Shown here: positions 1-49,622 of the stretch, piece after piece | Position numbering within the stretch: position 1 is the first letter of the stretch | Layout: each line of letters opens with the position of its first letter | Origin: Deltaproteobacteria bacterium | Lineage (GTDB): Bacteria; UBA10199; GCA-002796325; JACPFF01 | NCBI GenBank assembly: GCA_016183065.1 | Contig: JACPFF010000017.1 | Span: 121,550-171,171, forward strand | Length of the DNA: 49,622 bases | Direction of reading: 5' to 3' | The notes under the pieces: generated by a model | Told to the model about the DNA's origin: nothing | Database searches by the model: none | Seen by the model: only the letters and a program-made list of their open reading frames with translations | Made by a program: the position numbers and the translations under genes

Positions 1-1
1 C

Positions 2-355
2 CGCGCACCACAGCGCCACGTCCGTGCCATGCAGGCGCGGCCCCCGGTCTTTTCGCAGATCCACTTTCCGTTCGACAGTGACCGGTTATCGCCGCGTGAG
101 ATGCGGAAGGTCTCGCAGAATGCGCAGTGGCTGGCGTGTTATCCTGAGGTCGTGTTGTGGATCGAAGGGCATGCGGATCGCACCGGGCCCGAGACCTACA
201 ATCGGGCGCTGGGCGATCGGCGCGCCCGCGCCGTTGCTGCCGTGCTCATGACACATGGCGTGAACGCGGACCGCCTGGCCGGCCTGATTTCCTTTGGTGA
301 GTCGCGACCCGCCCCAACGGGCCGGCATCGGCGAGTGGAGATGCAGGTGAGGTAA
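2..355 (+). CDS. pal: Pal-like peptidoglycan-associated lipoprotein, C-terminal OmpA domain (5' partial)
   Basis: The frame is open to the left edge, so only the C-terminal part of the protein is present. It shows the OmpA/Pal peptidoglycan-binding pattern: a FDSD strand, then NAQWL, IEGHADRTGPETYN, LGDRRARAV and a terminal basic RRVEMQVR. The IEGHAD..G..EYN..LG.RRA series is closer to Pal than to porin-type OmpA. In the family this domain binds diaminopimelate in peptidoglycan and ties the outer membrane to the wall as part of Tol-Pal. The tolQRAB genes lie about 4 kb away on the other strand, which fits Pal but does not prove it. The lipobox and N-terminus are outside the window, so another OmpA-domain lipoprotein remains possible. 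Confidence 0.72.
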   Translation, partial: RAPQRHVRAMQARPPVFSQIHFPFDSDRLSPREMRKVSQNAQWLACYPEVVLWIEGHADRTGPETYNRALGDRRARAVAAVLMTHGVNADRLAGLISFGESRPAPTGRHRRVEMQVR

Positions 356-403
356 TGCGTTGGAATTGTTGTTGATTTTGCATAATCGCTTGGTCTGGAG
401 CCG

Positions 404-545
404 TCGCGAGCGCATCCGACGTGTCGAGGGACGGGTGGCATGGGCGGAGGGGGCTCCCCCGTCAGCCCGTGGCGCAGCGAGGACTGCCGGGGGAGGAGCC
501 CATGACAGGACCCGTCCCTCGACACGTCGGATGCGTCGACGACAC
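404..545. repeat. Palindromic repeat element with long inverted arms (MITE-like)
   Basis: Positions 411-436 and 510-535 are perfect 26-bp inverted repeats (left arm begins CGCATCCGACGTGTCGAGGG). Imperfect pairing continues inward (GGCATGGGC against GCCCATGAC, and GGGGGCTCCCCC against GGGGGAGGAGCC) to a loop near 465-490. The element sits in the gap between the Pal-like gene and the matrixin. An open frame crosses it, but the matrixin start is downstream. It could be a non-autonomous mobile palindrome or a very stable RNA hairpin; no transposase is nearby. Confidence 0.7.
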
Positions 546-620
546 TCCTCGCACAACTTTTATCTTGCGTGGCCGATAGTCCCTCCACATGATGCCGTAT
601 ACGTCGTGGATGGAGATCCC

Positions 621-2618
621 GTGATCGCACGTTGCCTGCTCGCCATGTTGCTCCTCATTCCCGTACCACTGGCTGCCGGCATTCCCCAAACGATTCATCC
701 GACGACGGGAAATCCGGTCGGCTGGCAATCTCCGCACGTGATTCCTGCCATGTTCGATACCGGGCCACTCGGCCTGCTGAGTAATGTGCAGGCGCGTGCC
801 TTGGTGGAATCGATGATCGGTATTTGGGAAGAAGTGACCACGGCCACGGTCACTTTTTCTCCGCTCAGCCTCCTGCCGGACGATGTGACCGAGGCAAACA
901 TTGGCGACTATCTTGATGGGACGATCTGCACCGATGACTTTCCATCGCAGGTTGCCTCGATGGAGAGTGGCGAAAGCCCGGTCATCTTTGACCATGATGG
1001 AACAATTCTCGACCTCCTCGCCGGTGAAGGGGCCTCAAAAAAGATTGTCGGAAAATCGGCGTACCGCTGTTATACCGGGACGCTGAAAAGTCCCGCAGCA
1101 GCCACCCAATCGTTTATCATTCTGAATGGACGTTTTCTCGATGGCAAGGCGGCGCCGGAGGATCTCGGCATCAATGTCTATGCCGGTATTATCCTCCATG
1201 AACTCGGCCATTTTCTTGGGCTGCATCATTCTATGGTCAATGAGACCATTTTTCAGGAAGTGCTGGGTGGGGCACGTCCGGTGGAGGATTCCCGCTATCT
1301 CCCCGTGATGTATCCACTGGTGTTGCACGATGCGGCCGCTCCCACGGTGCTCAAACCCGACGATGTGGCGGCCATTTCGGCGCTCTATCCCACAGAGACG
1401 GCCAAGGGTGCATTGGGAATGGTGGGTGGTGTTGTGTGGCAGGCGGATGGCAAGGGGTTTCGTGGCGCCAACGTGGTGGCACGCCGGCAAGACGACCCGC
1501 TGTGTCAGGCCATTGCGACGGTCTCCGGGCGCTATTGTACGCCGCTGGTGAATGAGCTTATGCAGCCCTCGCTCCTGGGCGATCGCTGTCTCGGCGATGC
1601 CATGGCGCAAGGGACGTATCGGATCGATGGATTGGCGCCGGGCGAGTATACCATTGAGGTGAGTGAAATCGTCTCGACCGGTGGGGCGCGGGCCAACATG
1701 TTTCCGAAGTTTGGAGATCTGACCTTGCCGGGCGGGGCAGAGTTTTACGACACCGATGAGAATGCCACGGATGCCGCAGAGAATCGTTCTGTTGTGGCGA
1801 TTGACGGCGGAAAAACAATAGATGGACTCGATATTGTCCTGGGGACATCGAGCGCTACCACGACTCCCTCCATCAATCTTGCGCTCTTTTCACCAAATAC
1901 AAAAAGTACATGCGCCATCGATCCGGTCAATTATCAGGAATTGTTGGCCTCCACCGCGAATCTCCCGCTCTCCTCGAACGAAGACGCCTTCCCCAGCAAC
2001 GAGGATGATGCCACGTCGACGTCCGCGACCAATGCAAAGGGGTGCACCCTCATGGCGTCGCCACAGGCGTCACGCAGCGGCCTTGGCGGTCTCGTCATCG
2101 TCATCGTATGCAGTGCCCTTGTGGTGTTCCGCATGCGTCGACGACGGATGGTGCCTCTCCTTGTTGCGGTGCTCCTCTTCGGGGCCTCTCCGATGGCCAA
2201 TGGCGAGTCGATGCTGCCGACGACACCGGAAGAATTGACTGAACTTGCCGGGACGATCATCCATGGCACGTGTGACGAGGTCAGGTCGATCATCGACGAA
2301 CGGGGTTTTCTCATCTTCGAGGTGAGCTATCGGGTCCATCGTCTGCTCAAAGGGACCGCACAGGATCGTGTGACATTTCGCAGCGTGGCCAGCGTCGTCG
2401 CTGGTGACGAGCAGACGGCCCCCTTTCGGCCTGGGACGGAGGAGGTCCTCTTTCTCTATCCCGTCAGTGCCTGGGGCTACACCTCGCCCGTGGCCGGGAC
2501 GCGCGGGCGTATGCCGTTGCACGGGATGTCGCAAGACGCGCGTGCCGAGATGGTGCGGAACATCGAGCGGATCATCCAGCATCAAGCGCCATATAGTATT
2601 TCAACGTTTAAGGAGTAG
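621..2618 (+). CDS. Secreted matrixin-like metalloprotease fused to a second secreted domain
   Basis: I chose the GTG at 621 because GGAG lies 5 nt upstream and a signal peptide (VIARCLLAMLLLIPVPLAAG) follows; the frame upstream only crosses the repeat element. The first part carries the metzincin zinc motif HELGHFLGLHHS (about residue 193) and a Met-turn PVMYP (about residue 230), so it is probably a secreted zinc endopeptidase. Around residues 485-510 come a small Cys-containing linker, a hydrophobic GGLVIVIVCSALVVF segment and an Arg cluster, which look like a C-terminal anchor or sorting tail. The frame then continues with an internal Met (2148) and a second signal-peptide-like stretch, followed by about 140 residues of a different secreted domain. 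This looks like two adjacent genes joined in frame, by loss of a stop or by sequence error. Substrate unknown. Confidence 0.7.
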   Translation: MIARCLLAMLLLIPVPLAAGIPQTIHPTTGNPVGWQSPHVIPAMFDTGPLGLLSNVQARALVESMIGIWEEVTTATVTFSPLSLLPDDVTEANIGDYLDGTICTDDFPSQVASMESGESPVIFDHDGTILDLLAGEGASKKIVGKSAYRCYTGTLKSPAAATQSFIILNGRFLDGKAAPEDLGINVYAGIILHELGHFLGLHHSMVNETIFQEVLGGARPVEDSRYLPVMYPLVLHDAAAPTVLKPDDVAAISALYPTETAKGALGMVGGVVWQADGKGFRGANVVARRQDDPLCQAIATVSGRYCTPLVNELMQPSLLGDRCLGDAMAQGTYRIDGLAPGEYTIEVSEIVSTGGARANMFPKFGDLTLPGGAEFYDTDENATDAAENRSVVAIDGGKTIDGLDIVLGTSSATTTPSINLALFSPNTKSTCAIDPVNYQELLASTANLPLSSNEDAFPSNEDDATSTSATNAKGCTLMASPQASRSGLGGLVIVIVCSALVVFRMRRRRMVPLLVAVLLFGASPMANGESMLPTTPEELTELAGTIIHGTCDEVRSIIDERGFLIFEVSYRVHRLLKGTAQDRVTFRSVASVVAGDEQTAPFRPGTEEVLFLYPVSAWGYTSPVAGTRGRMPLHGMSQDARAEMVRNIERIIQHQAPYSISTFKE

Positions 2619-2645
2619 AGATGTGCTCATTAAACGTTAGAAATA
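2597..2645. promoter_or_regulatory. Near-perfect 16-bp inverted repeat spanning the matrixin stop
   Basis: Left arm 2597-2611 (TATTTCAACGTTTAA) pairs with right arm 2630-2645 (TTAAACGTTAGAAATA) with one bulged base; the loop is 18 nt. The stop codon at 2616-2618 lies in the loop. It is AT-rich and lacks a following T-run, so it is not a typical intrinsic terminator. It lies about 70 bp upstream of the kinase gene and may be an operator or an mRNA 3' hairpin. Confidence 0.5.
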
Positions 2646-2715
2646 CTTATGGTACCGCAAGACGCCTGTATTCAGGAAAAGTTAACGCACCATAACCATC
2701 CAACCGGGGGGTCGG

Positions 2716-4257
2716 ATGCAACTACCCTATCGACATGACCGCTATCTCCTGGTGGAAGAGCTCGGTCGCGGTGGCATGGCCGTGGTCTATCGCGCCAAGG
2801 TCTTCGGTCCCAAGGGCTTTGTGAAAGAAGTCGCCATCAAGCGCGTGCTCGAGGACTGGACGGAGCAGGCCGACTTCACGGCGCGCCTGATCGACGAAGC
2901 CAAAGTGCTGACGCAACTACAGCATCATAATATCGTCCAGGTCTTCGAATTGGGGAGGGATCAGGGGACCTATTTTATGGTGATGGAATACGTTGACGGC
3001 ATCGATTTGGCCAAGGTCTTGTGGGGACTGCGCCGGGACGAGTGCCGACTTCCCGAAGAGCACGCCTATTATGTTCTGCTCGAAGTGCTGCAGGGGATTG
3101 CCTCTGTCCATGCCCAGGTCAACGAGGCGGGTGTCCCCCTGCAGATTGTCCATCGCGATGTGTCGCCGCAGAACATCCTCCTCTCGACCCATGGGGACGT
3201 GAAGCTGACGGACTTCGGCATTGCGCAAGGCGGGCATCGGGGTCTGGCGACGCAGCATGGCCAGTTGAAGGGGAAATACGCCTATATGTCTCCCGAACAA
3301 GCCCGCGGGGAACCGGTGGATCAGCGGACCGATATTTTTGCCGTCGGAGCACTCCTCTTCGAATTGCTCAGCGGACGGCGGCTGTTCGATGGGGCGAGCG
3401 ATCTGCAGGTCCTGGAACGGGTACAGTGCGGAGTCTTGCCGCCGCGGTGGGAAGCGGCAATTCATCCGGGGATACGTCCGATTCTGCTCCGCGCGCTGGC
3501 GCCCCAACCGATGCAACGGTATGCGACGGCTTTGGCGTTGCATGCCGACATCCGGCACTTTGTCAATACCTACCGCTGTATCAGCGACGGCCCATCGCTG
3601 GCGCGATTTCTGCGAGAGTCCCCGCCGTCCCTCTGCGGGCTCCTTGCCCAGCGCCGCCAGCTGGCGGCAACGGCGCATGGCAGCCGGACGTGTTGTGTGG
3701 GGCCATGGGCGCTTCGTCTGCACTCCGCGTTAGTCCGCACGTTGCGCGCCGGCAGCGTGCTCATGATCCTCTCCGCCGGCATCGTGCTGAGCGGTACGGC
3801 ATCGACCCACATGCGCCGTCCGGAGCCGAAAATCCTCGCGCGGACCATCCCCCCACGTGTGCTCATGCTGCCGCCCTTGCCGGTACTCCCTGTGGCAATG
3901 CCGTTGGAACCGATCGAGACACTCCGTTCCGATGCGATGGAGATGGCACACGACACGCCGGCACTCGCAGCACGCGCGGTGCCTGTGAACAGGAGTGCCA
4001 CGGTACATGCATCAGGCCGCCTGATCGTCCGTGCGCGGCCGTGGGGCGTGGTAACGATCCCAGGGCATGTGCGGTCCCGGGAGGCACCCGTGCAGGTGCA
4101 GCTCCCCGCAGGCGAGTATCCGCTCCAGATCGCGATGGGGAAGCGCGGGCACCGGTTGTCGCGCCCCGTGCAGCTTATCGCGGGGGAGGCGACCGAGTGT
4201 CACGCGGTCTTTGCCTCCCGCGCCACACTCTCCTGTCGGCAGGTGAAAATGAAGTGA
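2716..4257 (+). CDS. Membrane-anchored Hanks-type Ser/Thr protein kinase with PEGA-like domain
   Basis: The N-terminal 280 residues are a Hanks-type kinase: glycine loop GRGGMAVVYRAK, VAIKRVL lysine, catalytic IVHRDVSPQNILL (about residue 145), LTDFGIAQ, then a YMSPEQARG P+1 region. An RD-type catalytic loop implies activation-loop phosphorylation. Near residues 345-362 is a single membrane segment (AGSVLMILSAGIVLSG). The C-terminal 80 residues (GRLIVRARPWGVVTI, LPAGEYPLQIAM) resemble a PEGA domain, presumably outside the cytoplasm, which may sense envelope ligands. The start codon is preceded by a G-rich stretch (GGGGGG) that may serve as an SD. It follows the matrixin after about 100 bp and is convergent with tolB. 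Targets cannot be deduced. Confidence 0.88.
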   Translation: MQLPYRHDRYLLVEELGRGGMAVVYRAKVFGPKGFVKEVAIKRVLEDWTEQADFTARLIDEAKVLTQLQHHNIVQVFELGRDQGTYFMVMEYVDGIDLAKVLWGLRRDECRLPEEHAYYVLLEVLQGIASVHAQVNEAGVPLQIVHRDVSPQNILLSTHGDVKLTDFGIAQGGHRGLATQHGQLKGKYAYMSPEQARGEPVDQRTDIFAVGALLFELLSGRRLFDGASDLQVLERVQCGVLPPRWEAAIHPGIRPILLRALAPQPMQRYATALALHADIRHFVNTYRCISDGPSLARFLRESPPSLCGLLAQRRQLAATAHGSRTCCVGPWALRLHSALVRTLRAGSVLMILSAGIVLSGTASTHMRRPEPKILARTIPPRVLMLPPLPVLPVAMPLEPIETLRSDAMEMAHDTPALAARAVPVNRSATVHASGRLIVRARPWGVVTIPGHVRSREAPVQVQLPAGEYPLQIAMGKRGHRLSRPVQLIAGEATECHAVFASRATLSCRQVKMK

Positions 4258-4315
4258 TGCGGTTGTGTAGTCTGTGTGCACAAGCGTTCAATGGCCGGTG
4301 AGTACTCCCAGGTTG

Positions 4316-5638
4316 CTAATTCCAGTAGTCGGATGGCCAGGGGCCCCAGTCCGGCAGGCTCGCATCTTTCCCCTTGGTGAGCAGGGTCTTGTGTGCGCCA
4401 TCGAATCGCATGAAGTAGATATGCGTTTTTTTGCCCAGGGTCGTGCTGTAGGTGACAAACCGGCTGTCGGGCGACCACCGCGGATGTTCATTGCTCCCCA
4501 CCGAGGTCAGTTGCCGCAACCCCGAGCCATCGGTATTGATGGTGAAGATGTCATATTTGCCGCCGGCAAAGCGCGTATAGACAATCCGTGTTCCATCGGG
4601 TGACCAATCGGGGGAATCATTTTGTGCGCCGCTAAACGTGATGCGGCGGGCCTCGCTGCCGCTCACAGCATAGCGGTAGAGATTGAGACGGCCGCCGCGC
4701 TCCGAGGCAAAGACGATTTCATTGCCACTCGGCGAGAAACTCGGGGCAATGTCGATGCCAAAGGCCGGCGCAAACGCCCGGTCATCGGAACCGATATTGG
4801 ACATGATAAAGATCTCCATGTCACGACCCTGCCCGGAACTATATGCGATGGCCGAGCCATCGGGCGAGAAGGCCGGGGTGATGTTGGTGCTCTGATTGGC
4901 GGTGAGGCGCCGACGCTGCCCGGTCTGGAGATTGACCACGTAGATATCGGGGAAGCCTTCCACATAAGACGTGAACGCCAGATGCTGGCCGTCCGGTGCC
5001 CAGGCCGGTCCCAGATTGTATGAGTTGTCCTTTGTGATACGGCGCACATTGGCACCGTCCATATCCATGACAAAGATCTGCTTCCACCGCTTCATGCGGC
5101 TCGACTTGGTCATGACGGTGTAGGCAATGCGCGTGGCAAAGGGCCCGCGAATGCCCGTGGTGGCGAGCATGATTTCATCGGCAAACCGGTGTGCGATAAT
5201 ACGCCAATCATCCCGATCGAACGTATACTGCTTTCCCATCTGCATCTCCGTGGTGGCGGTGTCGAAGAGGCGGAGCTCAATGGTGGTGCGGCCACCCTGT
5301 GTCATTGCCATCCCCTTGACGAGTCCACGGGCACCGATGGCGTGCCAGGCCTGCCACGGGATCGAGGCCGCATCCAGGGCATTCGAGCGATCTTTATAGA
5401 TCGACGGTTTGATCACGAAAAAATATCCGCTCAGTTCCAGGTCGTGGCGAATGACATCGGAGATCTTCTTCAGCATGCCGGTGCTGCCGGAGAACTCCTC
5501 CCCTTTTTTGATCGTCTCCACGGCGATCGGGAAACGGTGATCTTCGGGCTGGTCGATCAGAATTTCGATGGCGCCAAAGGCAAACGATGGCAGGAGAAAC
5601 GTTAGACCAATGACACCCGATAGTAACGTTTTTCTCAT
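4316..5638 (-). CDS. tolB: TolB, Tol-Pal system periplasmic beta-propeller protein
   Basis: The signal peptide (MRKTLLSGVIGLTFLLPSFAFG) is followed by the TolB N-terminal domain (EILIDQPEDHRFPIAVETI) and repeated WD40-like propeller strands of the PAWAPDGQHLAFTS, PAFSPDGSAIAYSS and PDWSPDGTRIVYTR type. TolB binds Pal and TolA and helps outer-membrane constriction at division. I prefer the ATG at 5638 over the in-frame ATG at 5650, because GAGG lies about 6 nt upstream and the signal peptide starts there. It is the last gene of tolQ-tolR-tolA-tolB, 43 bp after tolA. The product is 440 residues, normal for the family. Confidence 0.95.
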   Translation of the reverse strand: MRKTLLSGVIGLTFLLPSFAFGAIEILIDQPEDHRFPIAVETIKKGEEFSGSTGMLKKISDVIRHDLELSGYFFVIKPSIYKDRSNALDAASIPWQAWHAIGARGLVKGMAMTQGGRTTIELRLFDTATTEMQMGKQYTFDRDDWRIIAHRFADEIMLATTGIRGPFATRIAYTVMTKSSRMKRWKQIFVMDMDGANVRRITKDNSYNLGPAWAPDGQHLAFTSYVEGFPDIYVVNLQTGQRRRLTANQSTNITPAFSPDGSAIAYSSGQGRDMEIFIMSNIGSDDRAFAPAFGIDIAPSFSPSGNEIVFASERGGRLNLYRYAVSGSEARRITFSGAQNDSPDWSPDGTRIVYTRFAGGKYDIFTINTDGSGLRQLTSVGSNEHPRWSPDSRFVTYSTTLGKKTHIYFMRFDGAHKTLLTKGKDASLPDWGPWPSDYWN

Positions 5639-5681
5639 AATGGTCCTCATGGGTGTCGGTGAATGGATGGCATCATAAAGA

Positions 5682-6533
5682 TTATGGCTTAAAAGTCACG
5701 TGAAATACCTCGTTCAAGACCATTTGCTTGATCTCCGCCGGAGGCGCTGGGAGCGGGGAGGCGCGGTTCACTGCACGCATCGCGGAATCGTCGAGAAAGC
5801 TGTTCCCCGATTGTTTGGCCCATCCTCTCGAAATAATGGCGCCGCTCGCGTTGATGCGCAGACTGACGATCGCCTGTGGCCGCTTGGCCGGCGGCAGTGC
5901 CGTAATCTGTGCCGGCTTGGCCCACTGTCGCAGGATCTTGGCGCGCACCTGTGCCCGATATTGGTTCAAAATATGGGCGGGGGTGATTTGCGCGAGCGGT
6001 TTCCCGCCCGTGCCGCCTTCCCAGCCTGGCGAATTGGCCCCCCGCGCGCCGCCAGACCCCTTGCGACTCAGGTTGTCGACCATGTTGAGCAATTTGTCCC
6101 GCTCACTCGCGGGCTTCGTCGGTGTTGCTGCCGGCGACTTTGTGGCCTGTGCCACCGACTTTGGCGGGGTCTTTTTTTCCGCCGGTTTCTCCGGCGGTTT
6201 TTTTGGTCTCTCGGCCGGTTTTTTGTCCTGCGAGGGTTCATCAAGCCGTTTGATCAGGGCGTTTAAGTCCTCTTCGGAGATCGGGGGTGGCGGCGTCCCC
6301 TTGGGGATGGCCACTTCCCCGGGCTTGTCCGGTTCTTCGGGATTTTCGAGGGTCCCCAGTCCCAAGGTCTTGCTGGGGCCCTTGGGGAGGTCGATCATGA
6401 CGACATCAACAGGGAATGGCGGTGTTGGAGTGGGGACATGTGCCCCCCAAAAAAAAAGAAAGAGGAAAAGCCCCACATGGACAACGAACGACCACTTCAG
6501 GCTGTGACGAAATCGCCGCGAGGTGCGCCCCAT
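5682..6533 (-). CDS. tolA: TolA/TonB-like energy transducer
   Basis: There is one N-terminal membrane helix (about residues 13-30, VVHVGLFLFLFFWGAHV), then a long Pro/Lys/Glu-rich periplasmic stalk (about residues 75-135, runs such as KKPAERPKKPPEKPAEKK) and a globular C-terminus of TonB/TolA_C type (IVSLRINASGAIIS, then SPLPAPPAEIKQMV). The family couples proton flow through TolQR to the outer membrane. Position between tolR and tolB supports TolA over a TonB for transport. The stalk is short compared with E. coli TolA. Its start codon overlaps the tolR stop, implying translational coupling. Confidence 0.85.
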   Translation of the reverse strand: MGRTSRRFRHSLKWSFVVHVGLFLFLFFWGAHVPTPTPPFPVDVVMIDLPKGPSKTLGLGTLENPEEPDKPGEVAIPKGTPPPPISEEDLNALIKRLDEPSQDKKPAERPKKPPEKPAEKKTPPKSVAQATKSPAATPTKPASERDKLLNMVDNLSRKGSGGARGANSPGWEGGTGGKPLAQITPAHILNQYRAQVRAKILRQWAKPAQITALPPAKRPQAIVSLRINASGAIISRGWAKQSGNSFLDDSAMRAVNRASPLPAPPAEIKQMVLNEVFHVTFKP

Positions 6534-6967
6534 TACGGCTCCTCGGGCTGGGTCATCATCCCGATTCTCCGAATGCCGGCCAGTTTGGCGATGGCCATGA
6601 CCTTCGCGACTTCTCCATATCGGATGTCGCGATCGGCGCGGAGAAAGAGATCCTTCTCGTCCCGTTCCTCAAAGACGTTTTTGAGATGTTGTTCCAAAGA
6701 GGCAACGCCGACCGGTTTGGTCGAGTCACCAATGAAAATTTGATACTCCTCGCCGGTTTGGCGGAGGGTCAGGATGATGTCGTTTTTGGTCCGCTCCACG
6801 TCCTTGGCCTTGGTTTGCGGCAGATTGACGTCGATGCCCTGCGTCAGCAGGGGGGCGGTGACCATGAAGATGATCAGCAACACCAGGAGTACGTCACACA
6901 GCGGCGTGATGTTGATCTCCGCCAAGTTGCCCCGTTGTCCGTTCGATGAAGAGTTGGTCATGGCCAT
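6533..6967 (-). CDS. tolR: TolR/ExbD-family proton-channel protein
   Basis: A short basic N-terminus leads into EINITPLCDVLLVLLIIFMV, the single ExbD/TolR membrane helix with its conserved proton-relay Asp (about residue 25), followed by a periplasmic domain ending IRRIGMMTQPEEP. With TolQ it forms the proton-driven motor that energises TolA. I used the ATG at 6967; a TTG at 6988 is possible but lacks support, and an ATG at 6961 is equally close. The gene overlaps the end of tolQ if the longer start is used. About 144 residues, normal length. Confidence 0.92.
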   Translation of the reverse strand: MAMTNSSSNGQRGNLAEINITPLCDVLLVLLIIFMVTAPLLTQGIDVNLPQTKAKDVERTKNDIILTLRQTGEEYQIFIGDSTKPVGVASLEQHLKNVFEERDEKDLFLRADRDIRYGEVAKVMAIAKLAGIRRIGMMTQPEEP

Positions 6968-6977
6968 ACCGGTCTTT

Positions 6978-7676
6978 CTAGGCGGCAAAAAATTCGAGCG
7001 CGATGCGGTGGTTGAGATCGTTGGAGAACTGCTCCATGTCGCGCGAGAGCAACCGGATCCGGTTTATGTAGATGTTGTAAAACACGAGCGCTGGAATGGC
7101 CACGGCGAGGCCGACGGCCGTGACAAAGAGCGCCTCGGCAATGCGCGGTCCCACGACTTGGAGGCTGGAAGATCCGGCCGCGCTCAATTCAAAAAAGGCG
7201 TTAAGGATGCCCCACACCGTCCCAAAGAGGCCGATAAATGGCGATGCGCTCGCGGTGGTGGCCAAAAATGGGAGGTAATATTCGAGCTGTTCGATCTCCT
7301 GCGCGGTCGTTCGTTTGGTCTCGTGTTCAATGCGGAGTTGCTGGTTGTTTCCGCTCCCCTCGGACAATGGCGTAATGCCGCTGCGGAAGATGTTTTCCGC
7401 CGGCCCCTTGATCAAGCGGGTCTTCATGAGGGCGTCGATCGATTTGGCATGCCAGAAATGTTGCATGAACCGCTGCAACCGCCGCCGCGCAGATTTGATC
7501 TGTCCGTACTTGAAGAGGATAATGGCCCAGCTGATCACGGAAAATGTGACGAGAATGAAGAGGGTCAGCTTGATGACGATGTCGGAGTCCGCGATGATCG
7601 TCAGGAGCCGATTTTCCTCCCCACTGACTGCCGTTGTTGCTGCTGCCGCTGCGGCGGTCGTTGCTTCCAACAACAT
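6978..7676 (-). CDS. tolQ: TolQ/ExbB-family proton-channel protein
   Basis: Three membrane helices are visible: LFILVTFSVISWAIILF near residues 36-53, then FLATTASASPFIGLFGTVWGILNAF and IAEALFVTAVGLAVAIPALVFYNIYI. The latter two form the MotA/TolQ/ExbB core; the FIGLFGTVWGI motif is diagnostic. It is the motor stator partner of TolR. The ATG at 7676 is preceded by AAGGA at good spacing, and a promoter lies 45-75 bp upstream, so the longer frame reaching 7889 is not needed. First gene of the tolQRAB operon; 232 residues. Confidence 0.93.
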   Translation of the reverse strand: MLLEATTAAAAAATTAVSGEENRLLTIIADSDIVIKLTLFILVTFSVISWAIILFKYGQIKSARRRLQRFMQHFWHAKSIDALMKTRLIKGPAENIFRSGITPLSEGSGNNQQLRIEHETKRTTAQEIEQLEYYLPFLATTASASPFIGLFGTVWGILNAFFELSAAGSSSLQVVGPRIAEALFVTAVGLAVAIPALVFYNIYINRIRLLSRDMEQFSNDLNHRIALEFFAA

Positions 7677-7721
7677 ACGAAATCCTTTCTGTAAAGAAAT
7701 ACGCTGCGCGAGCGAGAGCGG

Positions 7722-7750
7722 ATTGTGATCGACAGGGACGCGCTTGTCAA
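7722..7750 (-). promoter_or_regulatory. Sigma-70-type promoter of the tol operon
   Basis: On the minus strand a perfect -35 TTGACA (7750-7745), a 17-bp spacer and -10 CACAAT (7727-7722) precede tolQ by about 45 nt. A perfect 12-bp tandem repeat (AGATCATTGCGC, plus strand 7750-7761 and 7762-7773) abuts the -35 box on its upstream side and may bind an activator. Confidence 0.65.
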
Positions 7751-7806
7751 GATCATTGCGCAGATCATTGCGCGGAATGCCACGTGTTCCGGTGCGATGC
7801 CGTGGA

Positions 7807-8622
7807 TCAGTCGACGGAAACGATTTCGGCAGGCGACAGAGGAGCCGCAAAGAGTTGTTCCGCGATGCGCGGCAGGTGCGGAGTGGCATCGGTCACGCAG
7901 ATCCGGTCACGCGCCAGAGTGGCGGGTGGTGCCAGGAGATCGGCGGATGCCAGGACCTGATGGAGCTCGGCCGCCGCGGCCTCTCCGGTATCGATGAGCG
8001 GCAGCGAACGTGGCAGGATCCGGTGGATGACCTGTTGCAACAGCGGATAGTGGGTGCACCCGAGGATCAGCGTGTCAAGGTCGCGCGACGGCAATGCCTC
8101 GAGATACTGTCCCGCGATCATCGTGGTGGCCGGGGTGTCCAGCCAGCCTTCCTCCACGAGCGGCACAAAGAGCGGACAGGCCACGCTATCCACCGTGGTG
8201 CCCGGGGCCAGGGCATGAATGGCGTGCTCATAGGCCCTGCTCGCGATTGTTGCCGTGGTGCCGATGATCCCTATCCGCTGATGGCGACTCATGGCCACGG
8301 CCCGTGCTGCACCGGGCGCAATCATGCCGATGATCGGCACTGCAACGGCCTGGGTCAAGTCCTTGAGCGCCAGGGCGGACGAGGTGTTGCAGGCGACGAC
8401 GATTGCCTTGACATGGTGACGCATGAGAAAAGCGGCATTCTCGAGGGAGTACCGGACCACGGTGGCCGCCGATTTGTTGCCATACGGGACCCGTGCGGTA
8501 TCTCCAAGATAGAGAAACGATTCGTGCGGCAGTAGGGCGCGAATCGCCCGCAAGACGGTCAGTCCTCCGAGTCCGGAATCAAAGACGCCAATGGGCGCGA
8601 GACGACGATCGTCACGAGACAT
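7807..8622 (-). CDS. murI: Glutamate racemase
   Basis: It converts L- to D-glutamate for peptidoglycan. N-terminal IGVFDSGLGGLTVLRAI, YLGDTARVPYG, and the two catalytic-cysteine motifs VVACNTSSAL (Cys78) and ILGCTHYPLL (Cys189) are all present. The ATG at 8622 gives a 271-residue protein that begins just before the conserved FDSGLGG; the longer frame to 8730 adds only unrelated sequence. It precedes the tol operon on the same strand but is separated by 130 bp containing a promoter, so the two are probably independent units. A divergent S41 protease starts 134 bp away. Confidence 0.95.
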   Translation of the reverse strand: MSRDDRRLAPIGVFDSGLGGLTVLRAIRALLPHESFLYLGDTARVPYGNKSAATVVRYSLENAAFLMRHHVKAIVVACNTSSALALKDLTQAVAVPIIGMIAPGAARAVAMSRHQRIGIIGTTATIASRAYEHAIHALAPGTTVDSVACPLFVPLVEEGWLDTPATTMIAGQYLEALPSRDLDTLILGCTHYPLLQQVIHRILPRSLPLIDTGEAAAAELHQVLASADLLAPPATLARDRICVTDATPHLPRIAEQLFAAPLSPAEIVSVD

Positions 8623-8756
8623 GCGGGGTCTTTCAGTAGTCGGCCCCCGGGGAAAGTCAAGGCGTGAAGCGAGACCATGCCGGTGCCAGCGTGGCTGCCC
8701 AGGGAGGCGTCTGCTCAGCCATTGCGTCAAGGAGCGTCCTATGCTAAGGGCGCGTC

Positions 8757-10058
8757 ATGCATCGATCCGTGTGCGCCCTGCTCGCTATCGCGTCACTCCT
8801 CGTTCTCCCCGCAACCGCATATCCGTTGCATAAAGAGGGTGTCGAATCTCTCCAGACCTTTAGTCGCGTCCTGCATCACATTCTCGCATATTATGTCGAA
8901 GCGCCGGAAGAATCCGCCTTGATTCAGGGGGCGATCCGTGGCCTCTTTGAAACGCTCGATCCGCACTCATCCTATCTCTCTCCGCGCGTCTTCAATTCGC
9001 TCAAGGCCGAGACCGGCGGGCGGTTTGGCGGCATCGGTCTCGAAGTCGTGTTGCGGCACGGATGGTTGACAGTCATTGCGCCGGTGGATGGTTCGCCAGC
9101 GGCCCTGGCGGGGATCAAGGCGGGCGACCGGGTCGTGAAAATCGATGGGGTCTCGACAAAACGGATGAATGTCAGTGAAGCGGTCGCCAAGATGCGTGGG
9201 CGGCCCGGATCAACGGTGACCTTGACGATCCTGCGACGGGGAAGTCGTCTCCCGGTCGATATGGCCCTCAAGCGGGCGACCATCCAGGTTCCGAGCGTTC
9301 GCGGCGAACTGATGGCCCCCGGATATCCCATTGTGCGGATCACGAGCTTTCGGGAGCAGACCTATCACGATTTTTTGGAAACGATGAAAACGCTCACGCG
9401 TGAGGCGGCCATTCGCGGACTTGTGCTCGATCTGCGCAATAATCCGGGCGGACTACTCGACCAGGCCGTCCAGATGAGTGACTACTTTCTCCGCAAGGGG
9501 GTCATCGTGACCACGGAGAGTCGCGGCAAGGAGATCGATCGTCAGGAGGCCCATGACGAAGGATTGGAACCGGAGTATCCGGTCGCGATTTTGGTCAATG
9601 GCGGATCGGCATCGGCTGCGGAAATTGTGACCGGGGCTTTACAGGATCATGGTCGGGCGGTGGTCCTCGGGTCCCAGACATTTGGGAAGGGGTCCGTGCA
9701 GACCGTGATCGGTTTTGAGAACGGGGCGGCATTAAAGCTGACCGTCGCCCGGTATTACACCCCGCGAAAGCGTTCGATTCAGGCCTTTGGGATCGGACCG
9801 GATATCGTCCTGCCAGAATATCATCCGGAGAGTGAGGAGCAGGGGGAAGCGGAGCAGCCGCGCGAGCGGGGCCCCGTGCGCGAATCGCGTCTGCCGAGGC
9901 ACCTTAAAGGGCGTCCCGCCAAATCGGGACGGTCGCGCTCCAATGGCGTGCGGATCCCGGCCATTTCCGTGGAAGAGGCCGGCGCCGATTATCAGCGCGC
10001 CATTGCCCTCCACCTCTTGCAAGACGGGACCGTGCAACGCCTGACCCATCTGCACTGA
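8757..10058 (+). CDS. ctpA: S41 carboxy-terminal processing protease (CtpA type)
   Basis: A signal peptide (residues 1-22) precedes the S41 N-terminal helical part with LDPHSSYLSP, a PDZ domain (about residues 88-165, GGIGLEVV, AGIKAGDRVVKIDG) and the protease core. The Ser-Lys dyad is visible: NGGSASAAEI (Ser286 by comparison with E. coli Prc) and TFGKGSVQT (Lys311). Periplasmic proteases of this family trim C-termini of envelope proteins and often control murein hydrolases. After the core comes a basic, low-complexity linker (about 360-400) and a short helical tail. AAGGG lies 7 nt before the ATG. Divergent from murI. Confidence 0.94.
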   Translation: MHRSVCALLAIASLLVLPATAYPLHKEGVESLQTFSRVLHHILAYYVEAPEESALIQGAIRGLFETLDPHSSYLSPRVFNSLKAETGGRFGGIGLEVVLRHGWLTVIAPVDGSPAALAGIKAGDRVVKIDGVSTKRMNVSEAVAKMRGRPGSTVTLTILRRGSRLPVDMALKRATIQVPSVRGELMAPGYPIVRITSFREQTYHDFLETMKTLTREAAIRGLVLDLRNNPGGLLDQAVQMSDYFLRKGVIVTTESRGKEIDRQEAHDEGLEPEYPVAILVNGGSASAAEIVTGALQDHGRAVVLGSQTFGKGSVQTVIGFENGAALKLTVARYYTPRKRSIQAFGIGPDIVLPEYHPESEEQGEAEQPRERGPVRESRLPRHLKGRPAKSGRSRSNGVRIPAISVEEAGADYQRAIALHLLQDGTVQRLTHLH

Positions 10059-10171
10059 GCACCGCGACCCGATGTCACCCGCCGATCAATGATTGTCCCA
10101 GCAGGCCTTGGTTCTCTCCCATTTTGAGAAGTGCGATGATCATGGGGTGATTCTTCACTCAGTTTATCGAG

Positions 10172-10218
10172 TTTTGAACAAAATACAATTCATAAATCAT
10201 AATAATATCAAATAAATA
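10172..10218 (+). promoter_or_regulatory. Candidate upstream activator palindrome and IHF-like site
   Basis: Within an AT-rich stretch, TTTTGAACAAAA (10172-10183) is a 12-bp palindrome about 60 bp above the sigma-54 -24 element. TATCAAATAAATA (10206-10218) matches the IHF consensus WATCAANNNNTTR in all but one position. This spacing is usual for enhancer-IHF-sigma-54 promoter arrangements. Both sites are predictions. Confidence 0.4.
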
Positions 10219-10230
10219 TAACGATCGTCA

Positions 10231-10247
10231 TTGGCACGGCTCTTGCT
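10231..10247 (+). promoter_or_regulatory. Sigma-54 (RpoN) promoter
   Basis: TTGGCACG (10231-10238), four bases, then TTGCT (10243-10247): all core positions of the -24/-12 consensus TGGCAC-N5-TTGC are met, with GG and GC exactly 12 bp apart. Transcription would start near 10259, about 15 nt before the next ATG. It should require an AAA+ enhancer-binding protein, not seen in this window. Confidence 0.85.
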
Positions 10248-10274
10248 GTTTCAGATCCGTAGGGGGATCTCCCT

Positions 10275-12377
10275 ATGAAACAGATACCATATACTTTGGG
10301 GATACTCGTGAGTGTGCTCCTCTCTCCGATGATGGCAGGGGGAGGCGTTCCCCCAATGCTTGCGCCACAATGGCTCACGCTCCACGTGGCCAGGGAGGAG
10401 TCGGAGCCTCTGCTGCCGCACACCACGGCATCATCGTGGCAGGTGGTCCAAAAGCGTCTGGAACGGGTGACACGCGCGGCAGCCGTGCAACAAAAGATTG
10501 CCAATCTCCTGCAGACGGTCGTCAAAAAGCAACCGGACAAGGGACCAACCGTGACGATGTCATCGGCCGTCTGGAGTGACACGATTGTCGGGGAGCCGAC
10601 CGGTGTGGGGAGCGCCGATGTGCGCGTGGGCGGAGAGCCTGCTGCGGTCGAACCAGAGATCGCGGAGAGTGCCACGGAGGACGACGAGGCCAACTCGGCA
10701 TCTGCACCGAATGCAAGTCCGGAGGGAATCCCCGCCGGTTCCGATCCTCTGGGTCTGGCCGCGTTGCGTGCGGAAGTGGGCGATGGCAATCCACTCACAG
10801 AGACCGCCAGTAGTGAAAATCCGGGGAAGAGCACGGAAGGGACCGCCAGTGTGGCCATTGGTGTGTCGGCCGCGATCGGTGTGGCCGGGGCAACATCGGC
10901 CACTCCCGGCAGTGCGGGAACGGGCAATGGATCGAACGACACAACGACGGGACTGGCACCCGGCAACGCCGGGAGCGATGAAGGTGCAACCACAGAGAAT
11001 GCGAGTGCCATGACCGATGGAGAGATCACTCCCGCAGGTCCGGCAACAGCGCCGCTGCCGCCTTCGATTGATCTGCTGATTGAACCGGATCTCCCGGCCA
11101 CGGGCTCAACGCTAGCCTCCGCGGAACCGTCTGCCGGGAGTATGAGCAGTGGTGCCGCAGCGCCCGTAATTGCGCAACTCGTCCCCCTGCTCTCGGGCCC
11201 TGCGGGTGGAGTGGCGCCGATTGTGGTGGCGCCGTTGACGCCGCTGATCATCGGAAAACCCCGTGCACCAAGCAGCGTCGGCCTGCAGCCACTGACGCCG
11301 ACTGCACCCATTGCCCCACCCGTGGCCCAGCCGCCGGCGACCACGCTCCCTGCTACCGCGCCTGTCGTGGCGCCCGTGACGCCGCTTGCGGCCACAGTGG
11401 ATGAGGGGCGTGATGCCCCACGTGAAGAGGTCGTTGCTCCACCGGTCGATGTCACTGCAGGGGCCGATCCCCTCACAGCGCCGACCGACGTGCACGCCAC
11501 GCCACCCGAGGATGCAGATGCGGGCGAGGTGGAGGAGCGTCCCGCCACAGAAGATCTTGCGCCGATTGCCTTCGAGGTGGGGGAGACGATTTCCTGGATG
11601 TTTGGGACGGTGCTCACCCCATTGTACACAGAAGCCCCAGCGATGGAACAATATCTCTTTGTGGAATCCCCGGATGCCGAGACGCCGCTGTTGTTGGTTA
11701 TCGATCCGCTGTTGCAACGCGTCGGGGCCTGTCGGCGTGCGCTTGGCGCGCGCGACTCATCAGAAGAGGCCGCAGCCACACGCCGTGACGGTCGCGAGAT
11801 GCGCGAGGATCGGCGTGATGTTTGGGCCCGGCGCGTGGCGGTCCATGTGGCGGATCTGCTGGATGCCGGTGTCTCGCTCAGCCGCGGCATGAGTGGTGTC
11901 GTGGCTCGGCGGGTCTGCACCGCGGAACTGGAACGTGTCGTGCGTCCCGTGCGGGATGATGAGACCGCCGACGATGCCCCACTCATCTATGCCGATCGTG
12001 CCGATATCGAAGATCGACTCGGTGTGGACCGATCGCGGCGCCTGGTGCGATTGGGTGCCCGCGGAGAGATTGTCGCACAGATCGCGGAACTCCCGCTGCA
12101 GGCGCGCCACGTCCTGCCGTTGACCGCAGACCCGCGCGCCGCAGCCGACGGCCTCTTGTTGGCCGACGATCGTGCGGTCCATCTGCTCAACCGGCGTACC
12201 ATGAACGCCGATGTCCGCTATCTCCTTCCGCCTGTGGATGGCGCAGAGACGACCTATTTGCAGTTGGTTCCCCATGAAGGTGGACGGGCCCTCGTGGTCC
12301 TGCAACGGACACGCGATCGTGCCACCGTGCTCCACTTGCTCCCGGCACGTCGACACGCCATGAGCGGCAATCGTTGA
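10275..12377 (+). CDS. Secreted Ala/Pro/Thr-rich protein of unknown function, sigma-54 controlled
   Basis: A signal peptide (MKQIPYTLGILVSVLLSPMMAGG) is followed by a short helical segment (about 45-85), then some 330 residues of low-complexity Ala/Thr/Pro/Gly/Ser sequence that is probably disordered, and a more ordered C-terminal part (about 430-700) rich in Arg, Asp and Leu. No family was recognised. It is exported to the periplasm or beyond. It is the first gene after a strong sigma-54 promoter and overlaps or nearly abuts the next gene, so the two are probably cotranscribed with tdh-kbl. The C-terminal part contains three cysteines (GACRRAL, RRVCTAEL region) but no recognisable active site. 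A coat, matrix or surface-layer role is possible but unproven. Confidence 0.75.
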   Translation: MKQIPYTLGILVSVLLSPMMAGGGVPPMLAPQWLTLHVAREESEPLLPHTTASSWQVVQKRLERVTRAAAVQQKIANLLQTVVKKQPDKGPTVTMSSAVWSDTIVGEPTGVGSADVRVGGEPAAVEPEIAESATEDDEANSASAPNASPEGIPAGSDPLGLAALRAEVGDGNPLTETASSENPGKSTEGTASVAIGVSAAIGVAGATSATPGSAGTGNGSNDTTTGLAPGNAGSDEGATTENASAMTDGEITPAGPATAPLPPSIDLLIEPDLPATGSTLASAEPSAGSMSSGAAAPVIAQLVPLLSGPAGGVAPIVVAPLTPLIIGKPRAPSSVGLQPLTPTAPIAPPVAQPPATTLPATAPVVAPVTPLAATVDEGRDAPREEVVAPPVDVTAGADPLTAPTDVHATPPEDADAGEVEERPATEDLAPIAFEVGETISWMFGTVLTPLYTEAPAMEQYLFVESPDAETPLLLVIDPLLQRVGACRRALGARDSSEEAAATRRDGREMREDRRDVWARRVAVHVADLLDAGVSLSRGMSGVVARRVCTAELERVVRPVRDDETADDAPLIYADRADIEDRLGVDRSRRLVRLGARGEIVAQIAELPLQARHVLPLTADPRAAADGLLLADDRAVHLLNRRTMNADVRYLLPPVDGAETTYLQLVPHEGGRALVVLQRTRDRATVLHLLPARRHAMSGNR

Positions 12378-12409
12378 CAGCGCAGGAGACCCTACTATGG
12401 TTGGGCGGC

Positions 12410-13147
12410 ATGCGGTTCGTCCCGATCATCGGCCTCTTGCTGACCGTCGTGCTCTCTGCGCCCGCGCCGCTCCTTGCCCAGAAAATGCATCTCCCCGTGC
12501 TCGAAGCAAAGGTGGCTGCGTGCGTTGCGACCCTTTCTCCGCAGGCACGTCACATTGTTCATCAGCCCAGTCAACAAGGACGCATCCGCCTGCCACGCCG
12601 CGATGTGGCACCGCTCCGCCAGTGTCTCTCGCTCGCCCGTGATGTCGATGACGCGCGTGCGGTCCTGGCACTCCAGCGCGATCTGATGGCCCTGCCGCCC
12701 GCAGTGACAGCGCCCGCGTCGGAGGTCGTGCAGGCGGAGGCGATGGCCATTGCAGAGCGCATCGTGGCAACGACCCGTGCATATGCCGAGCGGTACCGCA
12801 TGGTCGGCTCCCCGCTCTTCAACAATTTTTTGGTGCATGTGGGGGCGAAAGAGGGCGGATTTTGTTACCAGTGGACATCGGCATTGGCGCGTGCCATGCA
12901 AACCGTGCCATGGAACGCGTTTGCGCATCATTGGGGGGTGGCGAATCTCCAGAAAGTGACCGAGAACAATGCCCTCCTGATCGTCCGTCGCGGCATGCCG
13001 ATTGAGACCGGTCTGGTGTATGATGCCTGGCGCGGCGCGGGGACGCCGTATTGGCGAAAGATTGCTGCCGATCACTATCAATGGACCGTGCGATATTCGG
13101 AGCATCATCTCTCCATCGGTGTTGGTCTGGAACCGGAACCGGAGTGA
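12410..13147 (+). CDS. Secreted protein of unknown function with Cys/His/Asp pattern
   Basis: The ATG at 12410 begins a signal peptide (MRFVPIIGLLLTVVLSAPAPLLAQ); a longer TTG start at 12374 would overlap the preceding stop. The SD is weak (GGGCGGC), so coupling to the upstream gene is likely. The conserved-looking C-terminal half contains GGFCYQWTSAL (Cys152), HHWGVAN (His174/175) and LVYDAW (Asp205). That order and spacing recall papain/transglutaminase-like thiol enzymes, but this is a guess from pattern, not a family match. The last codon is 6 bp from tdh. 245 residues. Confidence 0.75.
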   Translation: MRFVPIIGLLLTVVLSAPAPLLAQKMHLPVLEAKVAACVATLSPQARHIVHQPSQQGRIRLPRRDVAPLRQCLSLARDVDDARAVLALQRDLMALPPAVTAPASEVVQAEAMAIAERIVATTRAYAERYRMVGSPLFNNFLVHVGAKEGGFCYQWTSALARAMQTVPWNAFAHHWGVANLQKVTENNALLIVRRGMPIETGLVYDAWRGAGTPYWRKIAADHYQWTVRYSEHHLSIGVGLEPEPE

Positions 13148-13153
13148 GGATCT

Positions 13154-14200
13154 ATGAAAGCCATTGTCAAAGAGCGGCCAGGAGCGGGGGCGTGCTATAC
13201 CGATGTCGATCGCCCCATTCCGTCCTCGCATCAGGTCCTGGTCCGCGTGCGTGCGGCCTCATTTTGCGGGACCGATCTCCATATCTATAAATGGACCCCA
13301 TGGGCGGAGAGCCGGATCCATCCGCCCATGGTCTTTGGACATGAATTTGCCGGTGACGTGGTCGATGTCGGGGCGCAGGTCGAGCGGATTCGTGTCGGGG
13401 ATCATATTGCCGCCGAATCTCATCTCCCCTGTTTCGAGTGTTATCAGTGCCGGACCGGTGCGATGCATATCTGCCAGAATCTGCAGATTCTTGGGGTCGA
13501 TCGCCCGGGCTGTTTTGCGGAATATGTGGCCATCCCCGAGATCTGTGCCGTCCATACGGATCCGGCGTTGCCCTGGGAGATTGCGACCCTGCAGGAACCG
13601 TTCGGCAACTCGGTCTATGCGGTCACCGAGGCCGCGGTCATGGGGAAACGCGTGGCGATCTTTGGCGATGGGCCGACCGGCATCTTTGCCACCGCTGTGG
13701 CACGGGCCTTTGGGGCCACGCAGATTTTTTGCGTCGGTCTGCAGCCGTATCGTCTCGCACTCCTGCGGCACTATGCGCCCGACAGGATTTTCGATGCCGC
13801 CCAGGATGCGCCCGTGGAACAGATCCTCCAGGCCACGCGCGGTCTGGGGGTCGATGTCGTGCTCGAGATGAGCGGGGCGGAAGCGGCCATCCATCAGGGA
13901 TTCCGGGTGGTGCGCAAGGGCGGGACCTTTGTGGCCTTTGGCCTGCCGGCGGCGCCGATCCCGATCAATTTTGCCGATGAACTCATTTTCAAGGGGATCC
14001 AGATCAAGGCGATCAATGGCCGACAGATGTTTGCCACGTGGGAACAGGTGCAGAACCTGCTTCTGTCGGGGCGTGTGGATCTGCGTCCGGTGATCACCCA
14101 CACGTTTCCGATGGCCGCCATTGACACGGCCATGCAATTACTGACGGGACAAGAGGCGAAGGCCGGCAAGATCGTCCTGACCCCGGGAGCAGCAGGCTAA
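13154..14200 (+). CDS. tdh: L-threonine 3-dehydrogenase
   Basis: It oxidises threonine with NAD+ to 2-amino-3-ketobutyrate. This zinc medium-chain dehydrogenase has the catalytic-zinc ligands Cys38 (ASFCGTDLHIYKW) with Thr40, and His63-Glu64 (FGHEFAGDV), and the structural-zinc cysteines at 93, 96, 99 and 107 (CFECYQC...HIC). The NAD-binding region reads VAIFGDGPTGIFATAVARAFGA. Length (348) matches E. coli Tdh closely. It lies 6 bp after the preceding gene and 18 bp before kbl, giving the standard threonine-degradation pair, here apparently the distal part of a sigma-54 operon. Confidence 0.95.
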   Translation: MKAIVKERPGAGACYTDVDRPIPSSHQVLVRVRAASFCGTDLHIYKWTPWAESRIHPPMVFGHEFAGDVVDVGAQVERIRVGDHIAAESHLPCFECYQCRTGAMHICQNLQILGVDRPGCFAEYVAIPEICAVHTDPALPWEIATLQEPFGNSVYAVTEAAVMGKRVAIFGDGPTGIFATAVARAFGATQIFCVGLQPYRLALLRHYAPDRIFDAAQDAPVEQILQATRGLGVDVVLEMSGAEAAIHQGFRVVRKGGTFVAFGLPAAPIPINFADELIFKGIQIKAINGRQMFATWEQVQNLLLSGRVDLRPVITHTFPMAAIDTAMQLLTGQEAKAGKIVLTPGAAG

Positions 14201-14218
14201 CGAAGGGAAGAAGAGCGT

Positions 14219-15409
14219 ATGTCGTTATCTATGGAAAAGGAGTGTGCGAAGGCGTTGGCAGAGATCACCGAGGCTGGTCTCTGGAAGGAGGAGCGGGTCC
14301 TGGCCTCCCCGCAGGGGGCCGAGATCCGGGTCGGTGAGCACGATGTTATCAACTTTTGCGCAAACAATTATCTCGGACTGGCGAACCACCCCCGATTGAT
14401 TGTCGCGGCCAAGGTCGCACTCGACACGCGCGGATATGGCATGGCGTCGGTCCGTTTTATCTGCGGGACGATGGATCTCCATAAGATCCTCGAGGAGAAA
14501 ATTGCTCGGTATTTGCGGCGCGAGGCAACCATCCTCTATGCCTCCTGCTTCGATGCCAATGGCGGACTCTTTGAGGCCATGCTGACCGACCGCGATGCCG
14601 TGATCAGCGATCAACTCAATCATGCCTCGATCATCGACGGGATTCGCCTCTCCAAGGCGAGGCGCTATCGGTATCGCCACGCGGAGATGGAGGATCTGGA
14701 AGCCAAACTACGGACGGCGCGGCGCGATGGGGCCCGCCACTCTCTGATTGCCACTGACGGGGTTTTTTCCATGGACGGAGATGTGGCGAAGCTGGGCGAG
14801 ATTTGTCAGTTGGCGCAGCGCCATGATGCCGCGGTCATGGTCGATGACTCGCATGCCACGGGGTTTTTCGGGCCCGGTGGTCGTGGGACACCTGCCGCGT
14901 GCGGTGTGGAGGCGCAGGTCGATGTGATTACCTCGACGCTCGGCAAGGCCCTGGGCGGGGCATCAGGCGGTTTTACGACCGGACGGCAATCCCTGATCGA
15001 CCTGCTGCGGAACCGGTCGCGTCCCTATCTTTTTTCGAATAGTCTCCCTCCCGTTGTGGCAGCGGCCTCGATTGCCGCGCTCGATCTGCTTGGCGAGGTC
15101 GAGGGGCTGCGCGAGCGACTCACCGCCAATACGCGGCAGTTTCGTGCCGCGATTACGGCGGCCGGTTTTGACGTGCGACCCGGTGACCATCCGATTGTCC
15201 CGATCATGCTGGGCGATGCCGCGCTGGCCGGTGCCATGGCAAAGGCCCTATTACAGCGCGGGATTTATGTGATCGGGTTCTCCTATCCGGTGGTGCCCCA
15301 CGGGGTGGCGCGTATCCGGGTGCAGCTCTCTGCCGCCCACACGCCGGCACATATCGAGCGGGCGGTCGAGGCCTTTACCGACGTCGGCCGTGCCCTGCAC
15401 GTCATCTGA
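14219..15409 (+). CDS. kbl: Glycine C-acetyltransferase (2-amino-3-ketobutyrate CoA ligase)
   Basis: This PLP enzyme splits 2-amino-3-ketobutyrate with CoA to glycine and acetyl-CoA, completing the Tdh pathway. Hallmarks are [14 protein letters not shown], the GVFSMDGD segment, [11 protein letters not shown], and the PLP lysine in [13 protein letters not shown] (Lys243, one off from the E. coli number). At 396 residues it is full length. The ATG at 14219 follows GGGAAGAAGAG; the ATG at 14231 is an alternative start. No terminator is obvious in the 170 bp after it. Confidence 0.95.
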
Positions 15410-15544
15410 CAGGGGACACACATCGGAGGGAGCCGACCAGCTCTCACACCAGAGGCACATCAACTCTAACAAAACGCCCGCACATCACTTTTCTATCCCT
15501 GTACCGATACATTGTCTTACTTATAAATATGTAAGTAATTTATA

Positions 15545-15573
15545 TTGATTTTATATAGATAGTTCTATATAAA
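15545..15573 (+). promoter_or_regulatory. Promoter giving a leaderless transcript, with overlapping operator dyad
   Basis: TTGATT (15545-15550), a 17-bp spacer and TATAAA (15568-15573) sit only 6 nt before the GTG start of the ATPase, so transcription should begin at the start codon. A perfect 9-bp inverted repeat (TTATATAGA-TAGT-TCTATATAA, 15551-15572) fills the spacer and the -10 box, as an autorepressor site would. A second smaller dyad (CTTAC...GTAAG) lies just upstream. Confidence 0.6.
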
Positions 15574-15579
15574 TTTGTT

Positions 15580-16692
15580 GTGCCGAAAACGTTCAAATTC
15601 GACGTCATTTTGAGCTCGGAAGATCTTTGCAACCGTCAAAAGGAAATGAGGCGCGTTCTCTCTATTATGGAACGCCAAGGGCGGTTGGTTCTCTACAGTA
15701 TTCGACGTATGGGAAAAACATCTCTTGTTCATGTCTGTAGCCAAAAGAGAGGAGAGGTCGGGCAAAGGGTGTTCCATCTTTATATCGATTTAAATGAAAC
15801 AACTTCACTGGAGGAGGTGGCACAGAGATTTCATACCCACAGCGAATTAGCCTTCAAAAAACAATTTCCGGTTCAAAAAGTTAAAAGTGTGTTCAATGAC
15901 ATTTTATCCAGACTGAAGGTGAATCTTCCCGGCGGTGTCGAATTATCAATGGAAAATATCGCATTTCACCAGCCGGAAGCCTACCTTTTACAACTCTTTC
16001 AAAAATTGGGGGAGATATCCGAAAAAAATGAAACTGTTTTGATTGTTGATGAATTTCAGGCCATTGCCGAATTAAGAAAGGTACAGGCCCTGCTCCGAAG
16101 GGAATTTCAACAACTTTCCCAGACGGCGGTTATTCTGATGGGAAGTAACCAACGGCTTCTCTACAAAATCTTTAATGATAAAAAACTCCCCTTTTTCAGT
16201 TTTGGTGAAGAGATGGAATTACAACCGATCTCTGTGGAGGATTATCTCCCCTATTTGAACGAGCGGTTCGCAACTGCGCATGTCATCATACAAAAAAACG
16301 AAGCGGAATATATGCTCGATCTTATGAACAACATCCCAAATTATATCAACGAACTTGGCGCGTGGATTGTTGAAAATTTTTCAAATTTGGAGTTAACTAA
16401 AGGACATGTCGCCAGCGCCTTTGAATCAGCCGTGGAATCAAAACGGGGACGTTACTCTTCGGCTCTGTATGGTTATAGCCATTTGGAAAAGGTTTTTGTC
16501 AAAGCGATTGCTACAAGAGGACCTGTCAAAAGATATTCGGGCGGTGAAATGCAAAATGAGACCGGCTTACCAGCCTCTGAACTGGCTCGAATCAAAAAGA
16601 CACTGGAAGACTGCCCCCTCCTCTCTTTGGACACAGAGAACAGACTGTTTATCATCGATCCCTTTTTAAGAAAATTTTTGGAAACAATGTAA
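15580..16692 (+). CDS. AAA ATPase of the archaeal-ATPase (PF01637-like) type
   Basis: The P-loop is YSIRRMGKTSLV (about residues 38-50), Walker B is TVLIVDEFQAI (about 150-160) and a sensor-like ILMGSNQRLL follows; the C-terminal 100 residues look like a winged-helix domain (MQNETGLPASELARIKKTLEDCPLL). The family contains stand-alone ATPases common in archaea and scattered in bacteria, often thought mobile; cellular role unknown. The GTG is the only usable start: an in-frame stop lies at 15556, and there is no SD. Base composition is clearly lower in GC than the neighbours, suggesting transfer. No partner gene is in the same unit. Confidence 0.85.
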   Translation: MPKTFKFDVILSSEDLCNRQKEMRRVLSIMERQGRLVLYSIRRMGKTSLVHVCSQKRGEVGQRVFHLYIDLNETTSLEEVAQRFHTHSELAFKKQFPVQKVKSVFNDILSRLKVNLPGGVELSMENIAFHQPEAYLLQLFQKLGEISEKNETVLIVDEFQAIAELRKVQALLRREFQQLSQTAVILMGSNQRLLYKIFNDKKLPFFSFGEEMELQPISVEDYLPYLNERFATAHVIIQKNEAEYMLDLMNNIPNYINELGAWIVENFSNLELTKGHVASAFESAVESKRGRYSSALYGYSHLEKVFVKAIATRGPVKRYSGGEMQNETGLPASELARIKKTLEDCPLLSLDTENRLFIIDPFLRKFLETM

Positions 16693-17086
16693 CCATCACC
16701 CAATTTTTTGGAGCAACTCCTCGGCGAGGGGAGAATGATCTTCGGCGCGGTCTTGACCCCCGCTTCGCATCGGAAACCGTCATCTCCGCAAATCACCCAC
16801 TTACTCGGGAAAAGACAACTTTTTCATAATGACGCCGATCATCTCAGTGGAGGCTTGGAAAGCCGGGATGTCAAGGCCCCACAGTCCGGCTGCGTAGCGG
16901 CGCTGGGGGGGGGGGGTGACGTGAGCCTTTCTATAGTCGAGACACCGGAGGGAGAGAAAAATGGCGCCGGTCCCGGTTTTTTATTGCGCAAAATAGGACG
17001 GCGTGGGAGGGTCCCACGGAAGAACTTCCCACGTAAGGCTGAGTAGCGCCCCAGGTAGGATCGCCACGGCGAGGAAGGAAAGAGCA
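16693..17086. other. 394-bp non-coding gap with a G12 homopolymer
   Basis: No convincing gene was seen. Notable items are a run of 12 G (16905-16916) and a short dyad GTGGGA-GGG-TCCCAC near 17003-17017. A GC-rich stretch followed by a T-run near 16962-16982 only weakly resembles a terminator. The stretch may carry the promoter of the ATP-grasp gene, but I could not place one. Confidence 0.5.
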
Positions 17087-18820
17087 GTGAGTCTTACAAC
17101 CTCTTTTGGTTCTTTGCGAGCTGTCGCCCTAGCCCTTCCCCCGAGCGGGGGAGCGCCACGCAATACCGTTTTGATGGTGGCGCCAGGCCAGGCCATCAAA
17201 TTACACGCCGCGCTTGCTGCCGCAGGAAACCATGCCGGACGGCTCGGTATCACCCGATTTGTCATTGCCACGCGCGAGATGTCGGCGGATGCCGTTCGTC
17301 ACACGGTGGAAACCCTATTTCCCGGGACGGCACCCTTTGCCATTGATCTGCTCGAGGCGCCCATTGAGCGAGTGAGTGCCACGGCGTTGCAAAGCGGGCT
17401 TGAGGCATATGCCGTCACCCATGGGCCATTTGCCGGCATCTTTTCTCCGATGGATCGCTATGTCACACCGACGAGCCGGCTCTCTGTGGCATTGGAAGCG
17501 AGCGGAGCCTTGCGGCCCGGTCGGCAGTATCTCAATCCCACGGCCCTGGAGGCCGTGACGAGCAAGGTGCAATTCCGGCGACTCTGTGACGAGATCGATC
17601 CTGACAGGACGGCGTTTCATCACCCCTACTGGAGAGTGATTGGCGACAGCCAATTAACCGCTGCAACTGTGCATGCGTTGACGGGCATCGGCCGGGATTT
17701 TTTTGTGATCCCGCGCCGCGGGGCCTGTGCGCGTGGGGTTGGGCGCTTTGAGCGGGATGATCCACAACTGGAGCAACGCCTTTCGCATCATCGGGCCTTG
17801 TTGCAAGCATTGCGTCGCGATGCCAGATCTGGCGTAACCGGTCCGGCTGAGGTTCTCCTCGTCGATCGCGTCAGGGGACGGGAGTATAGTTGTGAAATCT
17901 ACAGCCACGACGGGTGCTATGAACCCGTGGCCGTGCATGCCAAATATTTCATGGGCGATCCGCAGAATCCGGACGGGGTCTTTGAGCGGATCTTTGTGGG
18001 GCAGGGGCCCGATGGTGCCGGCACTTACGCCAGCCCGGAGGCTGGGCTCATTGCCGCACAAACGGTCGACCTTCTGCAACGGTTGGCAGCGCATGGGGTT
18101 CCCCTGGGGGATGGCGTGTTCCATGTCGAATCGCGACTGCATGAAGAGAGTGGCAAGGTCTACGTGATCGAGGTCAATCCCCGTCCCCCGGGATCGCTCG
18201 CTTTTACACTGGTCCCAACGGCAACGGACGGGGCCCGCGATCTCTATGCCATGTTGCTCTATACGTCGCTGCGGGAGCCGTATCCGCTCTCCGGCTACTC
18301 GTGGCAGGTCGCCGCCGATGCCACATTGTTTGCGCAGGGTGAAGCGGCGGACGAGTCGGGATACTGGCAGTTTGATGGATTTTGGCTGCAGGAACGTGCG
18401 GCGGATGAACCAATAAACGTGACCGATTGGGAGAAAGAGCAACTCCTTGCACGGCTGGGTGCCACGTTGAACAGCGAGACCCAGATGGATGCCCAAATGG
18501 CATTGGATGCCGCACTGGCGTTGGGGTATCCGGTCGAAAGTGCCCGCCGGCTCCAGGCGGCATTGGCGCAGCAGGAACTATGGAGTGGTCTCGAATTACG
18601 GCTGACGGGTTTTGAGCCGTTTATCTTGCCAGGCAAGCGGATTGCCGAACTGGCAGGGGTCTATGCCGCCTGTGCCGTGGCCATTGGCAATATGGACCTC
18701 GGTCGCGACCTTGCCGAGGCCCATCTGGTCGCCGGCCTCTATCTGCTGCTCAGTCAGTACCTCATCGCACAGGCCACGCCTATCCGCGCGATTTCGCACC
18801 TGGCCGGCAGCGCCGCGTAG
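17087..18820 (+). CDS. ATP-grasp family enzyme, substrate unknown
   Basis: The middle of the protein is an ATP-grasp domain. It has the nucleotide-binding lead-in (NPTALEAVTSKVQFRRLCDEI), a central REYSCEIYS strand, and the metal/phosphate site FHVESRLHEESGKVYVIEVNPRPPG. This fold joins a carboxylate to an amine or thiol through an acyl-phosphate. Roughly 190 further residues follow with no recognised domain, including a helical region near the end. The GTG at 17087 has a strong SD (GAGGAAGGAAAG); the frame upstream lacks coding character. It stands alone between a leaderless ATPase and a convergent kinase, so nothing nearby suggests the substrate. 577 residues. Confidence 0.78.
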   Translation: MSLTTSFGSLRAVALALPPSGGAPRNTVLMVAPGQAIKLHAALAAAGNHAGRLGITRFVIATREMSADAVRHTVETLFPGTAPFAIDLLEAPIERVSATALQSGLEAYAVTHGPFAGIFSPMDRYVTPTSRLSVALEASGALRPGRQYLNPTALEAVTSKVQFRRLCDEIDPDRTAFHHPYWRVIGDSQLTAATVHALTGIGRDFFVIPRRGACARGVGRFERDDPQLEQRLSHHRALLQALRRDARSGVTGPAEVLLVDRVRGREYSCEIYSHDGCYEPVAVHAKYFMGDPQNPDGVFERIFVGQGPDGAGTYASPEAGLIAAQTVDLLQRLAAHGVPLGDGVFHVESRLHEESGKVYVIEVNPRPPGSLAFTLVPTATDGARDLYAMLLYTSLREPYPLSGYSWQVAADATLFAQGEAADESGYWQFDGFWLQERAADEPINVTDWEKEQLLARLGATLNSETQMDAQMALDAALALGYPVESARRLQAALAQQELWSGLELRLTGFEPFILPGKRIAELAGVYAACAVAIGNMDLGRDLAEAHLVAGLYLLLSQYLIAQATPIRAISHLAGSAA

Positions 18821-18842
18821 AGATCACCGGTCCTCAGAGCGC

Positions 18843-21800
18843 TCACTTCTGTGATGCCCCCTCACTGTTCTGCACCGGGTCGGGATCGAAGTCGGTCAGG
18901 TGATGCTCCCGCAATTTGACGAGCAGTTCGGCGAGCGGAATGTGTAACGAGGTTGCGACCTGTTCCAGATCGCCGTGATAATGGGCCAGCGCCGCGACGA
19001 GGAGTTCCTTCTCATAGGTTGCCAACGGGACATTGGGGGCAAAACCGACAGAGGCGTTGGCCTCATTACCTGGCGATGGGGAAGCGGTCTTCAATGGTGA
19101 TGTGGCCATTGGTTGAGGGACAGCGGTGGTCGGTTGTTCCCGTTGCGATGCCCCCGCGGTCCCCAATTGCCCGGTCTGACGGAGCAGCGATCGGAGATCC
19201 GCCCGCACTTTGGCCCGTGATAATTGGCGCAGATAACTGCTCTTGTATTCCTCCCCGAGTCCATTGGCGATTTTCATGATGATCGTGTCTGCCTCTCCCA
19301 GATGCGTGAGGGCCGCATCGATTTCATCGCGTTTTTCGTGAAACACGCCGAGCAGGTATTCGATCTCCCAATGCAGTTCCCGCCAGTCATTCTGGGCGCA
19401 TCGCTGCGAGAGTTCCTGCAGGACGGGACCAGTGGCCGCGTCCGGTTGCGGATGCTTCACCACCTCGATTTTGCGTCGCAGGATTTCATAGCGGACACGA
19501 AACTCGGCGTCGGTTTCGTTGGCGAGCAGCAGCGAGAGGCGCTGGAAAAAGGTGTTCGCCTCCTCGATTTCCCCCTTCTCCACGAGGAGGTCCACCGCGC
19601 CATAGCAACCCCAACGGATGAGACCCTCGTCATTGTTCGATTCGCCGATCGCAATCGTCTCTTCAAAGGCATTCAGGGACTCCATCAAGCGACCCAGATC
19701 TTTGTAGAGATAACCAAACGTGATCTGGATCCATCCGAGGAGTTGGTGATTGCGGCACTTTCGCGCCAGCCGCATCGCCTGCGTCAGATAGCGCGCCGCC
19801 AGATCGGGAAGCCCGAGATTGAGATAGAGTGTGGCCACGGTCATGAGACTGCGCGAGAGATCAATGTCCGGTGCTCCCGCGGCCTTGATCTGAAAACTCC
19901 GCCGGGCATATTGCAGGGCCTCGGAATAGATCGCCCGTTTCTGGAGCAAGGCAATGATGTTGTCGAGGAGTGTGAGCGCGTTGTGGGAATCGCCAATGGC
20001 ACTCGACTGCTCCCAGGCCTGCAGAAAGGCGCTCAAGGCCTCGTCGGTCCGGCCGGCGTGGAGATAAATCACCCCCATCTGCCCGTGAATCGAGGCCGCG
20101 ATCCGTTTTTCGTGCCCATGCACGTCGAGTTTTTCCTGGTAGAACTGCAGGGCCTCGTCGACTTTTCCAAGACGCGCCAGGGCCACGCCGAGATTGTTGT
20201 TGGTCACCTTCAGTTGCTTGTTCCGCGCGAGTTTTTTGGTCCAGCCATGCGATTGCGAATAGAGGTCGAGGGCCTCTTTTACCGCCCCGGCCTCCAGGTG
20301 GGCCTGTGCCCGCTCGTTCAGGAGAAAAAGGTAGGTCGGATTGGACGTGTCTTTCGGCAATTGTCCGAGCGCCTGTTCGTAAAAGGTCCCGGCCTCTTTG
20401 GGACGGCGCTCGGCGCGCTTCACCAGTCCGAGCAATTTGAGTTCTTCAATCCCCGGCGTTTGTTGTCGGGCCGTGATCTGGTGGAGCAGTTCTTCGCAGG
20501 CCTGGTATTTTCCCTGATACAACAGGAGGGTGGCGATTTTGCGTTGCGTCTTGAGTAAGGTCTCCTGCGCCTCCGGCATGGTCGCAACAATGGCCGCCGC
20601 TTGGTGGAGGAATTCGACGGCCTGGTCCCCTTCCCCAAGCGACTGGGCCTCTTCTGCCGCGGCCTCCAACAGCGGGATCCCTTTCTGCTGATCTGCGCTA
20701 TACGGGATGTAGGGGGCAATGTCGCGGGCCTCAAAGCCGGGATCCTCTTCCATCCACGCAATGAGCTGATCGGCCAAGACGCTGCGCCGCTGCGGGGAGA
20801 GATCCTTGATCACGATCTGGGCCAGGGCCCCTGTGGCTGGGAGATAGGTCTCCTCGGTCGATTTGTAGCGGACCAGTCCCTCCGACTGCAGCTGCTGTAA
20901 AATCTGCTCACTCGTCCCTTTGCAGAGCATCGATAACACGTCGACGGTCAGGGGATGTCTGGCAAAGGCCAGACATTCGAGCACGCGCCGTCCGTCCGTT
21001 GTCAGTTGCGCAATGTGGCGCGCATACAGTTCCTCGATGGAGTGGGGGAGTTCGCCCAAATCATGGTGTTGATGATACTGCCGCGCCGCCTCGCCCATGA
21101 GGAACGGAATGCCCTGCGAGAACTCCCATACCGCATCGGCAATGCGGGTCGTCTCTTCCCGTGGACCGAGGAGTTGACGGACATAGTCGTGCACCTCGGA
21201 TTTTTCCAATGGGATCAGCTCCAAGATCGGGGTGCCGGTGACTTGGCGGGGTGCGACCCCGCTCCGTGTCTCCGCAATGACGACAACCAGTGGCGGGGCA
21301 TCATGGCCGAGCATGGCAGAATAGAGGTGCCCGACCAGGTTGAGAATCACCTTCTGGACCCCCGGACCTGCGCGATCGAGATTGTCGATCAGATAGCAGG
21401 TCGGTCGATACCGGGCCACATCGAGCAACAGCTGGGCCGCGGTATCCGGCGAGAGGGGTTCAGTGGCATATTGATCAGGCGGAATGTCGAACGCCGCCAG
21501 AAACGTGTGGAGATCCCGACCTTCCCGTTCACCGTCAATGAGCCAGGTCGCACAGTCCTTGATTTGCGCGTAATATTTGATCTCTTTCAGGAGGCGACTC
21601 TTCCCCAGGCCCCGATCACCGACAATCAGATAGGACTGTGGGTGTTCTTCCTGGTCGATCGTTTCATCGACGCTCATGGCATGGACCACCCGCTGGATGG
21701 CATTGGTCACGGTGGCCATATGTCCTTCGCGGCCAATCAATGGTCCCTCGAACAACGTCGCGCGCTGTGTCGCGGTCTGCTCTTCTTTGGTGATCGGCGA

Positions 21801-22640
21801 GTGGAGCTGGAGGTAATTGAGCACGACACCCGCCGACGAGAAACGCTCCTCGGCATTGGGCGCCATCAAGGTCTTGACCATCTGGCAGAGATAATCCGGG
21901 ACCCCGCGGTGTTGCAGCGGTTCGAGATCGAGCTTCTGGGTCTGGTGCCAGAGCCGCGCTTCCTCGACCGTCTCGACTTCGTACGGATAGATGCCGGCGA
22001 GGAGACGATAGCAGACGACACCAAAGGCATAGAGGTCGACGCGATGATCAAAGTGGCCGCCCGGCTGCAGCAGTTCGGGGGCCATGTAGTACAATGTCCC
22101 GGCAATTTCCTTGGTCGGTTCGTTGGCGTGCACCGAAATGCCGAAGTCGACGAGGGTGGCGTGCAGTTTCCCCCCCTTGCGACTCACGAGGATGTTGTCC
22201 CCCTTGATGTCAAAATGGATCAGCCCCACGGAGTGGATGAAATCGAGCGCGTGCAGGGCCTGGACGATGACCCGTTCCACTTCATCGATCGGGGCCTGCA
22301 AGAGCGCGCGAAAGAGGTCTTCCCCCTCGACGAATTCCGCGGTGAAAAAATATTGTTTGTGGGAGGAGGAAAATCCGAAATCAAAGACCCGACAAACGTG
22401 GGGATGGTGGAGCTCCGCGAGAAGCGAAAATTCCCGCTTGAACGCGGCAATCCGGGATTCCGTGGTGAGACTCGCCGGGAGAAATTTGAGGGCGATCGGT
22501 TCGGGATGGTTCGGGGAGGTGACCTGATAGACCTTTCCCATCCCTCCCGCGCCAATGTGCCGCAAGATCGTGTAGGTCTGTTGGGCCGCCCGGATCGTCG
22601 GGGCAATCGGTGTTTCCTGGGAATCGTTCGCGTGCAACAC
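18843..22640 (-). CDS. Kinase-STAND ATPase-TPR-Fis multidomain regulator
   Basis: Domains in order: Ser/Thr kinase (about 20-290: GAGGMGKVYQV, ALKFLP, LIHFDIKGDNILV, VDFGIS, MAPELLQP); an AAA_16/STAND ATPase (about 310-560: VGDRGLGKSRLL, TCYLIDNLDRAG); a long TPR array (about 620-1110); and a C-terminal Fis-type helix-turn-helix (about 1205-1248: EKELLVAALAHYHGDLEQVATSLHIPLAELLVKL). The catalytic loop reads HFD rather than HRD, so it is a non-RD kinase. The Fis helix suggests direct DNA binding, as in NtrC-type proteins, although the ATPase has no sigma-54 GAFTGA motif. Start GTG at 22640 has no SD and a TATACT box 6 nt upstream. It is overlapped at its 5' end by the metalloprotease frame. 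Probably a cytoplasmic signal-integrating regulator; targets unknown. Confidence 0.88.
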   Translation of the reverse strand: MLHANDSQETPIAPTIRAAQQTYTILRHIGAGGMGKVYQVTSPNHPEPIALKFLPASLTTESRIAAFKREFSLLAELHHPHVCRVFDFGFSSSHKQYFFTAEFVEGEDLFRALLQAPIDEVERVIVQALHALDFIHSVGLIHFDIKGDNILVSRKGGKLHATLVDFGISVHANEPTKEIAGTLYYMAPELLQPGGHFDHRVDLYAFGVVCYRLLAGIYPYEVETVEEARLWHQTQKLDLEPLQHRGVPDYLCQMVKTLMAPNAEERFSSAGVVLNYLQLHSPITKEEQTATQRATLFEGPLIGREGHMATVTNAIQRVVHAMSVDETIDQEEHPQSYLIVGDRGLGKSRLLKEIKYYAQIKDCATWLIDGEREGRDLHTFLAAFDIPPDQYATEPLSPDTAAQLLLDVARYRPTCYLIDNLDRAGPGVQKVILNLVGHLYSAMLGHDAPPLVVVIAETRSGVAPRQVTGTPILELIPLEKSEVHDYVRQLLGPREETTRIADAVWEFSQGIPFLMGEAARQYHQHHDLGELPHSIEELYARHIAQLTTDGRRVLECLAFARHPLTVDVLSMLCKGTSEQILQQLQSEGLVRYKSTEETYLPATGALAQIVIKDLSPQRRSVLADQLIAWMEEDPGFEARDIAPYIPYSADQQKGIPLLEAAAEEAQSLGEGDQAVEFLHQAAAIVATMPEAQETLLKTQRKIATLLLYQGKYQACEELLHQITARQQTPGIEELKLLGLVKRAERRPKEAGTFYEQALGQLPKDTSNPTYLFLLNERAQAHLEAGAVKEALDLYSQSHGWTKKLARNKQLKVTNNNLGVALARLGKVDEALQFYQEKLDVHGHEKRIAASIHGQMGVIYLHAGRTDEALSAFLQAWEQSSAIGDSHNALTLLDNIIALLQKRAIYSEALQYARRSFQIKAAGAPDIDLSRSLMTVATLYLNLGLPDLAARYLTQAMRLARKCRNHQLLGWIQITFGYLYKDLGRLMESLNAFEETIAIGESNNDEGLIRWGCYGAVDLLVEKGEIEEANTFFQRLSLLLANETDAEFRVRYEILRRKIEVVKHPQPDAATGPVLQELSQRCAQNDWRELHWEIEYLLGVFHEKRDEIDAALTHLGEADTIIMKIANGLGEEYKSSYLRQLSRAKVRADLRSLLRQTGQLGTAGASQREQPTTAVPQPMATSPLKTASPSPGNEANASVGFAPNVPLATYEKELLVAALAHYHGDLEQVATSLHIPLAELLVKLREHHLTDFDPDPVQNSEGASQK

Positions 22641-24769
22641 GGCTCTAGTATAGCGAAATTACCCCCCCAGGGGAAGACTTGGGCAGCCCATGGGGCGCCA
22701 GGGCCCGCGGAATCAGCCAGAGAGGACAATTGCCCGATTGTCGTGAGGAGGGGTTGGCGGAGTAATGGATGGGCGGTCAGATACTCGTGCAGATCGCGCG
22801 TCGGGCTCCCCACAAAATAGGTGTTGAGTAATTGTGCGGCCCAGGCCGCCCGCTCGACCGGATAGTGGTGATTTATCACCCATCCTTCGGTCGTTTGATA
22901 GCCGATGAGTCGCTCCATGGCCCGTTCCATCCGACGCTGCCATTCGAGGATCTCGGTCGGGATCTGGGCGTCATTGTTGCTCGGGAAGAGTGGCGGCGGC
23001 ATCTCCCCGTGCGGAGGGATGACAGTGGTCGCGATCCAGCGACTGACGCCGTGCGCGATCTCTTCGAGCTCGGTACTCCACCAGAGAAGCGGTTCCGGGC
23101 CGCTGTCGTATGGTGCGCAATCGCCGTACCGATCGAAGAGGGCCTCGGTGCAAAAATGGAACGCCTCTGCTGCGGCAGTCGCTGGCGACGTCTCCCCGGT
23201 CGCGCGGTGATATCCCCAGGCGATGGCAATGGCATCGTAACGTCCCGGCGTGGTCATCCGGATCATATCGGCCGTGGTGAGGTAATCCATGATCGATGAA
23301 GAGGGGAGCGGGGCGTCCGGCGGCCGTTCCCCGCGGATTGCTCCCTGCAGATCCGCGAGATTCTCCTCCGGCGGGATGGCCGTATCGAGGCTGGCGGCGA
23401 AATTGTGTCGGAGACCCAAGACGTGGCCAACCTCGTGCATGATCACTGCGCGGAGTTGTTGCTTGGCGACGACCTGCCGCTGTTCCTCGGTGAGCAACAC
23501 GGTCTCGGCAGCCGTCGGGCCCCAGGGTCCGGTCCATCCGGTCTGGTGGTACTCGCACAGCGGTGCGGCATCGGCCCCGGCCAGCGTAATACCCGCATTC
23601 CGCGCCGCCTCGAGCCGATCCGTGTACCGCAGGTCCGCCCATCCCTGTGTCACGATGATCAGCGCCGTCAGCGCCTCGCCAGTGACCGGATCCCCTTGGC
23701 TCATACCGATGCCATAGCCCCGTTCATCCTCGACCCATTGAATGAGGGGATACCGCGGATCGCCCGCTGTGACCCCCGGCGGGGCATCGGCCACGGCGAG
23801 CATGTCGGGACCCAAGACGGCATTCCATGCCAGGGCCCCTTCACGGATCGCCTCGCGAAAACGGAGCGGTGTATTGTTGGAGAGATAGAATGTCAGGGGT
23901 TTGCGCAGATCCCACCGCCGGGCAGTGAATCGTGGGGTCGTGGCCCCGGGCGTGAATGTGCGGCTATTGAAATACCCGATGGCATCGAGGGGGTCATCCT
24001 CGAGGGGTGGCAGGGTCGATCGGTCTGCACGCCAGAAAGTATAGCGGATGACCGCACCCCGCTCCGGGGTGCCGCGAAAACCGAGGACCTGTTCAAAACT
24101 TGTCCAATCCGCTTCAGTGATCGAGGAACGAATATAGCCCCCGGTCAGCCGGGATTCCTCTCTGCCGGCGACGAGGCCGGCATTGACCGCGGTGGCAGTC
24201 GGTTCGAGGATCGGACTGTCGTGGATCAGTTCTGCCAAGGCACCCTGTTGGAAATCAAACCGGATCTCCTGCGCCGATTCGCCGAGGATTGGAAAGGTGG
24301 CGAGTATCGTGCCGGAGAGATTTGTCGTTTCGGGGCGCTGTCCGCCCTGGCGTTCGATGAGGAGCATGGTGTCGTGCAGCTGCTGAAAGTAGACCATGTT
24401 GGTGTAGTGCCAGAGGAGCGGATGCGGGGTCGTCCTCTCTTCCACCAGGGCCGGGAGCAAGAGGAGCGGTTGGTTCAACATCATCCGCTCGATGACGAGG
24501 GCCTGATCTTCTACGCGGAGGAAGGGCGCGGGTGCCTGGACCGCCTCGCCACTCTTTTCGAGCCCCACACTCTGTGCGGGTGCGGCCGTGGTGTGGCCTG
24601 CCAGGATAAAGCCGATGGTCGCCGGATCTCCCAGCGACTCCGGCATGAGGAGAACCGGCCTGAGCGTCGGACCATCATCGCCATCTTCATCCTCCGCACG
24701 TTTGGCGGGCGCACAGGCGATCAACCCCACGAGAAGTCCACAGAGGAGCATTCGGCAGTGCCGATGCAC
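22220..24769 (-). CDS. Lipoprotein zinc metalloprotease (metzincin); frame runs into the kinase gene
   Basis: The GTG at 24769 (AAGG 8 nt upstream) gives a short basic start, MLLCGLLVGLIAC with a lipobox (Cys), then an acidic linker. Zinc motif MHEVGHVLGLRHNF and the Met-turn region SSSIMDYL identify a metzincin of the large zinc-dependent (DUF4953/5117-like) kind; it should be an outer-membrane or surface lipoprotein protease. Real coding sequence appears to end near 22669 (about 700 residues). Beyond a G7 run (22668-22662) the frame continues 150 residues through the start of the kinase gene in the wrong frame, with Arg/Ser-rich nonsense. Removing or adding one G would stop the protein at once (VISLY-stop, or stop directly). 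So either a frameshift, an indel error, or a slippery tract is likely. Confidence 0.8.
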   Translation of the reverse strand: MHRHCRMLLCGLLVGLIACAPAKRAEDEDGDDGPTLRPVLLMPESLGDPATIGFILAGHTTAAPAQSVGLEKSGEAVQAPAPFLRVEDQALVIERMMLNQPLLLLPALVEERTTPHPLLWHYTNMVYFQQLHDTMLLIERQGGQRPETTNLSGTILATFPILGESAQEIRFDFQQGALAELIHDSPILEPTATAVNAGLVAGREESRLTGGYIRSSITEADWTSFEQVLGFRGTPERGAVIRYTFWRADRSTLPPLEDDPLDAIGYFNSRTFTPGATTPRFTARRWDLRKPLTFYLSNNTPLRFREAIREGALAWNAVLGPDMLAVADAPPGVTAGDPRYPLIQWVEDERGYGIGMSQGDPVTGEALTALIIVTQGWADLRYTDRLEAARNAGITLAGADAAPLCEYHQTGWTGPWGPTAAETVLLTEEQRQVVAKQQLRAVIMHEVGHVLGLRHNFAASLDTAIPPEENLADLQGAIRGERPPDAPLPSSSIMDYLTTADMIRMTTPGRYDAIAIAWGYHRATGETSPATAAAEAFHFCTEALFDRYGDCAPYDSGPEPLLWWSTELEEIAHGVSRWIATTVIPPHGEMPPPLFPSNNDAQIPTEILEWQRRMERAMERLIGYQTTEGWVINHHYPVERAAWAAQLLNTYFVGSPTRDLHEYLTAHPLLRQPLLTTIGQLSSLADSAGPGAPWAAQVFPWGGNFAILEPCCTRTIPRKHRLPRRSGRPNRPTRSCGTLAREGWERSIRSPPRTIPNRSPSNFSRRVSPRNPGLPRSSGNFRFSRSSTIPTFVGSLISDFPPPTNNIFSPRNSSRGKTSFARSCRPRSMKWNGSSSRPCTRSISSTPWG
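22647..22652 (-). promoter_or_regulatory. Candidate -10 box for leaderless kinase transcript
   Basis: TATACT on the minus strand ends 6 nt before the GTG start. The matching -35 (TTCCCC at 17-bp spacing) is poor, so this is weak evidence alone; it counts mainly because the same geometry recurs at 15580, 27274 and 36864. Confidence 0.35.
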
Positions 24770-24798
24770 GATGGCCACCTTTCTCCCCCGTGGAGGGG

Positions 24799-24827
24799 GT
24801 GTAAGCACAGGGGGTGTGGCATGTCAA
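24799..24827 (-). promoter_or_regulatory. Possible promoter of the metalloprotease gene
   Basis: A perfect -35 TTGACA (24827-24822) with a 17-bp spacer to a poor -10 TTACAC (24804-24799), about 30 nt upstream of the GTG start. The 162-bp divergent gap also holds small dyads, CCCCC-GTGGA-GGGGG and two CCCGCG-type palindromes. Confidence 0.35.
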
Positions 24828-24931
24828 AAAAAACATTCCCGCGGGAGGGAAGACCCGCTATAGGGAACCGTCCCACTTGTCATATAGGATGTCATTCCCG
24901 CGAAGGCGGGGCTCAAAATGAAGGAGAGGTC

Positions 24932-25558
24932 ATGCGACGACAACAACGATCTGCCGGAATGCTTCTGATGATGAGTCTCGTCGTGGTGTGGGGCTGCTCA
25001 AAGGGGACGGAATCGGCGGTGAAGGGAGCCACCATGTCACAAGCCGCAGCGCCAGCAGCCGGGACCGCACAGCAGGCCGTGCGTGAACCAACGACACCAA
25101 CCGTCGACCCCGCCAAAAAATATCACGGAGTGATTGAGACCTCGAAAGGAACGATCGAGGTCGAACTCTATGCCAAAGAGGCCCCGCTTTCGGTCACCAA
25201 CTTTGTGCAATTGGCCCAGACCCACTATTATGACGGGCTGACGTTTCATCGCGTGGAACCGGGCTTTGTGATCCAGGGTGGCGATCCCAGGGGCGATGGG
25301 ACGGGTGGGCCGGACTACACGGTCAAGGCCGAGATCGGCGCCAAACACGTGCGGGGCGCACTTGCCTGGGCACGGACCGGTGACAACGTCAATCCGCAGC
25401 GGCGGTCGAGCGGTTCGCAATTTTACATTACCCTCGCCCCGACTCCGTTCCTCGACGGGCAATATACGGTGTTCGGGAAGACCGTGAAGGGGATGGATGT
25501 GGTCGAAAGAATCGCCGTCGGCGACACGATCAAGCAGGTTTCCGTTATGTCGGAGTAG
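24932..25558 (+). CDS. Cyclophilin-type peptidyl-prolyl cis-trans isomerase, lipoprotein
   Basis: The ATG at 24932 follows AAGGAGAG; the long frame upstream is antisense to the metalloprotease and is not used. A lipoprotein signal (LLMMSLVVVWGC) and an Ala/Thr-rich linker (about 25-65) lead to a bacterial cyclophilin domain: VIETSKGTIEVELY, TFHRVEPGFVIQGGDP, GTGGPDYTVKAE, RGALAWAR and SSGSQFYITLAPTPFLDG. The Arg of FHRV, GSQFYI and TPFLDG correspond to active-site regions. It probably helps folding of envelope proteins from a membrane anchor. Its stop is only 7 bp from the convergent coaC stop. 208 residues. Confidence 0.92.
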   Translation: MRRQQRSAGMLLMMSLVVVWGCSKGTESAVKGATMSQAAAPAAGTAQQAVREPTTPTVDPAKKYHGVIETSKGTIEVELYAKEAPLSVTNFVQLAQTHYYDGLTFHRVEPGFVIQGGDPRGDGTGGPDYTVKAEIGAKHVRGALAWARTGDNVNPQRRSSGSQFYITLAPTPFLDGQYTVFGKTVKGMDVVERIAVGDTIKQVSVMSE

Positions 25559-25565
25559 GCGGTCG

Positions 25566-26099
25566 TCATCCCGCCGGCACTCTCCGTTGCACGGCATCGA
25601 CGAGGATTTCCAGGGCCGGGAGGCGGCCGTCGCCTTCGTAGCCGCAGGCGAGTGTGCCGTGATCCGGGGGGACGATCGTGTAACCCAGCGACGTGAGGGT
25701 CGCAACGTTGCGTTGGGTGATCGGGTTGTGCCACATGTTGGTGTTCATGGCCGGAGCAAAGATCACCGGGGCCTTGGTCGCATTGATGATGGTGCTCAAC
25801 AGGTCATCGCACAATCCGTGCGCGACTTTGGCCACGATGTTGGCAGTGGCCGGCGCGACCAGCACCAGTTGGGCAGCGTCGGCGAGGGCAATGTGACTGC
25901 ACGAGTGTTCCGCCTCGGTTGCAAAAAAATCCGCGCGCACCGTGTGACCGGAGAGTGTTTGCAGGACCAGTGGCGCCACGAAGTGATGTGCCGCTTCGGT
26001 CATGACGACCTGCACGTCGTGACCGGCCTTGACGAGCAGGCGGACGAGCTCCGGGGTCTTGTAGGCGGCAATGCCGCCGCTAATCCCTAAGAGGATCAT
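25566..26099 (-). CDS. coaC: Phosphopantothenoylcysteine decarboxylase (CoaC only)
   Basis: This flavoprotein decarboxylates 4'-phosphopantothenoylcysteine in CoA synthesis. ILLGISGGIAAYK, SHIALAD (catalytic His), LVAPATANIVAKVAHGLCDDLL, the PAMNTNMW motif and the LACGYEGDGR loop with its catalytic Cys are all present. In most bacteria this domain is fused to CoaB (synthetase) in one protein of about 400 residues; here the frame stops after 177 residues and the convergent cyclophilin follows, so the CoaB half is absent. The ATG overlaps the lacD stop (TAATG), indicating translational coupling. CoaD, a later step, is also in the window at 39310. Confidence 0.9.
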   Translation of the reverse strand: MILLGISGGIAAYKTPELVRLLVKAGHDVQVVMTEAAHHFVAPLVLQTLSGHTVRADFFATEAEHSCSHIALADAAQLVLVAPATANIVAKVAHGLCDDLLSTIINATKAPVIFAPAMNTNMWHNPITQRNVATLTSLGYTIVPPDHGTLACGYEGDGRLPALEILVDAVQRRVPAG

Positions 26100-27127
26100 T
26101 ACGCCGCGATGACCTTCTCTTTCCCGCCGAACGCATCCCACCACGGTCGGGCACCGGCCCTGATGACCGTATTCAGTGCCTCGATGTTTTTGACGCCGCG
26201 ATCGCGCAACCACGCCTCGAGGGCTGCCCGTCCCTCCCTGGCATAGACGGGGATCCCCTCCTTCCACGTGGCGCGGCCACAGAGGACGCCATTGTACCGG
26301 ACACCCGCCTCGTTGGCGAGCGAGAGACTCTCCCGGAACTCGGCATCAGAGACCCCGGCGCTCAGGTAGATGAACGGTTTTGTCGTGACTGCCGCACAGG
26401 CCCGGTAGTGCTCCATGGCCTCCTGTTTGGTATAGGCCGTGCCGTCCTTTTTGAAAACGGTCGTGCCGGCACAGTATTGCAGATTGATCGGAATCTCGAC
26501 TTTCATGACGTCGACATGATATGTCGGCTTGTCGAATTCCTCCATGCTCTTGCGTACGACGTCGGGTTTGATTTTCGCGAACTCGAGACCCTTGTCGTTC
26601 CCCCCCTTGGGGTCATAGCCGACAAATTCCAGAAAGAAGGGGAGGTCCGTGGCCACGCATTCTGCGCCGATATTGGCGACCCACTCATGCTTTGTCGCAT
26701 TGATCTCCGGACGTTCAAATGGCGAGTAATAGAGAAGGATCTTGCAACAGTTTGCGCCATGGGCCTTCAGTTTTTGCACGCTCCAATTCGGTAACAGCGT
26801 GGGCATCCGCCCGGGTTTGGTGTTGTCATAGCCGCTCTCTTCATAGGCGAGAAGGAGGCCGCATCCCTCGGCACGGACCCTGGTGGCCGGAAGTCCCCAG
26901 ACCGGATCGAGCAACATGGCGCTCGCATGTGGAGAAAGGACTTTTGTCACCGTCGATTTGAACTCTTCCATCATCTGGTCGGTGATCGCACTCGAGGCCA
27001 CCACCTTTTCCTTGGCGAGCGATTTTTGCAACGACCCGCGCTGATCCATGGCCGCTGCCGCGATGATTCCCTCCGCTGTTGCGACGGCATTCATATTGGC
27101 ATATTTTGCCCTGCTCATCGTCCCCAT
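26099..27127 (-). CDS. lacD: Tagatose 1,6-diphosphate aldolase (LacD-family class I aldolase)
   Basis: The sequence has the LacD pattern: early AMDQRGSL, LLDPVWGLPA, GCGLLLAYEESGYD, FFLEFVGYD, and the Schiff-base lysine in HVDVMKVEIPI. The C-terminal APAL-type segment is replaced by a KPFIYLSAGVSDAEF, GVLCGRATWKEG region typical of the family. LacD enzymes cleave tagatose-1,6-bisphosphate to dihydroxyacetone phosphate and glyceraldehyde 3-phosphate and often accept fructose-1,6-bisphosphate. With no other lactose or tagatose genes here, a glycolytic or gluconeogenic role is plausible. ATG 27127 follows GGAGGATCGG. First gene of a two-gene unit with coaC. 342 residues. Confidence 0.88.
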   Translation of the reverse strand: MGTMSRAKYANMNAVATAEGIIAAAAMDQRGSLQKSLAKEKVVASSAITDQMMEEFKSTVTKVLSPHASAMLLDPVWGLPATRVRAEGCGLLLAYEESGYDNTKPGRMPTLLPNWSVQKLKAHGANCCKILLYYSPFERPEINATKHEWVANIGAECVATDLPFFLEFVGYDPKGGNDKGLEFAKIKPDVVRKSMEEFDKPTYHVDVMKVEIPINLQYCAGTTVFKKDGTAYTKQEAMEHYRACAAVTTKPFIYLSAGVSDAEFRESLSLANEAGVRYNGVLCGRATWKEGIPVYAREGRAALEAWLRDRGVKNIEALNTVIRAGARPWWDAFGGKEKVIAA

Positions 27128-27176
27128 CCGATCCTCCTTGCTGGTTAGCTCTCTTCTCGCGCTGCTGACGCCACGC

Positions 27177-27204
27177 TTCATAGCCGATCTGTCCGCGGCG
27201 TCAA
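27177..27204 (-). promoter_or_regulatory. Promoter of lacD-coaC
   Basis: TTGACG (27204-27199), 16-bp spacer, TATGAA (27182-27177) on the minus strand, about 50 nt upstream of the lacD start. It lies back-to-back with the DUF6922 promoter. Confidence 0.45.
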
Positions 27205-27238
27205 CTCTTGCCACCATTTCTCCAAGAACGTGTTTTGA

Positions 27239-27266
27239 TTGAATTGCCGATCCGCTTTGGTATACT
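27239..27266 (+). promoter_or_regulatory. Promoter giving a leaderless transcript for the DUF6922 gene
   Basis: TTGAAT (27239-27244), 16-bp spacer and TATACT (27261-27266) with an extended TG at -15/-14. The ATG follows after 7 nt, so +1 falls at or next to the A of the start codon. No SD sequence fits in between. Confidence 0.55.
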
Positions 27267-27273
27267 GGGGTGT

Positions 27274-27624
27274 ATGCTCCCCCGGGGATTGCAACGGTTT
27301 TTTTGGGATGTCCGTTTTGACACTATTGATCCGGTGCAGCATCAACGCTATGTGATTGAACGATTGCTCGATCGAGGCGATGTGCCGGCCGTCCGTTGGC
27401 TGCTCGGGTATTATTCGCCGGCGAGTATGATCACGGTGTTGAAACAGACGCGCGTATTGTCTCGCAAGAGTGCGACATTTTGGGCACTCTATTTTCACGT
27501 CAACCCGACAGAGGTCCCATGCATCCAGAAATCCTGGCTACGGCGACTTCCGCCTGTCTCAAAAAGTCAAAGTCAGTTTTCTCGAGTATCACTACCCGTT
27601 AATCAATCCACTGGAGGTGTTTGA
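27274..27624 (+). CDS. DUF6922-type small protein, probable partner of a nucleotidyltransferase (3' end altered)
   Basis: The first 80 residues (MLPRGLQRFFWDVRFDTIDP, VIERLLDRGDVPAVRWLLGYY, TRVLSRKSATFWALYF) match the DUF6922 pattern usually encoded directly upstream of an AbiEii-like nucleotidyltransferase toxin. After about residue 85 the frame reads through the adjoining gene in the wrong frame, so the native C-terminus is probably lost or extended. In intact loci such proteins are thought to act as antitoxin-like partners; here the toxin is deleted. The start has a leaderless-type promoter. Confidence 0.6.
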   Translation: MLPRGLQRFFWDVRFDTIDPVQHQRYVIERLLDRGDVPAVRWLLGYYSPASMITVLKQTRVLSRKSATFWALYFHVNPTEVPCIQKSWLRRLPPVSKSQSQFSRVSLPVNQSTGGV

Positions 27625-27931
27625 AGGTGTGGCAGTGGCAAGTCTTGCGGATTTGGCGTGCATGAAATTGGAGGCGGTGGCCGCGCGCGGGAAAAAGCGG
27701 GATTTTCTGGACTTGTATGCCGTTGCCCAATCCGGACCTTCCATCCGGGAGATGGTACAATGGTTTGAGGAGAAGTATCAGAGCGTTCGTTACAATCTCG
27801 TCCATCTGATCAAGAGTCTCAGTTACTTCGAGGATGCCGAGGACGATCCGTCGCCGATCCTGTTGCATCCTATCGAATGGACCGATGTGAAGCGGTTTTT
27901 TCACTCTGAGGCGGCACGACTTCTTCCGTAA
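27521..27931 (+). pseudogene. AbiEii-like nucleotidyltransferase with deleted catalytic half
   Basis: A start MHPEILATAT at 27521 is typical of the N-terminus of these nucleotidyltransferases. About 20 bp later the sequence jumps, in another frame, to the C-terminal region: GYGDFRLSQKVKVSFLEYHYPL, then VAVASLADLACMKLEAVAARGKKRDFLDLYA and a helical tail to a stop at 27931. The GSxxxxDxD catalytic region expected between is missing, so roughly 250-300 bp has been lost at a junction near 27530-27540. The product cannot be catalytically active. It marks the remains of an AbiE/MenT-like toxin-antitoxin or phage-defence pair. Confidence 0.65.
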
Positions 27932-27961
27932 CTCTGTTGCGCTCCGGGCTCGTCAGGAGAG

Positions 27962-30900
27962 TCACGACACCCCGTTCTCTCCGCTGCCGCGTGGTGACCC
28001 GGCCAAAAAAGTCTCGATGGCGGTGCGCCAGGCATCGACGCGGGGGTCGACGTGAGCCGCACCCAACCGCTGTGTGGCATCGGCGATGAGGGTGTCGATC
28101 TGACGGCGAAGGGCGGATTCGCTGTCATCCGCGGGATCTTCCCCGCGGGCGGCATTGGTGACAAACGCCGCAAAGTGGTCGTGGAGATAGGCCTCCCACG
28201 TCGTGTCACTCCCGAAGAAAGGTCTCGTACCGGAGGAGAGCCAGAGCCCAAGAGCATTGGCCGCTGCGAGAAGTTCGGCCCGCTGTGACAATGAACCGGT
28301 ACGCCAGCGTTGAAACAGGCCAGACAAGGGATCACGCCCGGCGGACGATACGGTGGAGACGGCGACGTCGGCGGCGACGGGCGGGCTTTCAGCGACCTCT
28401 CCTGCCGTGTCCTCTCCAGTCTCGGGGACCTCTGGTGTGGCACCGGGGAGCAAGGCGGTCGCGGGTGCCGGACCCTCCGCCATAAACCGCCCAATCCGCA
28501 GAGAAGGCGACGGCGTGGCCTCGAGGGGGAGTCCGATCCACCGGCCTTCTGCGGTGGGAAGAACCACTTCGGGCCAAGCGTGCGCGGTCGTTCCCACTCG
28601 GCCACGCCGCGACGTGAGCCAGCCACGGGACAAACCGGCGGGGATCCCCGTGGCTCGCAGCAGGGAGAGGGCGGCGATCGAGAGCTCCAGACACTTGCCC
28701 CCCTTCATCTGCACGGTGGTCCGGAGGGAGTCGAGGAGCGTCGCCGTTCCGAAGTCGACCTTTTCGGACAGCTTCTTCCACAGGACGCGTCCCCGACGCG
28801 AGCGATAGTGTCGGTACCGGAGTCCACTCCGCTGCGTGACCTCCCGCTGAATGGCCACTAACGCCTCGCGCAACGGGCGGTCTTGCAGGCGGCTCACCAG
28901 GGTCGTCCATTGTTGCGCGAGCTGCGGTGCGACAGCAGCAATCTCTGCCAGCGAGGGCCCGGCGGTGAGGTCCGCGTAGAGCGTCGCCCCGTAATATTGC
29001 GGGCCTGCGGTGGGCAAAGCGGCGAGCGGTGTCTCCAACAATGGGTGGGTGACGGGATTGGGATTGAGGGCGTAAGCCACCTGTCCCTCAGGTACGGACT
29101 CGGTGTGCACCGTACCACCCACCGGCTGGAGTGTGTGGGCATCAACCGGTTGTCGGTCCGGATTGACTCGACCCCGTACCACGTGTGGCCCGTCCTCTCC
29201 CAGTGTGGCGGGCGTAATCGTCTCTCCCGCATGAAAGGCCCCTCCCACGAAGTGGCCACCAAATTGTTCGCGGAGGTATTGCGCGCGTCCGTGCGGTGCC
29301 GGGGCCAACCGGAGCCACGGGCGCGTCCATCGAAAGAAAATCCGCGCCATGACGCCGGAATCCGTGAGGCGGAGGACCGTGTCGACCGCGGCCGAGACGC
29401 CCCTGGCAATCGCCCTCCCTCCCTGCGCGATGGCTGACACGGTCTGTGACGCTCCGCCACGCACCGCACGACCCATCGTGGCCAGACGTTCTCTCATGGC
29501 CTGGAAGTCGTTTCGGAGTGCCTCACTCTCGCGATCCCACAGCTTCAGCACGGCATCAAACCCCTGTTCCACGAGATCGCGGAAATGGAGGTCCAGATGG
29601 CTCAAGCGCCACCGTGCCTGCCGCGCGCGGCGTACGACTTTCTCTGCGATCTTTACGGCGTTTCTCACGCGTTTTTTGAGGGTGCCGAGAGGATCCTCAA
29701 GCTCCAGCGTCCCGAGCTGGAGGTCCCGATAGAGATCGTAAAGAGAGTGCCGCTCACGCCGGGTCATGTATTGCGGGTAGCCGCTCGCTGTGTGCAGAGT
29801 GTCTGCCGCGATCCCAACCGCCGGCGCAGTCACGTTCGCACTCGCGGCCCGGCCTGCGAGTTCTGCCACAATGTCTGGTTCCTTCGAAGGGTCGATCCAG
29901 AGGGCCTTGCCGACGCGCACGGCAAGCGTTTCCGGATCCGCGGTGGCCAGGTCAAATACCACTGTCCCCGTACGTTGCAGCGCGCTCTTGACGTCCGGGA
30001 TGTGACGGCCGAGTAGAAGGCGATTGAGGATGTTCTGTATGTCCCTCGTGCGCCAGCGGGTCCTTCCAATCCCCCACTCGATCGTTGGCACCGGAAAGGT
30101 GCTTCGGGTGGCCACGGGCTGGACCGTGACGCCGCGGGCGTGCAGGGTGGTGTGGAGACGTTCCAGTCGGGCAGGTGCCATGGTCGTGAGATCACCGATG
30201 AGGTAGAGCATGGTTCCGGGGCGCAAAAACCGCCGCAGGTGCAGGGCCTCGAGCTGCGCCGGAAGTTGCGACTGTGTGGACGACGGGATCTTGGCCTCGG
30301 CCACGGCTCGCAGGATGGCCTCGAGCTGGTGGTGACTGGGCCGTGGCGGGAGAAAGGTCTCCTTTTCCCCGATCAGGAGCCCCACCGGGTCGCGGCCCTG
30401 CAGGGTGTGTTGGGCGATCGTCCCGGCGAGGATCGCAAGACTCCGCACCGGGATCCCGGCAATGCACGCCGGGTCGATGACGATCATGGTGGGACGGGCC
30501 CCGGTGGCCGTGCGGCGCCGGGCCATCACCATCCCTTGTACACGCCGATCCTCGCCGAGTCGCGCAGTTGCCAGCCAATCGATATCTCGCGTATCGGCGT
30601 GTCGTTGCTCGATCTCCACCAGTTCGGAGACCTCCCCCTCGTGACCATGATGCCGCGGACGCTGCCGCGCGCCACGGTTGTCAAAACCGAGCGCCGGTGC
30701 GCTCCTCCGTCCTCGCAACCGACGGCAGAGGCGACGAATCGACTCGGCATCGGTGGTGAGTTGGGTGGCCGGGGGACGCGGGGGTGACTCGAGCATTTCG
30801 AGGAACGTGGTCAGCAGATAATTGCTGATATACTGCTTCCCCGACTCCCGACACACCCGCAAGCAGCTCTCCAGGGTGACCTCTACCGCTGCCGGGGGCT

Positions 30901-32275
30901 CCAGTTGTGCAAAGAGCTGGAAATAATAGGCCGCCATCGAATCATCGTGAGGCACAGTAGGCAGATATTTTCTAAAGAGCGAGCGGGCTGTCGCGAAGTC
31001 GCCGATGGCGATCAGCCCTTCAATCCCCTGACGGAAAGTCCAAGGCGAGACGCTTGCGTCGCTGCGGTCAATTGTTTGAAGCATGGCCTCTCTGGCCAAC
31101 TTCCGGTCGCCCCATCTCGCCCAGAGCTTTAAGGCATCTCCAAACAACAGAAGAGGAGAGACCCAGTCGTCGACGAACTTCAGACACTTGGTCTCGGCCG
31201 CGGCGGTTTCTCCCCAGTCATACAGGAGCTTCACTATCTCTATCGGCCACGAGTGCGATCGCGTGAGGAGGTCCACGGCCTCGCTGCGGCGCCCCAGGCG
31301 ATCGAGCAACCGTGTTACCCGGAGGACCATGTCCTCGATGTTGTTTTCGCTGAGCTGGGAGAGATAGTGCTCACTACGCTCCAAATCACCCCACGCTTCA
31401 TACAGTTCTGCCATCTGGAGCAGATGCTCTGGAGGACTGGTCGGAGCCTGTTGAGAGAAAAAGGCGTCGGCGATGGTGCGATCTCCATATGTTCCGATGA
31501 TACGTGCGGCCATGAAGGCGATATCGGCGTCCTTGTTGGCAAGGAGAGATTCCAAGCGCTTCAACTCCCCGGTGTCGCCCGATGCACACAAGAGTTCGAT
31601 CGCTTGTACGGCATGCGACGGATACAAATCACGGTATTGCAGCAGTCGGTGCAATGCCGCTGCGGCAGAGAAGCCCTCCCCGGCCTCTTTCAAGTGTGCG
31701 GCGGCATGTAGGATGAAGAGTGTGTCATGTGAGGTCTCGATCAGATGTTTCAGGTGGGGTACGGCGATCCCCGCTTGGCCCCATTTGATCAACAGTCCGG
31801 CCGCGTCAAGTATCTCTCCGAAATGGCCACCTCTGTCCGTAGAGGTCGCCACTGAATGTTGCAAATAAGCGATCGCACGCGACTCTTCACCCCAGGCATG
31901 GAGCAGCCTGGCCGCGAGTAAGGGATGCTCAGTGAAGGCCTGTTCGAGTTCTGTGAGGAGGCCGCCGCCTGGGGTGCGCGAGCGACCGTTTTGCAGGACG
32001 CCGCTGCGGACTTGTTGGTAGAGAGCTTCTAGCGTGTGGGGAGCTTCTGCATCACGTGCGGCAAGTGCGGCTACCTGGGAAGGGGGCACCACTGAGGCGT
32101 TGGGTGACACGAAGGGAACAGACGTGGCAGGGGTATTGGGCGCGGCCAAGGCCGAACGTGTCGCAGGGACGTGCGGTGTCGTGACCCTTGGCGCGCGTCC
32201 AGCGGGACGAAATACGGAACCGAATGATATCTTTGGAAATCTGATCCCCACGCGTGGACTCCCCCACACCACCAC
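27962..32275 (-). CDS. Giant TPR-DUF58-transglutaminase-like fusion protein
   Basis: Residues about 80-520 are alpha-helical TPR-like repeats (LLHAWGEESRAIAYLQ, LYEAWGDLERSEHYLSQL). Around 540-650 is a DUF58 (vWA-related) domain: RDIDWLATARLG (about 567) and MIVIDPACIAG (about 597), but the metal-site DxSxS is degraded to DPACIAG. A charged helical region spans about 790-950. Near 1180-1260 is a transglutaminase-like domain with a Cys (GGKCLELS, about 1194), a His (TAHAWPEVVLP, about 1232) and a following LPLEATPS, consistent with the thiol triad. DUF58 and transglutaminase proteins are usually separate neighbours of a MoxR AAA ATPase; here they are fused and no MoxR is seen. No signal peptide or membrane helix is evident, suggesting the cytoplasm. 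GTG start has GAGG upstream. Divergent from the M48-kinase gene. Confidence 0.75.
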   Translation of the reverse strand: MVVWGSPRVGIRFPKISFGSVFRPAGRAPRVTTPHVPATRSALAAPNTPATSVPFVSPNASVVPPSQVAALAARDAEAPHTLEALYQQVRSGVLQNGRSRTPGGGLLTELEQAFTEHPLLAARLLHAWGEESRAIAYLQHSVATSTDRGGHFGEILDAAGLLIKWGQAGIAVPHLKHLIETSHDTLFILHAAAHLKEAGEGFSAAAALHRLLQYRDLYPSHAVQAIELLCASGDTGELKRLESLLANKDADIAFMAARIIGTYGDRTIADAFFSQQAPTSPPEHLLQMAELYEAWGDLERSEHYLSQLSENNIEDMVLRVTRLLDRLGRRSEAVDLLTRSHSWPIEIVKLLYDWGETAAAETKCLKFVDDWVSPLLLFGDALKLWARWGDRKLAREAMLQTIDRSDASVSPWTFRQGIEGLIAIGDFATARSLFRKYLPTVPHDDSMAAYYFQLFAQLEPPAAVEVTLESCLRVCRESGKQYISNYLLTTFLEMLESPPRPPATQLTTDAESIRRLCRRLRGRRSAPALGFDNRGARQRPRHHGHEGEVSELVEIEQRHADTRDIDWLATARLGEDRRVQGMVMARRRTATGARPTMIVIDPACIAGIPVRSLAILAGTIAQHTLQGRDPVGLLIGEKETFLPPRPSHHQLEAILRAVAEAKIPSSTQSQLPAQLEALHLRRFLRPGTMLYLIGDLTTMAPARLERLHTTLHARGVTVQPVATRSTFPVPTIEWGIGRTRWRTRDIQNILNRLLLGRHIPDVKSALQRTGTVVFDLATADPETLAVRVGKALWIDPSKEPDIVAELAGRAASANVTAPAVGIAADTLHTASGYPQYMTRRERHSLYDLYRDLQLGTLELEDPLGTLKKRVRNAVKIAEKVVRRARQARWRLSHLDLHFRDLVEQGFDAVLKLWDRESEALRNDFQAMRERLATMGRAVRGGASQTVSAIAQGGRAIARGVSAAVDTVLRLTDSGVMARIFFRWTRPWLRLAPAPHGRAQYLREQFGGHFVGGAFHAGETITPATLGEDGPHVVRGRVNPDRQPVDAHTLQPVGGTVHTESVPEGQVAYALNPNPVTHPLLETPLAALPTAGPQYYGATLYADLTAGPSLAEIAAVAPQLAQQWTTLVSRLQDRPLREALVAIQREVTQRSGLRYRHYRSRRGRVLWKKLSEKVDFGTATLLDSLRTTVQMKGGKCLELSIAALSLLRATGIPAGLSRGWLTSRRGRVGTTAHAWPEVVLPTAEGRWIGLPLEATPSPSLRIGRFMAEGPAPATALLPGATPEVPETGEDTAGEVAESPPVAADVAVSTVSSAGRDPLSGLFQRWRTGSLSQRAELLAAANALGLWLSSGTRPFFGSDTTWEAYLHDHFAAFVTNAARGEDPADDSESALRRQIDTLIADATQRLGAAHVDPRVDAWRTAIETFLAGSPRGSGENGVS

Positions 32276-32290
32276 CGCCCCTCGCTATTA

Positions 32291-32351
32291 TTATCGGCCA
32301 TTTTCAAAAAGAGTTGCTTCAGACGCAACTTTCTTGAGCATTGGCCGATAA
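32291..32351. promoter_or_regulatory. Nested 61-bp dyad between the divergent giant genes
   Basis: Outer arms TTATCGGCCA (32291-32300) and TGGCCGATAA (32342-32351) are perfect inverted repeats. Inner arms AGTTGC (32312-32317) and GCAACT (32325-32330) are also perfect. Both share one centre at 32321. In a 114-bp divergent gap this suits a dimeric or tetrameric regulator controlling both genes. Confidence 0.6.
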
Positions 32352-32361
32352 TCCCTATAGC
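32334..32361 (+). promoter_or_regulatory. Candidate promoter of the M48-kinase gene
   Basis: TTGAGC (32334-32339), 16-bp spacer, TATAGC (32356-32361). The -35 and spacer overlap the right arm of the dyad, so binding there would block it. The start codon is 28 nt beyond the -10 box, with no clear SD. Confidence 0.4.
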
Positions 32362-32389
32362 GGGGGCTTCACAGAAAAGTACACACGGT

Positions 32390-35300
32390 ATGACCAAGAT
32401 CCCTCGGTCCATGCGACCGGCGTTCGGCCGTCTCCAACGGGTTGTCCCGCAGGGGCCGCTCGCGCGTACGATGCGACCATGCTCCCAGTCCGAGCCGTCG
32501 CCAGGATGGGCGGCGTCGGCTGTCCAGGCGCCGGTGCGCACGGCCGGGCGCCTCTGGCAGGCGCGTGATACCGCGAGTGCCGTCACGGGCGGGGAACCGC
32601 GGACGTCCGTCCTTGGGATGGCCGCCGGGACTGTGGCGAGTTCCACTCAGGACGGGGCACAGGAGCCCGTCCGTCTTGCGCGTGGGGCTGCGATGGCGCG
32701 CGCAAAGCTCCTCTTTGAATATGGCCAGTTGCCGCCCGACCATCCGGTCCAGCAGTATGTCGCGGGTCTCGTTGCGCGTTTTCCCATCCACCATGGGGTC
32801 ACGCCGCGGGTCTACGTCCTCCCATTCTGGTGGGAGGAAAATGCCTGTTGCACCTGGGATGGCGCCATTTTTGTGAGTCTGGGGCTTCTCAAACGGATCG
32901 CCGCACGGGGGTCCCTGGAAGAACTGATCGGCATTCTGGCCCACGAATATGTCCATGCCTACCGTGCCCATCTGGCCTGTCGACCGGTGTCGAGCGACTT
33001 TCTCACACGGGCCCTGCGAGAGGTCAGTATGATGCGCCTCCATGAATGGGAGGCCGACATGCGCGGAACCGCGGCTATCCTCGGGGAATTGGGGATCCCC
33101 TACGCCCCGTTCGAGGCCTATCTGATGCGAGAGGGGGAGGCGCGCGAACGACGCACCCATCAGCGGAGCATCGTGCACGGGTCCGGTGTCGATCGCGCAC
33201 TGAATATCGCCTTGCTGGGACGACTGATCGACCTGCGCGGCAGTGACGTCGAGACGCGCACCCCGTGGCCGGCCGCACTCGATCTGGGACAGGTGGAGGC
33301 TGCGGCACTGGACCACGCCTGGCCGGGTCTCTTGCGGGAGTGCCAGTTGACGGCCCAGCAGCGCGATCGCGGCACGCCCAAAGCGTGGCCCGCGCTGGAT
33401 GAGTACTCCACCGAGGAACTTTTTTTTGCCCTCGAATTTATCGACTCCATGCGGTGGCGCCGGGACACACTGCGCAAACCGCTCTCACACCATGTGTGGG
33501 GAGTCCTCACGGCCCGCTCTATCCCGACGGAGATCACCGATGCCGAACAACGCACCATCTGGGAGTTTGTGCTCAGACAACTCTATAGCCCCTCGTCGGC
33601 TCTGCCATTCTCCCCGAAGACATTGTCCACCCCCGGAGCCCTGACATATCTCTCGACAGTGGTCCGTTATCTGACCACACACCCACCCGTGCCGGCGACT
33701 CATCGTGTGGCGTTGTTGCTCGACAGTCTGATCCGTAGCCTCGGCGAGAATGCCCAGCTCCCTGCAGAGACCCTGCGCGTCGGGATTGTCCCCCTTGCTG
33801 AGGCCATTACGGCATTCGACACGGCGTGCGGCAGCGGGCCACCGGTGACGGCGGAGCAGATCCAGCAACAATTGGAACGCGCGATTTCGCACCGGGATGT
33901 CGACCGACAACTGGTACTGATGCTGACGGGATACATCGATCATCTCCTCTCGATCGACCTGCTTTGCATCCCAAACGGAAGGGAACGGATTGCTGCGGAG
34001 GTCGAAAAATTATTCCAGCGGCTCCCCGACCGGACCCTGGTGACATGGAACAGGGTCATTTGGCTGTTGCAAATGGAGCTCAATGAGAATCCCAACAAAT
34101 ATTCAGGTCAAAGGATCGGTGGTGGATTGTTGACTTGCGAGAACTTCCTTTTAGCTCTTCCGTGGCTCTTTTTTCACGAGGGGCTCCGTCTCGTCGAGGA
34201 TATCACCCCACGGGAACGGGAGATGATCCGCATCGTCATGGTGACAGAAGGTCCATTCGTCGTGGAGGAGCTTTCTGATAAAACACGCGATCGTGGACAG
34301 GAACGACTCAAAGTCTTGCTCAAGCCACTTGTCGAGTATGTGGACTGTCGAACCTTGGTCCAGGAACCCGTGACCCACGAAGACGTTGCGTTGTTTGCCC
34401 GATACGCAACCGATGGAGATTTTGCATTGCAGCGACTCCCCCTGATGGGTTTCATGGGTCGCGCGGCGAAATATTCCGCCGATGTCGCGGTCTACTTTCT
34501 GCGCGGACTGGAGATCCGGGGGATGGTGGCGGCCTTCGAGGCGTGGCGCGCCATGGGGGTCGATGTCGAGGCATTGCTGGCCAAACATCCCGACCGCTGT
34601 GGCCCCCTGGTGATGGTCGTGGTCGAGGCCCTGCAATCTGGAGGAGTGCCCACGGCGAGTGCCCTGCAGGAGCTGTTGCGCGTCAGTGCCGTGATCGGCG
34701 ATCCCTATCTCCGTGCGCGGGTGGAGGCGGTGGTTGTCGGGCGCCTCTGGCCACAGCTCTCCTTTGAAGAGAAGCTGGCACTCCTCTTTCCACCCGAGGG
34801 GGCGCGCGGCGTGCACGATGCGACACTGGCACAGCGGTTCTTCGAAGAGGAAATGACCGATGGCACGCGGTTTGCGCGCGTCCGGACGGTCGGCGATCAG
34901 GCGCTCTCACGGGCCTTGGATCAGGGTCATGCGGTGGTGGGGCTTGGGGTCTTGGCCGACATCGATCTCGATTTTCACGACGTTCTCGACTGGCTCAAGA
35001 TTTTTCTCTCCAGTCGGAATGGTGACAGTCCCCTGCGGGCGCGGATCTACGACCTGCTCAAGGGGGCGACAGGCGTGATGAACCCGGGAAGACGTTTCGA
35101 CGTCAATTACTATGCCGAATGGCGCGACCTGCTGGATGCGGCCGATCAACTGGTGCGGCAACTCTACTCGCTGGGCGACGGGGGCCGGCACATGCTGGTC
35201 CGGAAGTTTTTGACAGCCCGGGGTGGGGCGTTGCGTACCCTGGAACTTCGGCAGAAGTTCCTGCAGGAGATGTTGCAGACATTGGTGCGCGATGATGGTT

Positions 35301-36766
35301 CATCGCCGGCCGTGATGGAGACCCTGACCGCCGTGAGTACCGCGATGGCGCAGGTCGATGCGTGGAAGGTCCTCTTCTTCGGATTGGCCGGTCTGCTGAG
35401 CGATCGGGTAGTGCGTCCGCCGGAAAAGCCCATGCCATGGTACCAGGTGTATGAAGCAGAAGAGGACTATAACAGTCTCGAGGATCGCCCCAAGGGACGT
35501 CTTGCAGCGGTCTTGGCGCGATATCAGTGGGACGAGATTCCCGCCACGAGTCGGCAAAAGCCGTGGCGCAATGCCGCGACCTATGCACGCTATGCCGATG
35601 GGGCGTTGCGCGCGGGACTTGCGCGTCTGGCGGGGTCGGATGGCGCGCCCGTGGCGGCTACACAGCACCTTGCTCCCATGCAATTTGTGGTCGAGGCCGG
35701 GGAGCGGATCGGGACCCTCGGGGTGCGGTTGTTGCAGCAGCTGCCGCTCGTGGTGCCGTCGCTTTCTCCGGAGATCGAGCAGATGTTGTCCACGATCTTC
35801 GACCAGGTGGAGGGCCAGACAAAACCAGCGGCACTTCAACTCGCCGAGCGGGAATGGCCGGAGTTCTGGGAGACCGTGGCGTGGGTGGGCCCGCGGCTCG
35901 GTGGTGGATCAATGGTCACCGTCTACCCGATGCGCACCCATGCGGGCGAGGCGCGCGTGGTGAAGGTGCTCAACCCGAATCTCGTCTGGAATTTTCGCGA
36001 GGCCTATGCCTATTTCTCCAGGGTGCTCGATCAGCTCGTCCGCACGCATGACGGGGTCTATGAAGATGTGCGTCTCCTGTTGGACGACATGTACGCATGG
36101 GTGATGGCGGATGCGAGCTTCGAAGGCTTTCTGGAGGATGACACCATATTTCGCACGTGGGTGGAGTCGTTGGGACTGCGCGCCGGTCCGTATTGTCTCC
36201 GGATTCCGCGGTCGTTCGGGCCGGAAAGCCGGTTTCTCTGCCAGGAAGAGCAGGTCACGAGCATCAATCTCACACAATGGGACGCGCTCGTTGCCGCAGG
36301 CCACGACATGCAACAGATCGTGCGGCTCTATGCCCGGTTTTATATGGCGCAATTACTGAATGGCATGGCCTTGTCCGATCTCCACACTGGGAATGTCGGA
36401 GTCACTGCGCAACACGAGTGCGTCATCTACGACCGCAATCTCTATGTGAAACTGACGCCCGCGATGCGGGCCGTGATGACCCAGCTCCTCTTCGGACAGG
36501 GGGATACCGAGGCGCGGGTCACGACGATTCTCTCGGCCCTGCAGCTCGATGCCACCGATGCCGCATTCCACGCGACGGCGACTGCCCTGGTCGCGGCGGC
36601 TGCGGTGCAGGACTGGGCGCGGGTGCAGCGGGAGATTATTGCGCTGCGCAAGGCCGGGGGAGTCTGGAATTATCAATACACCCTGGTCCTGAAGAATCTC
36701 CGCTTCCTCGCGCGGCTCGCCGCCCGCGCCGGATTTGGCAGTCTGCGCGCGGCGCTGATATCGTGA
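32390..36766 (+). CDS. Giant M48-like metallopeptidase-UbiB/ABC1-like kinase fusion
   Basis: The N-terminal region holds an M48-type peptidase core: ILAHEYVHAYRAH (HExxH at about 185) and a downstream HEWEADMRG third ligand (about 218). A long helical middle (about 300-1150) shows no family I can name. The C-terminal 300 residues resemble an ABC1/AarF/UbiB atypical kinase: a Gly-rich GPRLGGGSMVTVYPM (about 1168), a lysine in VVKVLNPN (about 1190), and SDLHTGNVGV followed by VIYDRN (about 1328-1350) in place of DPHPGN and DFG. No ordinary signal peptide is visible. The pairing of a zinc peptidase with an ABC1 kinase in one chain is unusual. Start: ATG at 32390; an internal later start (for example before the EPVRLARG segment) cannot be excluded. 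Confidence 0.75.
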   Translation: MTKIPRSMRPAFGRLQRVVPQGPLARTMRPCSQSEPSPGWAASAVQAPVRTAGRLWQARDTASAVTGGEPRTSVLGMAAGTVASSTQDGAQEPVRLARGAAMARAKLLFEYGQLPPDHPVQQYVAGLVARFPIHHGVTPRVYVLPFWWEENACCTWDGAIFVSLGLLKRIAARGSLEELIGILAHEYVHAYRAHLACRPVSSDFLTRALREVSMMRLHEWEADMRGTAAILGELGIPYAPFEAYLMREGEARERRTHQRSIVHGSGVDRALNIALLGRLIDLRGSDVETRTPWPAALDLGQVEAAALDHAWPGLLRECQLTAQQRDRGTPKAWPALDEYSTEELFFALEFIDSMRWRRDTLRKPLSHHVWGVLTARSIPTEITDAEQRTIWEFVLRQLYSPSSALPFSPKTLSTPGALTYLSTVVRYLTTHPPVPATHRVALLLDSLIRSLGENAQLPAETLRVGIVPLAEAITAFDTACGSGPPVTAEQIQQQLERAISHRDVDRQLVLMLTGYIDHLLSIDLLCIPNGRERIAAEVEKLFQRLPDRTLVTWNRVIWLLQMELNENPNKYSGQRIGGGLLTCENFLLALPWLFFHEGLRLVEDITPREREMIRIVMVTEGPFVVEELSDKTRDRGQERLKVLLKPLVEYVDCRTLVQEPVTHEDVALFARYATDGDFALQRLPLMGFMGRAAKYSADVAVYFLRGLEIRGMVAAFEAWRAMGVDVEALLAKHPDRCGPLVMVVVEALQSGGVPTASALQELLRVSAVIGDPYLRARVEAVVVGRLWPQLSFEEKLALLFPPEGARGVHDATLAQRFFEEEMTDGTRFARVRTVGDQALSRALDQGHAVVGLGVLADIDLDFHDVLDWLKIFLSSRNGDSPLRARIYDLLKGATGVMNPGRRFDVNYYAEWRDLLDAADQLVRQLYSLGDGGRHMLVRKFLTARGGALRTLELRQKFLQEMLQTLVRDDGSSPAVMETLTAVSTAMAQVDAWKVLFFGLAGLLSDRVVRPPEKPMPWYQVYEAEEDYNSLEDRPKGRLAAVLARYQWDEIPATSRQKPWRNAATYARYADGALRAGLARLAGSDGAPVAATQHLAPMQFVVEAGERIGTLGVRLLQQLPLVVPSLSPEIEQMLSTIFDQVEGQTKPAALQLAEREWPEFWETVAWVGPRLGGGSMVTVYPMRTHAGEARVVKVLNPNLVWNFREAYAYFSRVLDQLVRTHDGVYEDVRLLLDDMYAWVMADASFEGFLEDDTIFRTWVESLGLRAGPYCLRIPRSFGPESRFLCQEEQVTSINLTQWDALVAAGHDMQQIVRLYARFYMAQLLNGMALSDLHTGNVGVTAQHECVIYDRNLYVKLTPAMRAVMTQLLFGQGDTEARVTTILSALQLDATDAAFHATATALVAAAAVQDWARVQREIIALRKAGGVWNYQYTLVLKNLRFLARLAARAGFGSLRAALIS

Positions 36767-36826
36767 AAAAGGGTGGCGCGCCAGAAGATCGCCAGACAGC
36801 TAAAGGTATTTTCAGCAATTCTCTTG

Positions 36827-36856
36827 TTGATTTTTCAATAAAATTAGCGGTATTAT
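36827..36856 (+). promoter_or_regulatory. Promoter giving a leaderless transcript for the DUF4143 ATPase
   Basis: TTGATT (36827-36832), 18-bp spacer, TATTAT (36851-36856); the ATG at 36864 follows after 7 nt. The preceding 60 bp is AT-rich and no SD exists. Confidence 0.55.
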
Positions 36857-36863
36857 TGTTGAT

Positions 36864-38006
36864 ATGAGATTTCAAAGACGACTGAATTTGTTGAAATTAT
36901 TGGAAAAGAAGTCCTTTTTCCTGTTTGGGCCAAGGTCGACCGGAAAGAGCTATCTCCTTCGGGAACAATTGGGGTCGCGGGCAAAAATTCTCGATCTCTT
37001 GAGAGCGGAACTTTTTTTGCGGCTCTCCCAGAATCCCACCGACCTTGAGACCCTCCTGCCGGAGAACACGGGGACCATTGTTGTCATCGATGAGGTGCAA
37101 AAGATTCCACTCCTGCTCGATGAGGTCCATCGTCTCATTGAAGCGCGCGGTCACCGTTTTCTCTTGACCGGAAGCAGTGCGAGAAAATTGAGACGCGGTT
37201 CGACCAACCTGCTTGCGGGGCGTGCCTGGACCGCTGAATTATTTCCGCTTGTCTCCGCGGAAATCGGCGACTTTCAATTGGAGCGATACCTTCGCTATGG
37301 GGGGCTGCCGCAAGTGTGCCAAAGCGAGGATCCTGCGGAGGAGCTCGATGCCTATGTCCAGACGTACTTGAAAGAGGAGATTCTGGCAGAGGGATTGATC
37401 CGCAAAATCCCCCCGTTTTCCCGTTTTTTGAAGGCCGCTGCGTTGTCCAATGGGCAACAACTGAACTTTACCCAGATCGGGAGTGACGCACAGGTCGCTC
37501 CCTCAACCGTACGCGAGTATTATGCCATTCTGGAAGATACGCTCGTCGGTTTTTTGCTCGAACCGTGGACCGCGTCCAAAAAAAGAAAAGCGGTCCGGAC
37601 GGCAAAGTTTTATTTTTTTGACCCTGGAGTCACGCACGCCATTGCCGGAACGAAATCAGTGGACCGCAATTCCAATCTGTATGGCGCCAGTTTTGAACAG
37701 TTCATCGGCATGGAACTTCGGGCCTATATCAGCTATGAACGAAAGAAGGAGCCCCTGACCTTTTGGCGATCGTTGCGCGGCGACGAGGTGGATTTTCTCA
37801 TTGGGGATCACACGGCCATCGAAGTCAAATCCACCGCAAAAGTGGCGTCGCAGCACCTGAAAGGATTAAAAGCCCTTGCAGAGGAGGGGGTGTTCAAGAC
37901 GTTCTATTTGGTGAGTCAGGACCGCGTTGCTGCAAAAAAAGAGGGAGTACACTCCCTTCCCTGGGATGGTTTTTTGCAAAAACTTTGGTCTGGTGCCATT
38001 GTGTAA
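36864..38006 (+). CDS. AAA ATPase with DUF4143 domain
   Basis: P-loop FFLFGPRSTGKSYLLRE (about residues 18-34), Walker B TIVVIDEVQKIP (about 70-82), sensor FLLTGSSARKLRRG and the family's RAWTAELFPLVSAEI and YLRYGGLPQV motifs. The C-terminal DUF4143 part has a nuclease-like core with DEVDFLIG and AIEVKST (PD-(D/E)xK-like arrangement: Asp, then Glu-x-Lys). Such ATPases are common, scattered and of unknown function; mobility or stress roles have been proposed. AT-richer than flanking genes. Convergent with aspC, with a possible terminator between. Confidence 0.88.
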   Translation: MRFQRRLNLLKLLEKKSFFLFGPRSTGKSYLLREQLGSRAKILDLLRAELFLRLSQNPTDLETLLPENTGTIVVIDEVQKIPLLLDEVHRLIEARGHRFLLTGSSARKLRRGSTNLLAGRAWTAELFPLVSAEIGDFQLERYLRYGGLPQVCQSEDPAEELDAYVQTYLKEEILAEGLIRKIPPFSRFLKAAALSNGQQLNFTQIGSDAQVAPSTVREYYAILEDTLVGFLLEPWTASKKRKAVRTAKFYFFDPGVTHAIAGTKSVDRNSNLYGASFEQFIGMELRAYISYERKKEPLTFWRSLRGDEVDFLIGDHTAIEVKSTAKVASQHLKGLKALAEEGVFKTFYLVSQDRVAAKKEGVHSLPWDGFLQKLWSGAIV

Positions 38007-38014
38007 GGGGATCC

Positions 38015-38055
38015 AAAAGGGACCAAGAGTACCCTTTCTTAAGATAAGTTTTTTT
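38015..38055 (+). terminator. Possible terminator after the DUF4143 ATPase gene
   Basis: AAAGGG/CCCTTT arms (38016-38021 and 38032-38037), then CTTA-AGA-TAAG immediately followed by seven T (38049-38055). The stem next to the T-run is short, so efficiency is uncertain. Confidence 0.45.
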
Positions 38056-38116
38056 AATGCCTGCATTCAGACTCTTAGCCGTCCGTCCGCCACACAGAAT
38101 CTCGTGGCAATCACGG

Positions 38117-39313
38117 TTAGACCCTCAGCCGCGAGACCGCTGCCGCAAACCGCGCCAGGCCTTCCTTCAGGTCCGCCATGCCGAGCGCGTAGGAGAAACG
38201 GAGATAGCCGGGCGTGCCAAAGCCTTCGCCGGCCACCACCGAAATGTGCGCATCTTCGAGGAGATACTCGGTGAGGGCCTCCGAGGTGGCGATGGTGCGT
38301 CCGTTGACCGACCTGCCGAGGAGCGCCGTGACATTGGGATAGGCGTAAAAGGCGCCCCGCGGTTCGACACAGGTGATGCCGGGGATGTTGCGCAGTGCCG
38401 CGGCCATGACATTGCGGCGTTCCTGGAACGCCGCCCGCATGGTCTCCAGCGCGTCCTGCGGGCCGGTGTAGGCGGCAATCGCGCCGTGTTGTGCAAAGGC
38501 GCAGGCGTGTGTCACGACCTGTCCCTGCCACGTCCCCATCTGCGTGATAACGGCCTCCGGGCCGGCGGCCCAGCCGATCCGCCAGCCGGTCATGGCATAA
38601 CTTTTCGAGACCCCGTTGACGAGGATCGTCCGATCGCGGCATTGCGGTGCGGCCGTGGCAAAACTGCAAAATGTCGCCGGGGGATACACCAACGCCTCGT
38701 AGATCTCATCGGAGATGACCCACAGATTTTTTTCCGCGCAGACGATGGCCAATGCCTCCAGTTCGTCGTGCGTGTAGACAATGCCCGAGGGGTTGGAGGG
38801 TGTGTTGAGCATGAGGACTCTGCTTTTTGCCGTGCAGGCCCGTCTCAATGCGGGAGGCGTCAGCTTGAAATTTGCCGCTTCATCCGTCGCAATGATTGTT
38901 GGCAACCCGTCGCAGAGGAGCGTCTGGTCGGCATAGGAGACCCAATAGGGTGCGGGAATCAACACCTCGTCACCCGGGTTGATCAAGACCTGCAGTGCCG
39001 CGAAAAGGGCCTCCTTCGCGCCACACGTGACGAGGATGTCATGCGGGACATAGGTCACACCATTGGTGCGCTGCAATTTTTCGCAGATGGCCGTGCGGAG
39101 CGCCGGGAGGCCGGGGACCGGCCCGTATTTCGTGGCACCATTGTGGAGCGCCTCAATGCAGGCGGTCTTGATGTGGGGGGGCGTGTCAAAATCCGGTTCG
39201 CCGACGCCAAAATTGATCACGGAGATGCCCTGTGCGGTCAGGGCGCTCGCCCGGGCAGAGGCCGCGAGGGTTGGCGAAGGTTTCACCCGGTCAATACGTT
39301 GCGACCAGCTCAT
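38117..39313 (-). CDS. aspC: Aspartate aminotransferase (class I, PLP-dependent)
   Basis: INFGVGEPDFDTPPHI, KYGPVPGLPALR, SNPSGIVY, the substrate-side DEIYEALVY and the PLP lysine in VNGVSKSYAMTGWRIGWAAG place it in the aspartate aminotransferase group I-gamma. It interconverts aspartate and 2-oxoglutarate with oxaloacetate and glutamate; some members also make aspartate from prephenate. ATG 39313 follows AAAGGAG. Its start overlaps the coaD stop (ATGA), completing an rsmD-coaD-aspC chain with two 4-bp overlaps. 398 residues, normal length. Confidence 0.93.
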   Translation of the reverse strand: MSWSQRIDRVKPSPTLAASARASALTAQGISVINFGVGEPDFDTPPHIKTACIEALHNGATKYGPVPGLPALRTAICEKLQRTNGVTYVPHDILVTCGAKEALFAALQVLINPGDEVLIPAPYWVSYADQTLLCDGLPTIIATDEAANFKLTPPALRRACTAKSRVLMLNTPSNPSGIVYTHDELEALAIVCAEKNLWVISDEIYEALVYPPATFCSFATAAPQCRDRTILVNGVSKSYAMTGWRIGWAAGPEAVITQMGTWQGQVVTHACAFAQHGAIAAYTGPQDALETMRAAFQERRNVMAAALRNIPGITCVEPRGAFYAYPNVTALLGRSVNGRTIATSEALTEYLLEDAHISVVAGEGFGTPGYLRFSYALGMADLKEGLARFAAAVSRLRV

Positions 39314-39801
39314 GCCCACTCCTTTCGACACAACTTGGCGCGCAATTGTTGCTCGACCAGCGGATGGATCATCTCTGCGGCCCTTCCGCCATGGCGCACG
39401 ACATCCTTGATAATGGAGGAACTCAAATGGGTATACCGTCCTTCGGTCATCAGGAAGATGATTTCCAGCTCGGGATAGAGGGTTTTGTTGGCCAGCGCCA
39501 TCTGGAATTCGTATTCATAATCAGACATCGTCCGGATGCCGCGGAGAATCCGGTGGATTTTCCGCTTGCGGGCGTATTCAGCGAGCAATCCGTCAAAAAA
39601 ATCGATTTCGATCTTCGGGTGATTCGCGAAAATTTCGCGTAACATCGCCGCGCGTTCCTCCGCCGAAAAAATCGGCTCCTTGCTCATGTTCACGGCCACT
39701 GCCACAATGAGCCGGTCAAAAATGCGGATCCCCCGCTCAATGATATTGAGATGCCCGTTTGTTGGGGGATCAAAACTCCCGGGGCAGATCGCCGCTCTCA
39801 T
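39310..39801 (-). CDS. coaD: Phosphopantetheine adenylyltransferase
   Basis: It adenylates 4'-phosphopantetheine, the penultimate step of CoA synthesis. The nucleotidyltransferase motif ICPGSFDPPTNGHLNII, the RGIRTMSDYEYEFQMA segment and the SSSIIKDV C-terminal motif are diagnostic, and 163 residues is the usual size. The start codon overlaps the rsmD stop and its own stop overlaps aspC. rsmD-coaD is a common bacterial neighbour pair, which supports both calls. Confidence 0.96.
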   Translation of the reverse strand: MRAAICPGSFDPPTNGHLNIIERGIRIFDRLIVAVAVNMSKEPIFSAEERAAMLREIFANHPKIEIDFFDGLLAEYARKRKIHRILRGIRTMSDYEYEFQMALANKTLYPELEIIFLMTEGRYTHLSSSIIKDVVRHGGRAAEMIHPLVEQQLRAKLCRKEWA

Positions 39802-40349
39802 AGGGGCCTTCCTATAAAGCTGATGCGCGTTTGTCCATATTTCCGTTCATCGACCACGCGAAATGCTGCGGGAGGCTGTGGCGGTTCCTTCGGATGGTGC
39901 TCAATAATGATGCGGCCTCGCGGGCGCAACAGGCCCAAGTCCGCGGTCAGTTGGAGGGTGGGGGAGACCAGATGCTTTTCGTAGGGGGGATCGATGAAAA
40001 TCACGTCGAAGGTCTGTTCCTGCCGCGCCAATTGCTGCAGCCCGCGTGCTGCCGGTGCGCGCACGATCGTGGCGTATTCGGTATAGTGACACCGGTCGAG
40101 ATTATCCATGATCAAGGCAATCGCTTGCGGTGCGGCATCGATGAAGGTGGCATGTGCCGCGCCACGGCTCAGGGCCTCGATCCCCAGGGCACCGGTGCCC
40201 GCAAAACAGTCGAGGATCTCGAAATCCGTGACGTCGTAGAGAATATTGAAAATGGCCTCTTTGACTTGATCAAGGACCGGTCTGATCGGCGCCCCACGCT
40301 TGGGGCCGACCAATCGCCGCCCCTTGGCTCGTCCTGCGATCACGCGCAT
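39798..40349 (-). CDS. rsmD: 16S rRNA (guanine966-N2)-methyltransferase RsmD
   Basis: MRVIAGRAKGRRL, RPVLDQVKEAIFNIL, DCFAGTGALGIEALSRGA (SAM-binding) and the catalytic FIDPPYEK motif identify RsmD. It methylates N2 of G966 in 16S rRNA during 30S assembly. 183 residues, full length. First gene of the coaD/aspC operon. Directly upstream (40359 onward) lies a modular hairpin repeat, which separates it from the DUF4190 gene. Confidence 0.94.
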   Translation of the reverse strand: MRVIAGRAKGRRLVGPKRGAPIRPVLDQVKEAIFNILYDVTDFEILDCFAGTGALGIEALSRGAAHATFIDAAPQAIALIMDNLDRCHYTEYATIVRAPAARGLQQLARQEQTFDVIFIDPPYEKHLVSPTLQLTADLGLLRPRGRIIIEHHPKEPPQPPAAFRVVDERKYGQTRISFIGRPL

Positions 40350-40358
40350 GGCCCGTTC

Positions 40359-40463
40359 CTATTACAGGGGCTCACGTCGCCCCCTCCAGCGGCAAAGCCG
40401 CTGGAGCCTCCCCCTCACGCTCACCGTGCTCGTTGGAGAGATTCCCACGGGCACGCCCGTGAA
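40359..40463. repeat. Modular GC-rich hairpin repeat, copy 1
   Basis: It starts with CTATTACAGGGGCTCACGT (40359-40377), followed by a 37-bp block (40380-40416) centred on the hairpin CCAGCGGC-AAA-GCCGCTGG, and ends with the palindrome CACGGGC-A-CGCCCGTG. The first two blocks occur identically in the copy at 43299. It is intergenic in both places. Confidence 0.7.
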
Positions 40464-40506
40464 AATCTATACTGTGGCGTGGGTTTCGACAAGCGGGTGT
40501 TCATGA

Positions 40507-40818
40507 TCAGAGACCATGCACGAGGAGGCCGAGCAGGATGAGTCCGGTCCAGATGATGAGGACAATCCCGCCGAATGCACTGCCAATGATGCCGAGCGTT
40601 GTGCCAATACGGGCCAAGACCTCGCCGTCGCGGGAGGCCTCGCCACGCCGGATCGCCGCCATTTCGGATCGTCCGAAAATGATCGCGGGAATGCCGGTGA
40701 CACAGAGGAGGCACGGCATGAGGGAGAGGATCCCGAGGATCAACGTGGTAACCGCGCGTCCGCTCGGTCCTTGCGGTTGCGGGGTCCCCGGCGGTGTTGT
40801 GGATGTGGGGTCGTGCAT
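40507..40818 (-). CDS. Small DUF4190-like membrane protein
   Basis: A Pro/Thr/Gln-rich N-terminus (residues 1-22) precedes two membrane helices (TTLILGILSLMPCLLCVTGIPAIIFG; then IIGSAFGGIVLIIWTGLILLGLL) separated by the short basic loop RSEMAAIRRGE, the usual DUF4190 layout. Function unknown. ATG 40818 follows GAGGGTCCG. 103 residues. Same strand as the DUF2752 gene upstream, 42 bp away, so the two are probably one unit. Confidence 0.8.
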   Translation of the reverse strand: MHDPTSTTPPGTPQPQGPSGRAVTTLILGILSLMPCLLCVTGIPAIIFGRSEMAAIRRGEASRDGEVLARIGTTLGIIGSAFGGIVLIIWTGLILLGLLVHGL

Positions 40819-40860
40819 CGGACCCTCGTAGCACAACCGATCGGCAGTGTCACCTGTGAG

Positions 40861-41268
40861 TCAGGAGCCGTGAATCAGGAGCCGCGCCATCCACACGCCG
40901 ACGTAGCAGACCGTGCCCCCGACCACGATCCGCAGGCTCCAGGGTTTGCGCAGGACCCGGGACCACCGAAACGGACGGCAGAGGCCAAAGAGTGCCGCAC
41001 AACCGATGGTCGCGAGGCACAGGGCGAGGAGGGGACCAAATGGGTGGATGGCCCAGGCGTTTTGCCAGTCGCCCTGCAGCAGCGTGGCCAGGCTTGTGGT
41101 CAGGCCGCATGACGGACAGGGAATGCCGAGCGCACGATGAAACAGGCAGAGTGGGAGCCCCAGTTGTTCATGGGTCCCCAGCCTTCCCGCCGCGGGCGTC
41201 AATTGGTGGCCGACGATACCGATCCCTAAGATGAGCAGCAGCACAATCAGGTGGGGAAGGCGTTGCAT
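40861..41268 (-). CDS. DUF2752 membrane protein
   Basis: It begins MQRLPHLIVLLLILGIGIVG (membrane helix), then CLFHRALGIPCPSCGLTTSLATLLQGDW, the DUF2752 signature with its CPxCG cysteines, AWAIHPFGPLLALCL and a third helix. Function is not established; family members are small inner-membrane proteins. The ATG at 41268 has no good SD, and it overlaps the -35 box of the divergent BON-protein promoter. 135 residues; the longer frame to 41409 lies across that promoter. Confidence 0.82.
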   Translation of the reverse strand: MQRLPHLIVLLLILGIGIVGHQLTPAAGRLGTHEQLGLPLCLFHRALGIPCPSCGLTTSLATLLQGDWQNAWAIHPFGPLLALCLATIGCAALFGLCRPFRWSRVLRKPWSLRIVVGGTVCYVGVWMARLLIHGS

Positions 41269-41291
41269 GTCGGAAAAAAGTACTCTATACT
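41263..41291 (+). promoter_or_regulatory. Promoter of the BON-domain lipoprotein
   Basis: TTGCAT (41263-41268), 17-bp spacer and TATACT (41286-41291), about 40 nt ahead of the ATG, which has an AAGGAGGG SD. The -35 box overlaps the divergent DUF2752 start codon. Confidence 0.6.
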
Positions 41292-41330
41292 GCGCGCGCT
41301 GATCAAGCCGCGAAGCGCAAGGAGGGTCAC

Positions 41331-42395
41331 ATGTTGAAACGTCGGTACAAAATGGGTGTTGCCATGATGATTGTGGGATTCCTGGGGACGGCCTGTTCCG
41401 CCACGCCAATGCGACGGAGCGTGAAGGAAATCTGGCACGATGGAACGATCAAATCCGATGTGGCCAAGGCCTTTGCCAGGACGAATGGCATCATGCCGCG
41501 CTATGTCGATGTCGACGTCTTTCGCGGCGTCGTCTCGCTCAATGGCCGCGTCGAAACGACCTCGGAAAAGACTGTGGCCGAAGCACTGGCCCGCAGCGTC
41601 GATGGGGTCGTGATGGTGGAGAATCATCTTGCCGTCCGCGAAACGGGCGATCCGCGTTTCCTTCTCCCTGCGGGTGAGGGGGGCGCGACACCGACCCCGT
41701 TGGTGACGAAGAGCGTGGTCATGTCGCGTCCGGCAACAGCGGTCAAGACGATGACGCCGGTCGATCGGGCCGCCTATAGTGACCTGGCCGTTGGTGATCC
41801 CTTTGTGGGCAAGGCCGTGGAGGCGCCCGCGCCATCCCCGGCATTTGCGGCAACGCCAAAACCGATCCCCACTCCGCGGCCGTCGGCCTCCCCGCCGCCA
41901 TCATCACCGGCACCGCAAGTTGCCACACATCGCGCAGCAGGGCCTACTCCTTCGGACCTGGCCGTTGGCGATCCGCTTTCCGGACGAGAGACTGTGCCGG
42001 GCCTCCGGGCACCCGTGACACCGCCGTCCACCGTGGCAAGGACCAAGCCTGCCACCGTATCTCCTGCACCTGCGCCGGTCGTGCAGGCCGCGCCGCCAGT
42101 GCTGAAGCCTGTGACTCCGGTCGCGCGGGCGGTCGCGCCGGTGCCGGTCCCGGTTGGACCGCGGAGAGTCGCCGTGCAACAGACGCCGACGATTGCGCCG
42201 ACCCCGCCGAAATTTATCGAGAAAGGGATCCTTCCGCCGTCCACGACGGTCAAAGAGGTCACTCCCACCGTCCGTGCCCAGCCCGCCACCGCAACCCGTG
42301 TGGCGCTCCCGCCTCGAACTTCCCGGACGGTCGATGCCGACCTTGCCCAAGAGGCGGCCGAGGAATTGAGGCGCCTGAAGGGTGGGACGGAGTAA
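41331..42395 (+). CDS. BON-domain lipoprotein with long Pro/Ala-rich tail
   Basis: A lipoprotein signal (MMIVGFLGTAC) anchors a BON domain (about residues 37-105): IKSDVAKAFARTNGI, VDVDVFRGVVSLNGRVETTSEKTVAEALARSVDGVVMVENHL. BON domains bind phospholipid or envelope components and occur in OsmY-type stress proteins. The remaining 240 residues are Pro/Ala/Thr-rich and probably disordered, with the phrase SDLAVGDP appearing twice (near residues 148 and 204). The tail may cross the periplasm. Good SD; followed after 127 bp by another secreted protein on the same strand. Confidence 0.85.
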   Translation: MLKRRYKMGVAMMIVGFLGTACSATPMRRSVKEIWHDGTIKSDVAKAFARTNGIMPRYVDVDVFRGVVSLNGRVETTSEKTVAEALARSVDGVVMVENHLAVRETGDPRFLLPAGEGGATPTPLVTKSVVMSRPATAVKTMTPVDRAAYSDLAVGDPFVGKAVEAPAPSPAFAATPKPIPTPRPSASPPPSSPAPQVATHRAAGPTPSDLAVGDPLSGRETVPGLRAPVTPPSTVARTKPATVSPAPAPVVQAAPPVLKPVTPVARAVAPVPVPVGPRRVAVQQTPTIAPTPPKFIEKGILPPSTTVKEVTPTVRAQPATATRVALPPRTSRTVDADLAQEAAEELRRLKGGTE

Positions 42396-42522
42396 GGTCG
42401 CTGGCGGCATTGCTCTATCGGGAGCCTTTTAATTTACTGCGTCGCAGAAGGTCCTTGCGGTGATATGCCGCCTATGCTACGCCGCGCCCAGTCTGCACCA
42501 TTGCCTTCTAAGGAGGAGAGAG

Positions 42523-43281
42523 ATGCGTATCCGTCATGTCATCGTGATGACACTCGTGCTGGGGATTCCACTGACCCTGGGAATGTCGCTGGCCGGCAAG
42601 GCCGCACCGAAAAATACCATCTACACCGATTACCGGCTCAATTTTGTCAAATTGGAAGCACTGAGTGGTCCGGATCTGAAGGCCAAAGCGCCGACACATC
42701 CGGCCGAGGTCTCCACCGAGACCATGAGCGGGATCTTATCGACATTCCGGTTGAGCCGCCGGGCACTCATGAAAAAGGGGAAGATGGTCGATGAGCGGGA
42801 AATCTTTGATGAAGAGGCCATCAACGTCCTCGCGCCCCACCTGGTTGAGGGGTTGCGACGGGCCAAAGAACACGAGGTCGTGGTCTTTTCCTATCTCTAT
42901 AAAAATCCGAAATTCATTTTGCGCAATGATCGTCTGACGGCGGGGAAGATGTGGATGACGGGGAAAGATCTCCACGTGGAGTTTCTCAAGGTCTACGCCA
43001 AGGTGACCGGCGATCTGAGCAAGCGCGGCTATTCCGACAAACTGGTGAACATGGCGCGTGGGGTCCGTATTGTCCTGGAACCGGCGCCGGGGATGACCTT
43101 GGGGGAGACGGCGCGTGAAGTCATTGCGGACACCGGCGCGACGTTCTTTGCCCGCGGTCGCCACACCCTTCCGGAGCAGGCCCCGGATCGTCTGACGGAA
43201 CTCAAACGACTGCGAGAGATGAACCTGATTACCGAAAAAGAATACCAGGCCAAACGTCGCGCGATTTTGAATGCATTGTGA
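42523..43281 (+). CDS. Secreted protein with C-terminal SHOCT-like motif
   Basis: The signal peptide (MRIRHVIVMTLVLGIPLTLGMSLAG) follows a strong SD (GGAGGAGAG). The middle (about 30-200) is not recognised; it contains a conserved-looking LVEGLRRAKEHEVVVFSYLY and DRLTAGKMWMTGKDLHVEFL. The last 30 residues (LTELKRLREMNLITEKEYQAKRRAIL) fit the SHOCT helix-hairpin motif, often found as a short oligomerisation tail. 252 residues. The longer frame from 42460 lacks a signal and SD. A modular hairpin repeat follows it. Confidence 0.82.
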   Translation: MRIRHVIVMTLVLGIPLTLGMSLAGKAAPKNTIYTDYRLNFVKLEALSGPDLKAKAPTHPAEVSTETMSGILSTFRLSRRALMKKGKMVDEREIFDEEAINVLAPHLVEGLRRAKEHEVVVFSYLYKNPKFILRNDRLTAGKMWMTGKDLHVEFLKVYAKVTGDLSKRGYSDKLVNMARGVRIVLEPAPGMTLGETAREVIADTGATFFARGRHTLPEQAPDRLTELKRLREMNLITEKEYQAKRRAILNAL

Positions 43282-43298
43282 GCGAATCGCCTCCGCGA

Positions 43299-43480
43299 CT
43301 ATTACAGGGGCTCACGTACCCTCCGGCTCCGCCTGCGGGTACTTCCTCGTCCACCCGCTTCGCGGGTCCCCGGACTCGGTCGTCGCCACACCCCCCTCCA
43401 GCGGCAAAGCCGCTGGAGCCTCCCCCTCTCGCGCGCGGTGCGCGCTGGGACTTCCTCGTCCACCCGCCTGTAGAAACAAT
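43299..43480. repeat. Modular GC-rich hairpin repeat, copy 2 (longer)
   Basis: It shares CTATTACAGGGGCTCACGT (43299-43317) and the 37-bp block with CCAGCGGC-AAA-GCCGCTGG (43392-43428) with copy 1, but has extra modules between. These include GTACCC...GGGTAC and CCCGC-TTC-GCGGG palindromes, and the direct repeat ACTTCCTCGTCCACCCGC at 43341-43358 and 43450-43467. It lies in the gap between convergent genes. Confidence 0.7.
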
Positions 43481-43493
43481 CGCGCCACACGCC

Positions 43494-44627
43494 CTAGAGA
43501 ATCTCCAGCCGCCTGGGATAGCGTGCGAGGAGCTGACCGCCGGTGCGGGTCACGACCACGACATCTTCAATGCGCACGCCGCCGATGGCGCGGTAGTAGA
43601 GGCCCGGTTCGACCGTGACCACATGGCCGGCGCGGAGGCGACAGGGAAGGGGGCCGATGCGCAGGGGTTCCTCGTGGAGGGCGAGCCCGAGACCATGGCC
43701 CGTGCCATGCATGAACCCTTCACGGCGGCCCTCTTTTTCCCCGGTCGGATATCCCGCGGCGGAAAAACGTTTCTGAATCCCGCGATGAATCGCCGCGCCA
43801 TCGACCCCCGGTCGAATCTCCTTGATGGCCCACTGCTGCGCTGCAAGGACGGTCTGATAGAGCTGTGCGAGGGCGGGTGGCGCCTTGCCGCGACAAAACG
43901 TGCGGGACGCATCGCCAAAAAAATAGTCGGTATTGGAACGGGGAAAGAGATCGACCACAATGGACGTGTGGGCGTGGAGGGGCCCCGAGCCCTGATTGTG
44001 CGGTTCGCAACTGTCGTGGCCGCCGGCAATAATCATCCCCTCGGGTGCGGAATAGCCTTCATCGATCAGGGCTGTGCCGGCAATGATCTTCAGCCGCTCC
44101 GCCGTCACGATTTCGCCATGCAACTCCAGCTGGTGATCACGCCGGATCCGGGTCTGTTGCAGGGTCATCTCGACAACGCCCATGGCACGGAATGTGGCGC
44201 GCATGGCCTGGCGGATCGCCTGCAGTTCGGTTGGGGATTTGATGAGGCGTTGCGGGCAAAAGGGCACCGGGCGGAGCGTGACCTGCAGGTGTGCTGCACG
44301 GAGACGATCGACAATCCCTGCCGCGGTGGTGGAGGGCATTTCGATCCGGCGGATCTTCCGTTCGTGACACACTTCGAGAATGATCTCGGCGTGCCCCATC
44401 GCGCCGTGCCGCGCCTTGGCCTTCTGGGCATAGGGACGGAGTGACAGGACATCATCGACGGTGGCCTGTCGTCGGGCCCCATCAAATTCCAGATCGCTCA
44501 AGATCAGATGGGACCGGTTTCGATGACGAAAAAAAACGACAGGATCCGGAATCGGCAGGCGGCAGAGATAGAACAGATCCGGGTTTCGCGTCGGTATATC
44601 GACGATAAATTGGGTCAGAGCGCGCAT
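43494..44627 (-). CDS. M24-family metallopeptidase (Xaa-Pro aminopeptidase/dipeptidase type)
   Basis: The C-terminal pita-bread fold carries the five metal ligands: VVDLFPR and GDASRTF (two Asp), HGTGHGLGLALHE (His), VEPGLYY (Glu) and RIEDVVVV (Glu). The N-terminal 150 residues form the creatinase/prolidase-like domain. Such enzymes cut the bond before proline in peptides. It is divergent from rocA-proline dehydrogenase-rocD, so a role in freeing proline for catabolism is plausible. The ATG at 44627 has GGAAA upstream; the frame to 44897 overlaps the promoter and antisense rocA. 377 residues. Confidence 0.9.
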   Translation of the reverse strand: MRALTQFIVDIPTRNPDLFYLCRLPIPDPVVFFRHRNRSHLILSDLEFDGARRQATVDDVLSLRPYAQKAKARHGAMGHAEIILEVCHERKIRRIEMPSTTAAGIVDRLRAAHLQVTLRPVPFCPQRLIKSPTELQAIRQAMRATFRAMGVVEMTLQQTRIRRDHQLELHGEIVTAERLKIIAGTALIDEGYSAPEGMIIAGGHDSCEPHNQGSGPLHAHTSIVVDLFPRSNTDYFFGDASRTFCRGKAPPALAQLYQTVLAAQQWAIKEIRPGVDGAAIHRGIQKRFSAAGYPTGEKEGRREGFMHGTGHGLGLALHEEPLRIGPLPCRLRAGHVVTVEPGLYYRAIGGVRIEDVVVVTRTGGQLLARYPRRLEIL

Positions 44628-44648
44628 GGTTTGATTTCCGAAAAGCTG

Positions 44649-44677
44649 TTGTCTTCCTTCATGTGGCTCTATATAGG
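44649..44677 (+). promoter_or_regulatory. Candidate promoter of the rocA operon
   Basis: TTGTCT (44649-44654), 17-bp spacer, TATAGG (44672-44677), or TATATA at a 15-bp spacing. It shares its -10 region with the oppositely directed M24 peptidase promoter. Confidence 0.45.
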
Positions 44678-44696
44678 ACACGGTGTACGTTGTCCA
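44668..44696 (-). promoter_or_regulatory. Candidate promoter of the M24 peptidase
   Basis: TGGACA (44696-44691), 17-bp spacer, TATAGA (44673-44668) on the minus strand, about 40 nt upstream of the start. Overlaps the rocA promoter, so the two transcripts may compete. Confidence 0.45.
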
Positions 44697-44766
44697 CGCA
44701 TCATCCATCGCAGCCATCGTGTGCAGAGCGTACGCATGAGCAGATGTCCTGCAGAAGGAGGCCCGC

Positions 44767-46341
44767 ATGACCGTCAATCTTTCCCCATTCCAGAATGAGG
44801 CCCTGACCGATTTTTCTCGGGACGAATCTATCCTGAAGATGGAAGAGGCCCTGACACAAGTGCAACAGGAATTCGGACGGGAATATCCCCTCGTCATTCA
44901 TGGTGAGAAGGTGAAGAGCGGCCAGAAGATGCGCTCGCTCAATCCGGCCGATCCGAACGAGGTGGTCGGCGTGGTGCAGCGCGCCTCGGTTACGCAGGGA
45001 GAGCAGGCCATTGCCTCGGCGACGCAGGCATTTGGTGAGGAGCGCTATGGCAAGGGGTGGCGTTGGCAGCGACCCGAAACGCGCGTCAAATATCTCGTCA
45101 AAACCGCCGAAGTCATGCGGCGGCGGCGGCTTGAGCTCGCCGCCTGCTTGGTCTTCGAGGTCGGCAAGTCGTGGGTGGAGGCCGATGCCGATGTCGCGGA
45201 GGCGATCGATTTTTGCGAGTTCTATGCCCGCGAGGCCCTGCGATACGGGGCGGACCAGCCCGTGGGGTCTCTCCCCGGCGAGAAGAATGCGCTGGTCTAT
45301 ATCCCGTTGGGAGTCGGTGTGGTCATCCCTCCCTGGAATTTTCCGCTCGCCATTCTCACCGGGATGACGGTGGCCTCCTGGGTGACCGGCAATACGGTCG
45401 TCTTGAAGCCGTCGTCCGATGCGCCCGTCATTGCCGCAAAGTTCATGGAAATCATGGAAGAGGTCGGACTCCCGCCCGGCGTGGTCAATTTTCTTACGGG
45501 TCCGGGTGGTGAGGTGGGGAGCCGCCTGGTGACCGATCCGCGCACGCGATTTGTTGCCTTCACCGGTTCCCGCGATGTGGGGCTCCAGATCGTGGAAAAG
45601 GCGGCCGTGCATCAATCCGGTCAACGCTGGATCAAGCGCGTGATTGCCGAGATGGGCGGGAAGGACGCGATTATTGTCGATGATGAAGCCGACCTCCCGG
45701 CGGCGGTCGACGGCGTAGTGGCATCGGCCTTCGGATTTCAGGGACAGAAGTGTTCGGCCTGTTCCCGCGCGATTGTCTGTGCGCCGGTGTACGAGGCATT
45801 TCTTGCCCGGCTGCAGGAATGCGTCAATAAGATCACGATGGGGCCTCCCAAGGATCGGAAAAATACTTTGGGCCCGGTGGTGAATGAAAAACAGTGCAAT
45901 GTCATTGAGGGTTATTTTGACATCGGCAAACGCGAAGGGCGGCTTCTGTGCGGTGGACACCGCATTGCGAGCGATGGCTATTTTCTGGAACCGACGGTGA
46001 TCGTCGATGTCGATGCCAAGGCCAGGATTGCGCAGGAAGAGATTTTTGGGCCCCTCCTTGCGGTGATCAAGGTCGCCACCTTCGATGAGGCCCTGCGCGT
46101 GGCCAATGGAACCGATTATGGCCTGACGGGCGGGGTCTTCTCGGCCAATCAGGAAAAATCGGATCTTGCCAAAGAGGTCTTTCACGTGGGCAATCTCTAC
46201 GTGAATCGGAAATGTACCGGGGCGATGGTCGGTGCCCATCCGTTCGGCGGGTTTAATATGTCAGGGACCGATTCAAAGGCCGGAGGGCGCGACTACCTCC
46301 TCCTCTTCCTCCAGGCGAAATCGGTTGCGGAGAAGTGCTAG
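44767..46341 (+). CDS. rocA: 1-Pyrroline-5-carboxylate dehydrogenase (RocA type)
   Basis: It oxidises glutamate semialdehyde/P5C with NAD+ to glutamate. Aldehyde-dehydrogenase hallmarks: VVIPPWNFPLAI, NTVVLKPSSDAP, FTGSRDVGL, catalytic-base Glu295 (VIAEMGGKDAI) and nucleophile Cys329 in QGQKCSACSR, the P5C-dehydrogenase version, and the C-terminal VGAHPFGGFNMSGTDSK. 524 residues, normal for the monofunctional enzyme. SD AAGGAGG precedes the ATG. First gene of rocA-proline dehydrogenase-rocD, separated from the next start by 4 bp. Confidence 0.96.
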   Translation: MTVNLSPFQNEALTDFSRDESILKMEEALTQVQQEFGREYPLVIHGEKVKSGQKMRSLNPADPNEVVGVVQRASVTQGEQAIASATQAFGEERYGKGWRWQRPETRVKYLVKTAEVMRRRRLELAACLVFEVGKSWVEADADVAEAIDFCEFYAREALRYGADQPVGSLPGEKNALVYIPLGVGVVIPPWNFPLAILTGMTVASWVTGNTVVLKPSSDAPVIAAKFMEIMEEVGLPPGVVNFLTGPGGEVGSRLVTDPRTRFVAFTGSRDVGLQIVEKAAVHQSGQRWIKRVIAEMGGKDAIIVDDEADLPAAVDGVVASAFGFQGQKCSACSRAIVCAPVYEAFLARLQECVNKITMGPPKDRKNTLGPVVNEKQCNVIEGYFDIGKREGRLLCGGHRIASDGYFLEPTVIVDVDAKARIAQEEIFGPLLAVIKVATFDEALRVANGTDYGLTGGVFSANQEKSDLAKEVFHVGNLYVNRKCTGAMVGAHPFGGFNMSGTDSKAGGRDYLLLFLQAKSVAEKC

Positions 46342-46345
46342 GGGC

Positions 46346-47194
46346 ATGCGCGTGTTCTATCACTTTGCGAAGCGCTTTATTGCCGGTGAATCGCTCGAGG
46401 AGATGCTGCCGAAGGCGACCGCATTACGTGAGGCGCATTTTGAGACGATCCTCGATCTCCTCGGGGAAAACGTCGCCCGTCCCGAAGATGCGGCCCAGGC
46501 GACCGATGAGTATCTCCACCTCCTGCAAGCGCTCCATGCGCAGGGGCTCTCCTGCACGATTGCCGTGAAATTGACGCAACTGGGGCTCGACATCGATCAA
46601 CATCTGGCACAAGAAAATCTGATCTGCCTGGCTGCCGAAGCCAAACGATTGGGGGGTTTTGTAGAGGTCGACATGGAAGGCTCGGCGTACACACGTGCCA
46701 CGCTGGAGGTCGTGACCCGGACGCATCAGCACATCCCCACGGTCGGCGTGGCCCTCCAGGCCATGCTGCGCCGATCCGCCGGCGATCTGACCGCGCTCCT
46801 TGCCGAGCGCATCCGGGTCCGGCTGGTGAAGGGCGCGTACAAGGAGGATCGGGAGATCGCGTATCAACGTCGTGAAGACGTCTGCGAGGCCTTTCTCCGC
46901 CTTGCCGAGATGCTGCTGCGGGATGGCGCCATGCCGGCGATCGGGACGCACGATGAGGCCTTGATCGGGCGCGTAAAACAGTTGGCGGAGCAGTATGGTC
47001 GTTCACGCGACGATTTTGAATTCCAATTGCTCTACGGTGTGCGGCCGTCGGTGCAACAGACACTGCGCGATGACGGGTGGCGCGTCCGTCTCTATCTTCC
47101 CTACGGTAATGCCTGGATGCCGTATGTCATGCGTCGCCTGAGGGAACGCAAAGAAAATGTCTGGTTTGTGGTGAAGAATATGTTTCGACATTAA
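46346..47194 (+). CDS. putB: Proline dehydrogenase (monofunctional)
   Basis: This FAD enzyme oxidises proline to P5C, the RocA substrate. VKLTQLGL, EVDMEGSAYT, VGVALQAMLRR, RIRVRLVKGAYKE, IGTHDEAL, FEFQLLYGVRP and RLYLPYGNAWMPYVMRRLRER are the PRODH barrel motifs, ending with the substrate-binding YxxRRxxE-like segment. 282 residues, the size of the short PutB/PRODH type. The ATG at 46346 has AGGGG just upstream and lies 4 bp after the rocA stop. Confidence 0.93.
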   Translation: MRVFYHFAKRFIAGESLEEMLPKATALREAHFETILDLLGENVARPEDAAQATDEYLHLLQALHAQGLSCTIAVKLTQLGLDIDQHLAQENLICLAAEAKRLGGFVEVDMEGSAYTRATLEVVTRTHQHIPTVGVALQAMLRRSAGDLTALLAERIRVRLVKGAYKEDREIAYQRREDVCEAFLRLAEMLLRDGAMPAIGTHDEALIGRVKQLAEQYGRSRDDFEFQLLYGVRPSVQQTLRDDGWRVRLYLPYGNAWMPYVMRRLRERKENVWFVVKNMFRH

Positions 47195-47214
47195 CCGTGA
47201 GCGGAGGAACAACC

Positions 47215-48420
47215 ATGCCGACAACAGCGCAGTTTCTGGAAGAGGTCGAGTGTTACAGTGCCCACAACTATCATCCACTCCCCGTGGTGTTGACCAAAGG
47301 GGAGGGCTGCTGGGTGTGGGACGTCGAGGGGAAGAAATACCTCGACATGTTGGCGGCCTACTCCGCGCTGAATCAGGGGCATCAACACCCGAAGATCATC
47401 GGGGCGCTCAAGGCGCAGGCCGATCGGCTGACGCTCACCTCGCGGGCGTTTCACAATGACATCATGGGACCGTTCTTGCGTGAGCTCTGCGAGATGACCG
47501 GTTTTGAACAGGCCCTGCTGATGAATAGCGGCGCCGAGGCCGTGGAGACCGCGATCAAGGCCGCGCGGCGGTGGGGCTACCGCGTGAAGGGTGTGGCGCC
47601 GGATACGGCGGAGGTTGTCTGCTGCGCGAATAACTTCCATGGTCGCACCGTGACCGTAGTCAGTTTTTCTTCCGAGCCTGCGTATCGCGATGGTTTTGGG
47701 CCCTTCACGCCCGGCTTTCGCCTGATTCCCTACGGTGATATCGACGCATTGGCTGCGGCAGTCACGGACAAAACGGTCGCCTTTTTAGTGGAGCCGATCC
47801 AGGGCGAGGGGGGTGTGGTGATTCCGCCCGACCGATTTTTGCAGAAGGCACGCGCTCTCTGCGATCGGCAAAAACTCCTCCTCATGACCGATGAAATCCA
47901 GACGGGACTCGGGCGGACCGGTCGACTCTTTGCGTATGAGTATGAAAACATCGAGCCGGATATTTTGATCGTTGGGAAGGCCCTGGGTGGCGGCGTCTAT
48001 CCGGTCTCCGGGATTCTGGCCAGCCGCGCGATCATGGACGCCGCGTTTGTGCCGGGGAATCACGGGTCGACCTTCGGGGGCAATCCCCTCGCATGTGCCG
48101 TGGGTCGCGCCGCGCTCAGGGTCATTCGTGAGGAAAAACTGGTCGAACGTTCCGCAGAATTGGGGCGCTATTTCCTGGGCGAGTTGCAGAAGGTCCAGGC
48201 CCCTTGCATTGCCGACGTGCGCGGTCGGGGTCTCATGATCGGTGTCGAGATCAAGAAATCGTTTGGCACCGCGCGACCGTACTGCGAACGTCTCAAAGAC
48301 GCCGGCATGCTCTGTAAAGAGACACACGATCAGGTGATCCGGTTTTCGCCTCCGCTCGTGATTGACAAGGAGACGATCAACTGGGCGCTGGAACGCATTG
48401 TGCCCGTGTTGCAAGGCTGA
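47215..48420 (+). CDS. rocD: Ornithine aminotransferase
   Basis: It transfers the delta-amino group of ornithine to 2-oxoglutarate, giving glutamate semialdehyde, which RocA oxidises. Class III aminotransferase features: SAHNYHPLPVVLTKGEG (ornithine-site N-terminus), LMNSGAEAVETAIK, CANNFHGRT, TDEIQTGLGRTGR, the PLP lysine in ILIVGKALGGGVYPVSG, and GNHGSTFGGNPLACAV. SD GGAGG before the ATG at 47215. 401 residues, full length. Third gene of the unit, 20 bp after proline dehydrogenase. Confidence 0.96.
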   Translation: MPTTAQFLEEVECYSAHNYHPLPVVLTKGEGCWVWDVEGKKYLDMLAAYSALNQGHQHPKIIGALKAQADRLTLTSRAFHNDIMGPFLRELCEMTGFEQALLMNSGAEAVETAIKAARRWGYRVKGVAPDTAEVVCCANNFHGRTVTVVSFSSEPAYRDGFGPFTPGFRLIPYGDIDALAAAVTDKTVAFLVEPIQGEGGVVIPPDRFLQKARALCDRQKLLLMTDEIQTGLGRTGRLFAYEYENIEPDILIVGKALGGGVYPVSGILASRAIMDAAFVPGNHGSTFGGNPLACAVGRAALRVIREEKLVERSAELGRYFLGELQKVQAPCIADVRGRGLMIGVEIKKSFGTARPYCERLKDAGMLCKETHDQVIRFSPPLVIDKETINWALERIVPVLQG

Positions 48421-48421
48421 C

Positions 48422-49396
48422 ATGGCAACAGCACCCATTCTCGTGACCGGGGCGACCGGATTTCTCGGCGCACAGTTGGTGCGCCGTCTTGTCGCGGATG
48501 GACATCGTGTCCGGATTTTTCGGCGCGAAAGATCACACCTCAATATTTTGCAGCAGATCGCGTATGAGGAGGCGATCGGTGACATTGCCGATCCCGTGGC
48601 CGTCGATCGTGCAGTGGCCGGTTGTCGGGCGGTTTTTCACTGCGCGGCGTTGATTGCGTACTGGGAGCATCTCAATGCCCTGCAGACCGCGACCAATGTC
48701 GAGGGGACGCGGCATGTGGTCACGGCCTCTCTGCGCCACGGTGTGGCACGGTTGATCCACGTGAGTTCCGTCTCCGCGATTGGTCTCCGTGCCGATGGTG
48801 CACCCGCCGATGAATCGGTCCTCTTCAATCTTGGGCGTCTCCGCCTCAATTATGCCGACACAAAATTCGCGGCCGAATGTGTGGTGCGCGACGGTGTGGC
48901 GAGGGGCCTCGATGCCGTGATCATCAATCCCGGCACGATTTACGGTCCGGGCGACCATCGGCGGGCCTACTACGTGCGCAGTCTCGCCAGTCCGGTGACC
49001 TCCCGTGGTGGCATGGCGGTGGTCGACGTGGACGACGTCGTGGAGGGTGCGATCCGTGCGTGGCAGCACGGACGGTGCGGCAAACGCTACATTCTGGCGG
49101 CGGAAAATCGGACATACTGTGAGATCGGCAAGCGCTTTGCCGCAGCACTCCAGCGGCGCGGGCCGCTCTGGGTCATGCCGCGATGGCTCATTCGTGTGGC
49201 AGCCGCCGTGATTGCACCGCTTGGACGATTGTTCCGTCGGCCGTGGGCCCTGACTCCGACCATGGCCCGCGTGGCCCACCTCCGCTTCTTCTTCGACAAC
49301 ACCAAATCGTGCCGCGAACTCGGGATGACCTACCGCCCCTTTACCGCAACCGCCGCCCGTACCATTGCCTGGATGAGGGAAGAACGGTTGGTGTGA
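48422..49396 (+). CDS. NAD(P)-dependent epimerase/dehydratase (extended SDR)
   Basis: N-terminal ILVTGATGFLGAQLVRRL gives the GxxGxxG nucleotide site; HVSSVSAIG and YADTK supply the Ser and YxxxK catalytic set; INPGTIYGPGDHR follows. The pattern resembles extended SDRs of the dihydroflavonol reductase/hopanoid-associated epimerase kind, so the substrate is uncertain (sugar nucleotide, sterol-like or flavonoid-like). A hydrophobic patch (WLIRVAAAVIAPLGRLF) lies near residue 260. The start follows the rocD stop by 1 nt with AAGG 7 nt upstream, so it is in the same operon, though its link to proline catabolism is not obvious. 324 residues. Confidence 0.88.
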   Translation: MATAPILVTGATGFLGAQLVRRLVADGHRVRIFRRERSHLNILQQIAYEEAIGDIADPVAVDRAVAGCRAVFHCAALIAYWEHLNALQTATNVEGTRHVVTASLRHGVARLIHVSSVSAIGLRADGAPADESVLFNLGRLRLNYADTKFAAECVVRDGVARGLDAVIINPGTIYGPGDHRRAYYVRSLASPVTSRGGMAVVDVDDVVEGAIRAWQHGRCGKRYILAAENRTYCEIGKRFAAALQRRGPLWVMPRWLIRVAAAVIAPLGRLFRRPWALTPTMARVAHLRFFFDNTKSCRELGMTYRPFTATAARTIAWMREERLV

Positions 49397-49583
49397 TACT
49401 GGAGGACGGCGGTTATTACTGCGGTTATTCCCAAGGATTTATTGCGCCCCATCGACTGCGCAACGGGAGGTGTGTGCCATAGTATACACGACGCCATAAG
49501 TAATTGCCGATATATTTAGGATGTGTTATGCCGGGGCATGACATTAAAAATAACCGTCCCGCACGCGGGATTAATATTACAGG
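49397..49583. other. Intergenic AT-rich stretch with small dyads
   Basis: No gene was seen. It contains the palindrome ATGCC-GG-GGCAT (49528-49539), CCCGC-AC-GCGGG (about 49558-49569) and a TAATAT box 6 nt before the next ATG, but no matching -35 element. Confidence 0.4.
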
Positions 49584-49622
49584 ATGAAATTCGACGATCT
49601 GAAGATGCCCGTTACGATCATC
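49584..49622 (+). CDS. Start of an unidentified gene (3' partial)
   Basis: Only 13 codons are inside the window (MKFDDLKMPVTII). The start is suggested by the ATG after an AGG and by the AT-rich promoter-like region ahead. Too short to assign. Confidence 0.4.
   Translation, partial: MKFDDLKMPVTII

What the first reader, a model, noticed from the sequence alone, without database searches (positions are those of the whole stretch)
27962..36766. Divergent pair of giant fusions: TPR-DUF58-transglutaminase and M48-peptidase-ABC1-kinase
Two genes of about 4.3 kb each face apart across a 114-bp gap. Seen: HExxH plus HEWEAD and UbiB-like SDLHTGN/YDRN in one protein; IDWLATAR, a degraded vWA metal motif, and a Cys/His transglutaminase site in the other. 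Known: DUF58 and transglutaminase-like proteins usually work with MoxR AAA ATPases as separate genes. Inference: the pair forms one system in which an atypical kinase, a zinc protease, a thiol enzyme and protein-binding repeats act on a shared target. Neither protein has an evident signal peptide. I know of no described system with this composition.
Basis: partly seen in the sequence, partly recalled or inferred. Interest (0 to 1): 0.82.

Follow-up and report, generated by a model that had tools for sequence, protein, structure and literature searches.

The report
Two giant enzymes in injectisome-linked regulon
Two very large multi-enzyme proteins sit back to back in an uncultured bacterium and share a matched pair of promoters of a type found about 45 times in this genome; the likely controlling sigma factor lies inside a type III secretion gene cluster, so they look like candidate weapons rather than a conserved two-protein machine.

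Summary
Observation confirmed. The 1437-aa gene encodes helical repeats, a DUF58/vWA domain lacking its metal site, and a transglutaminase. The 1458-aa gene encodes an M48 zinc-protease domain, a helical solenoid and an ABC1-type kinase (model matches COQ8A, Z 26). Both lack signal peptides and membrane helices.

Within the own phylum (46 genomes held), M48-ABC1 occurs in 3 genomes and DUF58-transglutaminase in 4; only this genome has both. M48-ABC1 also occurs in Patescibacteria and inside giant Omnitrophota proteins, with phyla mixed on the tree.

The 114-bp gap shows what links them. It consists largely of two back-to-back sigma28-type promoters (GCAACTTT-N11-GCCGATAA). A profile built from related genomes finds 47 such sites in 1.89 Mb of this genome and none in reversed sequence; 33 lie within 80 nt of an ORF start. 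A FliA-type sigma factor lies inside a non-flagellar type III secretion cluster. An M48-ABC1 gene and a DUF58-transglutaminase gene in two other genera carry the same promoter.

Best reading: co-expressed members of a regulon linked to type III secretion, probably effector candidates. Regulon membership is well supported; secretion and target are inference.

The parts
27962..32275 (-). Helical-repeat / DUF58 (vWA-like) / transglutaminase giant, 1437 aa, no signal peptide, no TM helix
   Evidence: homologues L013, L015, L065
30179..30595 (-). DUF58 domain (res 561-699) with IDWLATAR and a degraded MIDAS (MIVIDP)
   Evidence: Pfam 28.3 bits; top Foldseek hits of the low-confidence model are vWA domains
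28511..28777 (-). Transglutaminase core (res 1167-1255): Cys in GGKCLE, His in TAHAW, Glu in PLEATP conserved in the full homologues
   Evidence: Pfam 34.4 bits; alignment
32291..32317 (-). sigma28-type promoter GCAACTCT-N11-GCCGATAA for the DUF58-transglutaminase gene (highest-scoring site found in the genome)
32325..32351 (+). sigma28-type promoter GCAACTTT-N11-GCCGATAA for the M48-ABC1 gene (third-highest site in the genome)
32277..32367 (.). Dyad spanning the gap (two back-to-back promoters plus an outer inverted repeat CCCTCGCTAT/ATAGCGGGGG)
   Evidence: fold z=-6.7, no shuffle as good; the only inverted repeat with arms of 22 nt or more at this spacing in the window
32390..36766 (+). M48 metallopeptidase / alpha-solenoid / ABC1 kinase giant, 1458 aa, no signal peptide, no TM helix
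32702..33289 (+). M48 domain: NAxxxxxGxI, HEYVH (res 185-189), HEWEAD (res 218-223)
33290..35680 (+). All-helical region (solenoid) between protease and kinase
   Evidence: AlphaFold2 model, helical throughout, pLDDT mostly 70-90 in its C-terminal half
35681..36763 (+). ABC1-type kinase: VRLLQ in place of KxGQ, GGGS in place of the Ala-rich loop, SDLHTGN and YDRN
   Evidence: Pfam 36.5 bits; Foldseek/VIA top hits COQ8A (Z 26.4, 342 residues, 3.6 A), MSMEG_1954, Rv3197; motif alignment

Best explanation
The two genes are co-expressed, divergently, from a symmetric pair of sigma28 (FliA)-type promoters that fills most of the 114-bp gap. These belong to a regulon of about 45 sites in this genome, feeding mostly lineage-specific, often large proteins without signal peptides. 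The best candidate for the sigma factor that reads them is the FliA-type factor encoded inside the genome's non-flagellar type III secretion (T3SS) cluster. The most likely role is therefore as effector-like enzymes made when the secretion machine is active, probably delivered by it into another cell: one chain carries a zinc protease and an altered ABC1 kinase at the two ends of a helical arm, the other a metal-site-less vWA-type binding domain and a thiol transglutaminase/protease on a repeat scaffold. Shown by sequence: domains, catalytic residues, promoter elements, the regulon-wide enrichment, T3SS genes. Inferred: that this sigma factor reads these promoters, that the proteins are secreted, what they act on.
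For: Promoter pair in the gap. Layout and -10 box equal the E. coli sigma28 consensus TAAAGTTT-n11-GCCGATAA (PMC2859248): 11-nt spacer and 8/8 in the -10, 5/8 (plus strand) and 4/8 (minus strand) in the -35. A profile built from 18 sites in other genomes finds 47 sites of 16 bits or more in 1.887 Mb of the own genome, 0 in reversed sequence. 33 of 47 have an ORF start within 80 nt, against 10% at random positions, p=8e-23. Only 5 of 44 downstream proteins look signal-peptide-like. The FliA-type sigma (best PDB hits FliA, 1.9e-23 to 2.7e-17) lies between SctJ and SctI. T3SS genes: SctV (best hit low calcium response protein 2e-175 vs FlhA 1e-122), SctN, SctJ (PrgK, MxiJ), SctD, SctL, YscO, SctT, SctU. 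The G039 M48-ABC1 gene (25.1) and both G009 DUF58-transglutaminase loci (21.5, 27.0) carry the promoter; control 95th percentile 9.9, maximum 16.9.
Against: No direct evidence of secretion or of transcription. N-termini of regulon proteins differ from other ORFs only in proline content, which is not a recognised T3SS signal. The G013 and G014 DUF58-transglutaminase genes show no such promoter. M48-ABC1 also exists in Patescibacteria and Omnitrophota, where T3SS delivery is not expected (general knowledge, not tested), so T3SS delivery cannot be its general mode. The profile was built from sites first found with the window gap as query, so the high rank of the pair's own two sites is partly built in (the genome-wide enrichment is not).
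Confidence: 0.5

Rival explanations
1. A dedicated two-protein system: the kinase/protease and the thiol enzyme act together on one target, as a conserved module.
For: Adjacent, divergent, with a symmetric shared promoter region. In G039 the M48-ABC1 gene also has a large neighbour (convergent 904-aa protein with a cyclic-nucleotide-binding domain).
Against: The families occur apart in all other genomes tested: M48-ABC1 without DUF58-transglutaminase in 2 other genomes of the phylum and in the Patescibacteria and Omnitrophota genomes tested, DUF58-transglutaminase without M48-ABC1 in 3. An overlap of 1 is what chance gives (P=0.24).
Confidence: 0.1
2. M48-ABC1 is a self-contained cytoplasmic or cell-contact enzyme moved between small host-dependent bacteria (Patescibacteria, Omnitrophota, this phylum); the T3SS-linked regulon here only recruited it.
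For: Same module as a stand-alone protein in Patescibacteria and inside ORFs of up to 11,659 aa in Omnitrophota; phyla intermixed on the tree; Omnitrophota giant ORFs have been linked to symbiotic or predatory life (PMC10066038).
Against: Does not by itself explain why the gene has the sigma28-type promoter in two genera of this phylum.
Confidence: 0.25
3. Ordinary intracellular enzymes (lipid- or quinone-type ABC1 kinase with M48 quality-control protease; DUF58-transglutaminase as in MoxR operons), neighbours by accident.
For: ABC1 and M48 proteins are both known from membrane-lipid settings such as plastoglobules (general knowledge; plastoglobule papers came up but were not read).
Against: No TM segments, no MoxR above cut-off in the genome, rarity (3 and 4 of 46 genomes), ABC1 signature motifs replaced, and the same rare promoter type on both genes.
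Confidence: 0.12

Closest known systems
ABC1/UbiB atypical kinases (COQ8A/ADCK3, UbiB, mycobacterial MSMEG_1954 and Rv3197)
   Same: Fold over 342 residues (Z 26.4 to COQ8A), HxDxxxxN-type catalytic loop and metal-binding Asp, N-terminal helices of the family
   Different: KxGQ replaced by VRxLQ, Ala-rich loop replaced by GGGS, ATP-binding lysine is Arg in several members; no TM anchor; fused to a protease
M48 metallopeptidases (3c37, BepA, HtpX)
   Same: NAxxxxxGxI, HExxH, ExxxD; profile match to 3c37 and BepA
   Different: No signal peptide or TM; followed by a helical solenoid plus kinase instead of TPR or membrane helices
MoxR-DUF58-transglutaminase operons, including the bifidobacterial PFNA cluster (kinase, FN3, AAA, DUF58, transglutaminase; PMC8430577, PMC6803598 abstracts)
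   Same: DUF58 and transglutaminase domains together
   Different: Here fused in one chain with repeats, MIDAS degraded, no MoxR above cut-off in the genome, no TM
Sigma28/FliA regulons
   Same: -10 GCCGATAA, 11-nt spacer, FliA-type factor present
   Different: -35 is GCAACTTT; the factor sits in a non-flagellar T3SS cluster and the sites feed lineage-specific proteins
Giant ORFs of Omnitrophota
   Same: Some contain the same M48-solenoid-ABC1 module
   Different: There part of multi-thousand-residue proteins; here stand-alone

Membership tests
ABC1/UbiB kinase family | ABC1 domain by curated profile | tested here: met
   36.5 bits vs cut-off 22.9
ABC1/UbiB kinase family | ABC1-specific fold including N-terminal helices | tested here: met
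   COQ8A Z 26.4 over 342 residues; next other ABC1 kinases, then RIO/APH at Z 15 or less
ABC1/UbiB kinase family | KxGQ motif and Ala-rich loop | tested here: not met
   VRxLQ and GGGS in nearly all members: a divergent relative of the family, not UbiB itself (NCBIfam UbiB 27.6 vs cut-off 487.55)
M48 peptidases | HExxH plus Glu third-ligand motif (ExxxD) | tested here: met
   Kept in all homologues with the N-terminal part
M48 peptidases | Curated profile score | tested here: inconclusive
   Window 16.1 vs 20.3, but homologues 24.9-39.4
DUF58 / MoxR-vWA systems | MoxR AAA partner | tested here: not met
   No AAA_3 match above cut-off in the own genome, 89% complete; best 24.6 bits vs 27
DUF58 / MoxR-vWA systems | Intact MIDAS (DxSxS) | tested here: not met
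   MIVIDP or equivalents
Transglutaminase-like | Cys-His-Asp/Glu triad | tested here: met
   C, H and E aligned and kept in the homologues that reach this region
Sigma28-type promoter | -10 GCCGATAA with 11-nt spacer to a -35 octamer | tested here: met
Sigma28-type promoter | -35 TAAAGTTT | tested here: inconclusive
   5/8 and 4/8 matches; GCAACTTT is the consensus of this element here
Type III effectors | Translocation by a T3SS | not testable with these tools
   T3SS genes present; secretion needs experiment
Anti-phage defence | Match to known defence models | tested here: not met
   No PADLOC match for the window proteins

The most novel reading that the evidence does not exclude
M48-solenoid-ABC1 is a new family of bifunctional protease-kinase effectors exchanged between host-dependent or predatory bacteria of at least three phyla, and in this phylum it and a transglutaminase giant are injected by a T3SS under a sigma28-type factor encoded in the T3SS locus.
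Probability: 0.3. Interest if true: 0.88.

Novelty: new variant of a known kind. Interest (0 to 1): 0.72.

Why it matters
It turns two orphan giant proteins into members of a testable regulon: a profile and a list of about 45 promoters now point to candidate effectors in a poorly known phylum, next to a T3SS for which I found no paper. It also exposes a protease-kinase fusion shared by Patescibacteria, Omnitrophota and this phylum that matches no curated family as a whole, a possible common tool of bacteria living on other cells.

Tried and rejected
Viral or plasmid origin: no relative in IMG/VR or INPHARED; plasmid hits are only haloarchaeal UbiB-type genes. Defence system: no PADLOC match for the window proteins. 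RNA element in the gap: no Rfam hit in 25000-40000; the strong fold is explained by two facing promoters. The first genome-contig scan with the single protein found nothing; an alignment was needed. The structure model of the DUF58-transglutaminase part was poor (pLDDT 46), so its fold hits (vWA domains, E 0.002 at best) count as weak support only. The G039 neighbour was checked as a transglutaminase analogue: only the cyclic-nucleotide-binding domain is supported. The own T3SS being flagellar: rejected on SctV, SctN and SctJ best hits, though FliG- and FliM-like parts are present.
Full report
Observation. The two ORFs, their orientation and the 114-bp gap are as described. Pfam supports DUF58, transglutaminase and ABC1 above curated cut-offs; M48 is sub-threshold in the window protein but above cut-off in homologues, and a family profile finds M48 structures in the PDB. 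AlphaFold2 on residues 259-1458 gives a long helical region followed by a confident kinase (pLDDT 80-94), whose best structural matches are the ABC1 kinases COQ8A, MSMEG_1954 and Rv3197. Protease residues are kept in all homologues with that part and the kinase catalytic residues in nearly all, but the two ABC1 hallmarks are changed: KxGQ is VRxLQ and the Ala-rich loop is GGGS. From the literature on COQ8 (my own knowledge) the Ala-rich loop and KxGQ restrain protein phosphorylation, so this form may be a more ordinary kinase; that is inference.

Distribution. Among 46 held genomes of the own phylum (one class; probably GTDB UBA10199, my inference) M48-ABC1 is in 3 and the DUF58-transglutaminase fusion in 4, with only this genome holding both. 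M48-ABC1 is also in 5 of 380 genomes of a Patescibacteria class and 7 of 285 Omnitrophota, there mostly inside ORFs of several thousand residues, up to 11,659 aa. The tree mixes phyla: the window protein falls with Patescibacteria (95/97) and G042 with other Patescibacteria (100/99), which fits transfer between phyla (some branches are long and inner placement is unsure). No conserved neighbour was seen. One of the two DUF58-transglutaminase copies in G009 is broken by stops.

The gap. The sequence between the genes folds far better than shuffles (z -6.7) because it is two copies of one element facing apart: GCAACTTT-N11-GCCGATAA on the plus strand (32325-32351) and GCAACTCT-N11-GCCGATAA on the minus strand (32317-32291). 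The -10 box and spacer equal the E. coli sigma28 consensus TAAAGTTT-n11-GCCGATAA (PMC2859248). The same element precedes ORFs in related genera. A profile from 18 sites of other genomes gives 47 sites of 16 bits or more in 1.887 Mb of the own genome against none in reversed sequence; 33 of 47 are within 80 nt of an ORF start, against 10% at random. The pair's promoters rank first and third; because the site set was collected with the gap as query, that rank is partly built in, but the genome-wide enrichment is not. In G039 the M48-ABC1 gene, and in G009 both DUF58-transglutaminase loci, have the element as well; G013 and G014 do not.

The regulon. Downstream proteins are mostly lineage-specific, half are 400 aa or longer, and only 5 of 44 look signal-peptide-like. 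Ten examples, nine of them from related genera, mostly have no Pfam domain. N-termini are proline-rich (p 1e-4) but otherwise ordinary.

The secretion machine. Contig C15 at about 220-246 kb holds SctV, SctD with FHA, SctJ, a FliA-type sigma factor, SctI (weak), FliG-like, SctL, SctN, YscO-like, SctQ-like and SctT; SctU is on C21. Best structural-database hits make it a non-flagellar T3SS. No paper in the library joins UBA10199 and type III secretion.

Interpretation. Shown: the domains, the promoter elements, their genome-wide enrichment at ORF starts, the T3SS genes and the sigma factor gene. Inferred, in falling order of confidence: the pair is co-expressed (0.85), the FliA-type factor in the T3SS locus reads these promoters (0.7), the two proteins are T3SS substrates (0.45), they act on the same target (0.15).

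Verdict.

Noticed in passing
G000:C15 ~220-246 kb (L094, L095): Non-flagellar type III secretion cluster with a FliA-type sigma factor and FliG/FliM-like switch parts inside it; SctU lies apart on C21 (L167:15891-16976).
   Followed up: partly
own genome, 47 sites (one search list): sigma28-type regulon; candidates include L164:9772+ (797 aa), L161:14165+ (993 aa), L079:7446+ (613 aa), several sites in L157, and three related proteins starting MAPI (L127 x2, L171).
   Followed up: partly
window 16812 (+) and 550 (+): Weaker matches to the same promoter profile (16.6 and 15.2 bits) upstream of the ATP-grasp gene (17003) and the matrixin-like gene.
   Followed up: no
L011:5591-8305 (+): Neighbour of M48-ABC1 in G039: 904 aa with a cyclic-nucleotide-binding domain and a C-terminal stretch that looks by eye like an ABC1 C-lobe (PKPRNLIL...ILDAG) and possibly a transglutaminase-like His-Asp region; overlaps M48-ABC1 tail to tail by 26 bp.
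   Followed up: partly
L046 (G077, Omnitrophota): M48 and ABC1 halves of the module lie in two different frames of one contig (frameshift, split gene or assembly error).
   Followed up: no
L010/L014 (G009:C4 ~16 kb): Second DUF58-transglutaminase copy, 85% identical in its last part to the intact one 60 kb away, with in-frame stops but an intact promoter element.
   Followed up: partly
L102, L112, L113: Short coiled-coil plus zinc-ribbon proteins conserved in three related genomes downstream of the same promoter type, followed by an ORF with the motif MPKxxAAEIL.
   Followed up: no
window 18843-22640 (-): 1265-aa Ser/Thr kinase-AAA-TPR protein; another Ser/Thr kinase at 2716-4257.
   Followed up: no
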